DNA of 64,000 nt from Parvivirga hydrogeniphila (lineage in GTDB: Bacteria > Actinomycetota > Coriobacteriia > Anaerosomatales > Anaerosomataceae). Location of the stretch: NCBI RefSeq assembly GCF_023371205.1, contig NZ_JAMCCO010000002.1, positions 62,001 to 126,000 on the forward strand, in the 5' to 3' direction. The notes beneath the pieces are model-generated. The model saw nothing but the letters and a program-made list of their open reading frames with translations, was not told the origin of the DNA and ran no database searches. Below are positions 1 to 64,000 of the stretch, in pieces (positions within the stretch are counted from its first letter, which is position 1; each line of letters begins with the position of its first letter). The translations under genes and the position numbers were made by a program.

Positions 1-327
1 GTCGAGCGCCACCACCGAAGCGGCCCCGTGCTTGAGGAGGCAGTCCGTGAAGCCGCCCGTTGATGCGCCGACGTCGATGGCCCGAAGCCCGCGCACGTCG
101 ATCCCGAACGCCTCGAGCGCCCCTTCGAGCTTGCGACCTCCCCGCGACACGTAGCGTTCGCGAGGCGCCGCCTGAAGCGTCGCAGCCGGCGACACCGGCT
201 GCCCGGGCTTCAGCGCGACGACGCCGTCTACCCGTACCTCGCCAGCGAGGATCGCAGCGCGCGCTTGTTCCCGCGTCGGGAACAGCCCTCGCTCAACGAG
301 CGCGACGTCGAGCCGGGTTCCCCGCAC
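1..327 (-). CDS. tlyA: TlyA family rRNA 2'-O-methyltransferase (3' end beyond window)
   Basis: TlyA-family proteins methylate ribose 2'-hydroxyls of 16S/23S rRNA using SAM. Only the first 109 residues are present. An S4 RNA-binding domain covers about residues 4-60 (RLDVALVERGLFPTREQAR), the linker SRGGRKL is at 61-67, and SAM motif I (DVGASTGGFTDCLL) is at 85-98. The start is a GTG at 325-327 with GAGAGG about 7 bases upstream. It lies inside the 3' end of dxs, a 35-base overlap, so the two are probably translationally coupled. The catalytic half is outside the window, so its integrity cannot be judged. Confidence 0.9.
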   Translation of the reverse strand, partial: MRGTRLDVALVERGLFPTREQARAAILAGEVRVDGVVALKPGQPVSPAATLQAAPRERYVSRGGRKLEGALEAFGIDVRGLRAIDVGASTGGFTDCLLKHGAASVVALD

Positions 328-2230
328 TGGAGCGCCTCTCGTTCGCCCGGCCCGGGAGGTCCATGAGCCGCCCGAGCACCGCCCCTCTGACACCTTCGGC
401 ATCGAGACCGATCTCGTGCAGCAGCAGCTCCGTGGCGCCGTGCGTGACGAAACAGTCCGGAGCAGCAAGACGGAGCACCGGCACGTCGATCGCAAGATCG
501 GAAAGCGCCTCGAGCACCGCAGCGCCGAAACCGCCGCACCCCGTGTTCTCCTCGACGGTCACGACCAGACGATGCCCGCGGGCCACCTCGGAGATCATCT
601 CGAGGTCGAGGGGCTTCACCCAGCGAGCGTTGACGACCGTCGCGTCCACGCCCTCTGCGGCGAGCAGATCGGCGGCCTGCTCCGCGACGGAAACCATGCG
701 TCCGATGGCGATGAGCGCCACGTCCGAGCCCGTCCGCCGCACCTCCGAGCGCCCGGCCTCGAAGACCACCGGCGTCTTGGGCAGCTCGACGCCTGCGCCT
801 GCGCCTCGCGGATACCGGATCGCGACCGGCCCGCCCGCCACGAGCGCGGTGTGCAGCATGTGCACCAGCTCGGCCTCGTCGGCCGGCGCCATGATGCTCA
901 TGCCAGGGATCGAGCGCAGGTACGTCAGGTCGAACACGCCATGGTGCGTCGGCCCGTCTTCGCCGACCAGGCCCGCTCGGTCGAGCGCGAACACCACGTG
1001 AAGCCCCTGCAGCGCGACGTCCATGATGAGCTGGTCGTACGCGCGCTGGAGGAACGTCGAGTAGATCGCTACCACCGGTAGCAGCCCACCGGACGCGAGG
1101 CCCGATGCGAGGCCCACGGCGTGCTCTTCGGCGATACCCACGTCGAAGAACCGCTCAGGGAACCGCTCAGCGAAGTACGACAGACCGGTGCCCGACGGCA
1201 TCGCCGCCGTGATGGCCACGATGCGCTCGTCGCGCTCGGCCTCCGACACGAGCGCTCGGCCGAAGACCTCGGTGTACGAGCGCGAACCGCCGCTTCCATC
1301 GACCTTGCCGCTCTCCACCGAGAACGGGCTGATGCCGTGGAACGCGTCGGGACGGTCCTCCGCGTGCACGTAGCCCTTGCCCTTGCGCGTCACCGCGTGG
1401 ATGAGCACCGGGCCGTCGACGTCTCGTGCCGCGGCCACCGCGCTCTCGACCTGTCCGATGTCGTGGCCGTCGATGGGACCGACGTACTTGATGCCGAGCT
1501 CCTCGAAGAGCATGCCCGGCACCAACAGCTGCTTGAACGACTCCTTCGCCGCCTCGCCCGCGGCCACCATCGCCGCTCCGATCTTGCTGCGTGCGAGCGC
1601 AGACTCCACGTCATCGCGCAGACGGCGGTACCGGCGGTCGAGCCGCACCCGGCCCAGGTAGCTCGCCAAGGCTCCCACGTTGCGAGAGATCGACATCTCG
1701 TTGTCGTTCAACACGACGATCATCCGCGTCTGCAGGTGGCCGAGGTGGTTGAGCGCCTCGAACGCCATACCGCCCGTGAGCGAGCCGTCGCCGATCACCG
1801 CGACGATCGTCTCGTCGGTGCCCGCGCGGTCCCTCGCGCACGCGAGTCCGAGCGCGACCGACACCGAGGTGGACGCGTGTCCGGTGTCGTGGACGTCGTA
1901 CGGGCTCTCGGAGCGCTTCGGGAAGCCGCAGACGCCTCCGTAGGTGCGCAGCGTGTCGAATCGCTCCCGCCGGCCCGTCAGCAGTTTGTGGACGTACGCT
2001 TGATGGCCGACGTCCCAGACGATCTTGTCCTTCGGGCAGTGGAGGGCCCGATGGAGCCCGAGCGTGAGCTCCACCACGCCCAGGTTCGGAGCGAGGTGCC
2101 CCCCGGTCTTGGAGACGGTGTGGATGAGCGTCTCCCGGATCTCGGCCGCGAGCGCCTCGAGCTGCTCGCGCGAAAGCCCCTTGAGATCGGCTGGCGAATC
2201 TATCGTATCGAGGATGCGCTCAGCGCACAC
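293..2230 (-). CDS. dxs: 1-deoxy-D-xylulose-5-phosphate synthase
   Basis: Condenses pyruvate and glyceraldehyde 3-phosphate to DXP, the entry step of the non-mevalonate isoprenoid (MEP) pathway; a cytosolic, thiamine-diphosphate enzyme. The 645 residues are normal for the family. The ThDP/Mg motif GDGSLTGGMAFEALN is at 147-161, the catalytic Glu lies in IAEEHAVGLASG near 368, and the transketolase pyrimidine-domain signature DRAGLVGEDGPTHHG is at 417-431. The last 25 or so residues form a basic Arg-rich tail that overlaps tlyA. It is the penultimate gene of the asp23-nusB-xseB-dxs-tlyA block, 94 bases after xseB. Confidence 0.97.
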   Translation of the reverse strand: MCAERILDTIDSPADLKGLSREQLEALAAEIRETLIHTVSKTGGHLAPNLGVVELTLGLHRALHCPKDKIVWDVGHQAYVHKLLTGRRERFDTLRTYGGVCGFPKRSESPYDVHDTGHASTSVSVALGLACARDRAGTDETIVAVIGDGSLTGGMAFEALNHLGHLQTRMIVVLNDNEMSISRNVGALASYLGRVRLDRRYRRLRDDVESALARSKIGAAMVAAGEAAKESFKQLLVPGMLFEELGIKYVGPIDGHDIGQVESAVAAARDVDGPVLIHAVTRKGKGYVHAEDRPDAFHGISPFSVESGKVDGSGGSRSYTEVFGRALVSEAERDERIVAITAAMPSGTGLSYFAERFPERFFDVGIAEEHAVGLASGLASGGLLPVVAIYSTFLQRAYDQLIMDVALQGLHVVFALDRAGLVGEDGPTHHGVFDLTYLRSIPGMSIMAPADEAELVHMLHTALVAGGPVAIRYPRGAGAGVELPKTPVVFEAGRSEVRRTGSDVALIAIGRMVSVAEQAADLLAAEGVDATVVNARWVKPLDLEMISEVARGHRLVVTVEENTGCGGFGAAVLEALSDLAIDVPVLRLAAPDCFVTHGATELLLHEIGLDAEGVRGAVLGRLMDLPGRANERRSSAGNPARRRAR

Positions 2231-2324
2231 GGACTGTCATCTCCCAAGAACGGCGGGTCCGCCCGATGGACGTCTGGATGGTAGCACTCGCGCTGCCGTC
2301 CTCGCCCGCCCGGTCACCGTCCCG

Positions 2325-2582
2325 TCACGCGCCGCCCTCCTCGGCGGCCGCCGGTTCGCCCTCGCCGTGCTCCGGCCCGCCTTCTGACTCGTCTGGCGGA
2401 GCAGCCGCCGTCGCACCCACGTCCGTGCGGTCGACGAGCTCGGTGCAGACGTTCGCGAGCCGTACGCTTTCTTCCAGCAGCTCGAGGCTCCGCTCGAGTG
2501 AGGTGTCCTTCTTGCGCACGAGCGATGCGATCTCTTCGAGCCTCGCCCTGGCCTGCTCGAACGTGTACCGCTCGTCACTCAC
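2325..2582 (-). CDS. xseB: Exodeoxyribonuclease VII small subunit
   Basis: XseB is the small helical subunit that packs on XseA in exonuclease VII, which degrades single-stranded DNA. The 85 residues carry the family core (EQARARLEEIASLVRKKD and the following LERSLELLEESVRLA) at about 9-42, followed by a Pro/Glu/Gly-rich tail of about 30 residues. The start is GTG with GGAGG 6 bases upstream, and it overlaps the nusB stop by 8 bases (GTGAGTGA). The large subunit gene xseA, often next door in other genomes, is not in this window. Confidence 0.9.
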   Translation of the reverse strand: MSDERYTFEQARARLEEIASLVRKKDTSLERSLELLEESVRLANVCTELVDRTDVGATAAAPPDESEGGPEHGEGEPAAAEEGGA

Positions 2583-3018
2583 CTGCGTCCTCCGTCGCCT
2601 TGGTCTCGACCGCTTCGTGCTTCTCTGCTATCCGTCCAAGCACACCGTTGATGAACTTCGAGGAGTCCTCGCCGCCGAAGACCTTGCCGAGCTCCACCGC
2701 CTCGTTGATCGCCACGGAGTTGGGCACGTCGTCCTCGAAGATGATCTCGTAGACGGCAATCCGCAAGATGTTGCGGTCCACGAGCGGCATCCGTGAGAGC
2801 GTCCAGTGCTCGGAGGTCTTCTCGATCTCCGCGTCGATCATCTCCTGGTTGGCTTCGACGCCTTGCACGATCTGCTGGCAGTACTCGGTCGGCTCTCCGT
2901 CCTCGAGCGCGTAGCTGCGCTCAGCGAGGATGCGCGCGATCGGATCGCCCGTGATCTCCCGCTGGTAGAGCATCTGCAACGCTTGCCGCCTCGCGCGGGT
3001 CCGCTCGAGCATCACCAT
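2575..3018 (-). CDS. nusB: Transcription antitermination factor NusB
   Basis: NusB binds NusE (ribosomal protein S10) and boxA RNA to prevent premature termination of rRNA transcription. The frame is open further upstream, but the extra 32 residues resemble no NusB. The family N-terminus begins at MVMLERTRARRQALQ, so I place the start at the ATG at 3016-3018, giving 147 residues. The conserved segments PLVDRNILRIAVYEI and SVAINEAVELGKVFG are present. It follows the Asp23 gene, whose stop it nearly abuts, and overlaps xseB by 8 bases. Confidence 0.93.
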   Translation of the reverse strand: MVMLERTRARRQALQMLYQREITGDPIARILAERSYALEDGEPTEYCQQIVQGVEANQEMIDAEIEKTSEHWTLSRMPLVDRNILRIAVYEIIFEDDVPNSVAINEAVELGKVFGGEDSSKFINGVLGRIAEKHEAVETKATEDAGE

Positions 3019-3034
3019 CACCGCAGGGCCAGCT

Positions 3035-3376
3035 TCACTGCTCTGGGAACACGATGCTGTCGATGAACACGTCGACCGAGCCGACCTCCTGCCCGGTCTG
3101 CGCACGCATCGCATCAGCGATGGAGAACTTCACGTCTTCGGCGACCTGCCGAAGCGGCTTGCCGTACCGCACGACGACGTGCACGTCCACCGCAAGTGTC
3201 CCGTCGGCGTCCGTCTCGACCGTCACGCCACGAGACGACGGCTTCCCCACCAGCCCGGCAACCGGCCGCGCCGAGACGGCCTCGACGCCCTCGACGCTTT
3301 CCGCCGCCAGCGTCGCGATGGTTTCGAGCACGGAGGGGGCGACGCCGAGCCCCTCGAGCAGGATCTCCTCACCCAT
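3035..3376 (-). CDS. Asp23/Gls24 family envelope stress protein
   Basis: A small protein of the Asp23/Gls24 (DUF322) family, whose members sit at the membrane in Gram-positive bacteria and are linked to cell-envelope stress. The family core runs from GLGVAPSVLETIATLAAE to the C-terminal SVDVFIDSIVF. The start is the ATG at 3374-3376 because GGGAGG lies 7 bases upstream; an upstream in-frame codon at 3394 would extend the protein into accC without a ribosome site. It has 113 residues and no signal peptide or membrane span. Its place between accC and nusB is common in Gram-positive genomes. Confidence 0.85.
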   Translation of the reverse strand: MGEEILLEGLGVAPSVLETIATLAAESVEGVEAVSARPVAGLVGKPSSRGVTVETDADGTLAVDVHVVVRYGKPLRQVAEDVKFSIADAMRAQTGQEVGSVDVFIDSIVFPEQ

Positions 3377-4766
3377 CGCTTGCCTCCCTGTCATGGCCCC
3401 GCACGAACGCCTCCAGCGCTCCGTGCGGCACGTGCTTCTCGACGTAGTCAGTATAGACCTCGCCGCGCACGAAGTGCGGTTCCTCGACCACGAACTGGTG
3501 GAAGGGGATCGTCGTCGGGATGCCCACGATGATGAACTCGTCCAGCGCGCGCCGTGCTCGCGCGATGGCCTCTTCGCGCGTCTCGCCCCACACCACGAGC
3601 TTGGCGAGCAGCGAATCGTAGTGCGGCGGCACGTGGTAGCCGGAGTACACGTGCGAGTCGAACCGCACCCCGAACCCGCCTGGCGGTCCGAAGACGTCGA
3701 TGCGGCCAGGGTGCGGCCGGAAGGCGTGCAGCGGATCCTCGGCGTTGATGCGGAACTCGATGGCGTGCCCGGTCAGGCGCACGTCGCTCTGGGCGCGATG
3801 CTTCATCGGCTCGCCCGCGGCGATGCGGATCTGCTCCTTGATGATGTCGACGCCGGTGACCTGCTCGGTCACGGGGTGCTCGACTTGCACCCTCGTGTTC
3901 ATCTCCATGAAGTAGAACCGCCCGTCGGCATCCAGCAGGAACTCGACCGTGCCCGCGTTCACGTAGCCGACGGCCCTGACGGCCTTGATAGCCGCCTCGC
4001 CCATCGCGGCGCGAATCTCGGGAGTGAGCGCCGGGCTCGGCGCCTCCTCGATCAACTTCTGGTGACGCCGTTGCACCGAGCAGTCGCGCTCGAACAGATG
4101 CACCGCGTTGCCGTGCGTGTCGGCGAGGACTTGGATCTCCACGTGGCGCGGGCGCGTGAGGTACTTCTCCAGGTACACGGAATCGTCGCCGAACGCCGCT
4201 GCGGCCTCGGTCCTCGCAGCGGTGAAGTTGCGCTCCAGCTCGCCAGGATCGTTGGCGACGCGCATGCCCTTGCCGCCTCCGCCGGCAGCGGCCTTGACGA
4301 GCACGGGGTAGCCGACCTCCGATGCGAACGTCAGCGCCTCGTTCACGTCCTCGACGACGCCATCGCTGCCGGGCACGACCGGGACGCCTGCGGCTATCAT
4401 GGTGGCGCGCGCCACGGCCTTGTCGCCCATCTTCTCGATGGCCTCAGGCGATGGGCCGATGAAGGTCAGCCCCGAGTCTTGGACCGCCCGGGCGAACGCG
4501 GCCTTCTCGGCAAGGAAGCCGTACCCGGGGTGCACGGCCTCGGCACCCGTGATGAGCGCCGCTGAGACGATCGATGGCATCGAAAGATAGCTCTGTGACG
4601 ACGGGGCCGGGCCGATGCAGACCGCCTCGTCGGCCATCTTTGTGTGCAGGCACTCGCGGTCGGCCTCCGAGTACACGGCGACGGTGGCGATGCCCATCTC
4701 GCGGCAGGCGCGGATGATGCGCAGCGCGACTTCGCCTCGGTTCGCGATGAGGACCTTCTTGAACAT
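3369..4766 (-). CDS. accC: Biotin carboxylase subunit
   Basis: ATP-grasp enzyme that carboxylates biotin on a carrier protein using bicarbonate and ATP. At 465 residues it is full length for AccC. The glycine-rich ATP loop GGGGKGM is at 162-168, ERDCSVQRRHQKLIEEAPSP at 226-245 and EMNTRVQVEHPVTE at 288-301. The start is the ATG before FKKVLIANRGE, 2 bases after the TGA of the upstream gene. That gene carries both the carboxyltransferase and the biotin carrier, so this subunit probably completes a two-subunit pyruvate carboxylase rather than acetyl-CoA carboxylase. The substrate assignment is inferred from the partner. Confidence 0.93.
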   Translation of the reverse strand: MFKKVLIANRGEVALRIIRACREMGIATVAVYSEADRECLHTKMADEAVCIGPAPSSQSYLSMPSIVSAALITGAEAVHPGYGFLAEKAAFARAVQDSGLTFIGPSPEAIEKMGDKAVARATMIAAGVPVVPGSDGVVEDVNEALTFASEVGYPVLVKAAAGGGGKGMRVANDPGELERNFTAARTEAAAAFGDDSVYLEKYLTRPRHVEIQVLADTHGNAVHLFERDCSVQRRHQKLIEEAPSPALTPEIRAAMGEAAIKAVRAVGYVNAGTVEFLLDADGRFYFMEMNTRVQVEHPVTEQVTGVDIIKEQIRIAAGEPMKHRAQSDVRLTGHAIEFRINAEDPLHAFRPHPGRIDVFGPPGGFGVRFDSHVYSGYHVPPHYDSLLAKLVVWGETREEAIARARRALDEFIIVGIPTTIPFHQFVVEEPHFVRGEVYTDYVEKHVPHGALEAFVRGHDREASDG

Positions 4767-4768
4767 GC

Positions 4769-6643
4769 TCACGCCAGTGGCTCGTAGTAGAACAGCACCG
4801 TGCCGTACTCGACCGGCTGCCCATTGGTGACGCACACCTGTCGGATGATGCCCGGCTCCTCGGCCGCGATCTCGTTCATGAGCTTCATCGCCTCGAGTAT
4901 GCAGAGGGTCTGGCCTTCCTCGACGCGGTCTCCGACCTTCACGAACGGATCAGCCCCCGGCGACGGCGCCTCATAGAAGGTGCCGACCATCGGGGCGGTC
5001 ACGGCCTTCCAGGTCGCTGGCGCCTCGCTCGGCTGGTCTGCCACATCGAGCACCTGCGAGGACTCGGGTGAGGCTGGCGTCCCCTGCTCGACGGCGGCCG
5101 CCGTCCGGCCGTGCGGCGCTGCCGGCTCGCTCGCAACGCCGCCCTTCCGCACGACGATGCGGGTGTCGCCTTCCTCGACCACGATCTCCGTGACGCCCGA
5201 CTCCTCGACCATCTTCACGAGCTCACGGATCTGGTTCACGTCCACGGCGTCGTCCTCCTTGACAGTCCGGATCTCCTCACCTGTGAGGAACACCGCACGC
5301 TCAACGCCCTCGCGGTGCTTCTGCAGATACGTCCGCGCCTCGTTCGGGAAGAGCGCGTACATGAGCACGTCCTCTTCGCTGCGGGCAAGGTCGCCGATCT
5401 CCTCGGCCACCTCATCGTAGGTGGTGGTGACGAGGCTTCCTGGCCGCACGTCCGGCGGCAGCGGCTTCTCGTTGCCGAGCACCCGCTTGACGACGTCCTC
5501 GTCCATCGGCCCTGGGGCCTTGCCGTACAGGCCGCGGATGTAGTCCTTCATCTCCTGCGGAACCACGGACCAACGGCGTCCCGTGAGCACGTTGATGACC
5601 GCTTGCGTGCCCACGATCTGCGACATCGGCGTCACGAGCGGTGGATAGCCGACTTCAGCGCGAACCCGCGGTATCTCCCGGAGCACGTCGGGCAGACGGT
5701 CGCCAGCCTTCTGGAGCTCGAGTTGGCTCACGAGGTTCGAGAGCATGCCGCCGGGGACCTGATGGCTGAAGACCTCCATGTGCATGAGCGAGGTGACGCC
5801 GCGCTTGAGCTTCTTCCCCTCGCGCACGTGCTCCCAGTACTCGGCGATCTCAAAGAGCAGATCGAGGTCGAGGCCGGTGTCGTATGGGGACTCCTTGAGG
5901 GCAGCCACGATCATCTCGACGGCCGGCTGGCTGTTGCCGAACGCGAGCGCGACCACCGCGGTATCGATGATCTCCGCGCCCGCTTCTGCGGCCTTGAGGT
6001 AGTTCATGGGCGCCATGCCGCCGATGTAGTGGCAGTGCACGTGGACCGGCAGCCCGACCTCTTGCTTGAGCACCCGCACCATCCGCTCGGTGCGGAACGG
6101 CGTGAGCATGCCCGCCATGTCCTTGATGCAGATCGTGTCGGCACCGAGCTCCTTGAGCTTGTGCGCGTACTCCACGTACGCGTCGAGGGTGTGCACTGGC
6201 GAGACCGTGTAGCTGATGGCGCCCTCGAAGTGGCCGCCGCACTCCTTGACGGCCTCCGCGGTCACCTGGACGTTGCGGATATCGTTGAGCGCGTCGAAGA
6301 TGCGGAAGACGTCGATGCCGTTGCGCTTGGCAGCGAACACGAACCGGCGGCAGATCTCGTCGGAGTAGTGCCGATAGCCGACGAGGTTCTGGCCCCGGAG
6401 CAGCATCTGGAGCGGCGTCTTGGGCGCGTGCTGGCGGATGATGCGCAGCCGCTCCCAGGGGTTCTCGTCCAAGAACCTGAGCGCGGCATCGAAGGTGGCG
6501 CCGCCCCAGACCTCCAAGGACCAGTACCCCACCGCGTCCATCTTCGGAAGGATCGGGAGCATGTCGGCGAGCGCCATCCTCGTCGCCCACAGCGACTGGT
6601 GCGCGTCGCGCAAGGTGGTGTCCGTGATGTGGATGTGGCTCAT
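4769..6643 (-). CDS. Pyruvate/oxaloacetate carboxyltransferase fused to biotin carboxyl carrier domain
   Basis: Residues 1 to about 460 are a PycB/OadA-type carboxyltransferase. The signature TTLRDAHQSLWATRM is at 9-23, the carbamylated-lysine segment IKDMAGM is at 173-179 and the HxH metal ligands are in HCHYIGG near 203-205. Residues 470-624 look like AccB: an AccB-type N-terminal helix (NQIRELVKMVEESG), a Pro/Ala linker, and a biotinyl domain with EAMKLMN at 584-590 (biotin on Lys587). It probably moves CO2 between biotin and pyruvate together with AccC. Direction (pyruvate carboxylase or oxaloacetate decarboxylase) cannot be read from sequence; no membrane subunits are nearby. The start is an ATG preceded by GGAAGGG. 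Confidence 0.9.
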   Translation of the reverse strand: MSHIHITDTTLRDAHQSLWATRMALADMLPILPKMDAVGYWSLEVWGGATFDAALRFLDENPWERLRIIRQHAPKTPLQMLLRGQNLVGYRHYSDEICRRFVFAAKRNGIDVFRIFDALNDIRNVQVTAEAVKECGGHFEGAISYTVSPVHTLDAYVEYAHKLKELGADTICIKDMAGMLTPFRTERMVRVLKQEVGLPVHVHCHYIGGMAPMNYLKAAEAGAEIIDTAVVALAFGNSQPAVEMIVAALKESPYDTGLDLDLLFEIAEYWEHVREGKKLKRGVTSLMHMEVFSHQVPGGMLSNLVSQLELQKAGDRLPDVLREIPRVRAEVGYPPLVTPMSQIVGTQAVINVLTGRRWSVVPQEMKDYIRGLYGKAPGPMDEDVVKRVLGNEKPLPPDVRPGSLVTTTYDEVAEEIGDLARSEEDVLMYALFPNEARTYLQKHREGVERAVFLTGEEIRTVKEDDAVDVNQIRELVKMVEESGVTEIVVEEGDTRIVVRKGGVASEPAAPHGRTAAAVEQGTPASPESSQVLDVADQPSEAPATWKAVTAPMVGTFYEAPSPGADPFVKVGDRVEEGQTLCILEAMKLMNEIAAEEPGIIRQVCVTNGQPVEYGTVLFYYEPLA

Positions 6644-6700
6644 CCCACCGTCCCTTCCGCCGCGACCGGCGCCGAACGGTCGGCCGGCCATGGTCGCACT

Positions 6701-6706
6701 AGTATA
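6701..6706 (-). promoter_or_regulatory. Possible -10 element before the carboxylase genes
   Basis: TATACT on the minus strand sits about 58 bases before the carboxyltransferase ATG and directly abuts the hairpin after efp. It fits a -10 hexamer (5 of 6), but no good -35 lies 16-18 bases upstream, because that position is inside the hairpin stem. Tentative. Confidence 0.3.
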
Positions 6707-6741
6707 CAGGACGGGAAGCGGCATCTGCGCTTCCCGTCCTG
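6707..6741 (-). terminator. Hairpin after efp
   Basis: A perfect 14-bp inverted repeat (CAGGACGGGAAGCG and its complement) with a 7-base loop lies 26 bases past the efp stop. The stem is strong, but no U-run follows; the next bases are TATACTAG. It is probably an intrinsic-type terminator separating efp from the carboxylase genes. Confidence 0.6.
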
Positions 6742-6766
6742 CGTCCGCTTGAGCGCACGCACGCCG

Positions 6767-7327
6767 TCAGACGCGTGTCACGTACCGCCCGTCCCGCGTG
6801 TCGACCTTGATGACATCGCCGGTGTTGACGAACATCGGCACCTGGACGACCGCACCGGTCTCGAGCGTCGCAGGCTTGCTGCCGCCCTGCACCGTGTCTC
6901 CCTTGAAGCCGGGCTCGGTCTCGACGACTGCAAGCTCGACGAACATCGGCGGCTCCACGCCGATCATCTGGCCGTCAGCGATGAGCACCTCGGCCTCGTC
7001 GTTCTCCTTCAGCCACTTGGCGGCCTCTCCTACGAAGTCCGCCGCAAGCTCGAACTGCTCGTAGGTGTCGGTGTCCATGAAGTGGTACGCACTGCCGTCC
7101 GAGTAGAGGTACTGCAGCTTCCTCGTCTCGACGCGCACGTCGTCCACCTTCTCGCCTGCGCGGAACGTGACGTCCACCACGCGACCGGTCTTCAGCTCCT
7201 TGAGCTTCGTGCGCACGAACGCACCGCCCTTGCCCGGCTTGACGTGCTGGAACTCGACGATGATCCACATCTTGCCGTCGTACATGATGCACATGCCGTT
7301 CTTGAAGTTGTTGGTGCTGACAGCCAT
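6767..7327 (-). CDS. efp: Translation elongation factor P
   Basis: EF-P enters the ribosomal E site and rescues stalling at polyproline. The 186 residues cover the three beta-barrel domains. The domain I loop reads KPGKGGAF (30-37) with the modifiable Lys33 at its tip. The start is the ATG of MAVSTNNFKNG; the 22 residues readable upstream lack family similarity and would overlap pepQ. No EF-P lysyl-modification gene (epmA/epmB-like) is nearby. It lies 17 bases after the peptidase gene, the usual pepP/pepQ-efp pairing. Confidence 0.96.
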   Translation of the reverse strand: MAVSTNNFKNGMCIMYDGKMWIIVEFQHVKPGKGGAFVRTKLKELKTGRVVDVTFRAGEKVDDVRVETRKLQYLYSDGSAYHFMDTDTYEQFELAADFVGEAAKWLKENDEAEVLIADGQMIGVEPPMFVELAVVETEPGFKGDTVQGGSKPATLETGAVVQVPMFVNTGDVIKVDTRDGRYVTRV

Positions 7328-7344
7328 CGTGACCGCGCCCTTCC

Positions 7345-8436
7345 TCAGTCCAGCTGGATCAGTTCCTTCGGAGATCGCGTCAGGACGCGGCATCCCGCTT
7401 CCTCGACGACCACCAAGTCCTCGATTCTAACACCGAACGTCCCTTCCAGGTACACGCCGGGCTCGACGGTGACCACCGAACCGGTGCGCAGCACGTCGCG
7501 GCTCTGCGCATTCAACGTCGGGAGCTCGTGGATGTCGAGCCCCACACCGTGGCCGACGCCGTGCGTGAACGCATCGCCCAACCCGCGCGCCGCAAGGACG
7601 TTTCGCGCCGCGGCGTCCACGTCGCGCGCCGCCGCGCCGCCCCTGACCGCGGCAAGCCCCGCCTCGTTCGCTTCGAGCACGGCGGCGTAGACCTCTCGCT
7701 GGCGCTCGCTCGGCACACCGACGACGACCGTGCGCGTCATGTCCGCACGGTAGCCGCCCACGCACGCCCCGAAGTCCATCTTCACGAAGTCTCCGCGCTC
7801 GATGGTCCGACCGGTCACCGTCGCGTGAGGCCGCGACGAGTTCGGCCCGCTTGCGACGATCGGCGCGAACGCCACTCCTTCCGAGCCGTTCGCACGCATC
7901 CAGATCTCCAGCTCGAGAGCCACCTCCAGCTCGGTGAGCCCGGGCCGGATGAATCCGAGCACGTGCTCGAACGCTGCGTCGGTGAGCCGCGCCGCCTCCT
8001 GGATGCGTTCGATCTCGGCGGCCTCCTTGACCTGCCGGATCTTCTCGATGAGCCCGTCGGTGACCCTGACCGACCCGACGAACTGCTCGGAGATGAACTT
8101 GAAGCGCCCGTACGGGACCGAGCTTTCGATCGCGATCTCGGTCACGCCCTCTGCTTGCAGCTCCCGGCAGATGTCGATGTACATCGAGCCGGAGGTCTGC
8201 CGCACCGTCCACGGCGTGCCGCCCGCAGCCGCCTGCGCCGCCTCGGAGTAGCGCGCGTCGGTGTAGAAGCGGGCGTGCTCGCTCGTGACCAGGCACGCGG
8301 CATTGATCCCGTCGTCGAACACGCCGTCGAAGCCGGTGAGGTAGCGCATGTTCGACACGGCCGTGACGAGCATCGCCGGGACGCCTTCGTCTGCGAGGGC
8401 CCTCCTGATCGCGGCGAGCCGGTGCTCCGCCCTCAC
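7345..8436 (-). CDS. Xaa-Pro peptidase (M24 family)
   Basis: Cytosolic metallopeptidase of the aminopeptidase P/prolidase group that cleaves Xaa-Pro bonds. An N-terminal creatinase-like domain (about 1-130) precedes the pita-bread domain. All five metal ligands are visible: D221 (MDFGA), D232 (ADMTRT), H296 ([13 protein letters not shown]), E325 (EPGVY) and E339 (RIEDLV). The length of 363 is typical. It overlaps aroQ by 4 bases upstream and is followed by efp. I cannot tell aminopeptidase P from dipeptidase from sequence alone, so no symbol is given. Confidence 0.92.
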
Positions 8437-8879
8437 GATGCCGCCTCCTCCATCGCGTCCAGCACCGCACGAAGCCCGAGCGCGTACGACCGCGGACCGA
8501 AGCCCGCGATGACGCCCACGCAGGCAGGCGCCGTGACGCTCGTGGCCCGGAAGTCCTCGCGGGCGTGGATGTTGCTCAGATGCACCTCCACCGCGGGCAC
8601 GTCGACCGCGAGCAGCGCGTCACGGATCGCGTACGAGTAGTGCGTGTACGCTCCTGGGTTGATGACGATGCCGTCCGCGTCGTCCGCAGCACGATGGATC
8701 GCGTCGACGAGCTCCCCTTCGTGGTTCGACTGCACGAACGACACCTGCACGCCGAGCTCCTCGCCCAGCCGCACGAGCTCTCCTTCGATCTCGGCGAGCG
8801 TCGTGCGCCCGTATACCTCCGGCTCGCGTGTGCCGAGCAGGTTGAGGTTCGGGCCGTTCAGCACCATGACGCGTCTCAT
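8433..8879 (-). CDS. aroQ: 3-dehydroquinate dehydratase, type II
   Basis: Third step of the shikimate pathway: trans-dehydration of 3-dehydroquinate. The 148 residues match the dodecameric type II enzymes. [17 protein letters not shown] ends with the catalytic loop Tyr, [13 protein letters not shown] and [17 protein letters not shown] follow, and [12 protein letters not shown] carries the catalytic His/Arg region. The reading frame overlaps aroKB by 4 bases upstream and the peptidase by 4 bases downstream, so it is part of the aroC-aroKB-aroQ operon. Confidence 0.96.
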
Positions 8880-10486
8880 GCCGGCGCACCTCCTTCGTCT
8901 AGCAGCTGACCGAGCGCTTCGGCGAGCGCCGCCTCAGGCACGGCCTCCGTCACCCACGCTCCAGGTGCCGTGAGCAGGACGAAGCGGATCGTCCCGCCGA
9001 TGGCCTTCTTATCGGTTCGCATGGCCCGCATGAGCCCGTCGACCGTCATGCCCTCGCGCGGCGCTCGTGCCACGCCGAGCGCATCGAGGGTGGCGTCGAT
9101 CCGGTCGGGCAGGTCTGCGCTCGCGCCGCACAGCGCGACGCTCAGCCTCGCAGCGAAGCGCAGCCCTTCCGCGACCGCCACGCCGTGCGGCACCACACCG
9201 TACCCCGCTTCGCGCTCGATGGCGTGCCCGAGCGTGTGCCCGAGGTTGAGACACTCCCGGATCCCCGCCGACTCCCGCGCGTCGCGCGACACCACATCGG
9301 CCTTGAACCGCACACAGGACTCGACGGCCCACGAGACGGCCGCATCGTCACGCGCCGCCAGGTGCGCCGCGTCGCGCTCGACCCTCTCCCAGAACGGACC
9401 GCCCGCGAGCAGCGCCGTCTTCACGGCTTCTGCCCAGCCGTTCTGCCACTCGGCGTCAGGAAGCGTGTGCAAGAAGTCCTGGTCGGTAAGCACCGAGAAC
9501 GGCTGCCAGAAGGTGCCGGCGAGGTTCTTGCCGGTCGCGAGGTCGACGCCCGTCTTCCCGCCGATCGAGCTGTCGACCTGCGCGAGCAGCGTCGTCGGCA
9601 CATGCACGACGGGAACCCCGCGCATGTACACCGAGGCCGCGAATCCCGCCAGGTCGCCGATCACGCCGCCTCCGAGCGCCACGACCGCGCTCTTCCTGTC
9701 CAGACCCAACGACGCCAGCCGCTCGAGGAGCGCTCCGGCGGTCTCCCACGACTTCGAGCGCTCCTTAGGAGGAACGGCAAGCACCGCCACCGAAAGCCCG
9801 GCGCTCTCGAGCGCGCTTCGAACCGCATCGCCGTGGAGCGAAACCACCGTCTCGTCGGTGACCAACGCGACCGTTCCGCTCGGCGCGGCCGCGGCAGCAA
9901 TCTCTGGAAGCCGCTGGACGGCCCCATGGCCCACGACGACCTCGTATTGCGGCTCGGTGCGCACCTGCACCACGGCGAACGCTTGGCCCTGCAGCAGGCG
10001 CACCACCTCATCGGCCACCTCGCTCGGGGCACGCCCCGTGGTGTCCACTGTGAGGTCCGCAGTCGCGCGGTACAGCGACAGGCGGGCGTCGAGGATGCGC
10101 GGCGCGATCGCCCGCGCATCGCCTGCGAGGAGCGGCCGGTCCGACGCATCGCCGATGCGGGCGAGCGCCTCGTCGGCCGACACCGCCAGGTACACGACCG
10201 TGCCGTGCTCTTTGAGCAGGCGCCGGTTCTCGTTCCGAAGCACGACGCCACCGCCGCACGCGACCACTGAACCGAGTCCTCGCACGGCGTCCAGGAGCGC
10301 TGCGTGCTCGGCTTCGCGGAACGCCTCTTCCCCATCGCCACGGAAGATCTCGCTCACGCTCCGTCCAGCACGACGCTCGATCTCCTCGTCCAGATCCACG
10401 AACGGCAGCCCCAGCCGCTCGGCCACGATACGGCCGACCGTGGACTTGCCCGACCCCATGAATCCGGTGAGGAACACGTGGCTCAT
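8876..10486 (-). CDS. aroKB: Shikimate kinase / 3-dehydroquinate synthase fusion
   Basis: A two-enzyme fusion of 536 residues. Residues 1 to about 168 are shikimate kinase: P-loop GFMGSGKST at 8-16, shikimate-binding DLDEEIE at 31-37 and CGGG at 77-80. Residues from about 175 are 3-dehydroquinate synthase: [14 protein letters not shown] at 272-285, [18 protein letters not shown] at 297-314 and the zinc-binding [12 protein letters not shown] further on. The frame stays open far upstream inside aroC, but the start is the ATG at 10484-10486, which overlaps the aroC stop as ATGA. The fusion joins pathway steps 2 and 5. Confidence 0.95.
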
Positions 10487-11634
10487 CGCACAAGCCTCGC
10501 TTTGTATCGCTCCAGCGCGTCCAACATGTCGGAGAGGCACCTGCCGCCGAAGGCCTCCTGGTACGCGGTTGCGAGCACCAGCGCGAGCTCCGCTTCGGCG
10601 ACCACGGCTGCAGCAGGCACTGCGCAGACGTCCGAACGCTCTTTCGCGGCGTCGACGGGCTCGAGCGTCGCAAGGTCCACGCTCGGCAGCGGACGCATGA
10701 GCGTCGGGATGGGCTTCATCGCCGCTCGGACGACCACCGGCTCGCCGTTGGTCATGCCGCCCTCGATGCCGCCAGCGTGGTTGGTGGGCCGCACGATGCC
10801 TTCGCCTTTCCGGTACAGGATCGGGTCGTGCACCTGCGAGCCAGGCCGGGCCGCGGCCGCGAACCCGTCGCCGATCTCGACCCCTTTTATCGCCGGGATC
10901 GACAGCATCGCGGCACCGATCCGCGCATCGAGACGCTGGCCTGCCTCCGCGTAGCCGCCGAGCCCTGGCACGACGCCGAGCGCAGCGACCACGAACACGC
11001 CTCCGAGACTCTCGCCATCGGCTCTCGCGGCGTCGATCGCAGCGCGCATCGCTTGAGAGACGCGCTCGTCCGGGCAGCGGACGTCTGACGCGTCGATGGA
11101 ATCTGAATCGATCGTGCGAGGATCCGGCTCGTTCGGCAGCGCGACCTCGCCGATCCGCGTCACGAACGAGAGCACCCGCACCCCGAGCTGCGACAGCAGC
11201 GCCTTCGCGACCGCCCCGGCCGCGACCCGCGCCGCAGTCTCCCGCGCGCTCGCGCGCTCGAGGATGTCGCGCACGTCGTGCGTAGCATTCCGCAACACCC
11301 CTGGCAGGTCCGCGTGACCCGGCCGTGGTGCAGTCACGCGAGCGCGATCGACGGGCTCGCCGGAGACCGCCATCACGTCCAGCCACTGGTCCCAGTCTCG
11401 GTTCGCGATGACGAGCGCCACGGGCGAGCCGATGGTCGCGCCGAACCGGACGCCGGAAAGGACTTGCACCTGGTCGCGCTCGATGGCCATGCGGCCGCCG
11501 CGCCCGTATCCACGCTGCCGCCGTGCCAGGTCCCGGTCGATGGCGGCCGCGTCGACTGGCACGCCGGCGGGAACGTCGCTCACGATCGCGACGAGCGCTC
11601 TGCCGTGCGACTCTCCTGCCGTTGTGTAGCGCAT
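10483..11634 (-). CDS. aroC: Chorismate synthase
   Basis: Last common step of aromatic biosynthesis: converts EPSP to chorismate using reduced FMN. The N-terminus MRYTTAGESHGRALVAI holds the conserved His of the active site, followed by RRQRGYGRGGRM and, near the C-terminus, ALVLATAYQEAFGG. I use the ATG at 11632-11634, which has GGAGG 5 bases upstream; a GTG one codon earlier is only 2 bases from it. First gene of the aroC-aroKB-aroQ-peptidase-efp series, with about 120 non-coding bases upstream. 383 residues. Confidence 0.96.
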   Translation of the reverse strand: MRYTTAGESHGRALVAIVSDVPAGVPVDAAAIDRDLARRQRGYGRGGRMAIERDQVQVLSGVRFGATIGSPVALVIANRDWDQWLDVMAVSGEPVDRARVTAPRPGHADLPGVLRNATHDVRDILERASARETAARVAAGAVAKALLSQLGVRVLSFVTRIGEVALPNEPDPRTIDSDSIDASDVRCPDERVSQAMRAAIDAARADGESLGGVFVVAALGVVPGLGGYAEAGQRLDARIGAAMLSIPAIKGVEIGDGFAAAARPGSQVHDPILYRKGEGIVRPTNHAGGIEGGMTNGEPVVVRAAMKPIPTLMRPLPSVDLATLEPVDAAKERSDVCAVPAAAVVAEAELALVLATAYQEAFGGRCLSDMLDALERYKARLVR

Positions 11635-11652
11635 CACGCCCTCCTTGCCACG

Positions 11653-11658
11653 ATTCTA
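11653..11658 (-). promoter_or_regulatory. Possible -10 element for aroC
   Basis: TAGAAT on the minus strand, about 20 bases before the aroC start codon. It fits a -10 hexamer, but the -35 position falls in the GC-rich hairpin next to it and is not recognisable. Weak. Confidence 0.25.
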
Positions 11659-11665
11659 CCGGAAA

Positions 11666-11696
11666 CGTGAAGCGCCGCAGGTGCGCGGCGCTCACG
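11666..11696 (-). terminator. Hairpin between the pilus operon and aroC
   Basis: AGCGCCGC pairs perfectly with GCGGCGCT around a 6-base loop, extended by CGTG/CACG with one bulged base. On the minus strand it is followed by only TTT. It sits between the end of the pilMNOP genes and the aroC start and probably terminates or dampens pilus transcripts. Confidence 0.5.
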
Positions 11697-11756
11697 GGGT
11701 CCTGGTACCGGGCGGGGCACCCGGGACTGCTTCGTGCGTGTCGAGTGCGTGCGGCG

Positions 11757-12353
11757 CTACTTCTGGATGCCTTGCCCGACGCTCAAGACGACCTGCTGGT
11801 CGCCGTACAGCATGACGACCGAGGTCGTGCGGATGTCCAGCACCTGCCACGGTGAGTCCGGGATAGCGTCGCCCTCTTGAAGCGTGTACTGCTGGCGGTC
11901 CCACACCATGACAGCGCTCGGAGTGTCTCCCGTCGTGCTGATGCTGATGAGGTACAGGGTGTTCGCCGCGTACTCCGTCGCATCGCCGGTGTCGGTCGTC
12001 GTCTCGCTCGGCGCTGGCTCGGCAGAGGTCTCTTCCGCCGGCTTGATCAGCGGGTCGAAGATGTCCCGGAAGCGGAAGACCTCGTCGTACGAGACGGCAG
12101 GAGCAGGCCCGGACGGCTGTTCACCGGAGGCGGTCTGCGTGGCGGGCTTGCTCTGCTGCTGTTGCGGCACGCGGATCTCGTCCACCGGCTGCGGAAGCAC
12201 GACTTTCAGCACCACCGCCGCAGCAACGCCCAGCACGATCGCCAGCAGCGCGAGTGCGCCGACGATCATCACGAGCCTCCCGTTGGGTGTCGAGAAGAAG
12301 CCTGTCTTGGCCTGCCCGGGCTGCTGCGGAGCCTGGATGTTCTCGTCAGCCAC
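11757..12353 (-). CDS. PilP-position type IV pilus assembly protein (membrane-anchored)
   Basis: Follows pilM, pilN and pilO exactly where pilP stands in diderm pilus operons. Of 198 residues, 26-49 form a membrane span, then a Gln/Pro-rich linker, the segment YDEVFRFRDIFDPL, and a small beta-domain (NTLYLISI to the end) reminiscent of PilP/GspC homology regions. Unlike classical PilP it has no lipobox. It may be the fourth part of the PilMNO inner ring, facing the cell wall. The start is GTG with GGAGG 6 bases upstream. The family assignment rests on position and fold-like features, not strong motifs. Confidence 0.65.
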   Translation of the reverse strand: MADENIQAPQQPGQAKTGFFSTPNGRLVMIVGALALLAIVLGVAAAVVLKVVLPQPVDEIRVPQQQQSKPATQTASGEQPSGPAPAVSYDEVFRFRDIFDPLIKPAEETSAEPAPSETTTDTGDATEYAANTLYLISISTTGDTPSAVMVWDRQQYTLQEGDAIPDSPWQVLDIRTTSVVMLYGDQQVVLSVGQGIQK

Positions 12354-12368
12354 CGTTGGCCTCCTGCG

Positions 12369-13019
12369 TCATTGCCCTGACGGCGTCGCGCCCGCTGGGG
12401 GCGTCGACGGCGTCGACGGCTGCCCCGTCGTGCTCGGGGCAGCAGGCTGGATTATCGTCATGGTGTACACCTCGAGCTTGATGACTCCCTCGACATACGC
12501 AGGCTCCGTGTCCGACTCCGCAACGTAGCTGTACGTGGCGTCGGTCACCCGGACTCCGCGCTCGAGCTTCGCGAGCCGACGGAGATAGTCGATGTGGTCC
12601 GCCCACGCGCCGCGCACGGTCACGGTGATGGGGATCTTCGTGTAGCCGAGGTCCTTGTTCGATGCGTCCGTCGCTGGAGCGGGCTCCCCGGGCATGATCT
12701 GCGCGAACGTGAGGCCGGCAGCGTTCGCCGCGTCTTGCAGGTTCACGATGACAGACGGCAGCTCCGGCGATTCCGGAACCTCGTTGGCGATGCGCAGCAT
12801 CTCGACCTGCGCCTCGGCTGCTTGCGCCTTCGCGCTCATGCGTCGTGCCACGAGCGCCTTCTGCGTCTGGATGTCGCTCTCGACCTTCGCGATCTCGCTG
12901 TCGATCTGCTTCGCGCGGTCGAACTGCGGAAGGATAGCGAGGAACACCGAGGCCACGGTGACCGCGACGATCACCACGGCGCCGATGATGAGCTGGTTCT
13001 GCGGAGACAGACGGTTCAT
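12369..13019 (-). CDS. pilO: Type IV pilus assembly protein PilO
   Basis: Inner-membrane alignment-complex protein that pairs with PilN. Of 216 residues, about 9-30 are a membrane span, then a coiled coil (about 30-75: AKQIDSEIAKVESDIQTQK) and a ferredoxin-like domain ending in VIKLEVYTMTI, followed by a Pro/Thr-rich tail. The start is the ATG of MNRLSPQNQLIIG, 4 bases past the pilN stop; an upstream in-frame start has no support. Order and spacing with pilM and pilN support the call. Confidence 0.85.
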   Translation of the reverse strand: MNRLSPQNQLIIGAVVIVAVTVASVFLAILPQFDRAKQIDSEIAKVESDIQTQKALVARRMSAKAQAAEAQVEMLRIANEVPESPELPSVIVNLQDAANAAGLTFAQIMPGEPAPATDASNKDLGYTKIPITVTVRGAWADHIDYLRRLAKLERGVRVTDATYSYVAESDTEPAYVEGVIKLEVYTMTIIQPAAPSTTGQPSTPSTPPAGATPSGQ

Positions 13020-13023
13020 CTCA

Positions 13024-13629
13024 TCACCTGCCCCCGGTCCCAACGGTCGCCGTCGCGGTCGACGCCGGCTTCACGATCGACGCCGTGACGGTGAACTGCA
13101 ACGCAGGCCGGTCTTCGACCGCCGTCTTCACCGAGTTCGTCAGCCACACGTCAGCGAGCTGCTCGAGCTCTGCGAGTCTCACGAGGAGCTTCGCCACGGT
13201 CTTGTGGCCGTAGTCGGGCGTGTCGGTCGCATCCACAGAAAAGCCGTCCAACTGCAGTTTGGACTCGCTGGCCGCCGCAAGAGCGTTCAGCCACATGTCG
13301 GACGGCAGCACGAGCGAGATCTCGTCGAACAGCTTGGCCCAGTCCTGCCGCGCGTCGAGGGCGAGCTGAGCGACCTGCTTGCGCCTCGCCAGCTCGGTCT
13401 GTTGCGCCTCGAAGATCTCGAGCGACGCGGCCTGCTGTGTGACTTGCTGCAGTTCCTGCTGCTTCGCTTCGAGCGTGCGCTGCTTCGAGTTCGCTCTGGT
13501 GAGCGCGAAGCCCCAGACGCCAGCAAGCACGAGCGACACGGCGATGAGCGCGGCCACCATGTACGCCAGACGCCGCTCCGCTCTTCGCTTCTCGAGTATC
13601 TCTGGTGGCAGCAGGTTGACGCGGATCAT
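13024..13629 (-). CDS. pilN: Type IV pilus assembly protein PilN
   Basis: Begins with the diagnostic MIRVNLLPPEI, the short cytoplasmic peptide that docks in the groove of PilM. A membrane span follows (about 22-43), then a coiled coil (EAKQQELQQVTQQAASLEIF) and a small alpha/beta domain. 201 residues. The ATG overlaps the pilM stop as ATGA, indicating coupled translation and balanced stoichiometry. Confidence 0.9.
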   Translation of the reverse strand: MIRVNLLPPEILEKRRAERRLAYMVAALIAVSLVLAGVWGFALTRANSKQRTLEAKQQELQQVTQQAASLEIFEAQQTELARRKQVAQLALDARQDWAKLFDEISLVLPSDMWLNALAAASESKLQLDGFSVDATDTPDYGHKTVAKLLVRLAELEQLADVWLTNSVKTAVEDRPALQFTVTASIVKPASTATATVGTGGR

Positions 13630-14744
13630 GCCTGCAGCCCCCCCATCGCAAGACCGACCGCCGTGACGCACCCCATACGGTCCTCAGTGAGCAGCGCCTG
13701 CAGGCTGCTCGGAATCTGCAGCCTGCTGAGAGGATCTCCTGGCACCACGCTCGCTTGGAGTCCCTTCTCCAGGTAGCCGACGAGGTTCTTGAGCTTCGCG
13801 CCGCTTCCGGTGACCACGATCTTCTGGATCGAGCGCACCTGCGATGTCTGGGTGAGGTAGTAATCCAAGGAGCGCCGCACTTCAGCGATGAACTTGTTGA
13901 CCTCGCGCTCCAGAGCGTCTTGCACCGCTTGCGCGGTCTGCGGATCGACATCAGGCGGAACGTCGCTCGCGCCGGTCGTGATGTCCGGAAGCCCCACTTT
14001 GATCTTGAGCGCCTCGGCCTCGTCGAAGGTGAGCCCGAGCGCATTGGCGATCGCATTCGTGAACTGCTCGCCTGCAAGCGACGAGATGCGGTTGAAGCGC
14101 GGGATACCGCGCTCGACGACGGTGATGTTCGTGATGTCAGAGGCGATGTGCACCACGCCGGTGGCACCTGCCTCTTCGTCGAAGAAGCCGCCCTCTTGGC
14201 CGAGCAGCGCACGCACGATAGCGAAGGAGGTGACGTCGATCTGCGTGAGCTTCAGCCCTGCACCTTCGACGGCGGCCACGACGTTGCCGATCATGTCGCG
14301 CTGCGCGGCGACGAGCAGCACTTCCATCATGTGCTCGTCGGACGGGGTCATGTAGTCGCCGAGGATCTGGAAGTCGAGGATGCTTTCCTCGACCGCCATG
14401 GGGATGTAGTCCTGCGCTTGATACTGGATCGCACCTTCAAGCTCGGCGCGCTCCATGAACGGAAGGTCGATGAGGCGGACGACGACCTTCTGGTTCGCCA
14501 CGCCGACGCACACGTCCTTGCCGCGTACGGCCGAACGGCGCCACAGCTCCTTGATGGCCGCGGACACGTTCTCCGGTGCCACGATCTCGCCGGCCACGAC
14601 CGCCCCCATCGGCACGTCCACGAGACCGTACGCGGACACGGCGAAGCCCGCCCCCGCAGGGCGAAGCTGAGCGACCCTCACGTGATCGGTCCCGATGTCG
14701 AGACCTATGGCGGATGACCCGCCACCGAAGGAGACGGAAACCAC
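13626..14744 (-). CDS. pilM: Type IV pilus assembly ATPase-like protein PilM
   Basis: Actin-like cytoplasmic protein that binds the PilN N-terminus. The phosphate-1 type motif GLDIGTD is at 14-20, and QAQDYIPMAVEESILDFQIL and the C-terminal KIVVTGSGAKLKNL are family features. I start at the GTG at 14742-14744 because GGAGG lies 5 bases before it. A GTG eight codons upstream would place that Shine-Dalgarno inside the gene and is less likely. 372 residues. First gene of pilMNOP, about 170 bases after the PilX-like gene. Confidence 0.92.
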   Translation of the reverse strand: MVSVSFGGGSSAIGLDIGTDHVRVAQLRPAGAGFAVSAYGLVDVPMGAVVAGEIVAPENVSAAIKELWRRSAVRGKDVCVGVANQKVVVRLIDLPFMERAELEGAIQYQAQDYIPMAVEESILDFQILGDYMTPSDEHMMEVLLVAAQRDMIGNVVAAVEGAGLKLTQIDVTSFAIVRALLGQEGGFFDEEAGATGVVHIASDITNITVVERGIPRFNRISSLAGEQFTNAIANALGLTFDEAEALKIKVGLPDITTGASDVPPDVDPQTAQAVQDALEREVNKFIAEVRRSLDYYLTQTSQVRSIQKIVVTGSGAKLKNLVGYLEKGLQASVVPGDPLSRLQIPSSLQALLTEDRMGCVTAVGLAMGGLQA

Positions 14745-14866
14745 GCGACCCTCCTTCAACAGTGCCACGACGAAGCTGCGATCGGTGCTGGCTGCGTGCT
14801 GCGTGTACCCCCTCGTGGTTCCATCAAGGCCTACGAGCGAGCGGCCATGTGATTCAACGCGAATAC

Positions 14867-14895
14867 ATCGAACCGCACTGTCGACACATTGTCAA
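14867..14895 (-). promoter_or_regulatory. Candidate promoter for pilMNOP
   Basis: A perfect -35 TTGACA (14890-14895, minus strand) is followed after 17 bases by TTCGAT (14867-14872), a 3-of-6 match to the -10 consensus. It lies in the non-coding stretch between the PilX-like gene and pilM, about 120 bases before the pilM start, giving a long leader. Confidence 0.4.
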
Positions 14896-14915
14896 TACGC
14901 GAACCGCAGCGCCGC

Positions 14916-16520
14916 TCACCTGCGCGTCCACAGACCCGGCATCAGAAGCCCGGTATCGACGCCCGGCAGCGACTGCGGCAGGTAGGTCGGCAGCAGCGGG
15001 TTCGTGACCAGGCACATGTTCGGGTGCTGTGAGTCGATACGCCCGGCGATGACCGATCCGCGCATCAGGACGTTGTGCTGGAAGGTGACGACGCCTTGCG
15101 CGTAGAACGCGCCCGCCACCGTGGGCGACGCCTTGCGCGCCTGCTCAAGATCCGAGCCCCCGCTCAGCGGGTTGTTGTCCTGCGTCGCCACAGTGAGGTT
15201 GCCAGGCGTCGCGAGCCCGAGCGCCCATTTGTTCTGCTCGCCGATCCAGTTGTAGTTGCCGGAAGCGTCCGGGGTGTTGCTCCCGTACGGCCTCAGCATG
15301 CCGTTCACGGTGATGTCGCCGTTCGCCACGATGGTGCCGTTGCCGATGTAGTACATGTCCTCGTCGAAGTACACCGGTCCGTCCACGAACACCGTTCCTT
15401 CGACGTACAAGATGTTGCGCTCATCGTCGTACGCGAAGTCGTCGTGGCTGTTCGCAAGCGTGTAGTGGCCGTCGCCGGGAAGCGTCGTGCCGGTGGTCGT
15501 GAGCGACCCCCACGACCCAAAAGACCGTCCGCCGATGTGGAGCGCCGTCGTGCCCTGACCGGGTGCGGAGATCGTGCCGTCAGCGTTGCCGATGAACTTG
15601 TAGTTCGCGTTTCGCGTTCCAGCAGCACGGGTGTCCGCATACTGACGAGCCCACGTCGCAGAGTTCGGCGGTTCCATCGTCGTGTAGGTGTTGGGGTCGT
15701 TACCGACCGACTCGAGGTTCGTCACCTGCGACCGGTCCGGCGGCCCCATGATGTTGTCGATCGATTCGGCCTGCGCCTTGGTCGCCCATGCCTGGAGCTG
15801 CTCGTAGGAGATCTGTGGCAGCGTGATGTCAGGGACCGAGCGGGAGACCTGGCTCACGAACACACCGCCTGCTTCGCCTTTCGTGTCGTTCGGAGGCACT
15901 GTGCCGTCGCAGAAGACGCGGATGTAATATGTCGGCGCCCCCAGCTGCCCGCTCGACGCCACGCTGATGCTGCCGCCTTTCACGAAGAGAGGCCCTTCCA
16001 GCACCGACATGTTCGCGCCGATGGCGAGGTTGCCCTTCATGTAGAACGGCCCCACGATATTGCTCGTGCCTTTCAGGCCGCCCGAACCGCTGATGAGGGT
16101 CTGATCGCCGGTGCCTGCGAAGTTCATCTTCCATAGGTTCATGAAGTAGAACTGCTGGGACACCGTCTCGCGCGTACCGTCGACCCCGATGCCGACCGAA
16201 GTCAGCCGGTATTCGCCGTAGCCCGGATCGATGCTCTCGATCGTCACGGTGTACGAGCCATCAGGCGTCGTGCCGCTGAGGGGGAACGTGCCGTTCGTCA
16301 CGCTTTCTTCGCTGAAGGACGACAGGACGCGTTCCAGGCCTGAGTTCGCCGCGCGGAACGCCTTCGACTCGCTCTCCACGCGCTTCGTCTCGTGGAGCGA
16401 CTGGCTCGCGATGGCGTAGGAGCCGACGGCGAGCACGGTGATGATAGCGATGACGCCCATGACCGTGAGCATCGCGACGCCTGTATCATCTTGAAGCATT
16501 CGTGACATGCGCACCGACAT
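14916..16520 (-). CDS. PilX-like minor pilus protein with large extracellular domain
   Basis: The N-terminus (DDTGVAMLTVMGVIAIITVL) resembles PilX-type minor pilins: a prepilin-peptidase-like Gly followed by a long hydrophobic helix, but Thr replaces the usual Glu at mature position 5. The remaining 480 residues are rich in Gly, Asn, Thr and Ser with repeated beta-like segments (GNLAIGANMSVLEGPLFVKG; GTIVANGDITVNGML) as in polymer-forming or beta-helical surface proteins. The start is the ATG with GGGGTG 7 bases upstream. Probably a tip or adhesive minor pilin; the ligand is unknown. 534 residues, far larger than typical PilX. Confidence 0.7.
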   Translation of the reverse strand: MSVRMSRMLQDDTGVAMLTVMGVIAIITVLAVGSYAIASQSLHETKRVESESKAFRAANSGLERVLSSFSEESVTNGTFPLSGTTPDGSYTVTIESIDPGYGEYRLTSVGIGVDGTRETVSQQFYFMNLWKMNFAGTGDQTLISGSGGLKGTSNIVGPFYMKGNLAIGANMSVLEGPLFVKGGSISVASSGQLGAPTYYIRVFCDGTVPPNDTKGEAGGVFVSQVSRSVPDITLPQISYEQLQAWATKAQAESIDNIMGPPDRSQVTNLESVGNDPNTYTTMEPPNSATWARQYADTRAAGTRNANYKFIGNADGTISAPGQGTTALHIGGRSFGSWGSLTTTGTTLPGDGHYTLANSHDDFAYDDERNILYVEGTVFVDGPVYFDEDMYYIGNGTIVANGDITVNGMLRPYGSNTPDASGNYNWIGEQNKWALGLATPGNLTVATQDNNPLSGGSDLEQARKASPTVAGAFYAQGVVTFQHNVLMRGSVIAGRIDSQHPNMCLVTNPLLPTYLPQSLPGVDTGLLMPGLWTRR

Positions 16521-16535
16521 CGCCACCACACCCCG

Positions 16536-17114
16536 TCAGTAGTTGCGGAACAAGACGGTCCTCGAGTCCGAGAACTGCTTGCCGTCGTAGATCGTCACGA
16601 CGGTCACGACGACCTTGATCGCCTGCGACGGCACGTCGCCCATGTTCGTGATCTCGTTGCCCGCCTTGTCAAAGAAGCGGAAGAGCGGCGTGCCCGTCTC
16701 CACGTTGTAGTTGTGCGTGGACCACGCGTAGGTGGACGGAGCGCGCTCGTACGTCCCGTCCTGACGGACTTCCGAGTTCGAGATGACGAGCCGGTGGTCG
16801 GTCGTGGCCTGGATCTCCCACGCCTCGTAGTTGCCGTCGTTGTCGGCGTCCGTCTCACACTTGATGCGGTAGGGCGTGACGCCCGGATACGTCGAGTCGA
16901 TGCGGTACTGCTGCTGCATCACGCGCTCGATCTGCAGCAACGGCGAGCTCACCTCGCGAGCGAACCAGCCCTGCCGGTCGGACAGCTTGCTGTAGTTGTG
17001 CGATGCCTGGAAGCCTGCCCAGGTAGCAGCGAGGATGACGCCGAGCAGCCCGAGCGCCGCTACCAGCTCGGAGAGCGTGAAGCCGTCGTCTTTGCGCAAC
17101 GACATCATCGTCAT
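16536..17114 (-). CDS. PilW-like minor prepilin
   Basis: A class III type prepilin leader: MTMMSLRKDDG then FTLSELVAALGLLG, with Phe1 and Glu5 of the mature protein present. The soluble domain has DADNDGNYE, a spacing like calcium-binding loops, which is only suggestive. 192 residues. The ATG at 17112-17114 shares its last base with the TGA of the upstream gene (TGATG); other ATGs lie at 17108 and 17105. Between PilV-like and PilX-like genes, the usual minor pilin order. Confidence 0.75.
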   Translation of the reverse strand: MTMMSLRKDDGFTLSELVAALGLLGVILAATWAGFQASHNYSKLSDRQGWFAREVSSPLLQIERVMQQQYRIDSTYPGVTPYRIKCETDADNDGNYEAWEIQATTDHRLVISNSEVRQDGTYERAPSTYAWSTHNYNVETGTPLFRFFDKAGNEITNMGDVPSQAIKVVVTVVTIYDGKQFSDSRTVLFRNY

Positions 17115-18583
17115 CACCAGATCACCGGCATGGGCGAGGTGCTCGACGGTCCGACCACGTTCGAGCGGACCGTGACCGCTGTCGGAGCCGACAGCAAACC
17201 GCCCGCATTCCCCGTCGGCGTCACGGTCACCTCGAACTGGTAGTAGTAGCTGTCCGTCTTCTTGAACGAGTCAGCGTACGTGTTGCCTGTCGCGGTCGCC
17301 AGCAACGACAGGTTCGTCGAAGACGTGCCGCGGTACACCTTGTAAGTGATGGACGAGTAGGGGAACTGCGGCGTGGAGCACGTCAGGGTGACCGTCCGTG
17401 TCGAACCGCTCACCGTGCTCGTTGCTGTCAGCAACGGCCGGCTGATCCACGCCTCGGGATGGTAGTACCAGTCCGTCGGCCGCAGGTCGCGCGCGCTGTG
17501 CGCCTGCATGCGCATGTAGTAGCGCGAGAACGGCTGCGTCGCGAACGTGCCCGACGTCCCCTTGTAGACGTTCGTACCACCCACGTAGTCGGCGAAGGTC
17601 CACGTGTCGTCGGTGACAGACTGCTTGTAGCCCTCGACTTGGTAGTGGTCGGCAGGCGTGGTGCCGTCCATGACCTCGCCCCACGAGATCCTCGTCTCCG
17701 TCGCGGTCAAAGGCTCGATGGTGGAAGTGGTCGGAAGCGGCGGCACCTCGTTGTCGACGAGGAAGTGCCGCACGGTGTACTTGCTGATACCGCCGGAGTC
17801 GAGCACGTACGCGCTCACTGTCCGATAGCCATCGACGATGACCCTGTTCCCGAGATCGTCTGTCTGCAGGGTGTCCCACACGAACGATGGAGTGGTGAAC
17901 GACTGCTGGTCGATGTTCGCCCAGGAGCCGAGGTTGCCCATCGTGTCTTTCAAGATGAACTGGTCATCGCACCACAAGACGACCGAACTCACCGTCCTGC
18001 CCTCCGCCGCTTCCGCATGAGCGCCCACCGTGAGCGCCCCGCCCGCGTGCTGGCTTCCCCACACCACAGTGCCTTCGGGCGGTGTCGTGTTGGTGAACGC
18101 GATGGTCGGATCGGTCTGCGGGCTGCTCACCGCCTGCGTCAAGAAGGTGTCGCGATCGCGGATGAGCACCTCTGTCGAATACGACATCGGGTTCGCGCCG
18201 CCCCGCGTGACCGTGACCTCCAAGCGCAGGCGCTTGAGGGTCGGATTGGTCGAGGAGGTCATCGTCGTCGGTATAGAGACCGTCGGACGGATGACGACCG
18301 TGAACTCCCCGACCGTCTGCGTCTCGACGTCAGACAACGCCCCGCCTTCGCTCACGAGCTTCACTTGCGCGAACGGCATGGCGCTCACACGCTCGACGTA
18401 CGCGTTGATGGCGTTCGTCATCACCGCACGCTGCTTCGCAGCGATGCTCATCTGGGTCGTCGTGCCGAGCAGACCCAAGACGGCGGTCAGCACGAAGAAG
18501 AAGATGACGGCGGAGACCACGATCTCGAGCATGCCGAGACCGTCGTCTGCTGCCAGCCGTCTGAAGACCTTGGCCTGTGCCAT
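17114..18583 (-). CDS. PilV-like minor prepilin with fibronectin-type extracellular repeats
   Basis: The leader ends at DDG and the mature helix begins LGMLEIVVSAVIFFFV, with Glu5 conserved. The C-terminal 350 residues have beta-sandwich character like fibronectin type III or Ig-like domains: PLTATETRISWGEVMDGTTP with DHYQVEGYK, then ITYKVYRGTSSTNLSLLATA and a final YYYQFEVTVTP. The start is the ATG of MAQAKVFRRL with AGGGG about 8 bases upstream. 489 residues, much longer than standard PilV, so probably an adhesive or spacer-bearing tip pilin. Overlaps the next gene by one base. Confidence 0.7.
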   Translation of the reverse strand: MAQAKVFRRLAADDGLGMLEIVVSAVIFFFVLTAVLGLLGTTTQMSIAAKQRAVMTNAINAYVERVSAMPFAQVKLVSEGGALSDVETQTVGEFTVVIRPTVSIPTTMTSSTNPTLKRLRLEVTVTRGGANPMSYSTEVLIRDRDTFLTQAVSSPQTDPTIAFTNTTPPEGTVVWGSQHAGGALTVGAHAEAAEGRTVSSVVLWCDDQFILKDTMGNLGSWANIDQQSFTTPSFVWDTLQTDDLGNRVIVDGYRTVSAYVLDSGGISKYTVRHFLVDNEVPPLPTTSTIEPLTATETRISWGEVMDGTTPADHYQVEGYKQSVTDDTWTFADYVGGTNVYKGTSGTFATQPFSRYYMRMQAHSARDLRPTDWYYHPEAWISRPLLTATSTVSGSTRTVTLTCSTPQFPYSSITYKVYRGTSSTNLSLLATATGNTYADSFKKTDSYYYQFEVTVTPTGNAGGLLSAPTAVTVRSNVVGPSSTSPMPVIW

Positions 18584-18645
18584 CGCAATCGCCCCTGAAT
18601 CTGGTCGCATCGCTGCAAAGTGTATCGGCGCGGCCCGCTTTCAGC

Positions 18646-18667
18646 TTGAGCGTTCCGTGACGCTCAA
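18646..18667. repeat. Inverted repeat before the minor pilin genes
   Basis: TTGAGCGT and ACGCTCAA form a perfect 8-bp palindromic stem with a 6-base loop in the 119-base gap between pilD and the PilV-like gene. No U-run follows in either direction, so it may be a protein-binding operator as easily as a terminator. Two TAGAAT hexamers (18671-18676 and 18688-18693, minus strand) lie just upstream, 17 bases apart. Confidence 0.4.
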
Positions 18668-18702
18668 CACATTCTACATACGTGATGATTCTACCCCGGT
18701 CG

Positions 18703-19521
18703 TCACGCGAGTCCGGCCAGGCGGAGATAGGCTGCCACCAGCCCATCGCCCCACAGCGCCGTGACGACCGCGCCCGCCGCTAGATACGGCCCGAACGGTA
18801 TCGCCGCCTCTTTCGAGCGCGCGCGCGTCGCCAGTCCGACGACAGATCCCACGACGCTGCCGAGAAAGAGGGCGATGAGCACGTGCGGCCCGAGGAACAG
18901 CCCGAGCGCGCCGAGGAGCTTCACGTCCCCCATGCCGAGTCCCGTGCGGCCGCGGACGCGTTCGTACAGAAGCGCGGCGAGAAGCGGCACGCCCCCGCCG
19001 AGAAGGACGCCCACGGCAGCGTCGAGAAGAGCGGTAGCGCCTGTGGCCCCGCCGGTCAGCGGACAGGCAGAAAGCCCGGCTGCGCTCGCAGCCGCTCCCG
19101 CCACGCCGATGGTGAAAAGGAGCGCCACGAGCGGGTTCGGTAAGCGGCGATGGTCGAGGTCGATGGCCGAGAGAATCAGAAGAAGGTAGAAGAGCGCGAT
19201 CGCGAAGGCCGTCTTGAGCGAGGCCCCCCACCGGAGCGCTGCGGCCGCCCACAGGACGCCGGACGCGATCTCGACGAGCGGATAGCGTGCGGAAATCGGC
19301 TCGCGGCAGGTCCTGCACCGCCCGCGCAGCACGAGCCACGAGAGCACGGGCACGTTGTCGTGCCACGCGATCGGCGTGCCGCACGTCGGGCAATGCGAGC
19401 CCGGAGCGACGAGCGACTCGCCGCGCGGCAGCCGCCAGATGACGACGTTCGCGAACGAGCCGAAGACGAGGCCGAAGACGGCCGAGAGCGCAAAAAGCGC
19501 ACTTGGTTGCACTGACGCCAA
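18703..19521 (-). CDS. pilD: Prepilin leader peptidase / N-methyltransferase
   Basis: Membrane aspartyl protease (A24 family) that cuts prepilin leaders and methylates the new N-terminus. The N-terminal GSFANVVIWRLPRGESL is the family signature. A zinc-type four-cysteine cluster is at C44, C47, C69 and C72. The catalytic aspartates are D121 (AIDLDHRRLPN) and the Asp of GMGD (196-199). Multiple membrane spans, 272 residues. The best start is a TTG at 19519-19521 with GGTGG about 5 bases upstream; a GTG three codons later is possible. It would process PilA and the minor pilins encoded around it. Confidence 0.93.
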   Translation of the reverse strand: MASVQPSALFALSAVFGLVFGSFANVVIWRLPRGESLVAPGSHCPTCGTPIAWHDNVPVLSWLVLRGRCRTCREPISARYPLVEIASGVLWAAAALRWGASLKTAFAIALFYLLLILSAIDLDHRRLPNPLVALLFTIGVAGAAASAAGLSACPLTGGATGATALLDAAVGVLLGGGVPLLAALLYERVRGRTGLGMGDVKLLGALGLFLGPHVLIALFLGSVVGSVVGLATRARSKEAAIPFGPYLAAGAVVTALWGDGLVAAYLRLAGLA

Positions 19522-19569
19522 GAATCCACCGTTCCCTCGCTGCGGACACCATCAGGAGGATACAGCAAG

Positions 19570-19600
19570 GGCAGGGGCCGCGCGATGCGCGACCCCTGCC
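19570..19600 (-). terminator. Hairpin between pilA and pilD
   Basis: A 14-bp stem with one mismatch (GGCAGGGG outer arm, GCGC inner arm) and a 3-base loop, 24 bases past the pilA stop. On the minus strand it is followed by CTTGCTGT, a poor U-tract. It may act as a partial terminator or 3' stabiliser that keeps pilin mRNA above the downstream genes. Confidence 0.6.
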
Positions 19601-19624
19601 GGCCATCGGTCCAACCGACGAGTA

Positions 19625-20014
19625 TTAGAAGTGCGAATGCGTCAGGGTGCCGTCAGTCAACCAGCCACCGTCGCCGTTGTCGCCAGTGACTGTACCTGCA
19701 GCGTTGACGTAGTAATACTCAGCCCCGGTGCCTGCCGGGCAGTGCGGGACGTCCTTGATGTACGCGCCGCCCGCAGTCAGTTCGTCGGCGCCGTCGATTG
19801 CCTTCGCAGCCCACTGGTTGTTGGGGTCAGCCGCGAGCCACTGCTGAACCGCTCCTTCAATCGTGCGCTGGTTCGAGTGGCAGGTACGGAGCCGCGCGTT
19901 GCGAGACGCTGCGTTGAAGACCGGGATAGCGATGGCGACAAGGATACCGATAATAAGCACGACCACCATGAGCTCGACGAGAGTGAAGCCCTCGTCCCTT
20001 CTGAACATCCGCAT
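19625..20014 (-). CDS. pilA: Major type IV pilin PilA
   Basis: Prepilin of 129 residues: a 9-residue leader MRMFRRDEG, then FTLVELMVVVLIIGILVAIA with Phe1 and Glu5. Phe24 at the end of the helix (IPVF) is also present. The mature chain of about 120 residues has two cysteines (in RTCHSN and PHCPAG) likely forming a C-terminal disulfide loop, and a YYY cluster. A strong GAGGAGG lies 9 bases before the ATG. It sits between pilC and pilD with its own 119-base upstream gap and a hairpin downstream, as expected for the abundant subunit. A GspG-like pseudopilin cannot be fully excluded. Confidence 0.88.
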   Translation of the reverse strand: MRMFRRDEGFTLVELMVVVLIIGILVAIAIPVFNAASRNARLRTCHSNQRTIEGAVQQWLAADPNNQWAAKAIDGADELTAGGAYIKDVPHCPAGTGAEYYYVNAAGTVTGDNGDGGWLTDGTLTHSHF

Positions 20015-20133
20015 GGATGCTCACCTCCTCTTCCTCGGGGCACTCGCCCCAGTTGCCTACGCTGGTTGTATCGGCATTCTCGCGCGCCACTTGAGGCGCA
20101 ATCCTGAAGATTCCCGAAAAACGAGCACCACTG

Positions 20134-21348
20134 TCACTTCACGAGCGTGATGACCTGGAACATCGGCATGTAGAGCGCGATGACGATGCCGCCGACCACC
20201 ACTGCCAGCGTCGCCATCATCAACGGTTCGATAACCGAGGTAAGACCGTCGACGGCGGCGCTCACCTCTTCGTCGTAGAAGTCGGCGATCTTGGTGAGCA
20301 TCGCGTCCAGCGCGCCCGTCTCTTCGCCGACGGCGATCATCTGCACCAGCATCGACGGGAAGATCGGATTCTCGCCGAGCGGCTTGGCGATGGTCTCGCC
20401 TTCTTTGATCGCGGAGCGCACCTTCTTCACCGCCTGCGCGACGACCTCGTTGCCTGAGGTGTCGGCCACGATGTCCAGCGCAGACAGGATCGGGACGCCC
20501 GCTGCCACGAGCGTGCCGAACGTGCGCGTGAAGCGAGCGAGCGACATCTTGCGCACGAGCGGCCCCACGATCGGCATCCGGAGCTTGATGCCGTCCCAGA
20601 TAAGCCGGCCAGAATCCGTCGACTTCCACGCCCGGAACGCGATGGTGCCCACGATGACGGCGACCAGCGTGATGAGCCCTGGCAGCCCGCGCGCGCCGGC
20701 CGAGATGTTCACGAGTATCTGCGTCGGGACGGGCAATTTCCCGCCCATGTCAGCGAACATCTTCTGGAACGTCGGAACGACGAAGATCATCATGGCGATC
20801 AAGACGAGCAGCACGAGGACCGCCATCGCGACCGGGTAGGTCATGGCGGACTTGATGCGGCCTTTGAGCTTGGCATCGTTCTCGAAGTGATCCGCCACGC
20901 GCAGCAGAACCTCGTCGAGCACACCGCCCGTCTCACCGGCGCGCACCATGTTGATGAAGATCGGCGGGAAGATCTTCGGGTGCTTCGCCATCGCCTCAGA
21001 GAGCGACTGACCGGCCTCCACATCGCGTCCGACCTGCGCGATGACCTCACGGAGCTCCTTGCTCTCCGACTGATCGGCCAAGATCGAGAGACACTTCGTG
21101 AGCGAGAGGCCCGCGTTGATCATCGTCGCGAACTGCCGCGCGAAGATGGTGATGTCCTTCGTCTTGACCGAGGTCCCGAACTGGATCTTGTTGAGAGCGG
21201 CGAGCCTGTCTTCGCTCAAGTCGAGGACGATGTAGCCCATCTGCCGCAGCTTCGCGGCGACCGCGTCCCGGCTCTCGCCCTCCAGCCTCCCGCTCGTGAC
21301 CTTGCCGGTCTTGTCGCGGACCGTGTACTTGAAGGTGATCGTGGCCAT
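20134..21348 (-). CDS. pilC: Type IV pilus inner-membrane platform protein PilC
   Basis: Polytopic platform protein (two T2SSF domains) that couples the PilB/PilT motors to pilin insertion. The N-terminal FKYTVRDKTGKVTSGRLEGE and the two repeats FARQFATMINAGLSLTKCLS and FTRTFGTLVAAGVPILSALD, each followed by AMxKHPKIFPPIF or PLGENPIFPSMLVQM segments, are diagnostic. The ATG has AAGGGG 7 bases upstream. 404 residues, full length. Confidence 0.95.
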   Translation of the reverse strand: MATITFKYTVRDKTGKVTSGRLEGESRDAVAAKLRQMGYIVLDLSEDRLAALNKIQFGTSVKTKDITIFARQFATMINAGLSLTKCLSILADQSESKELREVIAQVGRDVEAGQSLSEAMAKHPKIFPPIFINMVRAGETGGVLDEVLLRVADHFENDAKLKGRIKSAMTYPVAMAVLVLLVLIAMMIFVVPTFQKMFADMGGKLPVPTQILVNISAGARGLPGLITLVAVIVGTIAFRAWKSTDSGRLIWDGIKLRMPIVGPLVRKMSLARFTRTFGTLVAAGVPILSALDIVADTSGNEVVAQAVKKVRSAIKEGETIAKPLGENPIFPSMLVQMIAVGEETGALDAMLTKIADFYDEEVSAAVDGLTSVIEPLMMATLAVVVGGIVIALYMPMFQVITLVK

Positions 21349-21395
21349 CGTGCGCCCCTTCTTCTAGCTGCGACTGCCGCTGCGTTCTGTGCTTC

Positions 21396-22457
21396 TTATC
21401 GGCTCCGGGTGAGCAACTGCTTGAGCGTGTTCTGGTCGATCGCCCGTTGCAGGGCCATGTCCATCGAGATGAGCCCTCTGCGGCACAGCTCTGCGAGGCT
21501 TTGATCCATCGTGACCATACCATACTGCTGACCCGACTGCATGGCGGTGGTGAGCTGGTGGGTCTTGCCCTCGCGGATGAGGTTCCGGATGCCCGGCGTC
21601 GGCACGAGCACCTCGCACGCGAGCACCCGTCCGCGTCCGTCAGCGGTCGGAAGGAGCTGCTGGCTCACGATGCCTTGCAGCGTGCCTGAGAGCTGCACCC
21701 GGACCTGCGCCTGCTGGTGCGGCGGGAAGACGTCGACGATGCGGTCGACGGTCTGGACCGCGTCTTGGGTGTGCAGCGTCGCCAGCACGAGGTGGCCCGT
21801 CTCCGCGGCGGTGAGCGCCGCTGAGACCGTCTCCAAGTCACGCATCTCACCGATCAAGATGACGTCCGGATCTTGCCGAAGGACGTACTTCAAAGCCGTC
21901 GAGAAGCTCTTCGTGTCAGCGCCGACCTCCCGCTGGTTCACCATGGCCTTCTTGTGGTGGTGCAGGTACTCGATCGGGTCCTCGATCGTGATGATGTGCA
22001 CCTCACGACGCTCGTTGATGTGGTCGACCATAGCCGCAAGCGTCGTCGACTTGCCTGAGCCGGTCGGGCCGGTGACGAGCACGAAGCCGCGCGGCTTATC
22101 GCACAGCTCCGCGACGACCGGCGGAAGCCCGAGCTCCTCGAAACCTCGGATCTCCGCCGGGATGTGCCGGAACGCCGCCCCGACGCTCGCGCGCTGGTAG
22201 TAGGCGTTCACGCGGAACCTGGACACGCCCGGCAGAGAATACGCGAAGTCGAACTCCCAATCGGTCTCGAGCCGCTCGCGCTGCTCTTGCGTGAGGATCG
22301 AGTACACGAGCTCTTTCGTGTCGCGCGCCGTCAGCCGTGGGCGATCGGTGACGGTGAGCCGTCCGTTGATGCGCAGGACCGGCGGCATTCCCGCCGTCAG
22401 GTGCAGGTCGGACGCCCCTCGCTCGACGAGCTCCATCAGCAGTTCGGCGATGTCCAC
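21396..22457 (-). CDS. pilT: Type IV pilus retraction ATPase PilT
   Basis: Hexameric ATPase powering pilus retraction (twitching, surface sensing, DNA uptake). The N-terminal LLMELVERGASDLHLTAGMPP is characteristic. Walker A GPTGSGKSTT is at 130-139; the Asp box and Walker B (DVILIGEMRDLET) follow, and the C-terminal GKTHQLTTAMQSGQQYGM region matches PilT. 353 residues. The start is GTG with GGGGG 4 bases upstream. It lies 12 bases after pilB and before pilC. Confidence 0.96.
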   Translation of the reverse strand: MDIAELLMELVERGASDLHLTAGMPPVLRINGRLTVTDRPRLTARDTKELVYSILTQEQRERLETDWEFDFAYSLPGVSRFRVNAYYQRASVGAAFRHIPAEIRGFEELGLPPVVAELCDKPRGFVLVTGPTGSGKSTTLAAMVDHINERREVHIITIEDPIEYLHHHKKAMVNQREVGADTKSFSTALKYVLRQDPDVILIGEMRDLETVSAALTAAETGHLVLATLHTQDAVQTVDRIVDVFPPHQQAQVRVQLSGTLQGIVSQQLLPTADGRGRVLACEVLVPTPGIRNLIREGKTHQLTTAMQSGQQYGMVTMDQSLAELCRRGLISMDMALQRAIDQNTLKQLLTRSR

Positions 22458-22469
22458 GTGTCCCCCATC

Positions 22470-24137
22470 TCACACGACGACGCGGGCGATCTCCTCCAGC
22501 GACGTCAGTCCCATGCGGACTTTCTCGAGGCCGTCCTGCCTGAGCGTGAGCATGCCTTGTTCGATGGCGACCTGACGGATCTTCTCAGCGGTCGCTTCTT
22601 TGACGGTGAGGTCCGAGATCTCCTCGCTCACGAGCATGACCTCGTGGATGCCCATCCGGCCCCTGTACCCCGTGCCACCGCACTTCTTGCAGCCGACCGC
22701 GCGGTAAACGCGCTCGGGCAGGTCATCTTCCGGGAACCCGGCGTCGATGAGCGCCTGCTTCGGCGGCGCGTACTCCTCCTTGCAGTCCTTGCACAGCCGC
22801 CTCGCGAGGCGCTGCGCCAAGACGCAGTCGACAGCGGACGCCACGAGAAACGGCTCCACGCCCATCTCGATGAGACGGGTGATGGCGCCGGGCGCGTCGT
22901 TGGTGTGCAGCGTCGACAGCACGAGGTGACCGGTGAGCGCGGACTCGATGGCGATCTTCGCGGTCTCCTGGTCGCGGATCTCGCCGACCAAGATGATGTC
23001 GGGGGAGCAGCGCAAGAACGAGCGCAGCGCTCGGGCGAAGGTGAGACCGGCTTTCGGGTTGGTCTGGACCTGGTTCACGCCCGGCAGCCGATACTCGACC
23101 GGATCTTCGGCGGTGAGGATGTGGCGCGAGGGCTCGTTGAGCACGTTCACGGCCGCGTACAATGTCGTCGACTTGCCCGAGCCGGTCGGCCCGGTCACCA
23201 GGATGGCGCCGTACGGCTTGCGGAAGGACGATTCGAACCGCTTGAGCGACTGCGGCAAGAAGCCGAGGTCCTCCAGCCTGAGCATGATGTTGTCCTTGCG
23301 CAGGATACGAAGCACGACCCGCTCACCGTACACCGTCGGCAGGGTCGAGACGCGGAAGTCCATCTTGTGGCCGCCGATGGTGAGCGCAGTGTGGCCGTCC
23401 TGCGGCTTGCGCGACTCGGCGATGTCCATGTCGGACATGATCTTGAAACGGCTGATGATGGCCTGCTGCGTCGACTTGGGGCTGCGCATCATCTCGTGCA
23501 GCACGCCGTCGATGCGGTACCGGACCCGCAGGTCCTTCTCCTGCGGCTCGATGTGGATGTCCGAAGCGCGGTCGGCGACCGCCTTGTTGATGATGTAGTT
23601 GACGAGCTTGACGATCGGCGCCTCGTCGACGAGTTCGGTGAGCTGCGAGAGATCCAGCTCCTCCTCTTCGGCTGCCGTCGCGTCCACATCGATCTGCTCT
23701 GCGACGCGGTAGTACTCGTTGATAGCGGCGACTATGTCGTCTTTCGTCGAGATGCCCGGCTTGATCTCGTAGCCGGTGATGATGCGCAGGTCGTCCAGCG
23801 CGAGCACGTTGTGCGGGTCGGCCATGGCGACCACCAGCCGGCCTTCTTCGTCGAACTCGACCGGCATGAGCGTGTAGCGGTTGGCGAGGTCCTTCGGGAC
23901 GACCGCGATCGCTGCGGGATCGGGCTTCTGCTGCGAGAAGTCGATGTACGGGACGCCGATCTGCCGCGCCATGACCGAGAGGATCGCGCCTTGCGACGCG
24001 TACCCCAAGTCCACGAGGACGCGCCCGAGCGGGCTTCCCGTGGCCTTGTGGACTTCCAGGGCGTCGTTGAGCTGGCGCTCGGTGATGATACCGGCGCGCA
24101 CGAGCAGCAGACCTAGACGTTCGCCAGCCTCGGCCAC
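22470..24137 (-). CDS. pilB: Type IV pilus extension ATPase PilB (copy 1)
   Basis: GspE/PilB motor that drives pilus assembly. The N-terminal MshEN-type domain (LLVRAGIITERQLNDAL) at about 9-130 may bind cyclic di-GMP in relatives. Walker A GPTGSGKST is at 316-324, Walker B is in ILVGEIRD at 382-389, and a zinc cluster has C449, C452, C483 and C486. 555 residues. The start is a GTG close to the upstream gap. It is directly upstream of pilT and pilC, so this is probably the main extension motor; a second homologue lies at 28155-29837. Confidence 0.95.
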   Translation of the reverse strand: MAEAGERLGLLLVRAGIITERQLNDALEVHKATGSPLGRVLVDLGYASQGAILSVMARQIGVPYIDFSQQKPDPAAIAVVPKDLANRYTLMPVEFDEEGRLVVAMADPHNVLALDDLRIITGYEIKPGISTKDDIVAAINEYYRVAEQIDVDATAAEEEELDLSQLTELVDEAPIVKLVNYIINKAVADRASDIHIEPQEKDLRVRYRIDGVLHEMMRSPKSTQQAIISRFKIMSDMDIAESRKPQDGHTALTIGGHKMDFRVSTLPTVYGERVVLRILRKDNIMLRLEDLGFLPQSLKRFESSFRKPYGAILVTGPTGSGKSTTLYAAVNVLNEPSRHILTAEDPVEYRLPGVNQVQTNPKAGLTFARALRSFLRCSPDIILVGEIRDQETAKIAIESALTGHLVLSTLHTNDAPGAITRLIEMGVEPFLVASAVDCVLAQRLARRLCKDCKEEYAPPKQALIDAGFPEDDLPERVYRAVGCKKCGGTGYRGRMGIHEVMLVSEEISDLTVKEATAEKIRQVAIEQGMLTLRQDGLEKVRMGLTSLEEIARVVV

Positions 24138-24217
24138 CTCTGATGACCCCCGTCACGCACGGCAGACCCGACGGTATGCAAGCCGCTCATAATGCTACGA
24201 CGACCCGGCGATGATGG

Positions 24218-24928
24218 CTACTGCTGGCTGCGCGAGCGGGCGTCCTTGAGCTCGCCCAGCAACGCTCGCGCGAGCCGCTGGAACTCGTCGTGCGTGCGCG
24301 TTCCCGGACGGACGCCGATGCGGCCGCCACCCTCAGTGAAGTGGAGCTCGACGGGCGCCACGAGCCGGTACTCTGGCGGAGGCGGCGCAATCTCAGCGGT
24401 GGACGGACCAGGCTCGGGCGGAGATGGCGCAGGCTCAGGCGCGGGCGCTGCGGGCGCGGGCGGGGATGACAGGACGGCTGACGCCGAGGGCTGCGGCGCG
24501 GGAGCGTGCGTCGGCGCGGGCGCTGGCTGCGGCGCGGGCGCGGGTGCAGCCGCTGGCTGCGCCGCCTGAATCTCCAGCTCTGCCTGTCGCTCCAGCGAAG
24601 CAAGCAGCCGGGCGATGCGCTCGGCCTCGTCCGGCGGCATCGGAGCGCTCTCCACGGGAGCCGGCTCCACAGGCATCGCAGGGGCGACCGGGGCCGGTGC
24701 GGAGACCGCCGGCGCGAACGGGTCGGATTCGAGCACGGGCGCCGGCCCGATCGGCAGGATGGGCTCTGGCGTCACCCCGATCTCTGGCGAAGCCGCAGCA
24801 TTCGCGCGCCCTCGCCGGGCTCGCATACGGCCCGCAACGTACCCGACGATGGCGACCATAAGGTAGACGGCCGAAACGAGGGCGAGGAATGCAAGTCCAC
24901 CGAGGATGTACAGACGCGGGTCCAGCAC
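24218..24928 (-). CDS. Single-span membrane protein with long Pro/Ala linker, unknown function
   Basis: I do not recognise the family. The 236 residues have a membrane helix at about 8-30, a basic stretch (RMRARRGR), a low-complexity Pro/Ala region to about residue 180 with a helical insert (DEAERIARLLASLERQAELE), and a compact C-terminal piece (YRLVAPVELHFTEGGGRIGV) that could be a small domain. The GTG start lies one base past the TGA of the GTPase gene, so it is coupled to it. It may tether the GTPase/Roadblock module or a pilus motor to the membrane; this is inference from position only. Confidence 0.7.
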   Translation of the reverse strand: MLDPRLYILGGLAFLALVSAVYLMVAIVGYVAGRMRARRGRANAAASPEIGVTPEPILPIGPAPVLESDPFAPAVSAPAPVAPAMPVEPAPVESAPMPPDEAERIARLLASLERQAELEIQAAQPAAAPAPAPQPAPAPTHAPAPQPSASAVLSSPPAPAAPAPEPAPSPPEPGPSTAEIAPPPPEYRLVAPVELHFTEGGGRIGVRPGTRTHDEFQRLARALLGELKDARSRSQQ

Positions 24929-24929
24929 C

Positions 24930-25457
24930 TCAGCTCATGCTTTCCAAGATCCTGTAGAGCAGACCGAGCAACACGGCCTTCACGCTCTCCTTGCTGCGTG
25001 CGTCGCACGGCAGGAGCGGCACGTCCGCTGCAAGTCCGAGCTCGGAGCGTATGCGCGTCAGCGACGCGACGTCTTCTGCCTCGATCTTGTTCGCAGCCAC
25101 GACGAACGGGACGTCGGACATGTTCGTGAAGAACTCGATCATGGAGCGCGCATCGGAGATCGATTCGGCAGACAGCCCGTCCACGAGGAGCACGAAGCCG
25201 AGCATGCCCTCCGAGAGCGTCTCCCACATGAACGAGAATCGCTCCTGGCCAGGCGTGCCGAACAGGTAGAGCACCACGTCGTCGGAGATCGTGATCCGAC
25301 CGAAGTCCATCGCGACGGTCGTCTCGCCGCCACCCTCGCCGGAGACGTCGCTCACTTGGCGCTCCGTCGAAAGCACCGTGATCTCGCTCACCGACTTGAT
25401 GAACGTGGTCTTGCCGGCGTTGAACGGCCCGGTGACGACGACTTTCACAGACTGCAT
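24930..25457 (-). CDS. MglA-like small GTPase
   Basis: A 175-residue P-loop GTPase of the group found beside Roadblock proteins in bacteria. Walker A GPFNAGKTT is at 10-18, the switch region has ETTVAMDFG at 45-53, the G3 motif reads GTPGQERF at 67-74, and G4 is NKIE (123-126), a variant of NKxD. MglA of Myxococcus sets cell polarity and activates pilus motors through a Roadblock GAP (MglB). Here the gene sits between two PilB genes with a Roadblock gene close by, supporting a similar job. The GTP-binding call is firm; the biological role is inferred. Confidence 0.85.
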   Translation of the reverse strand: MQSVKVVVTGPFNAGKTTFIKSVSEITVLSTERQVSDVSGEGGGETTVAMDFGRITISDDVVLYLFGTPGQERFSFMWETLSEGMLGFVLLVDGLSAESISDARSMIEFFTNMSDVPFVVAANKIEAEDVASLTRIRSELGLAADVPLLPCDARSKESVKAVLLGLLYRILESMS

Positions 25458-25475
25458 CCGGATTCCGCTCCTCGT

Positions 25476-27332
25476 CTACAGCTTCTCGATGCCATCGATG
25501 ATCTTCAGCACCAGGTCCCGATCGACGAGCCGGTCGCGATGGATCGCCGGCTGCTCGCCTGGCTCGGGAAGCTTCGCTACGGTCGTCGTCGGGCGCGCTC
25601 TGCCGGAGCCGCCGCCGGTGAGCGCCGTGATCTCGTCTGTGAGCGCGCTCGAAAGCGTGACGTCCGTCTCGAACTCCGCGAGGTACGCGTCCGTGGAGAT
25701 GACCTTCGGCGCTTCTTCGGCCTGGGCGGGCGTCGACGCTTCCTCTTCACCGCCCAACGAGCGAAGCAGCTCGCTCAAGGCTTCGTCCGTCGAGACCTGC
25801 TCGACTTCGGCTGCCGGCTGCTCGGCCTCCTGGACGCCCAACGGTTCGCGCGCGACCGGCTCTTCTGTCTCGACGGGAAGCTCTCCTAAGCCGAGCGCGA
25901 GGAGGTCCTTCTCCAAGTCGCCTGTAGGAGTGAAGGATGGCCCGGACGATGCCGGTGCTTCTGTCGCTTCGATCGGCTGCTCGGCTGCTTCCTCGAGGAC
26001 CGGCGCCACCGGGATCTCCCCGAGTTCGGCAGGCGATATCGGTCCGATGCCGGGTGCCGCCTCTGCGGTCGGCACAGGCGTCTCAGGAGCCTCCGGCGCG
26101 ACGAACACCTCCGGCGCCTCTGGAGCGACGAACACCTCCGGAGCTTCGGGTGCTGTGGCAGGCGGCTCGACGGTCTCCGGCACCTCAGGCGCCGGAAGCG
26201 GCTCGGATGCGGCCTCTTCTTCCCCGGCGACCGACGCGGCCTCGCTCGCCGGCGCTTCAGGCGGCGCCTGCTGCGGGTGCGGTTTGAGCACGGCGCCCAT
26301 GACCTGCTCGAAGACGGCCATGTCATCAGCGCTCGGCGCCGCTTTCGGTGCCGCCAGGAACTCCGGCTCCTCCGCTGCTTCACGCACGGGGACGGTCAGG
26401 GCCTCCGCTTCTGCAGGGGCCTCGGGAACCGGCTCCGGAGCGACCGTCTGCGCCGACTCGGGAACCGCTGCCGGAGTGCCGACCGTCACGGCCTCCGGAG
26501 CGACCGGCTGCACGACAGGAGCAGCAGCGGCCCGCCGCTCCGCCGACTCCGCTGCACGGGCAGCCCGACGCGCCTCGCGTTCCGCCCGCTCGGTGCGCAG
26601 ACGCTCGACCTCCTCATCGGAAGCGACCTCGAGAAGCCCCGCAGAGAACAGGCCGTAGATGATGCGCGCGACCTCGAAGTCCGTCTTGCCGAGCTCGCGA
26701 GCGAGCTCGGCCACGGTGCGCGTGCCGTCAGTGAGCAGCAGCAGGTTCCACTCGGTGGGCTTGAGGGAGATCTCGAAGGTGCCCTCGCCAGGAGCCGTAG
26801 CCATCTTGAAGACCATGTCCATCGAGGGGACTTTCTTCTTGATGCGGTTCCACTCCTCGATGCGCCGGCTCCCCTCCATCACGATGTTCTCGATGGAGAC
26901 GGAAAGCCCGATGTCTTCGTCGACGACTTCCGGCAGGATCTCGAAGTTGAACTCGCCCTCGTCCCACCGCATGAGGTCGAAGATGGTGTCCTGGATCTGC
27001 TCTTGCACGAAGGCCTCCAGGACCGGCTGCGTGATGTAGCCCTCGTCGACGAGGATCTGGCCGAGGCGACGCCCGCCGTGCGGCTCGGAGGCGCGGATCT
27101 CCATCGCCTTGGCAAGCGCGCTTGGCGTGATGCGCCCTGCGTTCACCAGACGCTGGCCCAACGGCTCTCGGTTCCAGTCCGACTGCGCGAAGAAGACCTC
27201 GCCGTCGCGGAACCATATCGACCCCTCCGCGTCCGGACGCTTGATGCGCAAGACCCCCGTCTTCTTGCTCAGCTGGACCAGCTGGAAGACGTCCGGAAGA
27301 CTGAAGTCTTTGAGGTTGCCGCGAAGCGCCAT
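25476..27332 (-). CDS. DUF4388 (PATAN) domain protein with long acidic/proline-rich tail
   Basis: The N-terminus MALRGNLKDFSLPDVFQLVQ and KKTGVLRIKRPDAEGSIWF is the DUF4388/PATAN domain, seen in response regulators and motility or polysaccharide control proteins. A MshEN-like segment follows (RLGQILVDEGYITQPVLEAF). A second alpha-helical domain (LLLLTDGTRTVAELARELGK) ends near residue 235. The remaining 380 residues are low-complexity Glu/Pro/Ala with the 9-residue repeat VFVAPEAPE twice. 618 residues. It lies between the Roadblock and GTPase genes; probably a scaffold or regulator of pilus function. Confidence 0.8.
   Translation of the reverse strand: MALRGNLKDFSLPDVFQLVQLSKKTGVLRIKRPDAEGSIWFRDGEVFFAQSDWNREPLGQRLVNAGRITPSALAKAMEIRASEPHGGRRLGQILVDEGYITQPVLEAFVQEQIQDTIFDLMRWDEGEFNFEILPEVVDEDIGLSVSIENIVMEGSRRIEEWNRIKKKVPSMDMVFKMATAPGEGTFEISLKPTEWNLLLLTDGTRTVAELARELGKTDFEVARIIYGLFSAGLLEVASDEEVERLRTERAEREARRAARAAESAERRAAAAPVVQPVAPEAVTVGTPAAVPESAQTVAPEPVPEAPAEAEALTVPVREAAEEPEFLAAPKAAPSADDMAVFEQVMGAVLKPHPQQAPPEAPASEAASVAGEEEAASEPLPAPEVPETVEPPATAPEAPEVFVAPEAPEVFVAPEAPETPVPTAEAAPGIGPISPAELGEIPVAPVLEEAAEQPIEATEAPASSGPSFTPTGDLEKDLLALGLGELPVETEEPVAREPLGVQEAEQPAAEVEQVSTDEALSELLRSLGGEEEASTPAQAEEAPKVISTDAYLAEFETDVTLSSALTDEITALTGGGSGRARPTTTVAKLPEPGEQPAIHRDRLVDRDLVLKIIDGIEKL
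26098..26141 (-). repeat. 27-base tandem repeat inside the DUF4388 gene
   Basis: The 17-base core GCGACGAACACCTCCGG occurs at 26098-26114 and 26125-26141 (plus-strand reading), a 27-base period encoding the 9-residue unit VFVAPEAPE. It lies in the low-complexity tail, a likely site of repeat-number variation. Confidence 0.75.
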
Positions 27333-27392
27333 ATCGCTTGCGATCGCCCTTCCTATCTGCGCTGCCTCGGTTGACCGGCGCGGCGCCCCCCG

Positions 27393-28019
27393 CTACCCGA
27401 GAATCTCCGCCACCTGCGCTGCAGCCGTCTTCATATCGTACAGGACAAGCCCGAGCTTGGCTTGCGCGCTCGCCATCACCGTCAGCACCGCACGCGAGCC
27501 GGCGGCCACCAACAGCACGTAGCCGTCTTCGCCTTCGATGAACACCTGCGACAGGTGTCCCCTTCCGAGCTCGGTGGCAGCGCGCTCGCCCAGACCGAGA
27601 ATGGCTGCAGACATAGCGCCGACACGATCCGACTGCATGCCCGCTGGCAGAGCCGCGGCCATCGTGAAGCCGTCCAGGCTCACGAGCGCAGCGGCCTGTA
27701 TGTCCGGATCGCCCTGGATGAGGCCGTCGAGCACGGCGGCAAGGCGCTCCTCGCGCGAGGCAGGCCGACCCACCGCAGCGACAGGCCGCACTGCAGCGGA
27801 CGGCTGCTGCACGGCAGCTGGAGCCGGCGGCGCGGGCGCGGCGGCGGGCTCAGGCGCCGGCTGGGGCGCCTCGACGACGGCGGCCGGTGCAGGCGAGGCC
27901 GGTGCCGCCGCGGCCGGCTGTCGAGGAATCACGATCGGCGGCTTGAGCAGATCGTCGTCCTCGAGCGGTTGCACGTCGGCATCGCTGATGAAGTAGTCGC
28001 CGACTCCTTGGTCGACCAT
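27393..28019 (-). CDS. Roadblock/LC7 domain protein (MglB-like)
   Basis: Residues 1-85 are a short acidic N-terminus followed by a Pro/Ala-rich linker. Residues about 88-205 are a Roadblock/LC7 fold: ERLAAVLDGLIQGDPDIQAA, VSLDGFTMAAALP, then AILGLGERAATELGRGHLSQ and VLLVAAGSRAVLTVMAS. Roadblock proteins pair with and regulate small GTPases. 208 residues. The start is an ATG with GGAGG 8 bases upstream. Together with the GTPase it resembles an MglA/MglB pair, with the DUF4388 protein encoded between them. Confidence 0.85.
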   Translation of the reverse strand: MVDQGVGDYFISDADVQPLEDDDLLKPPIVIPRQPAAAAPASPAPAAVVEAPQPAPEPAAAPAPPAPAAVQQPSAAVRPVAAVGRPASREERLAAVLDGLIQGDPDIQAAALVSLDGFTMAAALPAGMQSDRVGAMSAAILGLGERAATELGRGHLSQVFIEGEDGYVLLVAAGSRAVLTVMASAQAKLGLVLYDMKTAAAQVAEILG

Positions 28020-28154
28020 CCCCTACACCTCCGAGTGCGAGTCGTGCGCGGAAGCCCTAACGAACGGACGAGATGCGCCTATGCTGCGCGAACGTGCTCA
28101 GTTTCTCACGCTTGGCAGACCGATACAACAGCGAGAACGCGCTCCGCCGCGGCT

Positions 28155-29837
28155 CTACACGACGACGCGCAGCACCTCTTCGATGGAGGTGAGGCCCAAC
28201 CGCACCTTCTCGAAGCCGTCCTCGCGCAGCGTGCGCATGCCTTGCGAGACCGCGATCCGCTTGATCTCGTCGCCTGAGGCGTGCTCGACGCACGCCCGTT
28301 CGATCTCCTCGGTCACCGTCATGACCTCGTGGATGCCCATGCGGCCCTTGTAGCCGATATTGTTGCACTTGTTGCACCCCACCGGACGATACAGCGTCGG
28401 GATGTTGCCCGGCTCGTACGGGAACCCCACTCTGTCGAGCGTCTCCGGATCGGGCGTGTACGGCTGCTTGCAGTCCTTGCACAACCGTCGGGCGAGGCGT
28501 TGGGCGAGCACGCAGTTCACGGCCGACGCAGTGAGGAAGGGCTCGACGCCCATCTCCGTCAGGCGCGTGAGGGCAGACGGCGCATCGTTGGTGTGCAGCG
28601 TGGACAGAACGAGGTGGCCCGTGAGAGCAGCCTCGATGGCGATGGTGGCCGTCTCCTTGTCGCGGATCTCGCCGATCATCACCACGTCCGGGTCCTGGCG
28701 CAGGATCGAGCGGAGCGCCGCCGCGAACGTGAGCCCTGCTTTCTCGTTCACTTGCACCTGCGACAGACCGGCAAGCCGGTACTCGACCGGGTCTTCGACC
28801 GTGATGAGGTTGACGGTCGGCTTCGTCGTTCGGTTGATGGCCGCGTACAGCGTGGTGGACTTGCCCGAACCCGTCGGACCTGTGACGAGGATGGCTCCGT
28901 ACGGCTTGTCGAGCGCCTCGAGCAGCTTCTGCATCGGCTGCTCGAGGAACCCCAGGTCTTCAAGCCCGAGCATGATGGCGTCCTTGCGAAGCAGGCGCAT
29001 GACTGACATCTCGCCGTTGACCGCGGGAAGCACGGCCACGCGGAAGTCGACCTCCTTGCCGTCCAACACGACGCCGAACCGCCCGTCTTGCGGGATGCGC
29101 TTCTCGGCGATGTCCATCCCAGAGGCGATCTTGATCCGGCTGAGGAGCTGGCGATGCAGCTTCTTCGGCGCGCGCATGATCTCCTGGCACACACCGTCGA
29201 TGCGGTACCGCACACGGAGCTCGTTCTCGAGCGGTTCGACGTAGATGTCGCCCGCGCCTTGACGGATCGCTTCGGTCACGATGACGTTCATGAGCTTGGC
29301 GACGGGCGCGCTCTCGTCAGTGGCCTCCTCCTCTGCTTCGCGCTCCGCCTCGACGGTCGTGCTCTCCAAGTCCCCGACCATTCGGTCGACGTCCTGGTGC
29401 ATCGTCGCGAACTTCTCTATGGCGGCGAGCACGTCGCTCTCGGTGGCCACCACCGGCCGCACCTCGTAGCCGGTGACGATGCGCAGATCGTCGATGGCGA
29501 AGATGTTGGCCGGGTCGGCCATCGCCACCAAGATCTCGTCTTCCTCGATCTTGATCGGCAGCGCCTTGTGCCGCTTGGCGAGATCCGGGCTCAGCAGCAT
29601 TGCTGCGTTCGGATCGACCTCGTAGCCCCCGAGGTCGACGAAGGGAAGCCCCATGTTCTCGGCGACGGCCTGCGCGATCCGTTGCTCGCTCGCGATGCCC
29701 ATCTCGACGATCACCGAGGTGAGCGAGACGTCCTCTTGCTCGCTTTTCTTGAGCGCCTCTTCGAGCTGCTCGGGCGTGCAGACGCCCGCCTGCACCAAGA
29801 TCTTGCCGAGACGCCGTCCTGAAGCTGCGGCCGTCAT
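28155..29837 (-). CDS. Second PilB/GspE-type ATPase
   Basis: A 560-residue paralogue of the PilB at 22470-24137. It has a MshEN domain (KILVQAGVCTPEQLEEALKK), Walker A GPTGSGKSTT, Walker B MIGEIRDKETA and the zinc cluster CKDC...CNKC. Both end in similar VRLGLTSIEEVLRVVV-type tails. It starts with an ATG overlapping the aroE stop (ATGA) and is followed by the Roadblock gene after 135 bases. It may be an alternative extension motor or a motor regulated by the GTPase module; a second secretion-type machine is possible, but no other partner genes are present. Confidence 0.92.
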   Translation of the reverse strand: MTAAASGRRLGKILVQAGVCTPEQLEEALKKSEQEDVSLTSVIVEMGIASEQRIAQAVAENMGLPFVDLGGYEVDPNAAMLLSPDLAKRHKALPIKIEEDEILVAMADPANIFAIDDLRIVTGYEVRPVVATESDVLAAIEKFATMHQDVDRMVGDLESTTVEAEREAEEEATDESAPVAKLMNVIVTEAIRQGAGDIYVEPLENELRVRYRIDGVCQEIMRAPKKLHRQLLSRIKIASGMDIAEKRIPQDGRFGVVLDGKEVDFRVAVLPAVNGEMSVMRLLRKDAIMLGLEDLGFLEQPMQKLLEALDKPYGAILVTGPTGSGKSTTLYAAINRTTKPTVNLITVEDPVEYRLAGLSQVQVNEKAGLTFAAALRSILRQDPDVVMIGEIRDKETATIAIEAALTGHLVLSTLHTNDAPSALTRLTEMGVEPFLTASAVNCVLAQRLARRLCKDCKQPYTPDPETLDRVGFPYEPGNIPTLYRPVGCNKCNNIGYKGRMGIHEVMTVTEEIERACVEHASGDEIKRIAVSQGMRTLREDGFEKVRLGLTSIEEVLRVVV

Positions 29838-30727
29838 CGCTCGCTCTCCGTGGCAACCGGCCTCGAAAGCGCGTCCTCGGCAGCGCGCCGCATCACGTCA
29901 CGCGGGACCTTGAGCTGCGAGGCGCCGCTCCATATCTCTATTGCGAGCGCGCCTTGCTCGATAAGCATCGGCAGCCCGCCCATCACAGTCGCGCCAGCAT
30001 CGCGGGCGACACGCATCAGGTCCGTCTCCAGGCGCTGGTAGATCATATCGCAGACGACCTGTCCCTCGTGCAGCCACTCGGGCGGAACAGGGCTCGGGTC
30101 GCCGTCGACCATGCCGACAGGCGTCGCGTTGATGACGAGGTCGGCCGACTCGACCGCCTCCCGGGCGCTGCGGTCGAGCGGCAACGCCGCGGCAGCAGCG
30201 CCACGAAGGTACGGCCTCATGCGCTCCACGATCGCTTCCGCGCGTTCCACGGAGCGGTTCACCAGCGTGAGGCTCGCCGCCTTGCCGACGATCAGGCCGA
30301 CCACCGCGGCCCCCGCTGCGCCGCCGGCGCCGATAACGACGGCCTTCTTGCCAGCAGGATCGAACCCGACCTCCGACTTGAGCGCATCGATGAGCCCTCG
30401 GCCATCGGTGTTGTAGCCGACGAGGGTGCCGTCCACGCAGTGCACCGTGTTCACGGCGTCGGCCATCTGCGCGAACATGGCGACCTCGTCGCACAAGGGA
30501 AGGATCGCCTGCTTGTACGGCATCGTGACGTTGAACCCCACGAACGGCAGCGAGCGCACAGCATCGACCAGGCGCACGAGCCCCCGTTGGTCGGAAACCG
30601 GCAACGGCAGGTACACCCAGTTCAGCTCGAGCGCCTCGTAGGCCGCGTTGTGCATGGCCGGCGACAGCGAGCGGTCGATCGGCCATCCGACGACGCCGGC
30701 CAGCTTGGTTCGCCCGTCTATCCGCAT
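29834..30727 (-). CDS. aroE: Shikimate dehydrogenase
   Basis: NADPH-dependent reduction of 3-dehydroshikimate to shikimate. The substrate domain motif GWPIDRSLSPAMHNAAYE is near the N-terminus, with the catalytic Lys in FNVTMPYKQAIL, and NTDGRGLIDAL. The Rossmann glycine loop GAGGAAGAAV and NATPVGMVDGD follow. 297 residues. The ATG has GGAG 6 bases upstream. It overlaps the YqeG gene by 10 bases and pilB2 by 4. The other shikimate genes lie about 18 kb downstream on the far side of the pilus genes. Confidence 0.96.
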   Translation of the reverse strand: MRIDGRTKLAGVVGWPIDRSLSPAMHNAAYEALELNWVYLPLPVSDQRGLVRLVDAVRSLPFVGFNVTMPYKQAILPLCDEVAMFAQMADAVNTVHCVDGTLVGYNTDGRGLIDALKSEVGFDPAGKKAVVIGAGGAAGAAVVGLIVGKAASLTLVNRSVERAEAIVERMRPYLRGAAAAALPLDRSAREAVESADLVINATPVGMVDGDPSPVPPEWLHEGQVVCDMIYQRLETDLMRVARDAGATVMGGLPMLIEQGALAIEIWSGASQLKVPRDVMRRAAEDALSRPVATESER

Positions 30728-31230
30728 GATGACTCCTCGCGAGCGCGTTCGGCGGCGCTCTTCCCCATTATGAGCGACTCGAGCCGCCGAAGCATCAACG
30801 TGTGCGGCAAGTCATGCGACGAACGCGGCGGCACCATCACGACTCGGCATCCGACGAGGCGTGCGCCGAGCACGTCAGTGAAGAGCTGATCGCCGATCAC
30901 CACGCACTCTTGAGCACGGACACCGAGGAGCTTCAGTGCGCGCCAGAACGCGAACGGCAGCGGTTTGACCGCCTTCGCGACGATCGGGAGTCCGAGCTCG
31001 GCCGCCACTTCCCGCGCACGCCGGTGCCAGTTGTTCGACACGAGGCACACCGAAAACCCAGCGTCTTTCAGTCCGCCCAGCCACGCGCGCACCGACGCAG
31101 GGATGTCCTGGCGGTCGCGCGGCAGGAGCGTGTTGTCCAGGTCGATGATGGCGGCCCTGGCACCGAGCGCCGCAAGCGACTCTGGCGTGATGCTCTCGAC
31201 GTCCTTGCAGAACCCGTCGGCCTCCAGCAC
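30718..31230 (-). CDS. YqeG family HAD IIIA-type phosphatase
   Basis: HAD-superfamily phosphatase of the YqeG group, widespread in Gram-positive bacteria. Motif I is IIDLDNTLLPR (nucleophile D30, acid/base D32), motif II is VSNNWHRR near 64, motif III Lys is K89 (KAVKP), and motif IV is GDQLFTD at 113-119. 170 residues. The start is GTG with GAGGA upstream. Its substrate is unknown; relatives include phosphatidylglycerophosphate phosphatases. Overlaps aroE by 10 bases, as often seen in Gram-positive genomes. Confidence 0.88.
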   Translation of the reverse strand: MLEADGFCKDVESITPESLAALGARAAIIDLDNTLLPRDRQDIPASVRAWLGGLKDAGFSVCLVSNNWHRRAREVAAELGLPIVAKAVKPLPFAFWRALKLLGVRAQECVVIGDQLFTDVLGARLVGCRVVMVPPRSSHDLPHTLMLRRLESLIMGKSAAERAREESSCG

Positions 31231-31236
31231 GGTTCC

Positions 31237-31920
31237 TCACTCGTTGTGGTGGTGATGATGCTCGTTCGCGGCGTCCTCGCCTGCTTCGATGCGTGCGCCG
31301 ATCTCCCGCATCCTCGCCTCCGCGGCATCGGCCTCGCTCGCAAGCCCGTTCGCGCGAAGGATGTCTCGCGCGAACGCGTAGCACTCGAACTGCTCTTCCA
31401 ACGATCGGAAGGTCATCCCGGGCCTCAGCACGGCTCGGGCGTACGGGAGCGCTGCCTGGGGGTCGTGCCGGAACAGGTACAGCATCTGCGCGTATGACGC
31501 GACGAGGAGGCCTGACCGCGGGTTCGCCTCCATGCCTTTGCGCGCGAGCGCGATGCCCTCTTCCACTTTGCCGTTCCGTGCCACGATCCACGACCCCACG
31601 TACCACGGATCGAGCAGCGTGGGGTCGAGCGTGGTGACCATCGCCACCCACGGCAGCATGTAGCGCTGCTCATCCAGCGGCACATCGCGGTAGTACGCGT
31701 GGTAGATCGGGTCGATGCGGTTCCACATCACGGCGGCCGCGAACGTCCGAAGACCGCCTAGGTACGACCAGCCGGCGCGCGCGACGACGCGCGTCGTCGT
31801 GGTGCGCTCGGCCTGCGGGAAGACCGACTCGCCCGCCGCTTGGCCGATCACTGCGAGCGCAAGAAAGCATGCCGCGAGCACCACGGCGACAGCGCGTTCG
31901 CTCCTCTTCAGCGCGGACAT
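31237..31920 (-). CDS. Tetratricopeptide-like membrane-anchored protein with His-rich C-terminus
   Basis: No strong family recognised. The 227 residues begin with a membrane helix or signal anchor (AVAVVLAACFLALAVIGQAAG, about 10-30). Helical-repeat-like segments follow (LDPWYVGSWIVARNGKVEEG; LLVASYAQMLYLF; LPYARAVLRPG). The very end is NEHHHHHNE, a natural run of five His. The start is an ATG with AGGGA 7 bases upstream, sharing a base with the permease stop. Being coupled to the ABC pair suggests an accessory role on the outside of the membrane; the His tail could bind metal. Both points are inference. Confidence 0.75.
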   Translation of the reverse strand: MSALKRSERAVAVVLAACFLALAVIGQAAGESVFPQAERTTTTRVVARAGWSYLGGLRTFAAAVMWNRIDPIYHAYYRDVPLDEQRYMLPWVAMVTTLDPTLLDPWYVGSWIVARNGKVEEGIALARKGMEANPRSGLLVASYAQMLYLFRHDPQAALPYARAVLRPGMTFRSLEEQFECYAFARDILRANGLASEADAAEARMREIGARIEAGEDAANEHHHHHNE

Positions 31921-32654
31921 CACAGGTCCCTGCCTCCGAAGAGCGCGGCCCCGATGACGAGCAGCACGCCGACGAAGCCCACGAACACGACGAGCATGCT
32001 CACGAGGTAGAGCAGAGGAACGCCGTTGCCGTGGGTGACCGGCGCGACGATGTTGAACGCGTCGAGCGACGGGTAGAACGCCCTGAGCGCGAGCGCACCC
32101 TCTTCGCCCACGAGTGTCGCTCTCGAGTGGCCGACGAACAGGAACGCCGCCTCGGCGACAATCGCCGTCACCGGCGAGACCACCGTCGAGACAGCGATGC
32201 CGAACGCGGCGAGCACTCCCATCTCGAGCCATATGCCGAGCGCGCCGACGGCGAGCAGCCACAGCGGCCTCCCATAGACCACCGCTCCCACGGCGATGTC
32301 GACGCCCGTGAACGCGGCCACGAGCACGCCGACCATCGCGAAGGTCCCGAGCCACGTTCCGACGAGGTACTGCCAGCGCGCGACCGGCCGCGCCAGCACA
32401 GGGTAGACCGTGCGCCGCTCGACTTCGCTCGGCACGCGCGTCACCGCAAGGCCGAGGGTGACGACGAGCGAGGCCAGAAACGTCACCGCGAGGGCGATCT
32501 CGCCGAACACCGCCGTCTCGACCCCGAGCCCGTAGTCTGGCAGCGACGGGATCATCGCCACCATGACGCCCGCGAACACGAGGACCGCCAACAGGATGCG
32601 GCGGCGGATGCTGTCGAAGAACACCGCTTCGGCGATCGTGAAGACGCTTCGCAT
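31920..32654 (-). CDS. ABC-2 type transporter permease
   Basis: Integral membrane subunit of an ABC exporter. The 244 residues have about six hydrophobic segments, with the ABC-2 features SIRRRILLAVLVFAG and RTVYPVLARPVARWQYLVGTW. The start is an ATG with GAGGAGG 7 bases upstream, within the 3' end of the ATPase gene. It pairs with the ATP-binding protein at 32654-33601. The exported substrate is unknown. Confidence 0.85.
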   Translation of the reverse strand: MRSVFTIAEAVFFDSIRRRILLAVLVFAGVMVAMIPSLPDYGLGVETAVFGEIALAVTFLASLVVTLGLAVTRVPSEVERRTVYPVLARPVARWQYLVGTWLGTFAMVGVLVAAFTGVDIAVGAVVYGRPLWLLAVGALGIWLEMGVLAAFGIAVSTVVSPVTAIVAEAAFLFVGHSRATLVGEEGALALRAFYPSLDAFNIVAPVTHGNGVPLLYLVSMLVVFVGFVGVLLVIGAALFGGRDL

Positions 32655-33601
32655 CACGCCACCTCCTCGCCTGCGCTCGCAAGCAGCCGCGCGAAGTAGT
32701 CTTCGAGCGATTCTCGCTTCGGCTGGACCGCCAACACCACGCCGCCAGCGTCGTCGATGGCGTCCACCACCGTGCGGACGGCCTCGTCAGGAACCGAGAA
32801 CGCCCACACGCTGCCGGAGAACGCCACGTCGTCTGCGAGCGCTGCTACCGCCTCCGGCAGCTTCGCGATGCCGCGTGCCCGAACGGCCGTCTTGCCCTCC
32901 ACGTTCAAGAGCCGGTCGATGTGGTCCTCGGCGACGACCACGCCACGGTTGATGATCGTCACGCGGTCGCACACCGCTTCGACCTCGGAGAGCTGGTGCG
33001 AGCTCAAGAGCACGGTGGTGCCCTCGGCACGCAAGTCGAGCATGAGATTGCGCACGTCGCGCTGGCCGACCGGGTCGAGCCCTGAGGCGGGCTCGTCCAG
33101 CACGACCACTTCGGGCGACCCCAGCAGCGCCTGCGCGATGCCGAGGCGCTGCAGCATGCCGCGCGAGAACTTCTTGAGCTCCGTGCGCGCCGCATCGGCA
33201 AGCCCGACGCGCTCGAGAAGCGAGGCCGCCTCCTCATCGAGGCGCTCTGTCGCGACGCCGGTGAGCGCCCCGTAGAACCGCATGGCCTGCATCGCCGTCA
33301 GGTTCACAGGAAAGTACGGCTGCTCCGGCAGGAAGCCGACGCGTCGCCTGCTCGCCAGGTCCAACGCGTCGCGGCCGAGGATCTCGAACCGACCGCCCGT
33401 GGGACGGACGAGACCGAGCAGCATCTTGAGCGTGGTGGTCTTGCCTGCTCCGTTGGGCCCCAGCACGCCGTGGATCGTGCCGCGCGCCACGGTGATCGAG
33501 ACGTCGCGCACGGCCTCCTTCGGCCGCCCGACGAGCGAGCGATAGACCTTCCGGGCCCCCTCGACGCGGATCGCGACGTCAGCGGGTGCATCTACGCTCA
33601 C
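32654..33601 (-). CDS. ABC transporter ATP-binding protein
   Basis: 315 residues with Walker A GPNGAGKTT (48-56), signature FSRGMLQRLGIAQAL and Walker B VVLDEPASGLDP. A C-terminal domain of about 80 residues is typical of ABC-2 exporter ATPases (DrrA/NatA-like). The start is GTG with GGAGG 8 bases upstream, overlapping the mltG stop as GTGA. Overlaps the permease gene, forming a transporter operon with the TPR-like protein. Confidence 0.92.
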   Translation of the reverse strand: MSVDAPADVAIRVEGARKVYRSLVGRPKEAVRDVSITVARGTIHGVLGPNGAGKTTTLKMLLGLVRPTGGRFEILGRDALDLASRRRVGFLPEQPYFPVNLTAMQAMRFYGALTGVATERLDEEAASLLERVGLADAARTELKKFSRGMLQRLGIAQALLGSPEVVVLDEPASGLDPVGQRDVRNLMLDLRAEGTTVLLSSHQLSEVEAVCDRVTIINRGVVVAEDHIDRLLNVEGKTAVRARGIAKLPEAVAALADDVAFSGSVWAFSVPDEAVRTVVDAIDDAGGVVLAVQPKRESLEDYFARLLASAGEEVA

Positions 33602-34767
33602 GGTACCACCTCCTTCGACTTCGCCTTCGCGCGCTGGAACTCCTCGTAGGTCGCGCAGAAGGTGTGCGAACCGTCCTTTCCGGTGAGGACGTAGTACAGG
33701 TACGGAGTGTCGGCAGGCTGCGCCGCCGCCTTGAGCGAGGCAAGTCCCGGGTTCGATATGGGCCCCACCGGAAGCCCAGGGTAGAGGTAGGTGTTGTAGG
33801 GGCTGTCGATCTTCAGGTGCTTGTTGAGCAGCCGGGGACGGTTCCCGGGCAGGATGTACTCGATGGTAGCGTCGATCTCGAGCTTCATGCCCTTCCGCAG
33901 GCGGTTGTAGATCACCGACGAGACGAGCGGCCGCTCCGTGTCCAACCGCGCCTCACGCTCGATTATCGAAGCGATGATGACGACGTCGTGCAGCGTGAGG
34001 TTCTTGCTCGCCGCGTAGCTCAGGTCGACCTGGGCGATCTCCTTGTCGAACTGGTCGAGCATGGCGCGCACCACGTCGTCCGCCGTCATCTGTTCCCTGA
34101 TACGGTAGGTCTTCGGGAAGAGATACCCCTCGAGGGAGCCGGTCTTGACGTCGTGGAGGTAGGGCCTGTCCGCCGCGTACTTCGCCGCACCGTGCTTCGC
34201 GAGCACGAGGAACTCGTCTGCCGGTATCCCGGCCTTCTCCTCGAGACGCGCGGCGATCTGATCGATGGTGAAGCCTTCGGGAATCGTGACGTCCACGTAC
34301 GCGACCGGCGGGCCTGCGAGCAGCTTCTTCACGAGATCGTCGTACGGCATGCGCGTCGCGAGGTCGTACGTGCCTGGCTTGAACGCGCCGTCGACGCCGT
34401 CGAGCCGGGCCCGCAGCCGGAACATCTGCGCGTTCTCGACCACACCGGCCTCGGCGAGGATGCGCGCGATGTCCGCCGTGCCGGAGCCTTCCGGCACCGT
34501 GACTGTGACCGGCCTTCCGGCCTCGACCCGCACGTCGGGCTTGAGGAGCAGCGTGTAGGCAGCGAACGTCGGGACGCCGAGCGCGATGACGAGACCGGCG
34601 AGCACGACGAGCGCGAGCAGCGTCTTGCGGCGGCGCGCTCGCTCCTCCGGGCGCATGCGGCCGACGGGCGGCCGGTCGCCAGCCGCGATCTGCCGCTCCT
34701 CGCGCGGCACACGGCGACGCGCCGGTCGTGGCACGCGCCTGTCGTCCCGTGCCCGCTCACGACCCAT
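33598..34767 (-). CDS. mltG: Endolytic transglycosylase MltG
   Basis: Membrane-anchored lytic transglycosylase that cuts nascent glycan strands and releases polymerising peptidoglycan. An N-terminal basic cytoplasmic tail (1-47) precedes a membrane helix (about 49-74), a LysM-like region, then the YceG domain with LEGYLFP at 212-218 and the catalytic Glu in SIIERE (E270). The C-terminal YNTYLYPGLPVGPISNPG is diagnostic. 389 residues. Overlaps ruvX by 11 bases. Confidence 0.95.
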   Translation of the reverse strand: MGRERARDDRRVPRPARRRVPREERQIAAGDRPPVGRMRPEERARRRKTLLALVVLAGLVIALGVPTFAAYTLLLKPDVRVEAGRPVTVTVPEGSGTADIARILAEAGVVENAQMFRLRARLDGVDGAFKPGTYDLATRMPYDDLVKKLLAGPPVAYVDVTIPEGFTIDQIAARLEEKAGIPADEFLVLAKHGAAKYAADRPYLHDVKTGSLEGYLFPKTYRIREQMTADDVVRAMLDQFDKEIAQVDLSYAASKNLTLHDVVIIASIIEREARLDTERPLVSSVIYNRLRKGMKLEIDATIEYILPGNRPRLLNKHLKIDSPYNTYLYPGLPVGPISNPGLASLKAAAQPADTPYLYYVLTGKDGSHTFCATYEEFQRAKAKSKEVVP

Positions 34768-35188
34768 CGGATCGCCTCGCCTTCCGCCGATCCAGGTATG
34801 CTTGCAGCATGATCGCGGCGGCCGCCGCGTCGAGGCGTCCGCGCTGGGAGCGCCCCCTCACGCCGCCCGAGCGCATGGCGGAGCTCGCCGCTACCGTCGT
34901 GAGCCGCTCGTCGAAGTACTCCACGGGAAGCCCGAGAACCTCTTTCAGCGCCTCGCCTGCCACCCGGGCGCTTCTCGCCTGCGGACCTTCCTCGCCTGCC
35001 ATCGTGACGGGCAAGCCGACCACGAGAAGCTCGACGCCTTCTTCCTCCACGATCGCCTTCAGTTCGCGCGGGTCGCGAAGCAGCTGCTTGGCGTCGAGCA
35101 CGCACCGTGGCGTGGCGACCGTGCCGCTCGGGTCAGAGATGGCGACACCGACCCGGACGCTCCCGATGTCGAGTCCGAGCACGCGCAC
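34757..35188 (-). CDS. ruvX: Putative Holliday junction resolvase / pre-16S rRNA nuclease (YqgF)
   Basis: RNase H-like fold nuclease implicated in 16S rRNA 5'-end maturation. The metal-binding motifs are visible: LGLDIGSVRVGVAISD near the N-terminus, GLPVTMAGEEG in the middle, DERLTT, and a C-terminal DAAAAAIML. 143 residues, normal size. The start is GTG, 3 bases after the alaS stop. The alaS-ruvX-mltG order is common in Gram-positive bacteria. Confidence 0.92.
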   Translation of the reverse strand: MRVLGLDIGSVRVGVAISDPSGTVATPRCVLDAKQLLRDPRELKAIVEEEGVELLVVGLPVTMAGEEGPQARSARVAGEALKEVLGLPVEYFDERLTTVAASSAMRSGGVRGRSQRGRLDAAAAAIMLQAYLDRRKARRSDGS

Positions 35189-35191
35189 CGC

Positions 35192-37801
35192 TCATCCGGT
35201 CCCGAGGGCGGCGCGCACCCGAGCGAGCGCGTCGTCGACCGCGCCCGGATCCTTGCCGCCCGCCTGCGCGAACGCGGGCTTCCCGCCGCCGCCTCCGCCG
35301 ACGATCCGGGCCGCCTCGCGCACGAGCGCGCCGGCGTCGAAGCCCTTCGCGACCGCCTCGTCCGTTCCAGCGGCGACCAGCAGCACCGCCCCCTCGTTCA
35401 CGCTCGCGAGGAACACGGCGCCGGAAGCCGCGCGGAGCTCGTCGGCGAGCGCTCGCAGCGCCTGCGCATCGAGGCCATCGACGCGTCCGATCCGCACGGT
35501 GTACCCCGCAGCGGCGACCGCTTCGGGAACGGCAGCGGCGTCCACAGAGCGCGTCGCGGCGGCCTTCGCGCGCGCCTCTGCCTGCTTCACCCGCTCGAGC
35601 AGCGCTTCGACCTTGCCGGGCAGCTCGGCTGTCCGGGCCTTGAGCGTCCGCTCGAGCTCTGCGAGCACCGCTTCTTCGCGGTACACGAACTCGAGCGCGT
35701 CGAACGACGTCACCGCCTCGATGCGGCGCAGGTTCGCGCCGATGCTGCCTTCCGAGACGATCTTCAAGAACCCGATCTCGCTCGTTCGGCCGACGTGCGT
35801 GCCACCGCACAGCTCCTTGCTGAAGTTGCCGACCTCGAGCACGCGCACGATCTCGCCGTACTTCTCCCCGAACAGCGCGGTCACGCCCATCTCGCGCGCG
35901 GTGGCAAGCGAGGTCTCGTAGTTGCGCACCGGATGGTTCTCCATGATCTTGGCGTTCACCAGCCGCTCGATCTTCTGGAGCGCCTCCGCGCCGGGCGCCT
36001 CGAAGTGCGTGAAGTCGAAGCGGAGCCGGTCCGGCGCCACGAGCGAACCGGACTGCCGCACGTGCTCGCCGAGCACCGTGCGGAGCGCCCAGTGCAGGAT
36101 GTGGGTCGCCGTGTGGTTGCGCCGGATGCGCTCCCGGCGCGCCACGTCGATGGCAGCGTGCACGCTGTCTCCTACAGAAAGCGTGCCGCTCTCGAGCACG
36201 CCGACATGCGAGATCACACCGGGCGCCGGAACTTTGGCGTCATTGACGACGAAGCGCGCGCGTTCGGATGCGATGATGCCCGTATCGCCGACCTGGCCGC
36301 CCTGCTCGCCGTAGAACGGCGTTGCGGCGAGCACCACTTCGGCCTCCGTGCCGGCCTCGATCGTCTCGACCTGCTCGCCGCCGACGACGATGCCTGCCAC
36401 GACCGTGTCGCACTCGTCTTTCGCGTATCCGACGAACTCGACGCCGCCGAGCCGCTTCCCGATCTCTGCGAAGGCCGCGCTGATGCCGCTCCACGACTCG
36501 TCCTGGACGGCCGCGCGCGCCCGCTCGCGCTGCTCGTGCATGTGCCGCTCGAACGCCTCGTGGTCGACGGACAGGCCGGACTCCCCGGCGATCTCGGAGG
36601 TGAGCTCGAACGGGAACCCGTAGGTGTCGTGCAGCATGAACGCGAACCCGCCGTCGAGCGTCGAGGCGCCGCTTGTCTTCGTGCGCTCGATCTCGCTGGT
36701 CAGGAGTGCAAGCCCTTGCTTGAGCGTCGCCCCGAATCGCTCCTCCTCGCTCAGCACGATGCGCTTCACCAAGCCGTGGTGCTCCACGATCTCGGGATAG
36801 GCGTCCCCCATCCGCGCCACGACCTCGTCGACGAGCTCGCCCAGGAACGGCCGCTCGACCCCGAGCAGCCGCCCGTGTCGGACCGCTCGGCGAAGCAAGC
36901 GCCTCAGCACGTAGCCGCGGCTTTCGTTGGACGGGAGCACGCCGTCGGCGATGAGGAACGTCACCGCGCGCGCGTGGTCGGTCAGGATGCGGAGCGAGGT
37001 GTCGGTCTTCGCCGAGCGGCCGTACTCGACGCCGGAGATGCGCTCCGCCACGGCGAGGATGCCGCGCAGGATGTCGGTCTCGAAGTTGGAGTGCACGCCT
37101 TGCATGATCGCAGCGACGCGCTCGAGGCCCATGCCGGTATCGATGTTCTTCTTCGGCAACGGCACGAGCGTGCCGTCTTCTTGCCTGTCGTACTGCATGA
37201 AGACGAGGTTCCAGTACTCCAAGAACCGGTCGCAGTCGCATCCCGGGGCGCAGTCCGGCGAGCCGCATCCCACCTCGGGTCCCTGGTCGTAGTACAGCTC
37301 CGAGCACGGACCGCACGGACCGGTGGGGCCGGCGCTCCAGAAGTTGTCCTTCGCGCCCATGCGCACGATCCGCTCGGCAGGCACGCCGACCTCGTCGCGC
37401 CAGACCGCCTCGGCCTCGTCATCGTCCTCGTAGATGGAGAACCACAGCCGGTCGGGATCGAGGCCGAGCACCTGCGTCGAGTACTCGTACGCCCAAGCGC
37501 ACGCCTCGCTCTTGAAGTAGTCGCCGAAGCTGAAGTTGCCCAGCATCTCGAAGAAGCTGTGGTGGCGGCCGGTGGTGCCGATGATGTCGATGTCGGTCGT
37601 GCGCGCGCACTTCTGGCAGGTGGTCGCGCGCGTGTACCCGGGATCCACGAGCCCTAAGAACACGGGCTTGAACTGCACCATCCCTGCCGAGGTGAGCAGA
37701 AGCGACGGGTCATCCGGCACAAGCGATGAGGACGGCACCCTCGTGCAGCCCTTGCCCTCGAAGAACTGAAGGAAGCTTTCGCGGATCTCTGCAGACTTCA
37801 C
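35192..37801 (-). CDS. alaS: Alanyl-tRNA synthetase
   Basis: Class II synthetase that charges tRNA-Ala and edits Ser/Gly mischarging. 869 residues, full length. The catalytic core begins ESFLQFFEGKGCTRVPSSSL. The editing domain has HTATHILHWALR and the zinc ligands in CGGTHVGRTSEIG. A C-Ala domain ends the chain. It also has GCDCDRF and similar cysteines in the core, as in many actinobacterial and Gram-positive forms. The start is GTG with GAGGAG about 6 bases upstream, immediately after the AI-2E permease stop. Confidence 0.97.
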   Translation of the reverse strand: MKSAEIRESFLQFFEGKGCTRVPSSSLVPDDPSLLLTSAGMVQFKPVFLGLVDPGYTRATTCQKCARTTDIDIIGTTGRHHSFFEMLGNFSFGDYFKSEACAWAYEYSTQVLGLDPDRLWFSIYEDDDEAEAVWRDEVGVPAERIVRMGAKDNFWSAGPTGPCGPCSELYYDQGPEVGCGSPDCAPGCDCDRFLEYWNLVFMQYDRQEDGTLVPLPKKNIDTGMGLERVAAIMQGVHSNFETDILRGILAVAERISGVEYGRSAKTDTSLRILTDHARAVTFLIADGVLPSNESRGYVLRRLLRRAVRHGRLLGVERPFLGELVDEVVARMGDAYPEIVEHHGLVKRIVLSEEERFGATLKQGLALLTSEIERTKTSGASTLDGGFAFMLHDTYGFPFELTSEIAGESGLSVDHEAFERHMHEQRERARAAVQDESWSGISAAFAEIGKRLGGVEFVGYAKDECDTVVAGIVVGGEQVETIEAGTEAEVVLAATPFYGEQGGQVGDTGIIASERARFVVNDAKVPAPGVISHVGVLESGTLSVGDSVHAAIDVARRERIRRNHTATHILHWALRTVLGEHVRQSGSLVAPDRLRFDFTHFEAPGAEALQKIERLVNAKIMENHPVRNYETSLATAREMGVTALFGEKYGEIVRVLEVGNFSKELCGGTHVGRTSEIGFLKIVSEGSIGANLRRIEAVTSFDALEFVYREEAVLAELERTLKARTAELPGKVEALLERVKQAEARAKAAATRSVDAAAVPEAVAAAGYTVRIGRVDGLDAQALRALADELRAASGAVFLASVNEGAVLLVAAGTDEAVAKGFDAGALVREAARIVGGGGGGKPAFAQAGGKDPGAVDDALARVRAALGTG

Positions 37802-38965
37802 CTAGCGCTCCTCGTCCGTCATCGCACTGCGGTCATCGGTCTCGCACGGCACCGCGCTCCGGAACAGCGCGCCGTTCTCCGTCGCAAGGCTCGAGTCGGT
37901 CCACTTCTCGAAGTAGTAGACGAACAGCCCTTTGGCGATCGCGGCCACCGGGATCGCGAGCACCATGCCCACGATGCCCGCGAGCGCCGCGCCAGTGAGC
38001 AGCGAGAATATCACGAGCACAGGATGCAGGTCGACCTGCTCGGACATCACACGAGGCGTGATGAACATGTCGGTGATCTGCTGGGCGCCGATGACCACCA
38101 GCACCGCCCACAGCGCGAGCCACGGGCTGACGAACGCCGCGGCGATCGCCGAGATGACTTCGGCGACAAGCGGTCCGAACCACGGAACGATGTTGAGAGC
38201 GCCCGCGAGCAGCCCGAGCACGAGCGCGTAGGGAACGCCGAGCACCGTGAACCCGATGGTGACGATGACGGCGGTGGTGGCCGACACGATGGCCTGGCCG
38301 CGCAGGTACCCGCTCAGCACCGTCGACACCTTGCCGATCACGATGGACGCCTCGTCGCGACGCTTCGGTCCAGCGAGCGCCACGAACTCGCGCTTGATGA
38401 CCTCCATGTCTTTGAGCAGCCAGAACGCCACCACGAGCGCAAGGAAGACGTTCAGAAGGAAGCTCACCGCACCGCCGCCGACCGAGAACAGCGTCTTGGC
38501 GAGGTTCGCCGACCAGGACGCGAGCTGCTCCGCGAGCCCGTCACGGATGCCCACCAGCGCGTCGTCAAGCCATGACGGCCACGCGACGGCGCTGTACTGC
38601 CGCTGCACCTGCCCCCACAGGTCGAGAACGCGGTCGTAGTAGCCAGGGAACGCGCCGAGGAACTGCCGGACCTGGTCGACGAGCGGCGGCACGATGAAGA
38701 GCCCCAGGACCGCGAGCGCGGCCAGGATGGCGAGGTAGCAGACCGCGACGGCGGCGCCGCGTTTCAGCCTGCGCCGCTCCAGCGCGGCCACAGGCGTCCG
38801 CAGCAGGAAGACGATCACGAGCGCGAGCCCGAACGGCACGAGGGCCGGGGAGATCCGGACGAGCGCGAACACAGAAGCGGCAGCAAGGATGAGCACCCCC
38901 ACGAGCGCCCACGACACCGTGAGCACGCGACGCCAGCGCTCGAGCGACTCCGACCGGTCCGGCAT
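37802..38965 (-). CDS. AI-2E family transporter
   Basis: Polytopic membrane protein of the AI-2E/PerM family. The 387 residues have about eight hydrophobic segments and the family motifs LKRGAAVAVCYLAIL, PPLVDQVRQFLGAFPGYYD, LNIVPWFGPLVAEV and LHPVLVIFSLLTGAALAGI. Some relatives export autoinducer-2, others are Na+/H+ antiporters; the substrate is not predictable here. I prefer the ATG at 38963-38965 (GGGGG about 9 bases upstream) to the GTG two codons earlier. Confidence 0.88.
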   Translation of the reverse strand: MPDRSESLERWRRVLTVSWALVGVLILAAASVFALVRISPALVPFGLALVIVFLLRTPVAALERRRLKRGAAVAVCYLAILAALAVLGLFIVPPLVDQVRQFLGAFPGYYDRVLDLWGQVQRQYSAVAWPSWLDDALVGIRDGLAEQLASWSANLAKTLFSVGGGAVSFLLNVFLALVVAFWLLKDMEVIKREFVALAGPKRRDEASIVIGKVSTVLSGYLRGQAIVSATTAVIVTIGFTVLGVPYALVLGLLAGALNIVPWFGPLVAEVISAIAAAFVSPWLALWAVLVVIGAQQITDMFITPRVMSEQVDLHPVLVIFSLLTGAALAGIVGMVLAIPVAAIAKGLFVYYFEKWTDSSLATENGALFRSAVPCETDDRSAMTDEER

Positions 38966-38967
38966 CC

Positions 38968-39762
38968 TCACACCCCCTCGGGGACGAGCGCGTCCCGCAA
39001 GACCTTGAGCGTCTTGCGCAACATCCGCGAGACCTGCATCTGCGAGACGCCCAATCTCGCTGCGATCTCGGTCTGTGTGAGCCCCTCGAAGAACCGCAGG
39101 TACAAGACGTGCTGCTCGAGAGGCGTGAGCTGTTTGAGCCCCTCGGCGAGCACGGCCCTGTCTTCGACGACGTCGATGAGGTGGTCGTTCTTGCCGATGT
39201 ACTCCAGGATCGAGAAGGTCGAGTCCTGGTTCTCGCTGTTCCTGTCCCCTTCGAGCGACACGAAGTTGTACGCTTCGCTCGATTCGAGCGCCTCGAGCAC
39301 CTCTTCTGCCGTCGCCCCGACACGTTCGCCGATCTCCTCGATCGTCGGAGCGCGCTGGAGCTCTTGCGTGAGCGCGTCGAGCGACTGGTTCACCTTGAAC
39401 GACAGCTCCTGCAGACGCCGCGGCACCTTCACCGCCCAGCCCTTGTCACGGAAGTGCCGCTTGATCTCCCCGACGATCGTGGGCGTCGCGTACGTCGTGA
39501 ACTCCACGTCGCGGTCGATGTCGAACCGGTCGATGGCTTTGATGAGCCCGATCGTGCCGACTTGGATGAGGTCGTCGAGCGGCTCGCCGCGGTTCCGGAA
39601 CCTGCTCGCGAGGTAGCGCACGAGGTTCAGGTACATCGAGACGAGCTCGTCCCTGGCCGCCTCGTCGCCGTGCTCACGGTAGCGGCGGAACAGCTCGCGG
39701 GTCCGCGCCTTGTCCCACACGAGACGCCGCACGGGTTTCTTCGAGGAGCCGGACACGATCAC
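38968..39762 (-). CDS. RNA polymerase sigma factor, SigB/SigF/SigG family
   Basis: An alternative sigma factor of 264 residues. Region 2 covers PLDDLIQVGTIGLIKAIDRF and DVEFTTYATPTIVGEIKRHF, region 3 has PRRLQELSFKVNQSLDALTQ, and region 4 has the helix-turn-helix GLTQTEIAARLGVSQMQVSR. The frame continues upstream through the anti-sigma gene, but the GTG at 39760-39762 overlaps that gene's stop as GTGA and fits the family N-terminus. It is encoded directly after an RsbW-like protein, the usual arrangement for stress sigma factors; no RsbV-like antagonist is present. Confidence 0.92.
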   Translation of the reverse strand: MIVSGSSKKPVRRLVWDKARTRELFRRYREHGDEAARDELVSMYLNLVRYLASRFRNRGEPLDDLIQVGTIGLIKAIDRFDIDRDVEFTTYATPTIVGEIKRHFRDKGWAVKVPRRLQELSFKVNQSLDALTQELQRAPTIEEIGERVGATAEEVLEALESSEAYNFVSLEGDRNSENQDSTFSILEYIGKNDHLIDVVEDRAVLAEGLKQLTPLEQHVLYLRFFEGLTQTEIAARLGVSQMQVSRMLRKTLKVLRDALVPEGV

Positions 39763-40154
39763 TCCTCGTCGTCCGACGCGCGCTTGACGATGCGAAGCCG
39801 GGCGCCATCGTCGCCGGGCTCCACGACGAACGTGTCGCACACGGCTTCGAGGATGAACGACGCGTAGCGTCCGGGCGCGTCCTGGAGCGGATCTTCCGAC
39901 TCGCCCACGGAGGCGATGGGGCCGACGCACATCGTCAGCTCCTCGTCTGTGAGCTCGAACTGGAAGACGACCGTGCCGGTCTCAGACGTCCTGCTGCACG
40001 CGTACACGAACGCTTCGTCGGCCGCCATGCGCACGTCTTCGATGCGGTCGTACGGCATCCCAAGCCGCACCGCGAGCTCTGAGGCCGTCATGCGGACCGT
40101 GCGCGCGTACTCGCCGCGCGCGGGCACGGTGAGCGTGACCTGTTCTGGTGCCAT
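39759..40154 (-). CDS. RsbW-like anti-sigma factor (degenerate ATP-binding box)
   Basis: A 131-residue histidine-kinase-fold (HATPase_c_2) protein similar to RsbW/SpoIIAB. The N-box region reads RMAADEAFVYACSR (42-55): the Glu is kept, but the Asn and His expected in EAxxNAVxH are Tyr and Arg. This suggests weak or lost kinase activity with sigma binding retained. The C-terminal core GRYASFILEAVCDTFVVEPG is conserved. The start is an ATG with GGAGGAAG upstream; a long upstream extension in the same frame is not supported. It overlaps the sigma gene by 4 bases. Confidence 0.82.
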   Translation of the reverse strand: MAPEQVTLTVPARGEYARTVRMTASELAVRLGMPYDRIEDVRMAADEAFVYACSRTSETGTVVFQFELTDEELTMCVGPIASVGESEDPLQDAPGRYASFILEAVCDTFVVEPGDDGARLRIVKRASDDEE

Positions 40155-40177
40155 GCTTCCTCCGTTCTTGGAGCGGC

Positions 40178-40510
40178 TCACGACCGCCGTGCACGAGAGA
40201 TGGCGCGCGCGATCCTGCCGCCGAGCGAGCTCAACGCCTCCACGGGCGACTTGATGACGTCTGTGGCTGTCGACACGGTGTCCGACACGTTCTCCACGTC
40301 GCTCACGATCCCGTCGATCCGCAAGAGCTCGACGTTCGCCGCGTCTACGGCCACGTCGATCTTCTCCAGAAGCGGCGGGAGCGTCTGCTCGAGGTGCGCC
40401 ACGACCCGCTCGGTCCGGTGGGCGAGCCGCACCACTTCGACCGCCGCATAGATCGCGACGCCGAGTGCGACGATGCCCAGGACTGCAAGGACGATCGACA
40501 ACGGTGCCAT
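40178..40510 (-). CDS. DUF948 domain membrane protein
   Basis: A 110-residue protein with one N-terminal membrane helix (about 5-25, SIVLAVLGIVALGVAIYAAV) followed by a long amphipathic helix (THRTE-like stretch, LEQTLPPLLEKIDVAVDAAN and VENVSDTVSTATDVI), the DUF948 pattern found in Gram-positive general stress proteins. It precedes the RsbW/sigma pair by 23 bases, fitting a stress-related operon. The molecular function is unknown. Confidence 0.8.
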   Translation of the reverse strand: MAPLSIVLAVLGIVALGVAIYAAVEVVRLAHRTERVVAHLEQTLPPLLEKIDVAVDAANVELLRIDGIVSDVENVSDTVSTATDVIKSPVEALSSLGGRIARAISRARRS

Positions 40511-40574
40511 CTGCTCTCACGCGCCCTTCGTGCCGACGTGCGCTGCCGTTCCAGTGTAGCAAACGGCGGGCCTT

Positions 40575-41873
40575 TCAGAGCGCGTCGTCGCCCTCGTGCG
40601 CTGGCGCTGGCGGCTCGTCCTTCGGCCGGTAGAAGCGTCTGCCAGCGAGCTCTGGCGGCAGGTAGGTCTGGGAGGCCGCTTCGGCGGGGCGGTCGTGCGG
40701 ATAGACGTACTCCGGGTAGGTCTCGGCGCCGGGACGATGCCGGTCGCGCAGGTGCTCTGGCACGGCGGTCGCCGGCCCCGCTTCGACCTCGGCCATCGCT
40801 TCGTCGATCGCCCGGTAGCACGCGTTGGACTTCGGCGCGAGCGCCAGGTAGATTGCGGCGTGCGCGAGGTTGATGCGGCACTCTGGAAGCCCCACGAACT
40901 CGGCGGCCTTCACCGCAGCGTGCGCCACCGAGAGCGCCTGCGGATCGGCCATCCCGACGTCTTCGGACGCGAAGATGAGCATGCGCCTCGCGATGAACTT
41001 CGGGTCCTCGCCGCCTGCGATCATGCGCGCAAGGTAGTACACGGCAGCGTCCGGATCGCTCCCGCGCATCGACTTGATGAAGGCCGACGCGAGGTCGTAG
41101 TGCTCGTCGCCTGCCTTGTCGTAGCGCAGGTGCCGGGTCTGCGTCACCTCTGCCACGTGCTCTGCCGTGATGTGCGCGAGGCCGTCTCGGCCGCGAGGCG
41201 CGATCGACGCGGCGAGCTCGAGGGCCGTGAGCGCGGCGCGCGCGTCGCCTGATGCCGCGAGCACGATGCGGTCCTCGGCCGCCGGCTCCAGCACCACCTG
41301 GCCGCCGAGGCCGCGCTCGGCATCGCTGACGGCGCGCCGGACGATCGTCCGCACAGCGTCATCGGACAGCGCGCGCATGACGATCACGCGCGAGCGGCTG
41401 ATGAGCGGCGCTGCCACCTCGAAGAACGGGTTCTCCGTTGTGGCGCCGACGAGCACGATGAGCCGGTCTTCCACCGCGTGCAGCAGCGCGTCTTGCTGCG
41501 TCTTGTTGAAGCGGTGGATCTCGTCGATGAAGACGATCGTGCGCTTGCCGGTCATCGCGAGCCGGTTGCGCGCCTGGTCGATGAGGGCCCGGACCTCCTT
41601 GACCCCGGAGGTCACAGCGGAGATCTCCTCGAAGTGTGCCTGGCTCGCTCGTGCGATCACGCGCGCGAGCGTCGTCTTGCCGCACCCCGGCGGGCCGTAG
41701 AGGATGACGGACGTGAGCGTGTCGGTCTGGACGGCGTGCCGCACGAAGGTGCCCGGCCCGACCACCTCGTCCTGGCCAACGATCTCGTCGAGCGTCCGCG
41801 GTCGCATCCGCACCGCGAGCGGCGCCGAAGCCGCGAGCGCGTCGTCAGCACTGGTCGAGAACAGATCGTCCAT
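40575..41873 (-). CDS. rarA: Replication-associated recombination protein A (MgsA/RarA)
   Basis: AAA+ clamp-loader-like ATPase acting at stalled replication forks. Walker A GPPGCGKTT is at 60-68, Walker B IVFIDEIHRFNK at 113-124, sensor ATTENPFFEV, and the C-terminal tetramerisation domain has DPDAAVYYLARMIAGGEDP and EDVGMADPQAL. The start is the ATG of MDDLFSTSADD (432 residues); an extended frame upstream would run into the thioredoxin-like gene. The C-terminal 50 residues are Pro-rich. The vicinity of aspS and the 6S RNA mirrors Bacillus (aspS - 6S - rarA). Confidence 0.95.
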   Translation of the reverse strand: MDDLFSTSADDALAASAPLAVRMRPRTLDEIVGQDEVVGPGTFVRHAVQTDTLTSVILYGPPGCGKTTLARVIARASQAHFEEISAVTSGVKEVRALIDQARNRLAMTGKRTIVFIDEIHRFNKTQQDALLHAVEDRLIVLVGATTENPFFEVAAPLISRSRVIVMRALSDDAVRTIVRRAVSDAERGLGGQVVLEPAAEDRIVLAASGDARAALTALELAASIAPRGRDGLAHITAEHVAEVTQTRHLRYDKAGDEHYDLASAFIKSMRGSDPDAAVYYLARMIAGGEDPKFIARRMLIFASEDVGMADPQALSVAHAAVKAAEFVGLPECRINLAHAAIYLALAPKSNACYRAIDEAMAEVEAGPATAVPEHLRDRHRPGAETYPEYVYPHDRPAEAASQTYLPPELAGRRFYRPKDEPPAPAHEGDDAL

Positions 41874-41886
41874 CGCAAGCGCCGCG

Positions 41887-42441
41887 TCACTGCGTGGCGC
41901 GCAGCACCTCGCGCTCGATGACGTCACGATCCACGAAGCCGAGCCAGCGCCAGGTGATGTAGCCGTTGCGGTCCACCACGATGATGTACGGCGTCGCCTT
42001 CACCCCGAGGTCGGCGGCGAGCCCGGCCGCTTGCTTCGCTGCCTCCGTCGCCTGCCCGGAGTCGCCGCCATTGACGTCGAAGGCGACAAGGTCGATGAGC
42101 CCGCGGTAGTCGCTCAGAACGGCATCGATCTCCCCGCGCTGCTCCTTGGTCTCCGGCTCGCTGGAGTCGTAGAAGAACAGGAGCATCGGGCGGCCAGCAT
42201 CCAGCTTCGACTGCACTGTGCTCGGCAGTGCGGTTGAGAGGGTGGACGGGAAGGGCACGAGCGTGGGGGTCTCCTCCGGCGAGCGGTCGACGGTCGTCGG
42301 CTGCTGCTGCGCAGAGCGCGCGGGAGCCTGCTGCGCCGGCTGCTGTGTGTCCGTTTGCTTGGTGCCGCCTCCCCCGCCGCCGCACCCCACGAGGGTCAGC
42401 GCACACGAAGCGACGACGATTGCTGCGATGAACCTGCGCAT
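41887..42441 (-). CDS. Thioredoxin-like lipoprotein lacking CXXC
   Basis: Signal peptide with lipobox LVGC (Cys20 lipidated), then a Gly run and a Gln/Pro/Thr-rich spacer of about 50 residues. From about residue 70 a TlpA/thioredoxin fold is seen: RPMLLFFYDSSEPETKEQ, DLVAFDVNGGDSG, a cis-Pro loop GVKATPYIIVVDRNGYITWR. The position of the redox CXXC is occupied by SSEP (93-96), so dithiol chemistry is not possible there. Extracytoplasmic, membrane-tethered. The start is the ATG 6 bases after GGGAGG. 184 residues. Role unknown. Confidence 0.85.
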   Translation of the reverse strand: MRRFIAAIVVASCALTLVGCGGGGGGTKQTDTQQPAQQAPARSAQQQPTTVDRSPEETPTLVPFPSTLSTALPSTVQSKLDAGRPMLLFFYDSSEPETKEQRGEIDAVLSDYRGLIDLVAFDVNGGDSGQATEAAKQAAGLAADLGVKATPYIIVVDRNGYITWRWLGFVDRDVIEREVLRATQ

Positions 42442-42467
42442 CGACACCCTCCCGACATCGGCAAGAC

Positions 42468-42643
42468 AACGACTCCGCCTCGCGCGCTTCGGCAGGTGAA
42501 CCTGCCTAAGCAGGTGGGTGCCCGCACCACGGCTTCGCGCTTCCCCAACGAGGGGGATACCGTTCCACCGAGGGATCGTTAGGGCTCCCTATCAAGAAGC
42601 GTTGGTTCGACCATTTTGGCCGAAGCAGCGCAAGGCGAAGCAC
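42468..42643 (-). ncRNA. ssrS: Candidate 6S RNA
   Basis: About 175 bases between aspS and the thioredoxin-like gene fold like 6S RNA, which mimics an open promoter and sequesters sigma-A RNA polymerase. The closing stem pairs CGCCTTGCGC (42628-42637) with GCGCGAGGCG (42477-42486), ten pairs, then GCTTCGGC with GCCGAAGC. A large internal bubble follows, with a 3'-side hairpin (CCTGC/GCAGG around TTA) within the characteristic GCACCCACCTGCTTAGGC stretch. A -10 element stands just upstream. The aspS - 6S - rarA neighbourhood is known from Bacillus. Ends are estimated from the stem, not mapped. Confidence 0.75.
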
Positions 42644-42647
42644 TTGT

Positions 42648-42653
42648 ATCGTA
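42648..42653 (-). promoter_or_regulatory. -10 element for the 6S RNA
   Basis: TACGAT on the minus strand stands about 5-8 bases before the predicted 5' end of the 6S RNA. The -35 region 17 bases upstream (TGGCAG) is poor. The position relative to the stem supports it. Confidence 0.45.
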
Positions 42654-42686
42654 GCACCTGCTGCGACTCGCTGCCACCGCGTGCGA

Positions 42687-42711
42687 GCACCGTCCGACGA
42701 CCGGGCGGTGC
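42687..42711 (-). terminator. Hairpin after aspS
   Basis: GCACCG pairs with CGGTGC, with an inner CCG/CGG stem and a 5-base loop, about 22 bases past the aspS stop and upstream of the 6S promoter. No U-run. A likely terminator separating aspS from the small RNA. Confidence 0.45.
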
Positions 42712-42733
42712 AAGCCTGTTGCGCGGCTGCTTC

Positions 42734-44503
42734 TCACTCCAGCCGCAGGTGCACCTCGCGAAGCTGGCGCGCTGAGACCCGCCCCGGCGCGCCGGTGAGC
42801 GGACAGGCGCCGGACGACGTCTTCGGGAACGCGATGACGTCGCGGATCGAGTGCTTGTGGGCAAGAAGCATCACGAGCCTGTCGAGACCGAGCGCGATAC
42901 CGCCGTGCGGCGGCGCCCCGTAGGTGAGCGCGTCCAGAAGGAAGCCGAACTGCTCGCGGGCCTCGCCCTCAGCGATGCCGAGCACCTTGAGCACGCGCTG
43001 CTGCAAGCCGGCGTCGTGGATACGGAGCGTCCCGCCGCCCACCTCGATGCCGTTGATGACCAGGTCGTACGAGTACGAGAGCACGGAGGCCGGGTCCGAC
43101 TCGACCAGCTCGACGTGCTCGTCGAACGGCCGCGTGAACGGGTGATGGTTCGCGCTCCACTTGTCCTCTTCGGTGTCCCACTTGAACAGCGGAAAGTCCA
43201 CCACCCACAGGCACGCGAAGCCGTCTGCCGCGAGGCCGAGCTCGCCTGCGAGGTGGGTCCTGAGCGTGCCCAAGACCTCGTTCGCGACCATCCGCTCGTC
43301 CGCTGCGAACAGCACCAGGTCGCCCGGCTCGACGCCCAGACGCTCCGTGAGAGCGGCCATCTCCTCCTCGCTCAAGAACTTGGCGATCGGGGAGCGCACC
43401 TCGCCTTCGGAGGTGAACGCGATCCACGCGAGGCCCTTCGCGCCCACCTCGGCCGCGACCGGCGCGAGCGCGTCGATCCGACCGCGGCTCCAGTCGCCAG
43501 CACCTTTCGCAGCGATCGCCTTGACGACGCCGTCAGAGGCGAGCGCGGACGCGAACACCTTGAACGATGTGCCCGCGAAGACGTCCGACAGGTCGACGAG
43601 CTCCATCCCGAAGCGCAGATCCGGCCTGTCGCTGCCGAACCGGTCCATCGCCTCGGCGTAGGTCAGGCGCGGGAGCGGGAGCGGCAGGTCGACGTTCGCC
43701 TCGCGCAGCACCTCGTGCATGACCTCTTCCATCATCACAAGGAGGTCCTCTTGCGTGATGAACGACATCTCGATGTCCACCTGCGTGAACTCGGGCTGGC
43801 GGTCGGCCCGCAGGTCCTCGTCACGGAAGCAGCGCGCGATCTGGTAGTACCGCTCGATGCCGCCCACCATCAGGAGCTGCTTGTAGAGCTGCGGCGACTG
43901 CGGAAGCGCGTAGAACTCGCCGGGATTCAGCCGGCTCGGAACGATGAAGTCCCGCGCGCCCTCCGGCGTTGAGCGACCGAGCATCGGCGTCTCGACCTCG
44001 ATGAAGCCGCGACGCTCGAGCGACTTTCGGAAGCGCTGCGTGATGCGGTCGCGCAGCACGAGAGCGTCGAGCACCTCAGGCCGCCGCATGTCGATGTAAC
44101 GATACTTCAGCCTGAGCGTCTCGTCGGTGGCGACCGCGCTTTCGACCTCGAACGGCGGCGTCTCGGCACGGTTCAGCACCTCCGCCTCCGTGACGAGCAC
44201 CTCGACCTCGCCCGTCGCGAGCGCGGGGTTCTCGGTCCCTGCCGGACGCCTGCGCACGTCGCCCGTGAGCTTCACGACCCACTCGGGCCGCATGGACTCG
44301 GCGAGCGCGAACGCCGCCTTCGAGTCCTCCGGGTCGAACACGCACTGCACGAGACCGCTCCGGTCGCGCAGGTCCACGAAGATGAGCCCGCCGTGGTCGC
44401 GCCGCCGGTGGACCCACCCAGCGAGCGTCACCGTCGTGCCCGCATCGGCAGCGCGCAGGGCACCCGCCACGTGCGTGCGGATCGAATACCGTGCATCGAA
44501 CAT
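42734..44503 (-). CDS. aspS: Aspartyl-tRNA synthetase
   Basis: Class IIb synthetase, 589 residues, the bacterial long form. The N-terminal OB fold ([20 protein letters not shown]) binds the anticodon. Motif 2 is in [20 protein letters not shown], the GAD insertion spans roughly 290-430, and motif 3 is [12 protein letters not shown]. The ATG has GAGAGG 6 bases upstream. Whether it also charges tRNA-Asn cannot be decided here. Located 11 bases after hisS, a common pair. Confidence 0.97.
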
Positions 44504-44514
44504 GAGCAGCCTCT

Positions 44515-45783
44515 CTAGCCGATAAGCGCCGCGACGTGCGCCGGCACGTCAGCGAGCGCGACCCGTCGTTCGTCCTTCGTCACCATATCCCGCACCGTCG
44601 CCTCGCCTGCTGCGAGCTCATCAGGCCCGACGACGACAGCCACGCGAGCACCGAGCTTGTCCGCGTGCTTGAACTGCGCCTTGAGGCTCCGGCCGCGGTG
44701 GTCGAGCTCGGCGGCGACGCCTGCGTCCCGAAGCGCCATCGCGAGCGAGAACGCCGCTTCGCGCACGCTCTCGTCGACGGCCGCGATGTACGCCGCGACG
44801 CCCTCGCCCGCGCCCGGCTCGATACCGGCGGCCTTCAAGGCGAGCAGCGTGCGCTCGAACCCGAGCGCGAAGCCGAGCCCGGGCGTCGCAGGACCGCCGA
44901 GCGTCGAGAACAGCCCGTCGTACCGCCCGCCCCCGCCGATCGCGTTCTGTGCGCCGAGTCCTTCGGCCTGCACTTCGAAGACGGTGCGGGTGTAGTAGTC
45001 GAGCCCCCGTACGAGCCGCGGCTCCTCCTCGTACGCGATGCCGAGCGCGTCCAGGTGCTGCTTGACGGCCTCGTAGTGCGCCCGACAGTCGTCGCACAAC
45101 GCCTCGGAGATGCGCGGCGCTTCTGCCATCACGCGCTGGCAGCCCTCGTTCTTGCAGTCGAAGGCGCGAAGCGGGTTCGTGTCCGCGCGGCGGCGGCACT
45201 CATCGCAGAGCGCGGCCTCGTGCGCCCGGATGTAGGCCGCGACCGAGTCGCGGTAGGCCGGGCGGCAGGCCTCGTCGCCCATGCTGTTCACGAGCAGCCG
45301 CATCCTGTCACGCGGCAGCCCGAGCATCTCGAAGTACCGCACGAGAAGCGCGATCACCTCGGCGTCCGCGCTCGGCTCTCCGGCTCCGAGAAGCTCGACG
45401 CCGATCTGCCAGAACTGGCGCATGCGGCCCTTCTGTGGGCGCTCGTAGCGGAACATCGGGCCGGCGTAGTAGAGCTTGGCGACCGCGCCGTGCGGCACGA
45501 GCGCGTGCTCGACTGCCGCCCGAACGACGCCGGCGGTGCCCTCAGGACGCAGCGTGAGCGAGCGGCCGGAACGGTCCTCGAAGGTGTACATCTCCTTCGA
45601 GACGATGTCGGTCGCCTCGCCGATGCCTCGTGCGAACAGCTCGGTGTGCTCGAAGAGCGGAGTGTAGATGGGTTCGTAGCCGTACCGCTCGAAGAGCGCC
45701 TGCGCCGCGGCCGAGAGCCGCTCCCACGCGCGAGCGGTCTCGGGAAGCATGTCGACGGTGCCTTTCGGGGCGCGGAGCTCCAC
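44515..45783 (-). CDS. hisS: Histidyl-tRNA synthetase
   Basis: Class II synthetase, 422 residues. The N-terminal [13 protein letters not shown], motif 2 [20 protein letters not shown], the His-specific [15 protein letters not shown] and motif 3 [15 protein letters not shown] are all present. An insertion with paired cysteines ([18 protein letters not shown]) could bind zinc. The frame is open upstream, but the family N-terminus begins at the GTG at 45781-45783, with AAAGG 6 bases before it. Followed by aspS; 62 bases separate it from the LuxE-like gene. Confidence 0.96.
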
Positions 45784-45845
45784 GGGGTGCCTTTCATGAC
45801 GCCAGCAGTGCGGTATCCGAGTGTAGCGGAAGCGGCGTGCGGCCG

Positions 45846-47255
45846 CTATTCGTCCGGCACGCGCGGAGAGCCAGGCGCAGCTGCATCGCCCTCGGCCGCA
45901 GCGATGCGCTGGAACGCCGAGAGGGCGGCCTCGCCGCGAGCGCGAGCGCCGGCGTCCTCGGCTCCCGCCACGAGGTCCTCGACGACGGTCGGGCACGACA
46001 GCGTCACGTCGTCGTCACCTAACTCGCGCCGGAGCTCGAGGTAGTCTGCCTTCGGAGAGCTGCTGGAGATGAGCATCGACTTGAAGGCTATCGAGAAGTT
46101 CACGTACGCCTCCAGCAGCCGGAACGTGCCCGTGTCTCCCATCGGTCCGACCGGGCGGTCGCCCGGCTCGAGCTCGGCACGCCCGGACACGACGCGAGCG
46201 CGGCCGGCGATCTCGAAGCCGCCACGCTCGTCGGTCCAGCCGAGGTTGTCGGTCTGGACGCCGATGACCGTCGGCAGGTTCGCGAGGTCGTAGTGGCACA
46301 GCAGGCCCATCTCACCAGGCGGCAACGGATCCCCTTTCGCCGGGTCCACGGCAACCACGCGCGTCCACGGCGGGGCCGGCTTGTGACGCTCGCCGCTCAG
46401 ACCCATGACCGTGTTTCGCAGCGTATCGTCGAAGTAGTTCGTCGCGCTTTCTGCCATCCCGAGCGTGTTGATGCACCACGACCGCTCGACGCCGAAGGTC
46501 TCGAAGACCATGTCGTAGAAGTCCTCTCGCGTCACCTCGCCGAAGCGCCCGCGATACCCGCCGCCATCGCACACGCGGCTCCCGGCAGGCAGACAGAACC
46601 GCATCCGCTTGCGCCTGCACGTGTGCATGAAGTACACGAACGCCGACGTCGCGCCGACCATCGTGACCGGCGTCCCGTCCGTCTCGGACTGTCGGAGCAT
46701 GCGGACCGTCCGCTTGACGTCGACCCCGGTGCGGCCGACGAGGAACGCGCTGTCGTCGGTCCCGAACCGCTTGCGCGTCTCGTCCATCCCGATGGCCATC
46801 CCCATCGTCGGCGCAAGGTCGGGCCCGGGCGTGAGCAGGAGCAGCCGCAGCCTGCCGGTCCGTTCCAGATCAGGGAAGAGGTAGCTTCCTGTCATCACGG
46901 CATTCGCCTTCAGGATCAAACCCCTCCCGATCTCGTCCCGGAAGATCTGCCCACGCTGGTTGGGCGACGTCGTGCCGCTGGTGATGTTCGCCATCACGGC
47001 CTCGGCGAGCGGGAACGACGTCACGATGTCGCGCTTGAAGGACTCGGTCGGGTACGCGGGGATCTCCTGCCAGTCTCCGACGGACTTCGGCGTCGCGCCG
47101 AGGGCGTCGCAGAACGCGCGGTATGGCCCGTTGTGCTCGTACTGGTAGGCGAAGACATCCAGCGCAAGCGCTTCGAACGCAGCGGGATCGCCGTCCACTC
47201 CTGCGTCGATCATCGCGTGGACAGCACCCGCAAGACGCTGCCGTTCGTCAGTCAC
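45846..47255 (-). CDS. LuxE-like acyl-protein synthetase family protein
   Basis: 469 residues similar to the LuxE/acyl-protein synthetase family of adenylate-forming enzymes. PAYPTESFKRDIVTSFPLAE leads to the AMP-loop TSGTTSPNQRG (92-102); GTDDSAFLVGRTGVD, a Gly/Tyr segment near VCDGGGYRGR, and NTLGMAESATNYFDD follow. LuxE activates and transfers fatty acyl groups; relatives occur in surface-polymer and natural-product loci. The GTG start overlaps the stop of the upstream small membrane protein by 8 bases. It ends the cytochrome-maturation gene run; its substrate is unknown. Confidence 0.75.
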   Translation of the reverse strand: MTDERQRLAGAVHAMIDAGVDGDPAAFEALALDVFAYQYEHNGPYRAFCDALGATPKSVGDWQEIPAYPTESFKRDIVTSFPLAEAVMANITSGTTSPNQRGQIFRDEIGRGLILKANAVMTGSYLFPDLERTGRLRLLLLTPGPDLAPTMGMAIGMDETRKRFGTDDSAFLVGRTGVDVKRTVRMLRQSETDGTPVTMVGATSAFVYFMHTCRRKRMRFCLPAGSRVCDGGGYRGRFGEVTREDFYDMVFETFGVERSWCINTLGMAESATNYFDDTLRNTVMGLSGERHKPAPPWTRVVAVDPAKGDPLPPGEMGLLCHYDLANLPTVIGVQTDNLGWTDERGGFEIAGRARVVSGRAELEPGDRPVGPMGDTGTFRLLEAYVNFSIAFKSMLISSSSPKADYLELRRELGDDDVTLSCPTVVEDLVAGAEDAGARARGEAALSAFQRIAAAEGDAAAPGSPRVPDE

Positions 47256-47628
47256 AGGGGTTCGACACCTCCGGCTCGGCCTTCACGCGGCGGGCGACGC
47301 GCCGCCACATCACCGCTCCTGCAACGACGGCCGCGACCATGAGCGCGTGCTTCACGATGAGCGCCGGCACGATGCCTTTCACGACGGCAGGGTCCCACTC
47401 GTAGCGGGTGAAGAAGATCGTGCGCGGGATGCCGCCGATGACGATCCAGGCCAGCGCGACGCGGGCGAAGCGTGTCAGCGCCGGATAGGACTGCCGGAGC
47501 GCGGCGAGCCCTTCTGGAGAGCTCTGCGCGTGCCGTTCGAGCACCCACAGGATGACGGCGCTCGCAAGCAGCACGGCGGTCGCCACGTCGTGGAAGTAGT
47601 TGTTGAGTATGACGAGGACGTCTTTCAT
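47248..47628 (-). CDS. Small polytopic membrane protein, unknown function
   Basis: 126 residues with three or four hydrophobic segments (VATAVLLASAVILWVLE; FARVALAWIVIGGIPRTIFF; ALMVAAVVAGAVMW) and a His near the start (NNYFHDVATA). No family recognised with confidence; the layout resembles small heme- or quinone-associated membrane proteins, but no further evidence supports that. The ATG overlaps the radical SAM gene as ATGA, and the 3' end overlaps the LuxE-like gene, so the three are translated together. Confidence 0.75.
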   Translation of the reverse strand: MKDVLVILNNYFHDVATAVLLASAVILWVLERHAQSSPEGLAALRQSYPALTRFARVALAWIVIGGIPRTIFFTRYEWDPAVVKGIVPALIVKHALMVAAVVAGAVMWRRVARRVKAEPEVSNPCD

Positions 47629-48974
47629 CGCGCGTGCTCCTTCGTGCGTTGCATGCGTGCGTGCTCACGAGCGAACTCGTGGAACGCCCGGCCTTGCGGA
47701 TACTGGACCGCCCACGAGGTCATGTGCGCCATCGGAAAGCCCTTGAGCCCGACTCGCGTGATCCTGCGCAGTATCTTCGGTATCGTGAACACCTCGTCGC
47801 GAAGCCGTATGAGCTCGTGCTCGCGCGCTTCTGGCGTCATCTCGGGGTCGTCGTGGTAGAAGTTCGCGTGGTTGCCGTCGTACAGGTCCCAGTCCTGACC
47901 GCTGATGAGGTACGGCCTGTACTTCTCGTACAGCTTCGTCCCCGGGAACGGCGTCGTCATCACGGGGTGCACGGCCACGTCGAGAGCGTCGCTCAGCTCG
48001 CGGATGCGCTCGAAGTCGCGCAGGTGATCGGCCCGGCTGCCGACCATGATGAAGAGCATGACCTCGATGCCGGCCGCCCGTATGCGCTTGATGGCGTCGA
48101 GCCGGTCTCTTCCTTGCTTCTTGGTGGCGTCGAGCTCCTCCAGCACCACGGGGCTGTCCGACTCGTAGCCGACCATCGCCGCGGTCATGCCGGCCCGCCT
48201 AGCAAGGTCGAGCAGCTCATCCGCCCTTGGATGCTGGAGCGTGACGAGGTCGCCGGAACCGAACCACCACTTCCCGCGCACCTGCTCGGCCATCTCACGA
48301 TACAGGTCGATGGAGCGCTTCACGTTCACGCCCCACACGTTGTCGTCGATGTTCCAAAAGAGGCGCTTCGTGCTCGCAGCGACCTCCTCCACCACCTCGC
48401 CGATCGGTCGCATACGCACGGTGCGTCCGAAGAACTCGTGGACAGAGCAGAACGCGCACGAGTGCGGGCATCCGCGGCTCGTGAAGAACGACCCGAACAC
48501 GTACCGGTCAGGCAGCAACCCCGTGATGGGCCGAGGCAGGTTCTCGAGCGGCGCGTACGGGCCATCGTAGCGCGGCTCGAGGCGTCGCCTGGTCGCGTCG
48601 TCGAGGATCCTCCCCCACACGGTCTCCGCCTCACCGACCAGGATCGCGTCCGCATGACGCGCAGCCTCGTCGGGCAATGCGTGGACGTGGATGCCGCCGA
48701 GCAGGACCTGGATACCGCGAGCGCGCAACGCATCGGCGGTCCGGTACGCCCAGGGCGCCTGAGGGGTCAGCACGGTCATGCCGACGAGGTCGGCCTCGCA
48801 CGCGTCGGGGTCGAAGTCGCGCAGATTGGCGTCCACCAGGGTGATCTCGTGCTCGCCAGGCCGCACCTGTTCGGTGAGACCGGCCAGATACTCCAGCACG
48901 GGTGGCGCGATAGGAAGCCCTTTGGACTTCTGGCCGCCCTCGCCGAACGGAGGCGATATGAGGGTGATGCGCAC
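47625..48974 (-). CDS. B12-binding domain radical SAM protein
   Basis: An N-terminal cobalamin-binding-like Rossmann domain (RITLISPPFGEGGQK to about residue 140, with LLGGIHVHALPDEAA) is followed by a radical SAM barrel. The 4Fe-4S motif CxxxCxxC is C169, C173, C176 in SRGCPHSCAFCSV. The downstream FWNIDDNVWGVN and GYESDSPVVLEELDATKK segments fit the class B methylase/cyclase group (HpnJ/BchE-like). 449 residues from the GTG at 48972-48974, which has GAGGAG 5 bases upstream. The reaction (methylation or carbon rearrangement) is not predictable; the neighbours suggest heme or lipid chemistry. Confidence 0.82.
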   Translation of the reverse strand: MRITLISPPFGEGGQKSKGLPIAPPVLEYLAGLTEQVRPGEHEITLVDANLRDFDPDACEADLVGMTVLTPQAPWAYRTADALRARGIQVLLGGIHVHALPDEAARHADAILVGEAETVWGRILDDATRRRLEPRYDGPYAPLENLPRPITGLLPDRYVFGSFFTSRGCPHSCAFCSVHEFFGRTVRMRPIGEVVEEVAASTKRLFWNIDDNVWGVNVKRSIDLYREMAEQVRGKWWFGSGDLVTLQHPRADELLDLARRAGMTAAMVGYESDSPVVLEELDATKKQGRDRLDAIKRIRAAGIEVMLFIMVGSRADHLRDFERIRELSDALDVAVHPVMTTPFPGTKLYEKYRPYLISGQDWDLYDGNHANFYHDDPEMTPEAREHELIRLRDEVFTIPKILRRITRVGLKGFPMAHMTSWAVQYPQGRAFHEFAREHARMQRTKEHAR

Positions 48975-49003
48975 GCAGGCTCCTCGCTCCGGGTCGCGCG
49001 CGG

Positions 49004-49870
49004 TCACTGCGGCCGACTGAGCCGCGGCATGCCCGATCCGATGTTCCTGAACAGGTGGTAGCTTGTCGGGACGAGCTGCACCCCCCAGAAGACCATCATG
49101 ACCCCGAACAGGCAGAACAGCGCGAGCCACGCGAGACGGTCGGCGCTCCACTTCAGCGTGACCTTCGCGTGGAGGTAGAAGCCGTAGGCCAGCCAGGTGA
49201 GGAGCGACCACGTCTCTACCGGGTCCCAGCTCCAGTACGAGCCCCACAGTCGGTACGCCCAGATCGAGCCTGAGGCGATCATGACGGCGTTGTTCAAGAA
49301 GCCGAACGCGACGAGCGGGAGCGTGAGCTCCTCGATGCGCTCTGCCGACGGCAGCCACGGCGGGAGCCCGTCCGGCTGGCCGCGGCGCTCCGCGCGCCTC
49401 CGGATGAGGTGCACGGCCGCCAGCCCCGCGACGGTCGAGTAGGCCGCGTAGGTTATCCACGCGAACGTCACGTGCACCACGAGCCAGCCCGACTGGTACG
49501 GCGGCGTCACAGGCCCGGCGGGACCGGCTTGCGTGATGCCGTACCCGCACGTCACGAGCGTCACGGGCAGGATGAGCACGCCCGCCAGCGCCGTGCCACG
49601 GAACCGCAGCGCGACGACGAAGTACGCCAGCACCATCACGAACGCGCCGACGAGCACGTTCTCGTAGTCCTCGATGTACGGGAAGTGGCCTGCGGCGACC
49701 CATCGCGCGACGATGGCGACGCTGTGGGCTGCAAGCCCCGCACCAGTGGCTGCGAGAGCGGCCGTCTGCAGAGCGGGCTTCTTGAACGACAGCGCCGCGA
49801 TGATCGCCACCGCGCCCACCGCGTACAGCGCGATCGCGATCCAGAACGTCGTCGCCTCCAAAGCGTTCAT
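49004..49870 (-). CDS. ccsA: System II cytochrome c heme lyase subunit CcsA (copy 1, canonical)
   Basis: Multi-span membrane protein that exports heme and, with ResB/CcsB, attaches it to CXXCH motifs outside the membrane. 288 residues. The tryptophan-rich WWD domain, WGSYWSWDPVETWSLLTWLA, is complete at 209-228. Four conserved His are visible: H62 (GHFPYIEDYENVL), H133 (VVHVTFAW), H234 and H272 (SYHLFRN). The ATG overlaps the resB stop as ATGA. It forms a pair with the ResB at 49867-51222. Confidence 0.95.
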   Translation of the reverse strand: MNALEATTFWIAIALYAVGAVAIIAALSFKKPALQTAALAATGAGLAAHSVAIVARWVAAGHFPYIEDYENVLVGAFVMVLAYFVVALRFRGTALAGVLILPVTLVTCGYGITQAGPAGPVTPPYQSGWLVVHVTFAWITYAAYSTVAGLAAVHLIRRRAERRGQPDGLPPWLPSAERIEELTLPLVAFGFLNNAVMIASGSIWAYRLWGSYWSWDPVETWSLLTWLAYGFYLHAKVTLKWSADRLAWLALFCLFGVMMVFWGVQLVPTSYHLFRNIGSGMPRLSRPQ

Positions 49871-51222
49871 TCGCGCGAGCCCTCCTCGCTCGACTCACGT
49901 CGCTCCATCTCCTGCGAGCAAGACAAGCATACGACCTCTGCCTCGCCCGCGCGCGTCTGCATCCACGGATAGACCCGCAGGACGGCCTGCAGGGCTCCGT
50001 CCTCGCCTCGCTGGACGACGGCGCGACGCTCGGGCACCGCGAACCGCCACATCGCACCGAGCACGACGAGCCAGAAGCCCGCGTAGGTCACCCATCGGGC
50101 GGGCTCGCCGCGGACGAGGAACCTGCTCCACAGCCCGAGGCCCTCGAAGATCACGGTGGCGCCGCCGACGGAACCCGATGACTCGCCAGGCGCGAGCACG
50201 CCCTCCCAGCGCGCGTCCGCGTGCTCGACGACGATCGCAAGCCGAGGGTCCCGGATCGCCAGCTTCTCTTCGACGGCTTCGTCGCTGGACGAGACCGGGC
50301 GCGGCGTCGCGGACAAGGAGAGCGCGACGTCGCCTGCGTCCGTCTTGACGACGATGTCGTCGCGCCAGCCGTACGGCGTCTCTGACGCCAGCTTGACCGC
50401 CAGGGGGAGCGCTTGCCGTCCGTCGACGCGGACGACGACGCGGGCCACGTACCCGGAGTCCTGCAGCAGCCAGCTCTTCCCTCCAGCGTCCAGCGGGTGG
50501 TTCACGCGCACGTCCTTGCGGACGATGCGACCGTCCGGCTGCACGGCGCGCATCCGCGCCACCGCGGACACGACGGTGCCGCGCTCGTAGGCGACATGCA
50601 TCGAATCGAGGGTGATCCGCGTGCCTCGATACGCAGGGCCCACTCGCGGCACGACGCCCACGGTCTCGTACGCGCTCGGCTCGTCCCGCACCGTCTGCCC
50701 CTCCGCGATGACCGCCTGCCCGCGGAACGCGGTAACAGACGTCGCAACGCCGCCGATGATGACGACGATGAGCCCGGCGTGCATGATCGCGCTTCCCCAG
50801 AACCCGCTACGCCCTTTCACAAGCGTGACGGAGCGCGGTCCTGCACGAAGCACGGTCCAGCCCTCGCCCAAGGCCCTGCTGACGAACGCGGCGAACTCGG
50901 CAGGGACGGCACCTTCGCGCGACGAGGAGCGGCGTCGTGCGCTGACGCGGCGCACCGTGCAGACCGTGAGGTTCACGCCGAGCAATGCCGTCACGACCGC
51001 GATGGGCCACCCGCCGTACACGCGGTCCAGGCCCACGGCGCTGACGAGCTTGGCCACCGCAGGCGCTCGATGCGCGAAGTCCTCGTACGCTGCGCCGAGG
51101 TATGCGCGCTGCGGCACCACGACAGAGACGATGGACAAGGCTCCTAAAGCGGCGATCAGCCATGCAGCCAACCGCACTGAGCCTGCCTGCGACAGGAGGC
51201 GCAAGACGCGAGGCGTCCTCAC
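49867..51222 (-). CDS. resB: System II cytochrome c biogenesis protein ResB (copy 1)
   Basis: 451 residues: membrane spans near 18-38, 72-92 and 140-160, a large extracytoplasmic domain, and a last span near 378-395. SGFWGSAIMHAGLIVVIIGG and the final WVTYAGFWLVVLGAMWRF match ResB/Ccs1. The GTG start overlaps the stop of the small protein upstream. The C-terminal tail carries a CLSC motif (432-435) that standard ResB proteins lack; by usual topology it faces the cytoplasm. Pairs with CcsA copy 1. Confidence 0.92.
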   Translation of the reverse strand: MRTPRVLRLLSQAGSVRLAAWLIAALGALSIVSVVVPQRAYLGAAYEDFAHRAPAVAKLVSAVGLDRVYGGWPIAVVTALLGVNLTVCTVRRVSARRRSSSREGAVPAEFAAFVSRALGEGWTVLRAGPRSVTLVKGRSGFWGSAIMHAGLIVVIIGGVATSVTAFRGQAVIAEGQTVRDEPSAYETVGVVPRVGPAYRGTRITLDSMHVAYERGTVVSAVARMRAVQPDGRIVRKDVRVNHPLDAGGKSWLLQDSGYVARVVVRVDGRQALPLAVKLASETPYGWRDDIVVKTDAGDVALSLSATPRPVSSSDEAVEEKLAIRDPRLAIVVEHADARWEGVLAPGESSGSVGGATVIFEGLGLWSRFLVRGEPARWVTYAGFWLVVLGAMWRFAVPERRAVVQRGEDGALQAVLRVYPWMQTRAGEAEVVCLSCSQEMERRESSEEGSRE

Positions 51223-51683
51223 GGCCGCTCGTCCTCCAGCACGCGCGAGAGGTAGACCTTGAGCGTGCCGCCGCCAGAAAGGAGCGTGTACTCGATGCGC
51301 TGACGCCGCTCGGACGCCGGCCCGCGAACGGCTCCTGTGCGCGTGTCACGCTGCGTCTCGCGCCAGCGCTCGACGACGACCGCAGTCACCGTGGGGTCCT
51401 TCGAGCGGACCTTCTCGACGTGAAGATCGAGCAGCTCCGCGTCGAGCCGGGTCGCTGTGCCTTCGAGGAGGATCATGTAGTTCCTCACCCTGCCGATCTC
51501 GCGCGGCAACGCGACGCCTTGCAGGCGTTCCGCGTCCAGCGAGCGCAACGCCTCTGCAAGCGCGACGTCGTAGGCAGCGACCGCGGCCCGGACGCGCCGC
51601 TCCTGCCAGGCGCGGTACCCGAAAAGGCCGGTGCCTGCGAGAAGCACGAGGAAGACTGCGAGCGCGACAAGCCGCCGCTTCAT
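51219..51683 (-). CDS. Small membrane-anchored protein, unknown function
   Basis: 154 residues: an N-terminal membrane helix or uncleaved signal (RRLVALAVFLVLLAGTGLFG), a helical segment with AYDVALAEALRSLDAERLQG, then a beta-rich C-terminus (VTAVVVERWRETQRD; RRQRIEYTLLSGGGTLKVYL). No cysteines apart from none visible in the mature part and no heme motif. The family is not recognised. It overlaps the propeller/SBP fusion gene by 4 bases and resB by 4, so it belongs to the maturation operon. Confidence 0.75.
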   Translation of the reverse strand: MKRRLVALAVFLVLLAGTGLFGYRAWQERRVRAAVAAYDVALAEALRSLDAERLQGVALPREIGRVRNYMILLEGTATRLDAELLDLHVEKVRSKDPTVTAVVVERWRETQRDTRTGAVRGPASERRQRIEYTLLSGGGTLKVYLSRVLEDERP

Positions 51684-54412
51684 CGGCCCGCTCCTGGAGC
51701 CGACAGCTGCGCCACGTCGCTGAACACCCCTGCAGGGAATGCACGCACGACGAATCCCGTCGCGCCGCCGGACACCGCGACCCGCCTCATCTCGTACCGC
51801 TCCCCGATGGCCAGCACGAGCTCGTCGAACGCGCGGCGCGTGATCTCCCGACCGATGGCGGCCCGCTTCTCGCGGTCGTACTCGGCCTTGGCGGTCGCGT
51901 ACAGCTTCGCAAGCGTCGCGTCGCGCGGCGCTGCGATACCGATCCCGTACGGATTGGCCGGAGACGGCACGTCGCCCGAATCGAAGACCCCACCCCACCC
52001 GGGGTCTGGATACCCCGGGAACACGCCGAGGCCCACCGTGTAGCTACCTGTGCTCAAGGCGCCGCGGCGCCACACGGCCTCGTAGTGACGGAGCGAAGCG
52101 GGATCGTACCGGTCGAGAGCCCCCATCTCGCGCCACCTGAGCTGCATCGCGTCCATCGCTTCGAGCGGGATGTCCGTGTCGTTCCACAGCCGGTGGGTCG
52201 ACAGACCTTCCACCTCGAGGACCTCGCCGAACCGCTTCCACACGCGGCGAGCGAGCTTCTCGTCTGGCGTCGACCGCCACCCGCTCGCCGAGAGCACGCT
52301 CCGCGCTGTCTCTAGGTCGTCGCCCTTCACGGGCCCGCGCGACGGATCGTGCGCCGGCGAGACGACCGGGTGCGCATCGACCGGGACGCTCGTCTCCGAC
52401 GGAGCGTAGACCTGGGAGTGGAGCGCGTCGCGCGGGTACGCTGCACGGATCGCTTGACGGACAGCGAGCTCGGCAGTCGGCTTCCGACGCGGGTTGAGAA
52501 GCGTCCCCCACCAGCGTCCGCTCGCGTGCTCGGCGACCTCGACGCCGCTCTTGCGCAGCTCCACCACGCTCGCGTCGTCCACCCAGTCCCACACGACGGG
52601 GCCCGGCGTCTGCCGATACAGCGCAAGAGCGTCTTGCCCGTGCGCGAACGCGATGCGGACCTTCCCGACCTGCCCCGGCTTCCGAGAGCCGGCGCGGTGC
52701 GCAACGAGGTACCACGCGGTCCCGTCCTCCCAGCGCGCGAGCCGGTACGGCCCGCAGCCGATGGGTGCCGCGAAGACCGGCGGGTTCACCGTGGTCGTCT
52801 CAGGCAGCGCGTGGCTGGGCAACACGTACGGGAAGAACGCCTCGGGGGCGACCCCGACCGGTCGGGAGAGGCGGACCACGACCGACGAGCCTTCGGCCCG
52901 GACCTCCTCGATCGCATCGAAGCCGGGGAAGGGCCGGCCGTGCGGCAGGTACGAGCGGTCGCGAAGGTACTCGTAGGTGGCGACGACGTCGTCGGCGCTG
53001 ACCGCTCGCCCGTCGTGCCAGAGCACTCCGTCCCGGATCTCCCAGCGGATCGTGAGCCCGTCAGCGGAGACGAGCCCGTTTTCCTTGCTCGGCACGCGCT
53101 TCGCGAGATCGGGCACGGGTGTCAGCGACGCATCGTAGGCCACGAGGCCGCTGTAGACGAGCCTGAACAGGTCGCGCTGCGCGTCGTCGATGGCGGCGTA
53201 CGGGTCGCCGCTTGCCGGTTCGACGGGCTCGATGACGGTGAGCTCGGGCTGGAACGGCGCCTCCGTGTCGACCGTCACGCGACCGCCAGGAACCAGCTCC
53301 ACGACCGCAAGCTTCTCGCCCGAGACGCGGCTGGTGACGAGCGTCCCATCACGCCGAGGCCACGCGAGCGGCGCCCACTCCGTGAACAGGTCTTGCCAGG
53401 GCACCTGGATCTTCGTGACCGTCCCGTCTCGGTCGACGATCCACAACACCGCGACCTCGTTGGCCGGATCGCCGAGCGAGGACAGCCCGAGGGCCACGGG
53501 CTTCTCCGGGCGGAGCTCTTCCGCGTACAAGCGGCCCTTCGCATCGGCCGCGAACGGCCGCACGTCTTCGGGCAGCGTGTACGTGGCGATCTTGTCGCCG
53601 GCCTTGGTCCAGGAGGTCACCGTGTACGGCGGCGTGGTGTGCTCGCCCGTGATGGCCCCGTCTGACGCGACCCGGTACAGCAGACCGTCAGCGCCGAAGA
53701 ACGACCCGCTCAAGATGAGCGACAGCGGGTCGGCCGGGGGTTCGAGCGAGCCTGGCATCGCGACGGGCACGAGCGCGTTGTTGAGGTGGACCTCCTTGCT
53801 CTCCGGGTCGATGGCCCACTCTTCGGAAAGCGCCCACACGCCGCCATCGGGATCGAAGGTGATGGCGCGAGCGAGAAAGCCGCGCGGGAGCTGGTAGGTC
53901 CCACGCAGCGATCCGTCCGGCCCATAGCGGAGAACGTGCTCCTGGTCGCCTGAGCCCATGGCGACGTCGACCCAGAGATCGCCCGATGGCGACGGCGTGA
54001 AGAGCGTTGCGCCGAGCGTGGTATCGAACGAAGCGAGCACGCTGCCGTCCCGGCCGAGCAGCCGGACGTGCGGGACGGCCCCCGCTCCCGGCGGATGGTG
54101 GACGAGCCAGAAACCCTCGTCCGCTGCTGGAGCGACGACCTCGAGGTACGAGGACTCCTGGCCTGGCGCCCTCGGCACGAAGGAGCGTTCGTCCTCGTAC
54201 GGGAGCTCGAGGACCGTCGCGGCCGTGTACACGGTGTTGACCTGGCGTATCGGTGCGTTCGTGCTGTCGCGCGGATCTGCGCCCATCGTCCACGGCCGCT
54301 CACGGAGCACGAATGTGAGCATCGGCACCACGAGCGCCGCGATCACCACGCCGAGGACCCAAAGCGCCGTCGACGGCACCTGGAACCTTCCCATACGGAC
54401 CGTGCGCCTCAT
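51680..54412 (-). CDS. Membrane-anchored propeller-like domain fused to family 5 solute-binding protein
   Basis: 910 residues. A membrane helix at about 15-35 (ALWVLGVVIAALVVPMLTFV) is followed by some 330 residues with repeated beta motifs (DPDGGVWAL; DGLLYRVASDG; DAKGRLYAEE; RDGTVTKIQV) that look like a beta-propeller or NHL-type region. From about residue 400 it is an SBP_bac_5 (peptide/nickel/heme-type) domain: AQRDLFRLVYSGLVAYDASL, then the SADGLTIRWEIRDGVLWHDG signature. No permease or ATPase genes are near, so it is probably not a transporter receptor. The start may be this ATG or a GTG up to three codons earlier. Function unknown; context suggests cytochrome handling. Confidence 0.75.
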   Translation of the reverse strand: MRRTVRMGRFQVPSTALWVLGVVIAALVVPMLTFVLRERPWTMGADPRDSTNAPIRQVNTVYTAATVLELPYEDERSFVPRAPGQESSYLEVVAPAADEGFWLVHHPPGAGAVPHVRLLGRDGSVLASFDTTLGATLFTPSPSGDLWVDVAMGSGDQEHVLRYGPDGSLRGTYQLPRGFLARAITFDPDGGVWALSEEWAIDPESKEVHLNNALVPVAMPGSLEPPADPLSLILSGSFFGADGLLYRVASDGAITGEHTTPPYTVTSWTKAGDKIATYTLPEDVRPFAADAKGRLYAEELRPEKPVALGLSSLGDPANEVAVLWIVDRDGTVTKIQVPWQDLFTEWAPLAWPRRDGTLVTSRVSGEKLAVVELVPGGRVTVDTEAPFQPELTVIEPVEPASGDPYAAIDDAQRDLFRLVYSGLVAYDASLTPVPDLAKRVPSKENGLVSADGLTIRWEIRDGVLWHDGRAVSADDVVATYEYLRDRSYLPHGRPFPGFDAIEEVRAEGSSVVVRLSRPVGVAPEAFFPYVLPSHALPETTTVNPPVFAAPIGCGPYRLARWEDGTAWYLVAHRAGSRKPGQVGKVRIAFAHGQDALALYRQTPGPVVWDWVDDASVVELRKSGVEVAEHASGRWWGTLLNPRRKPTAELAVRQAIRAAYPRDALHSQVYAPSETSVPVDAHPVVSPAHDPSRGPVKGDDLETARSVLSASGWRSTPDEKLARRVWKRFGEVLEVEGLSTHRLWNDTDIPLEAMDAMQLRWREMGALDRYDPASLRHYEAVWRRGALSTGSYTVGLGVFPGYPDPGWGGVFDSGDVPSPANPYGIGIAAPRDATLAKLYATAKAEYDREKRAAIGREITRRAFDELVLAIGERYEMRRVAVSGGATGFVVRAFPAGVFSDVAQLSAPGAGR

Positions 54413-54414
54413 GC

Positions 54415-55218
54415 TCACCACGCTCTGATGTCAGGGATATCGAAGTGATGGTACGTGTTGGACATGATGCTCCAGGACCAGAACACCGCGAGCACGAGCG
54501 GCAGCAACGCCAGAACGCACCACGCGATCCTGCGGCCACGCCACCCGAACATCGCGTACGCGTGCGCCGTCAAAGCATAGCCCAGCCACGCGGCGAACGC
54601 CGTCGTGCCGACGATCTCCCAACGGTACCAGTCTGCGAACAGGACGTAGCTGTAGACCGAGCCCACCATCATCATCGCGCTGAACGCAGCAAATCCCAGA
54701 CCCACACCGCGGACGATGAGCGAATCGAGCTCAGCGCTCCGCTCGGCGTTCCGCTCGGCCAGCCGAACGAAGCCAGCTGTGCCCGCAAGCACCAGCATCG
54801 AGAACGCCGTCCACGCGAACAGCACGTGAATGTCGATGAAGAGGCTCCGCTCGGATATGGTGAGCGGATACGGCGTCTTGTCGAACGCCTGCCCGTACGC
54901 GAGGATCGCCACGACCCACCCGAGCATCAATCTGACGAGGAGCGGGTGAGCGCGCTCTTTCATCCGTGCCACGAGAACCGCTGTCGTCAGCGCGACGGCC
55001 CACGACGCAGCGATGGTGTTCTCGAAGGTCCCGAAAACCGGAGGGTGGCCCGTGACCGTCCACCGGGCGATCGCTGATGCGGCCTGCAGCGCCAGGCCAC
55101 ACGCCAGCAGCCTGACAATGGCCTCGCTGCGCTGGGGGCGCACAAGCGCAGCGACGAGGGCCGCGGCGAAGAACCCGCACGCCGCCCAGTAGAGCGCTGT
55201 GTGCACCGTCACCGCCAT
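54415..55218 (-). CDS. CcsA-like heme lyase subunit (copy 2, degenerate WWD motif)
   Basis: 267 residues with about eight membrane spans. It keeps the four CcsA histidines: H58 (TGHPPVFGTFENT), H131 (DIHVLFAW), H219 and H257/H258 (TYHHFD). The WWD domain at 194-214 reads FADWYRWEIVGTTAFAAWLG: the central Trp-Asp-Pro and the Glu-Thr-Trp parts are lost. The ATG has GGAG 6 bases upstream. It overlaps resB copy 2 by 10 bases. It may handle a special heme site or be an accessory heme relay. Confidence 0.85.
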   Translation of the reverse strand: MAVTVHTALYWAACGFFAAALVAALVRPQRSEAIVRLLACGLALQAASAIARWTVTGHPPVFGTFENTIAASWAVALTTAVLVARMKERAHPLLVRLMLGWVVAILAYGQAFDKTPYPLTISERSLFIDIHVLFAWTAFSMLVLAGTAGFVRLAERNAERSAELDSLIVRGVGLGFAAFSAMMMVGSVYSYVLFADWYRWEIVGTTAFAAWLGYALTAHAYAMFGWRGRRIAWCVLALLPLVLAVFWSWSIMSNTYHHFDIPDIRAW

Positions 55219-56525
55219 GAGCGCTCCAGTCGCCGCACGATGCGCTCGGCCACATCCAGGCGCGTCCCGTAGAAGTCGGAGCGCACGGACACGCGCCCAG
55301 ACGCCCCGTCGGCCACGAACAGGGCCTCGGTGCGCGGGAACGCGAGGCGCAACGCCACGCCGACGACGACCAGCACCACTGCAATCGCGACAACGGGCGC
55401 CACCGGGTCGCGCACCACGCGGAAGACGCCGTAGTGCCGAAGCCCGGGGAACTCGAGCGTCAGCCTAGGCACCTCCACGGGCTCGCCGATTCTCACGAGC
55501 TGCTCGTCTGCAAGCACACGCTCCCCCGCCCCGCCCGTGAGCACCCGCGCCACCGACACGACGAGACGCGGGTCGTCGGAGTTGAACGACTGCACGCCTG
55601 GCTTTCCGTTCCTGTCGATGTAGTCTCCGTAAACTTGGACGTACACGCGGTAGCGATCCGCGCCGACAGAAATCTCAATCGTGTCGCGCTGCCCGGACGG
55701 GAAGGCTTTGAGCTTGTACACGCTGCGCACCGGCGCGCTTCCATCGTCTCCTCGCGCAACGACCTCGAGCGCGTACCCGAAGTCCGAGAGGCTGACGCTC
55801 GTGTCAAGACGAGGGAACCAGGGCCGACTCACAGACACGGCGTGCAAGCGACCATTCTCGCGCACCTCGGCCTCAAGCGACGTGAACAAGAGCATGTCTT
55901 CGTAAAACCGCGGTCTGACGCTCTCCACCTGAAACGATAGCGTCGGAGGCGACGCTGAGGACTCGCTGGACCTGTCGATGTAGGCGCTCTCCGCGCCCCC
56001 GAAGGTCTCTCCCTCGGCCAGCACAAGGTTTCCCTGGAAACGTAGATTCGGCCACAGCACGCCTGCGGTCACGCCGCTGAGCAGCACGACAAGGCCGGCG
56101 TGGAACACCACTGTCCCCAGCGGCGAGAAGCGGTTCTTCACCGCCCACACCCAGCCGTCGCCCGCGACGGGACGCCGGAAGCCGACAGCAGCGAAGACGC
56201 GTTGCACCTGCTCTGCTCCCACCGACGGCGCATCACGCAGCGGAACGCCGCCTAGGACGGCAGGACGTTCGCTGTCTGAAGGCGTCCTGCGGACGCGCGC
56301 GAGCGCCGTGCCCGTGTGAACGGCGATGCACGCGACCATGTTCGCAGCGAGCAGCGCGTACAGTACGCGGAAGAACGGCTCGCCGTAGACAATGGCCCGT
56401 ATCTGCGGCTCAGGCAGGCCGTACGCCTGGAACGGCACGATCCACACGAGCAGGAGCACTATCCACACTACGAGCAAGAACGCAGCGAAGCGACGGGATC
56501 CTACGTATCGCATGATGCCTGTCAT
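55209..56525 (-). CDS. ResB-like cytochrome c biogenesis protein (copy 2)
   Basis: 438 residues with spans near the N-terminus (FAAFLLVVWIVLLLVWIVPF; VLYALLAANMVACIAV), a further span (LGTVVFHAGLVVLLSGVTAG), a large extracytoplasmic domain and a final span (APVVAIAVVLVVVGVALRLA). Divergent from copy 1 but with the same plan. The start is placed at ATG 56523-56525 (MTGIMRYVGSRRF); an ATG 10 codons earlier and one 4 codons later are alternatives. First gene after the giant cytochrome, 97 bases away, and overlaps CcsA copy 2. Confidence 0.85.
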   Translation of the reverse strand: MTGIMRYVGSRRFAAFLLVVWIVLLLVWIVPFQAYGLPEPQIRAIVYGEPFFRVLYALLAANMVACIAVHTGTALARVRRTPSDSERPAVLGGVPLRDAPSVGAEQVQRVFAAVGFRRPVAGDGWVWAVKNRFSPLGTVVFHAGLVVLLSGVTAGVLWPNLRFQGNLVLAEGETFGGAESAYIDRSSESSASPPTLSFQVESVRPRFYEDMLLFTSLEAEVRENGRLHAVSVSRPWFPRLDTSVSLSDFGYALEVVARGDDGSAPVRSVYKLKAFPSGQRDTIEISVGADRYRVYVQVYGDYIDRNGKPGVQSFNSDDPRLVVSVARVLTGGAGERVLADEQLVRIGEPVEVPRLTLEFPGLRHYGVFRVVRDPVAPVVAIAVVLVVVGVALRLAFPRTEALFVADGASGRVSVRSDFYGTRLDVAERIVRRLERSWR

Positions 56526-56622
56526 GTCGATTGAAACCTTACCGCAATGCGGCACCGGCGATGGCGCATGACACGCTCCGCCGACCGCTCACGCTGTCGC
56601 GTGCCAGCGCACACGCACGGCA

Positions 56623-59600
56623 TCAGTTCGTGGGTCGAGCGTAGTAGTAGTTGGGCGTGACGGACTTGCCCCAGGTTCCACTATGCTGCGTGCAGCTGCT
56701 GTAACCGTCTGTGTTGTTGAGCGTCGAGCAGCCGTAGGTGCCGCTCGTGTCACCAAGCAGGTGGGCGTCCCACGCTGCGCCGTTGCAGAAGCGATAGCCC
56801 ATCGGGTCGCCGACGGGCGCGCCGTCCTGCACGAGACCGTTCGTGCCGTTGTTGCCGTCGCCTGGCAGCATCGAGGTCCCGTGCAGCGCTCCGTTCGCGA
56901 TGGCGTTGTCGTTCACGCGCCCCCCGTGGCAGTTCTGGCAACCAGTGAGAGCCACCGTCAGCTTGGTCGGATCGATGCAGCTTGAATTGACGTCGCCCAC
57001 GTGCCTTGTGCGTGACAGATAGACTGCGGTCTTGTCGCTGTTGGAACCGCCGGCATCGGCGTAGACATCGACGCGATGGCAGTTGTTGCAGAAGCTCCGC
57101 GCATCGGCCGTGGTGAGGTTCACAACACCACCCGCCGTGGTCGTCTTCACGCCTGTGTTGTACCCGCGCAGGATCCACCGGTAGCCGGATCCGTGCGGGC
57201 CGCTCGCCATGTTCGTCCAAGTGTCGTTGCCGTGGCAGTCGGAGCAGGTCACGCGGCTCGTCGCAAGCCAACCATCCACGAACGTGTTCGACAGCCCCCA
57301 CCCCGTGCTCGTGCCGCCGATGTTGCGCCGCTTGGTGCTGGAATTCCAGGTGCCGTACGTGTTCGCGGGCGGCTGGTTCTTGCCCTGCGCGAACAGCGGG
57401 TGGATCGCGTACTGCTTCGGGCTGAAGTCGAGCCCGACGTCCGTCATCGGCCCGTTCGCGTTCTTGAGCGACATCACCTGCGGCCGCGTCTGCTGCCCCC
57501 ACGCGTAGATGCTGTGGCACTTCAGGCACATCTGCCACTCGTACGCAGCGGTCGTGACCTTGTCGTAGCTCGGCTGCGTCGGCGAGCCGAAGGTCCCGTC
57601 GCCTGCCCAGTTGCCGTTGGTGGCGCCGGTTATGTTCACTCCCCACACTCCCTTGTTCGCCGCGGAGATCGGCACCGCGTTCGCGCCGGTCGCACGGTTG
57701 TTCTGCGTGTTGTCCGTGGGGAAGTAGTAGGTGCCGGGTTGCGCCTCGTGCGGGTTGTGGCAGTCCTCGCACTCGACGTGCCGATTCGCGTTGCTGGTTC
57801 CCCACCATCCTGTGGTCGACGAAGGCGTCACCTGGGTCGGCGCGCTCACCGACTCGTCAGACCGATGGACGCCGCTGTACCCGGCCACGTTGTGCTTGTA
57901 GGTCTCCGCGAATTCGCTCTGGATGCTCCTGGACTGCGCGTCCATCGCCTTCGCACCGTACGCGTCGTTGCCGGCCGTGCCGCCGGTGTGGCACGTGAAG
58001 CAGAGGTTCTCCTCCGAGGAGGTGCTGGTGCCAGCGAGCGCGACCCCGAGCGCCTTCGCGATCCGGTTCTCGGCCGAGTAGTGCGTGCCGAACTTGTAGG
58101 TGCTCGTCTGGTACGACTTGAGCGAGTCCTGCTCGTCGTCGTGGCACTTCACACAGTTCGCTCTGAAGGTGCTCGTGCCGAAGCTCGAGGTCACTTCGTA
58201 GTCATGAGCAGACACGTCATAGGCCGCACCGCTGATGGCGGGCGTCTGGCTGCTCGCGCCCGTGGTCTTCTGGCCGGTCGTGTTCTTCGTGAGCGCACTC
58301 GAGTGGCACGACAGGCAGATGCCGTAGCTCGGCGAACCGCCCGCGATGAAGTCCGTGTTCGTGTTCGAGGCACCGCTCGTGTTGCTGATCGACGTGCGGA
58401 GGTTGGAGCCCTTGTTGGCATTGAAGTAGTTGTGGTCGGTGTGGCAGCTCACGCACGCAAGGGCCGTCGTAGAGTTCGGATACGTGCCGGTGCCAGGGGC
58501 CTGGCCAGGCGTGCCGGAGTCCAACACGTGGTGGTAGTACGTGGTGTCGCTCACCATGCGGTCGTACCGCTCGGTCGAGGTCGAGCCGTGGCAGTTCAGG
58601 CAGTCGATGCCGCCGTTGCTGCCGCCGGGGCCAGGGTTGTGGACGTTGTTGCTGGTCGCGTTCGCGTAGCTGTTGCCGTGGCATCCGTAGCAGGACTGCG
58701 TGTCCGCCTGGTTGTGGCCCGACACGGGCGGCAGCTTGAGACCGCGCTTGTTCGTGCTGTCGTACACCGTGCGGTCGATGCCTTCGATGTTCGCGCCCGC
58801 AGACACCGCGGCGTATCCGGTGCCGTTCCACCCGGCCGTCGTGTCTGCCGTGGTGTGGCAGGAGAAGCAGAACCTCCTCACGCCCGCGTCTGTGCTCATG
58901 TCGATCTCGCCTGCAGCGTCACCGATCATGATCGTCGTGGTGCTGTTGGTCATCGTCCTGACGAGCAGGCCGTCAGTGCTGTTCGCGTTCCCGTGCGGGT
59001 TGTGGCAGTCGTAGCACGGCAGGCCGTCGCCTGCGGTCAGGTTCCCGCCCGGCGTCTGGATCTTGTGGCCGTAGTTGGTATCCGCCGCCTGCGTCTGGTC
59101 GCCGCCGTTCGTCGTCGGGTAGTACTGCTTGATGTTGACGCTCGACGGATCGCCGTCGTGGCAGGTGAAGCAGTTCCCGAAGTTCGCTTTCGTGAAGGTG
59201 CCGCGAAGCTCGTCGTAGGTGTTGGCCGTGCCATGCACGTCGTGGCAGTTCTTGCAGTCGCCGTCCGTGAACGACGAGCCCGGCCACACGACGAGCTGCC
59301 CATCGCCGTCCGAGCGGTGGATACCGTTCGCGCCTGAGTACACGGTCATGCCGGGCCACGTGCCGTCCATCGGATACCCGGTGCCGGTCTCGGGCGTGAA
59401 CGTCGGATACCCCGTCGACGCGGCGTTGTGGCACGCCTGGCACACGGTGTTGTTGTTGCCGGTGATGGCCTGGCCGTTGATCCGGTTGGTCTTGGTGGCC
59501 GGGTCGTAGGCGCCGAGCAGCTTCGGATAGGCCGAGCCGTGGTTGTCGTGGCACTCGGCGCAGCTCTTGGTCTCGGCGGCCGAGATGGAGCCGGAGGCGC

Positions 59601-62600
59601 TCCAGTGGCCGCGCGCGGCGTAGGTGCTCTTGTTGTTGGTGGCGGCATCCGCCTGCGTGACGGTGTACGGGACGTAGGTCGCGCCGGAGATCGTGCGCGA
59701 GGGCAGCGCGCCGTCGTGGCACTTCAGGCAGAAGGCCGACTTCTCCGCCACCGTGCCGTAGGCGGCGAGGTTGTAGGTGTTGTCCGGGTCGCTCACGCGC
59801 GCAGACGCGCTCACCGCGTGCGCGTTGTGGCAGCTCTCGCACTCCACCGAGTCGCCGCCCGCGGCCACCACGGGGTGCTTGCTCGCGAGCGCGAACTGCT
59901 GGTAGACGAGCTCGGAGCCGGCCGTCGGCATGTCCGCCACGCCGTACCAGTCCTTGCCGGCGACGCTCTTCTTCGTGCCGGCCAGGCCGTCGGTCGGCAG
60001 CGAGTGGCAGCGGTAGCAGTGCTCTTCCTGCAGCTGGTCGGTCACGGCCCCGCCGAGCGCGCTCACGATGTGCTGCGCGGTGCTCCAGTGAGGGCCGAAC
60101 TGCTTGCCCGTGCCGGACTGCCAGTCTTTCGTCTGCTCGTCGTTGTGGCACTTCGAGCAGTTCGCGTAGAAGGTCGTCGAGTCGCTGAACGTCGAGGTCG
60201 CCTCGTAGTCGTGGGCAGAAACATCGAAACCGGCGCCGGCGATGATCGGCGTGGCGGTCCGTCCATCGCTCTTGCGGTTGACGGTGTCTTTCGCAAGCGA
60301 CTGGTCGTGGCACGAGACGCACACGCCATACGTGCCGCTCCCGGGGAAGTCGCGGTTCGTGACGGACGACCCGGCGGCCGTGACGGATGTCCGAAGGTTG
60401 CCCGACTTGCTGGCGTTGAAGTAGTTGTGGTCGGAGTGGCAGCTCACGCAGAACACGTCGGTGCGCGTGCTGTTCGTCAGGTCCGGGTAGGCGCCGGTGT
60501 TCGGTGCGAGATCTCCGTCGTAGTACGTCGCGCTCATCGTGCCGCCGAGCACGTGGTGGTACACCGTCGTCCGGTTGGCGCCCGTCTTCGTGCCGGATCC
60601 GTCCTCCATGTACGCCTGGTACGCGTGGCAGCCGTAGCACTCCTGACCGCCTGAGCTCACGCCGCCGCTCGGATTGTGGACGTTGTTGGATGCGGCGGTG
60701 CTGTAGTCCCGCCCGTGGCAGTCGTAGCACGGCTTGGTGGACGTGCTGCTGTGCGGGTCCGGCGAACCGGAGAGGGCCTTGAGCTTCAGCCAGTTGTGCG
60801 TGTACCCGCTCGGAGCGGTCTGGCCCGCCAAGATGGTGCCGTCTCGACGAAGCCCTTCGACGAGATCGGTCCCGACGGCCACGTACGACGAGGTGCCCGG
60901 GTCCCACACCTGGCCGTCCGAGCTCGAATGGCAGAGGAAGCAGAAGCGGCGCAGGTTCGTGCCATCGCTGGCGTTCGGGTCGTTGTGCGTGATCTCGCCC
61001 GGCGCATCGCCGTAGTCGCGGACCTGCAGCATGAAGTCCGCCGCGCTCGACCCGTGCGGGTTGTGGCAGTCGTAGCACGGTAGCGCGTCATTCACCGTGA
61101 GCGTGCCGCCCGAGGTCGCGATGCGGTGACCGCTGCCGCCGCCAGCGCCGCCGACGCTGATCGGGTAGTAGCCCTTGATGTTGCGTGCCGCAGGACCGTC
61201 CGCGTCGTGGCACTCGAAGCACAGCACGAAGTCCGCGGAACCGTACGTCGCCCGAAGCTCGTCGTACGTGTTGGCCGTGCCATGCACGTCGTGGCAGACC
61301 TTGCAGTCGCCCGCCGCCGGCATGTTAGGAAGCGACGAGCTGCCGCCGCCGTTGGCGGTGGTGTGCGCGCTCGCGTTGTAGGTCGTGAACCCAGGCCAGG
61401 TGCCGTCCGCGATGTAGCCGCTGGCATCACGCGTGCCGGCGGGATACCCCGTCGACGCGGCGTTGTGGCACGCCTGGCACACGGTGTTGTTGTTGCCGGT
61501 GATGGCCTGGCCGTTGATCCGGTTGGTCTTGGTGGCCGGGTCGTAGGCGCCGAGCAGCTTCGGATAGGCCGAGCCGTGGTTGTCGTGGCACTCGGCGCAG
61601 CTCTTGGTCTCGGCGGCCGAGATGGAGCCGGAGGCGCTCCAGTGGCCGCGCGCGGCGTAGGTGCTCTTGTTGTTGGTGGCGGCATCCGCCTGCGTGACGG
61701 TGTACGGGACGTAGGTCGCGCCGGAGATCGTGCGCGAGGGCAGCGCGCCGTCGTGGCACTTCAGGCAGAAGGCCGACTTCTCCGCCACCGTGCCGTAGGC
61801 GGCGAGGTTGTAGGTGTTGTCCGGGTCGCTCACGCGCGCAGACGCGCTCACCGCGTGCGCGTTGTGGCAGCTCTCGCACTCCACCGAGTCGCCGCCCGCG
61901 GCCACCACGGGGTGCTTGCTCGCGAGCGCGAACTGCTGGTAGACGAGCTCGGAGCCGGCCGTCGGCATGTCCGCCACGCCGTACCAGTCCTTGCCGGCGA
62001 CGCTCTTCTTCGTGCCGGCCAGGCCGTCGGTCGGCAGCGAGTGGCAGCGGTAGCAGTGCTCTTCCTGCAGCTGGTCGGTCACGGCCCCGCCGAGCGCGCT
62101 CACGATGTGCTGCGCGGTGCTCCAGTGAGGGCCGAAACGGTAGGTGGACCGCTGCGCAGTCTTGTACGCGGACGCGTCCTCGTCGTTGTGGCACTTCGAG
62201 CAGTTCGCGTAGAAGGTCGTCGAGTCGCCGAAAGTCGAGGTGGCCGCGTAGCTGTGGGCCGACGTACCGAACTGCCCCGCGCCCGCCCCTTCCACGATCT
62301 TCGGCGTCGCGGTGCGCCCGTCGTTCTTGCGGTTCGTGGTGTCCTTTGCGAGGCTCGCTGCGTGGCACTTCGTGCAGACGCCGGTGTTCGTGGACGTCGA
62401 GTAGTCGGTGTTCGTCCCCGCCGGGTTCGCAGTCGCAAGGTCGGGCCGGAGATTCGAGGACGCCGACGGATTGAACTTGTCGTGGTCGACGTGGCAGCTC
62501 AGGCAGTACACGTCGGTCGTCGATGACGGGTACGCGCCTGGCGCGAAGGCCTTGTCGCCATCGTACGTCGCGCTGCCGAGCACGTGATGGTACACCGTCG

Positions 62601-64000
62601 TCCGGTTGGCGCCCGTCTTCGTGCCGGAGCCGTCTTCCATGTAGCCCTGGTAGGTGGCGTGGCAGCCGTAGCAGTCCGCACCGCCGTTGCTGACACCGCC
62701 CGTCGGGTTGTGCACGTTGTTCGTCGACGACGCTGTCGGGCCGCCGTGGCAGCCGTAGCAGTCCTGGGTGTCGCCTTGCTTGTGGCCGTCCATCGAGATC
62801 GACGGCAGCTTGAGACGGCTGCCATCGCTCCCGTCGCGGCGCAGCCCCTCGACCGTCGTCGTGCCGACAGCGACCCACGCCGAGCCGCTCCAGCCGTTCG
62901 TGGTGTCCTGCGGCGTGTGGCACGCGAAGCAGAACTTCCGGCGACCATCAACCGTGGATACGTTGATCTCTCCTGCGCCGTCACCGATGTCGCGCACCTG
63001 CAATGCGTACGCGGACGCCGAACCGTGAGGGTTGTGGCAGTCGTAGCAGGGGACCGCCTGGCCCTGCGCGAGCTTCGCGCCAGCGACCGAAGAAACCACG
63101 CGGTGCCCAGACCGCAGGCTCGCGTTCGTACCGCCTGCAGACACCGGGTACAGCCCCTTGATGTCGGTGCCTTTCGTGCCGTCGTGGCAGGTGAAGCAGA
63201 GCTCGAACTGGTCGTCGTTCGGGCTCGACGGGTCGAAGGTCGCCACGAGCTCGTCGTAGGTGTTCGCAGTACCGTGCACGTCGTGGCAATTCTTGCAGTC
63301 GCCGGGGGCATACCCTGAAGATGGCCAGACGGCCTCGGCCGCGGTGTGCGGGCTTCCCGTGTGCGTCACGGGCGTGTAGATGACGTCGTAGGTCCCGAAG
63401 CCAGGCCAGGTGCCGGTGTCGAGGTAGCCGTTCGTTGCACGTTGCGCTTCGCTGGCAGGGAAGTCGGTCGACATCGTCGTGTGGCACGCACGGCACACCG
63501 TATTGTCGTTGGCCGTGATGCTGGTCGAGCCGATCCGGTTCTGACCCGTCGCGGCGTCGTACTCGCCCAAGAGCTTCGGGGCCGAAGAGCCGTGGTTGTC
63601 GTGGCACGTCCCGCACGGGACGATCTCGCCAGCGGAGATCGCGCCCCACGCGCTCCAGTGACCGCGTGCTGCGTACGCGCCCTTATCGTCGGCCGGATCG
63701 ACCATCGTGACCGACGCCGGCACGTAGGTGGTGTCGTTGCTCTGGTAGGTCACACCGCTGCCGTCGTGGCAGTTGAAGCAGAATGCGGCCTTCTGGATCG
63801 TCGTCGAGTACGGCGCTGGCCGCAGCGTGTTCTCCGGATCGGTGACGCGCGAACCCTCTTGCGACCGCACGACGTGCGGGTTGTGGCAGCTCTCGCACAC
63901 GACCGTGCCTGCGCCGGTCCCCAGCGGATGGCTCGATCCCGGCGGCTGGCCGACCGTCTCGAACTGGTCGTACACGCGTTCGGCGATCGCCGCCATCGTG
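56623..64000 (-). CDS. Giant multiheme c-type cytochrome with 14-heme repeats (5' end outside window)
   Basis: About 2,459 residues are in the window and the frame is open at the edge; the first visible residues match the middle of the repeat unit, so the protein is longer. I count 47 CXXCH motifs, about one per 52 residues: 14 in each of three repeats and 5 in a shorter C-terminal unit. Repeat hallmarks are CESCHNxH, CHDVHGTANTYDEL, CYDCHNPHGS, a YHHVLG segment and CSKCHND. Extra His (for example ARGHWSA, NNVHNP) can serve as distal ligands. There is no membrane span or sorting signal at the C-terminus. Almost certainly exported and an extracellular or wall-spanning electron conduit; hemes are attached by the System II genes downstream. 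Confidence 0.95.
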   Translation of the reverse strand, partial: TMAAIAERVYDQFETVGQPPGSSHPLGTGAGTVVCESCHNPHVVRSQEGSRVTDPENTLRPAPYSTTIQKAAFCFNCHDGSGVTYQSNDTTYVPASVTMVDPADDKGAYAARGHWSAWGAISAGEIVPCGTCHDNHGSSAPKLLGEYDAATGQNRIGSTSITANDNTVCRACHTTMSTDFPASEAQRATNGYLDTGTWPGFGTYDVIYTPVTHTGSPHTAAEAVWPSSGYAPGDCKNCHDVHGTANTYDELVATFDPSSPNDDQFELCFTCHDGTKGTDIKGLYPVSAGGTNASLRSGHRVVSSVAGAKLAQGQAVPCYDCHNPHGSASAYALQVRDIGDGAGEINVSTVDGRRKFCFACHTPQDTTNGWSGSAWVAVGTTTVEGLRRDGSDGSRLKLPSISMDGHKQGDTQDCYGCHGGPTASSTNNVHNPTGGVSNGGADCYGCHATYQGYMEDGSGTKTGANRTTVYHHVLGSATYDGDKAFAPGAYPSSTTDVYCLSCHVDHDKFNPSASSNLRPDLATANPAGTNTDYSTSTNTGVCTKCHAASLAKDTTNRKNDGRTATPKIVEGAGAGQFGTSAHSYAATSTFGDSTTFYANCSKCHNDEDASAYKTAQRSTYRFGPHWSTAQHIVSALGGAVTDQLQEEHCYRCHSLPTDGLAGTKKSVAGKDWYGVADMPTAGSELVYQQFALASKHPVVAAGGDSVECESCHNAHAVSASARVSDPDNTYNLAAYGTVAEKSAFCLKCHDGALPSRTISGATYVPYTVTQADAATNNKSTYAARGHWSASGSISAAETKSCAECHDNHGSAYPKLLGAYDPATKTNRINGQAITGNNNTVCQACHNAASTGYPAGTRDASGYIADGTWPGFTTYNASAHTTANGGGSSSLPNMPAAGDCKVCHDVHGTANTYDELRATYGSADFVLCFECHDADGPAARNIKGYYPISVGGAGGGSGHRIATSGGTLTVNDALPCYDCHNPHGSSAADFMLQVRDYGDAPGEITHNDPNASDGTNLRRFCFLCHSSSDGQVWDPGTSSYVAVGTDLVEGLRRDGTILAGQTAPSGYTHNWLKLKALSGSPDPHSSTSTKPCYDCHGRDYSTAASNNVHNPSGGVSSGGQECYGCHAYQAYMEDGSGTKTGANRTTVYHHVLGGTMSATYYDGDLAPNTGAYPDLTNSTRTDVFCVSCHSDHNYFNASKSGNLRTSVTAAGSSVTNRDFPGSGTYGVCVSCHDQSLAKDTVNRKSDGRTATPIIAGAGFDVSAHDYEATSTFSDSTTFYANCSKCHNDEQTKDWQSGTGKQFGPHWSTAQHIVSALGGAVTDQLQEEHCYRCHSLPTDGLAGTKKSVAGKDWYGVADMPTAGSELVYQQFALASKHPVVAAGGDSVECESCHNAHAVSASARVSDPDNTYNLAAYGTVAEKSAFCLKCHDGALPSRTISGATYVPYTVTQADAATNNKSTYAARGHWSASGSISAAETKSCAECHDNHGSAYPKLLGAYDPATKTNRINGQAITGNNNTVCQACHNAASTGYPTFTPETGTGYPMDGTWPGMTVYSGANGIHRSDGDGQLVVWPGSSFTDGDCKNCHDVHGTANTYDELRGTFTKANFGNCFTCHDGDPSSVNIKQYYPTTNGGDQTQAADTNYGHKIQTPGGNLTAGDGLPCYDCHNPHGNANSTDGLLVRTMTNSTTTIMIGDAAGEIDMSTDAGVRRFCFSCHTTADTTAGWNGTGYAAVSAGANIEGIDRTVYDSTNKRGLKLPPVSGHNQADTQSCYGCHGNSYANATSNNVHNPGPGGSNGGIDCLNCHGSTSTERYDRMVSDTTYYHHVLDSGTPGQAPGTGTYPNSTTALACVSCHTDHNYFNANKGSNLRTSISNTSGASNTNTDFIAGGSPSYGICLSCHSSALTKNTTGQKTTGASSQTPAISGAAYDVSAHDYEVTSSFGTSTFRANCVKCHDDEQDSLKSYQTSTYKFGTHYSAENRIAKALGVALAGTSTSSEENLCFTCHTGGTAGNDAYGAKAMDAQSRSIQSEFAETYKHNVAGYSGVHRSDESVSAPTQVTPSSTTGWWGTSNANRHVECEDCHNPHEAQPGTYYFPTDNTQNNRATGANAVPISAANKGVWGVNITGATNGNWAGDGTFGSPTQPSYDKVTTAAYEWQMCLKCHSIYAWGQQTRPQVMSLKNANGPMTDVGLDFSPKQYAIHPLFAQGKNQPPANTYGTWNSSTKRRNIGGTSTGWGLSNTFVDGWLATSRVTCSDCHGNDTWTNMASGPHGSGYRWILRGYNTGVKTTTAGGVVNLTTADARSFCNNCHRVDVYADAGGSNSDKTAVYLSRTRHVGDVNSSCIDPTKLTVALTGCQNCHGGRVNDNAIANGALHGTSMLPGDGNNGTNGLVQDGAPVGDPMGYRFCNGAAWDAHLLGDTSGTYGCSTLNNTDGYSSCTQHSGTWGKSVTPNYYYARPTN
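57772..59841 (-). repeat. Cytochrome 14-heme unit 3
   Basis: Bounded by the first-heme CESCH/CEDCH codons of successive units, this unit is 2,070 bases (690 residues). It contains 13 CXXCH after the boundary plus the first heme of the next unit. Its second half diverges most from units 1 and 2 (for example CLNCHGSTSTERYD instead of CYGCHAxYQAY). Confidence 0.85.
59405..60099 (-). repeat. 695-base perfect direct repeat, copy A
   Basis: Identical base for base to 61442-62136 by direct reading. It encodes about 231 residues with hemes 28-32 (from FGPHWSTAQHIV to NAASTGYP). The flanking bases differ immediately at both ends. Confidence 0.93.
59842..61878 (-). repeat. Cytochrome 14-heme unit 2
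   Basis: 2,037 bases (679 residues) between first-heme motifs, with 14 CXXCH per period. It has the same order of signature segments as unit 1, including the near-identical stretch YMEDGSGTKTGANRTTVYHH. Confidence 0.88.
61442..62136 (-). repeat. 695-base perfect direct repeat, copy B
   Basis: Second copy of the repeat at 59405-60099, offset by 2,037 bases. It encodes hemes 14-18. Identity includes all synonymous positions, implying recent duplication or gene conversion. Confidence 0.93.
61879..63897 (-). repeat. Cytochrome 14-heme unit 1
   Basis: 2,019 bases (673 residues) between the first-heme motif at 63883-63897 and that of unit 2. It contains the same 14-heme order but with unit-specific spacer sequences, so it is older than the copy A/B duplication. 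At least part of another unit probably lies beyond base 64000. Confidence 0.85.

Follow-up and report, generated by a model that had tools for sequence, protein, structure and literature searches.

Little is known of how electrons cross a bacterial wall in the absence of an outer-membrane porin, or of how long cytochromes evolve, and a single gene at the edge of the DNA studied here raises both questions. The window (64,000 nucleotides, C2:62001-126000) comes from the genome of Parvivirga hydrogeniphila Es71-Z0120T, order Anaerosomatales (G000; 1,840,996 bp in nine contigs), an obligately Fe(III)-reducing thermophile whose wall is of the Gram-positive type (PMC9686372). An earlier note, made from the letters of the window, had described an open frame with 47 CXXCH motifs that runs off the window edge, with heme periods of 673, 679, and 690 residues and a five-heme end. 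This was borne out: the minus-strand frame at 56623..64000 has 2,458 codons without a stop and 47 CXXCH motifs, and the three periods and the end match the translation exactly. In the upstream DNA, the frame goes on unbroken past the window edge to an ATG at C2:132710 (window 70710). With its stop at C2:118623, the whole gene (G000:C2:118623-132710, or window 56623..70710, of which 56623..64000 lies in the window) encodes 4,695 amino acids and 61 CXXCH motifs; the part beyond the window adds a fourth 14-heme module (649 residues) preceded by a long N-terminal part that is free of hemes and carries a secretion signal. The composition of the gene would yield 0.1 CXXCH motifs by chance. The autocorrelation of the inter-heme spacing is best at lag 14 (r = 0.87), with lag 28 next (0.84); in 20,000 shuffles, the lag-14 value was never reached.

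From N to C terminus, the protein is laid out as a secretion signal, a stalk of Ig-like and FN3 domains, four 14-heme modules, and a five-heme end. Its mature form has a calculated mass of 482 kDa, or near 520 kDa once 61 hemes are counted. Residues 1 to 37 resemble a signal peptide, with an N-terminal hydrophobic signal and an ASA-D site, and the stalk, heme-free and about 1,570 amino acids long, extends to approximately residue 1602, matching the Pfam domains Big_5 and Big_7 and carrying FN3 at its end. All on the minus strand, module 1 ("first" type, 649 amino acids) reaches into the window with its C-terminal edge (63958..64000, the rest extending to 65904) and is followed by module 2 (61939..63957, 673 amino acids), module 3 (59902..61938, 679 amino acids), module 4 (57832..59901, 690 amino acids, terminal type), and the C-terminal end cap (56623..57831, 402 amino acids), which has five hemes and, near the C terminus, a conserved non-heme cysteine pair and a histidine. 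Pairwise identity among the four modules is 39 to 63%. On the modules, the paired-CXXCH and cytochrome c7 models of Pfam match, and modules 2 to 4, not module 1, also match PF22113 (MtrC/MtrF domain II/IV) at 72.6 to 78.6 bits with a cut-off of 30, heme-motif profiles being prone to cross-match. Pfam returned no S-layer domain: its matches are limited to Ig-like domains on the N-terminal side and to cytochrome models in the rest of the chain. We also found no sortase motif, wall-binding domain, or wall anchor in the protein. Nor is there a C-terminal membrane helix, the Kyte-Doolittle mean over 19 residues never exceeding 1.44 past residue 60. A PDB sequence search with the whole protein and two profiles returned no close solved homologue, only weak matches to short cytochrome stretches, and the AlphaFold models of module 3 with part of module 4 (pLDDT 33) and of module 4 with the end cap (pLDDT 30) were unusable.

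What a single module contains is clearer from conservation. Aligning 32 modules drawn from eight families within the order shows 14 CXXCH histidines and exactly 14 further histidines per module, the latter conserved in at least 97% of the modules, so that each module could ligate all of its hemes on both sides. In this respect the 14-heme unit is self-contained, as would be expected for 14 bis-His hemes with ligands of its own, in a heme-ligand pairing that is predicted from the alignment.

The same unit recurs in relatives. A module profile found relatives in 40 of 61 near genomes, and all 41 hits that it gave among 298 genomes of the class fall within Anaerosomatales. When the complete genes of relatives were read from their contigs, 16 had 19 hemes (one module plus the end) and two had 33, next to the 61 of the host's gene and the 75 of two others, in UBA2184 and Anaerosomatales bacterium C14-13. 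Homologues with other unit numbers, for which the earlier note had proposed a search, thus exist, with one, two, three, four, and five units represented. A rule of 14n+5 describes those genes whose modules are intact; as an exact rule for the whole family it was rejected, given members with 17, 18, 42, 44, or 48 hemes. Among single-module genes, six have 17 or 18 hemes, so that single hemes can be lost; one gene has 48 hemes in three modules behind an altered head, and the lower bounds for two incomplete genes are 44 and 45. A few long relatives keep the end cap, and some of them also the head, around a different, heme-dense middle (L098 2899-11202, L100 7320-15359, and L079 2808-10763, with 44, 42, and 48 hemes, respectively), as if the middle part were exchangeable. 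Two giants, those of UBA2184 and C14-13, have some of their N-terminal Ig-like region in a frame that differs from the rest (L033 1237-2103; L034 2757-5636), perhaps owing to a frameshift in the assembly.

How length changed can be read from a maximum-likelihood tree of 35 modules, which is unrooted. A branch with 100/100 support separates all added modules from the modules that stand alone and those that come first in a longer protein (G036, whose head is altered, excepted), and the last modules of the host, G009, G052, and G046 cluster together (100/99). The split between first and added modules indicates that length changed by whole units while both ends were kept, so that one old duplication would have given rise to two module types, with later changes in length made through the added type between a constant head and a constant end; as the tree is unrooted, loss of units in the short forms is possible. 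Together with the one to five units seen in relatives, this split strongly supports the earlier proposal that the protein is modular and that heme number evolves by adding units.

Copying also continues. Two segments of 695 nucleotides, at 61442..62136 across the border of modules 2 and 3 and at 59405..60099 across that of modules 3 and 4 (both on the minus strand), are identical without a mismatch at a spacing of 2,037 nucleotides, and G036 has a 1,407-nucleotide repeat with 11 mismatches at a spacing of 1,989 nucleotides. Identical or nearly identical DNA at one-unit spacing shows recent copying in these two genomes, and the identity of 695 nucleotides while the rest of the modules diverged suggests gene conversion between module borders in the 61-heme gene. 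Short reads cannot place such identical segments uniquely, which speaks for an alternative in which mis-joined reads created the repeated units. We consider such an artefact very improbable, since the four modules differ overall as much as noted above, independent assemblies of relatives show the same architecture with two to five units in one frame, and modules 1 and 4 cluster with the matching units of other species.

The surroundings of the gene bear on where the long form came from. Directly downstream lies a gene for a ResB-like cytochrome c maturation protein (55209..56555), homologues of which adjoin other giant genes, followed in the same cassette by a CcsA/CcsB-like cytochrome c assembly protein (54415..55218) and by a 913-amino-acid protein (51680..54421), all on the minus strand. 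The 913-amino-acid protein is hydrophobic at its N terminus, and its C-terminal half contains a solute-binding family 5 domain. Its homologues adjoin the giants of UBA2184 and C14-13; that it helps to supply heme or peptides is no more than a guess. ResB and CcsA are the proteins that attach heme in the System II route of cytochrome maturation, and such a pair beside a 61-heme protein therefore makes sense. A second ResB/CcsA pair on the same strand (49004..51222, made up of 49867-51222 and 49004-49870) is of the type seen beside many of the 19-heme genes, which also have ResB- and CcsA-like neighbors. The cassette common to the giants of the host, UBA2184, and C14-13 consists of a TPR protein, the giant, the ResB-like and CcsA-like proteins, and the solute-binding family 5 protein; TPR proteins are also encoded beside multiheme cytochromes in related Gram-positive clusters (PMC10376724). 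At the same locus, among conserved neighbors, the congeners EMTCatB1 and G002 have one-unit, 19-heme genes where the host has its 61-heme gene, which means that the genus can do without great length. Growth of the 61-heme gene in place, from such a 19-heme gene, was considered and is weakened by two observations: in a tree of end caps, the giants of different families form a clade of their own (100/100), with the host's cap apart from those of its congeners, and UBA2184 has a separate 19-heme gene in addition to its giant. These observations make replacement more likely, the giant cassette having probably been inherited or transferred as a unit and having taken the place of a short gene in the host. 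Near the cytochrome cluster lies a gene for a LuxE-like acyl-protein synthetase (45846-47255), and elsewhere in the window is a locus resembling type IV pilus or type II secretion systems (11757-29837), with PilM, T2SSF, T2SSE ATPases, a prepilin peptidase, and a 129-amino-acid protein with an N-methylation motif.

As for function, an extracellular electron conduit best explains the secretion signal, the complete ligand complement, the maturation genes, and the physiology of the host together, and we infer that this role is likely. The protein is probably a secreted, surface-located multiheme c-type cytochrome that moves electrons from the cell envelope outward to Fe(III) minerals. Against this count the N-terminal position of the heme-free stalk, together with the negative search for a wall anchor or C-terminal membrane helix, and the short genes of the two congeners. 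A pre-formed wire able to span a thick wall would fit the histidine ligands, the secretion signal, and Fe(III) respiration. Our more specific reading, to which we give a probability of about 0.35, is tentative: a covalent single-molecule wire, its length set in quantized steps of 14 hemes and approximately 2 kb between a kept head and a five-heme end and its heme attachment dedicated, with which monoderms would cross their wall to reach minerals. The hemes would then form a continuous chain that runs from end to end and conducts over its full length, and each added unit would lengthen the path covered by one molecule; with a rise like that of OmcZ (58 Å per 8-heme subunit), 61 hemes could cover about 45 nm. 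The same sequence facts, including one to five units among relatives with unchanged ends, also fit an electron store, in which many hemes would buffer electrons like a capacitor without contact with minerals and added units would bring capacity instead of reach; charge storage has been proposed for dense multiheme cytochromes (PMC7399161). A store has no need of a defined head and end cap, both of which are kept in full members, and an Ig-like stalk with a secretion signal suggests that the protein reaches or attaches beyond the cell, for which reasons we regard storage as rather unlikely.

Two further readings seem less probable still, and about equally so. The isolate forms pili-like appendages only with ferrihydrite (PMC9686372), and a secreted, extremely heme-rich protein might build them by polymerizing end to end in the manner of OmcS, OmcE, or OmcZ. 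The appendages may consist of the 61-heme protein, or they may be ordinary type IV pili, which the pilus locus in the window could make; moreover, the chains of OmcS, OmcE, and OmcZ are absent from the PDB matches up to E = 1 (whole protein and two profiles), and with exactly 14 distal histidines per module, a ligand from a neighboring subunit is not needed, unlike in OmcS and OmcE. The protein could instead be a terminal Fe(III) reductase or a mineral adhesin, its stalk binding the mineral and its hemes serving as redundant contacts without end-to-end conduction. Big_5, Big_7, and FN3 are indeed common in adhesive surface proteins, and the match of part of modules 2 to 4 to the MtrC/MtrF model could point the same way, but module hemes that can all be bis-His argue against an open-site catalytic heme inside the modules, and the heme spacing is strictly periodic. 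Our literature search found no expression data for Parvivirga, and the description of the isolate lists 17 multiheme cytochromes while, in the accessible part of its main text, being silent on the size of the 61-heme protein (PMC9686372).

Set beside known systems, the wire proposed here has partial counterparts. Giant is a fitting word for a 61-heme protein, yet it is no record: the S-layer cytochromes MHC-A/B/C of ANME archaea have 20 to 86 heme motifs per polypeptide, and the highest published number that we found is the 86 of an ANME-2c protein (Chadwick et al. 2022, PMC9012536). They resemble the host's protein in being single polypeptides with large heme-free extracellular domains, and they have been proposed as a conduit through an envelope that lacks an outer membrane (PMC9012536). 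Unlike it, they are archaeal and have S-layer domains, membrane helices at the C terminus, or pectin-lyase domains; we found none of these in the host's protein, in whose family heme number changes in steps of 14 and the five-heme end is kept. OmcS, OmcE, and OmcZ of Geobacter (PMC9473688) are likewise multiheme cytochromes of iron reducers and are extracellular and bis-His ligated, features predicted here for the 61-heme protein, but they have few hemes per subunit (8 in OmcZ) and form non-covalent polymers, whereas the host's protein has 61 in one covalent chain. Heme number also differs among close relatives in the large multiheme cytochromes of Burkholderiales and Anaerolineales (Arbour et al. 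2020, PMC7399161), where hemes are gained or lost in pairs or multiples; the accessible part of that study describes no fixed large unit, in contrast to the 14-heme unit of approximately 2 kb, present one to five times, seen here. OcwA of Thermincola and OmhA/SmhB of Carboxydothermus ferrireducens (PMC7829351) serve extracellular electron transfer in monoderm thermophiles, the role suggested for the 61-heme protein; they have approximately 6 to 12 hemes per protein, without a large repeated module.

Giant cytochromes as such are therefore already known, and what appears to be new is a series built from a fixed 14-heme unit between constant ends: our literature search, with subscription papers lying mostly outside it, found no published family in which such a unit is present one to five times. 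As a natural length series of one to five units with constant ends, the family makes the relation of heme number to reach and conductance directly testable and could be used to ask how long a protein electron conduit must be. One long form occurs in a cultured thermophilic iron reducer, and the end-capped repeat offers a design for protein wires. A side observation was a 42-heme cytochrome of 1,067 to 1,108 amino acids (about 25 residues per heme) in records of Zixibacteria, GN15, the FCB group, Eisenbacteria, and one other bacterium, all with one heme number (L056 5772-8975, L057 1721-4924, L058 8033-11299, L059 196-3411, L063 5779-8985, L065 1985-5284, and L067 14464-17790).
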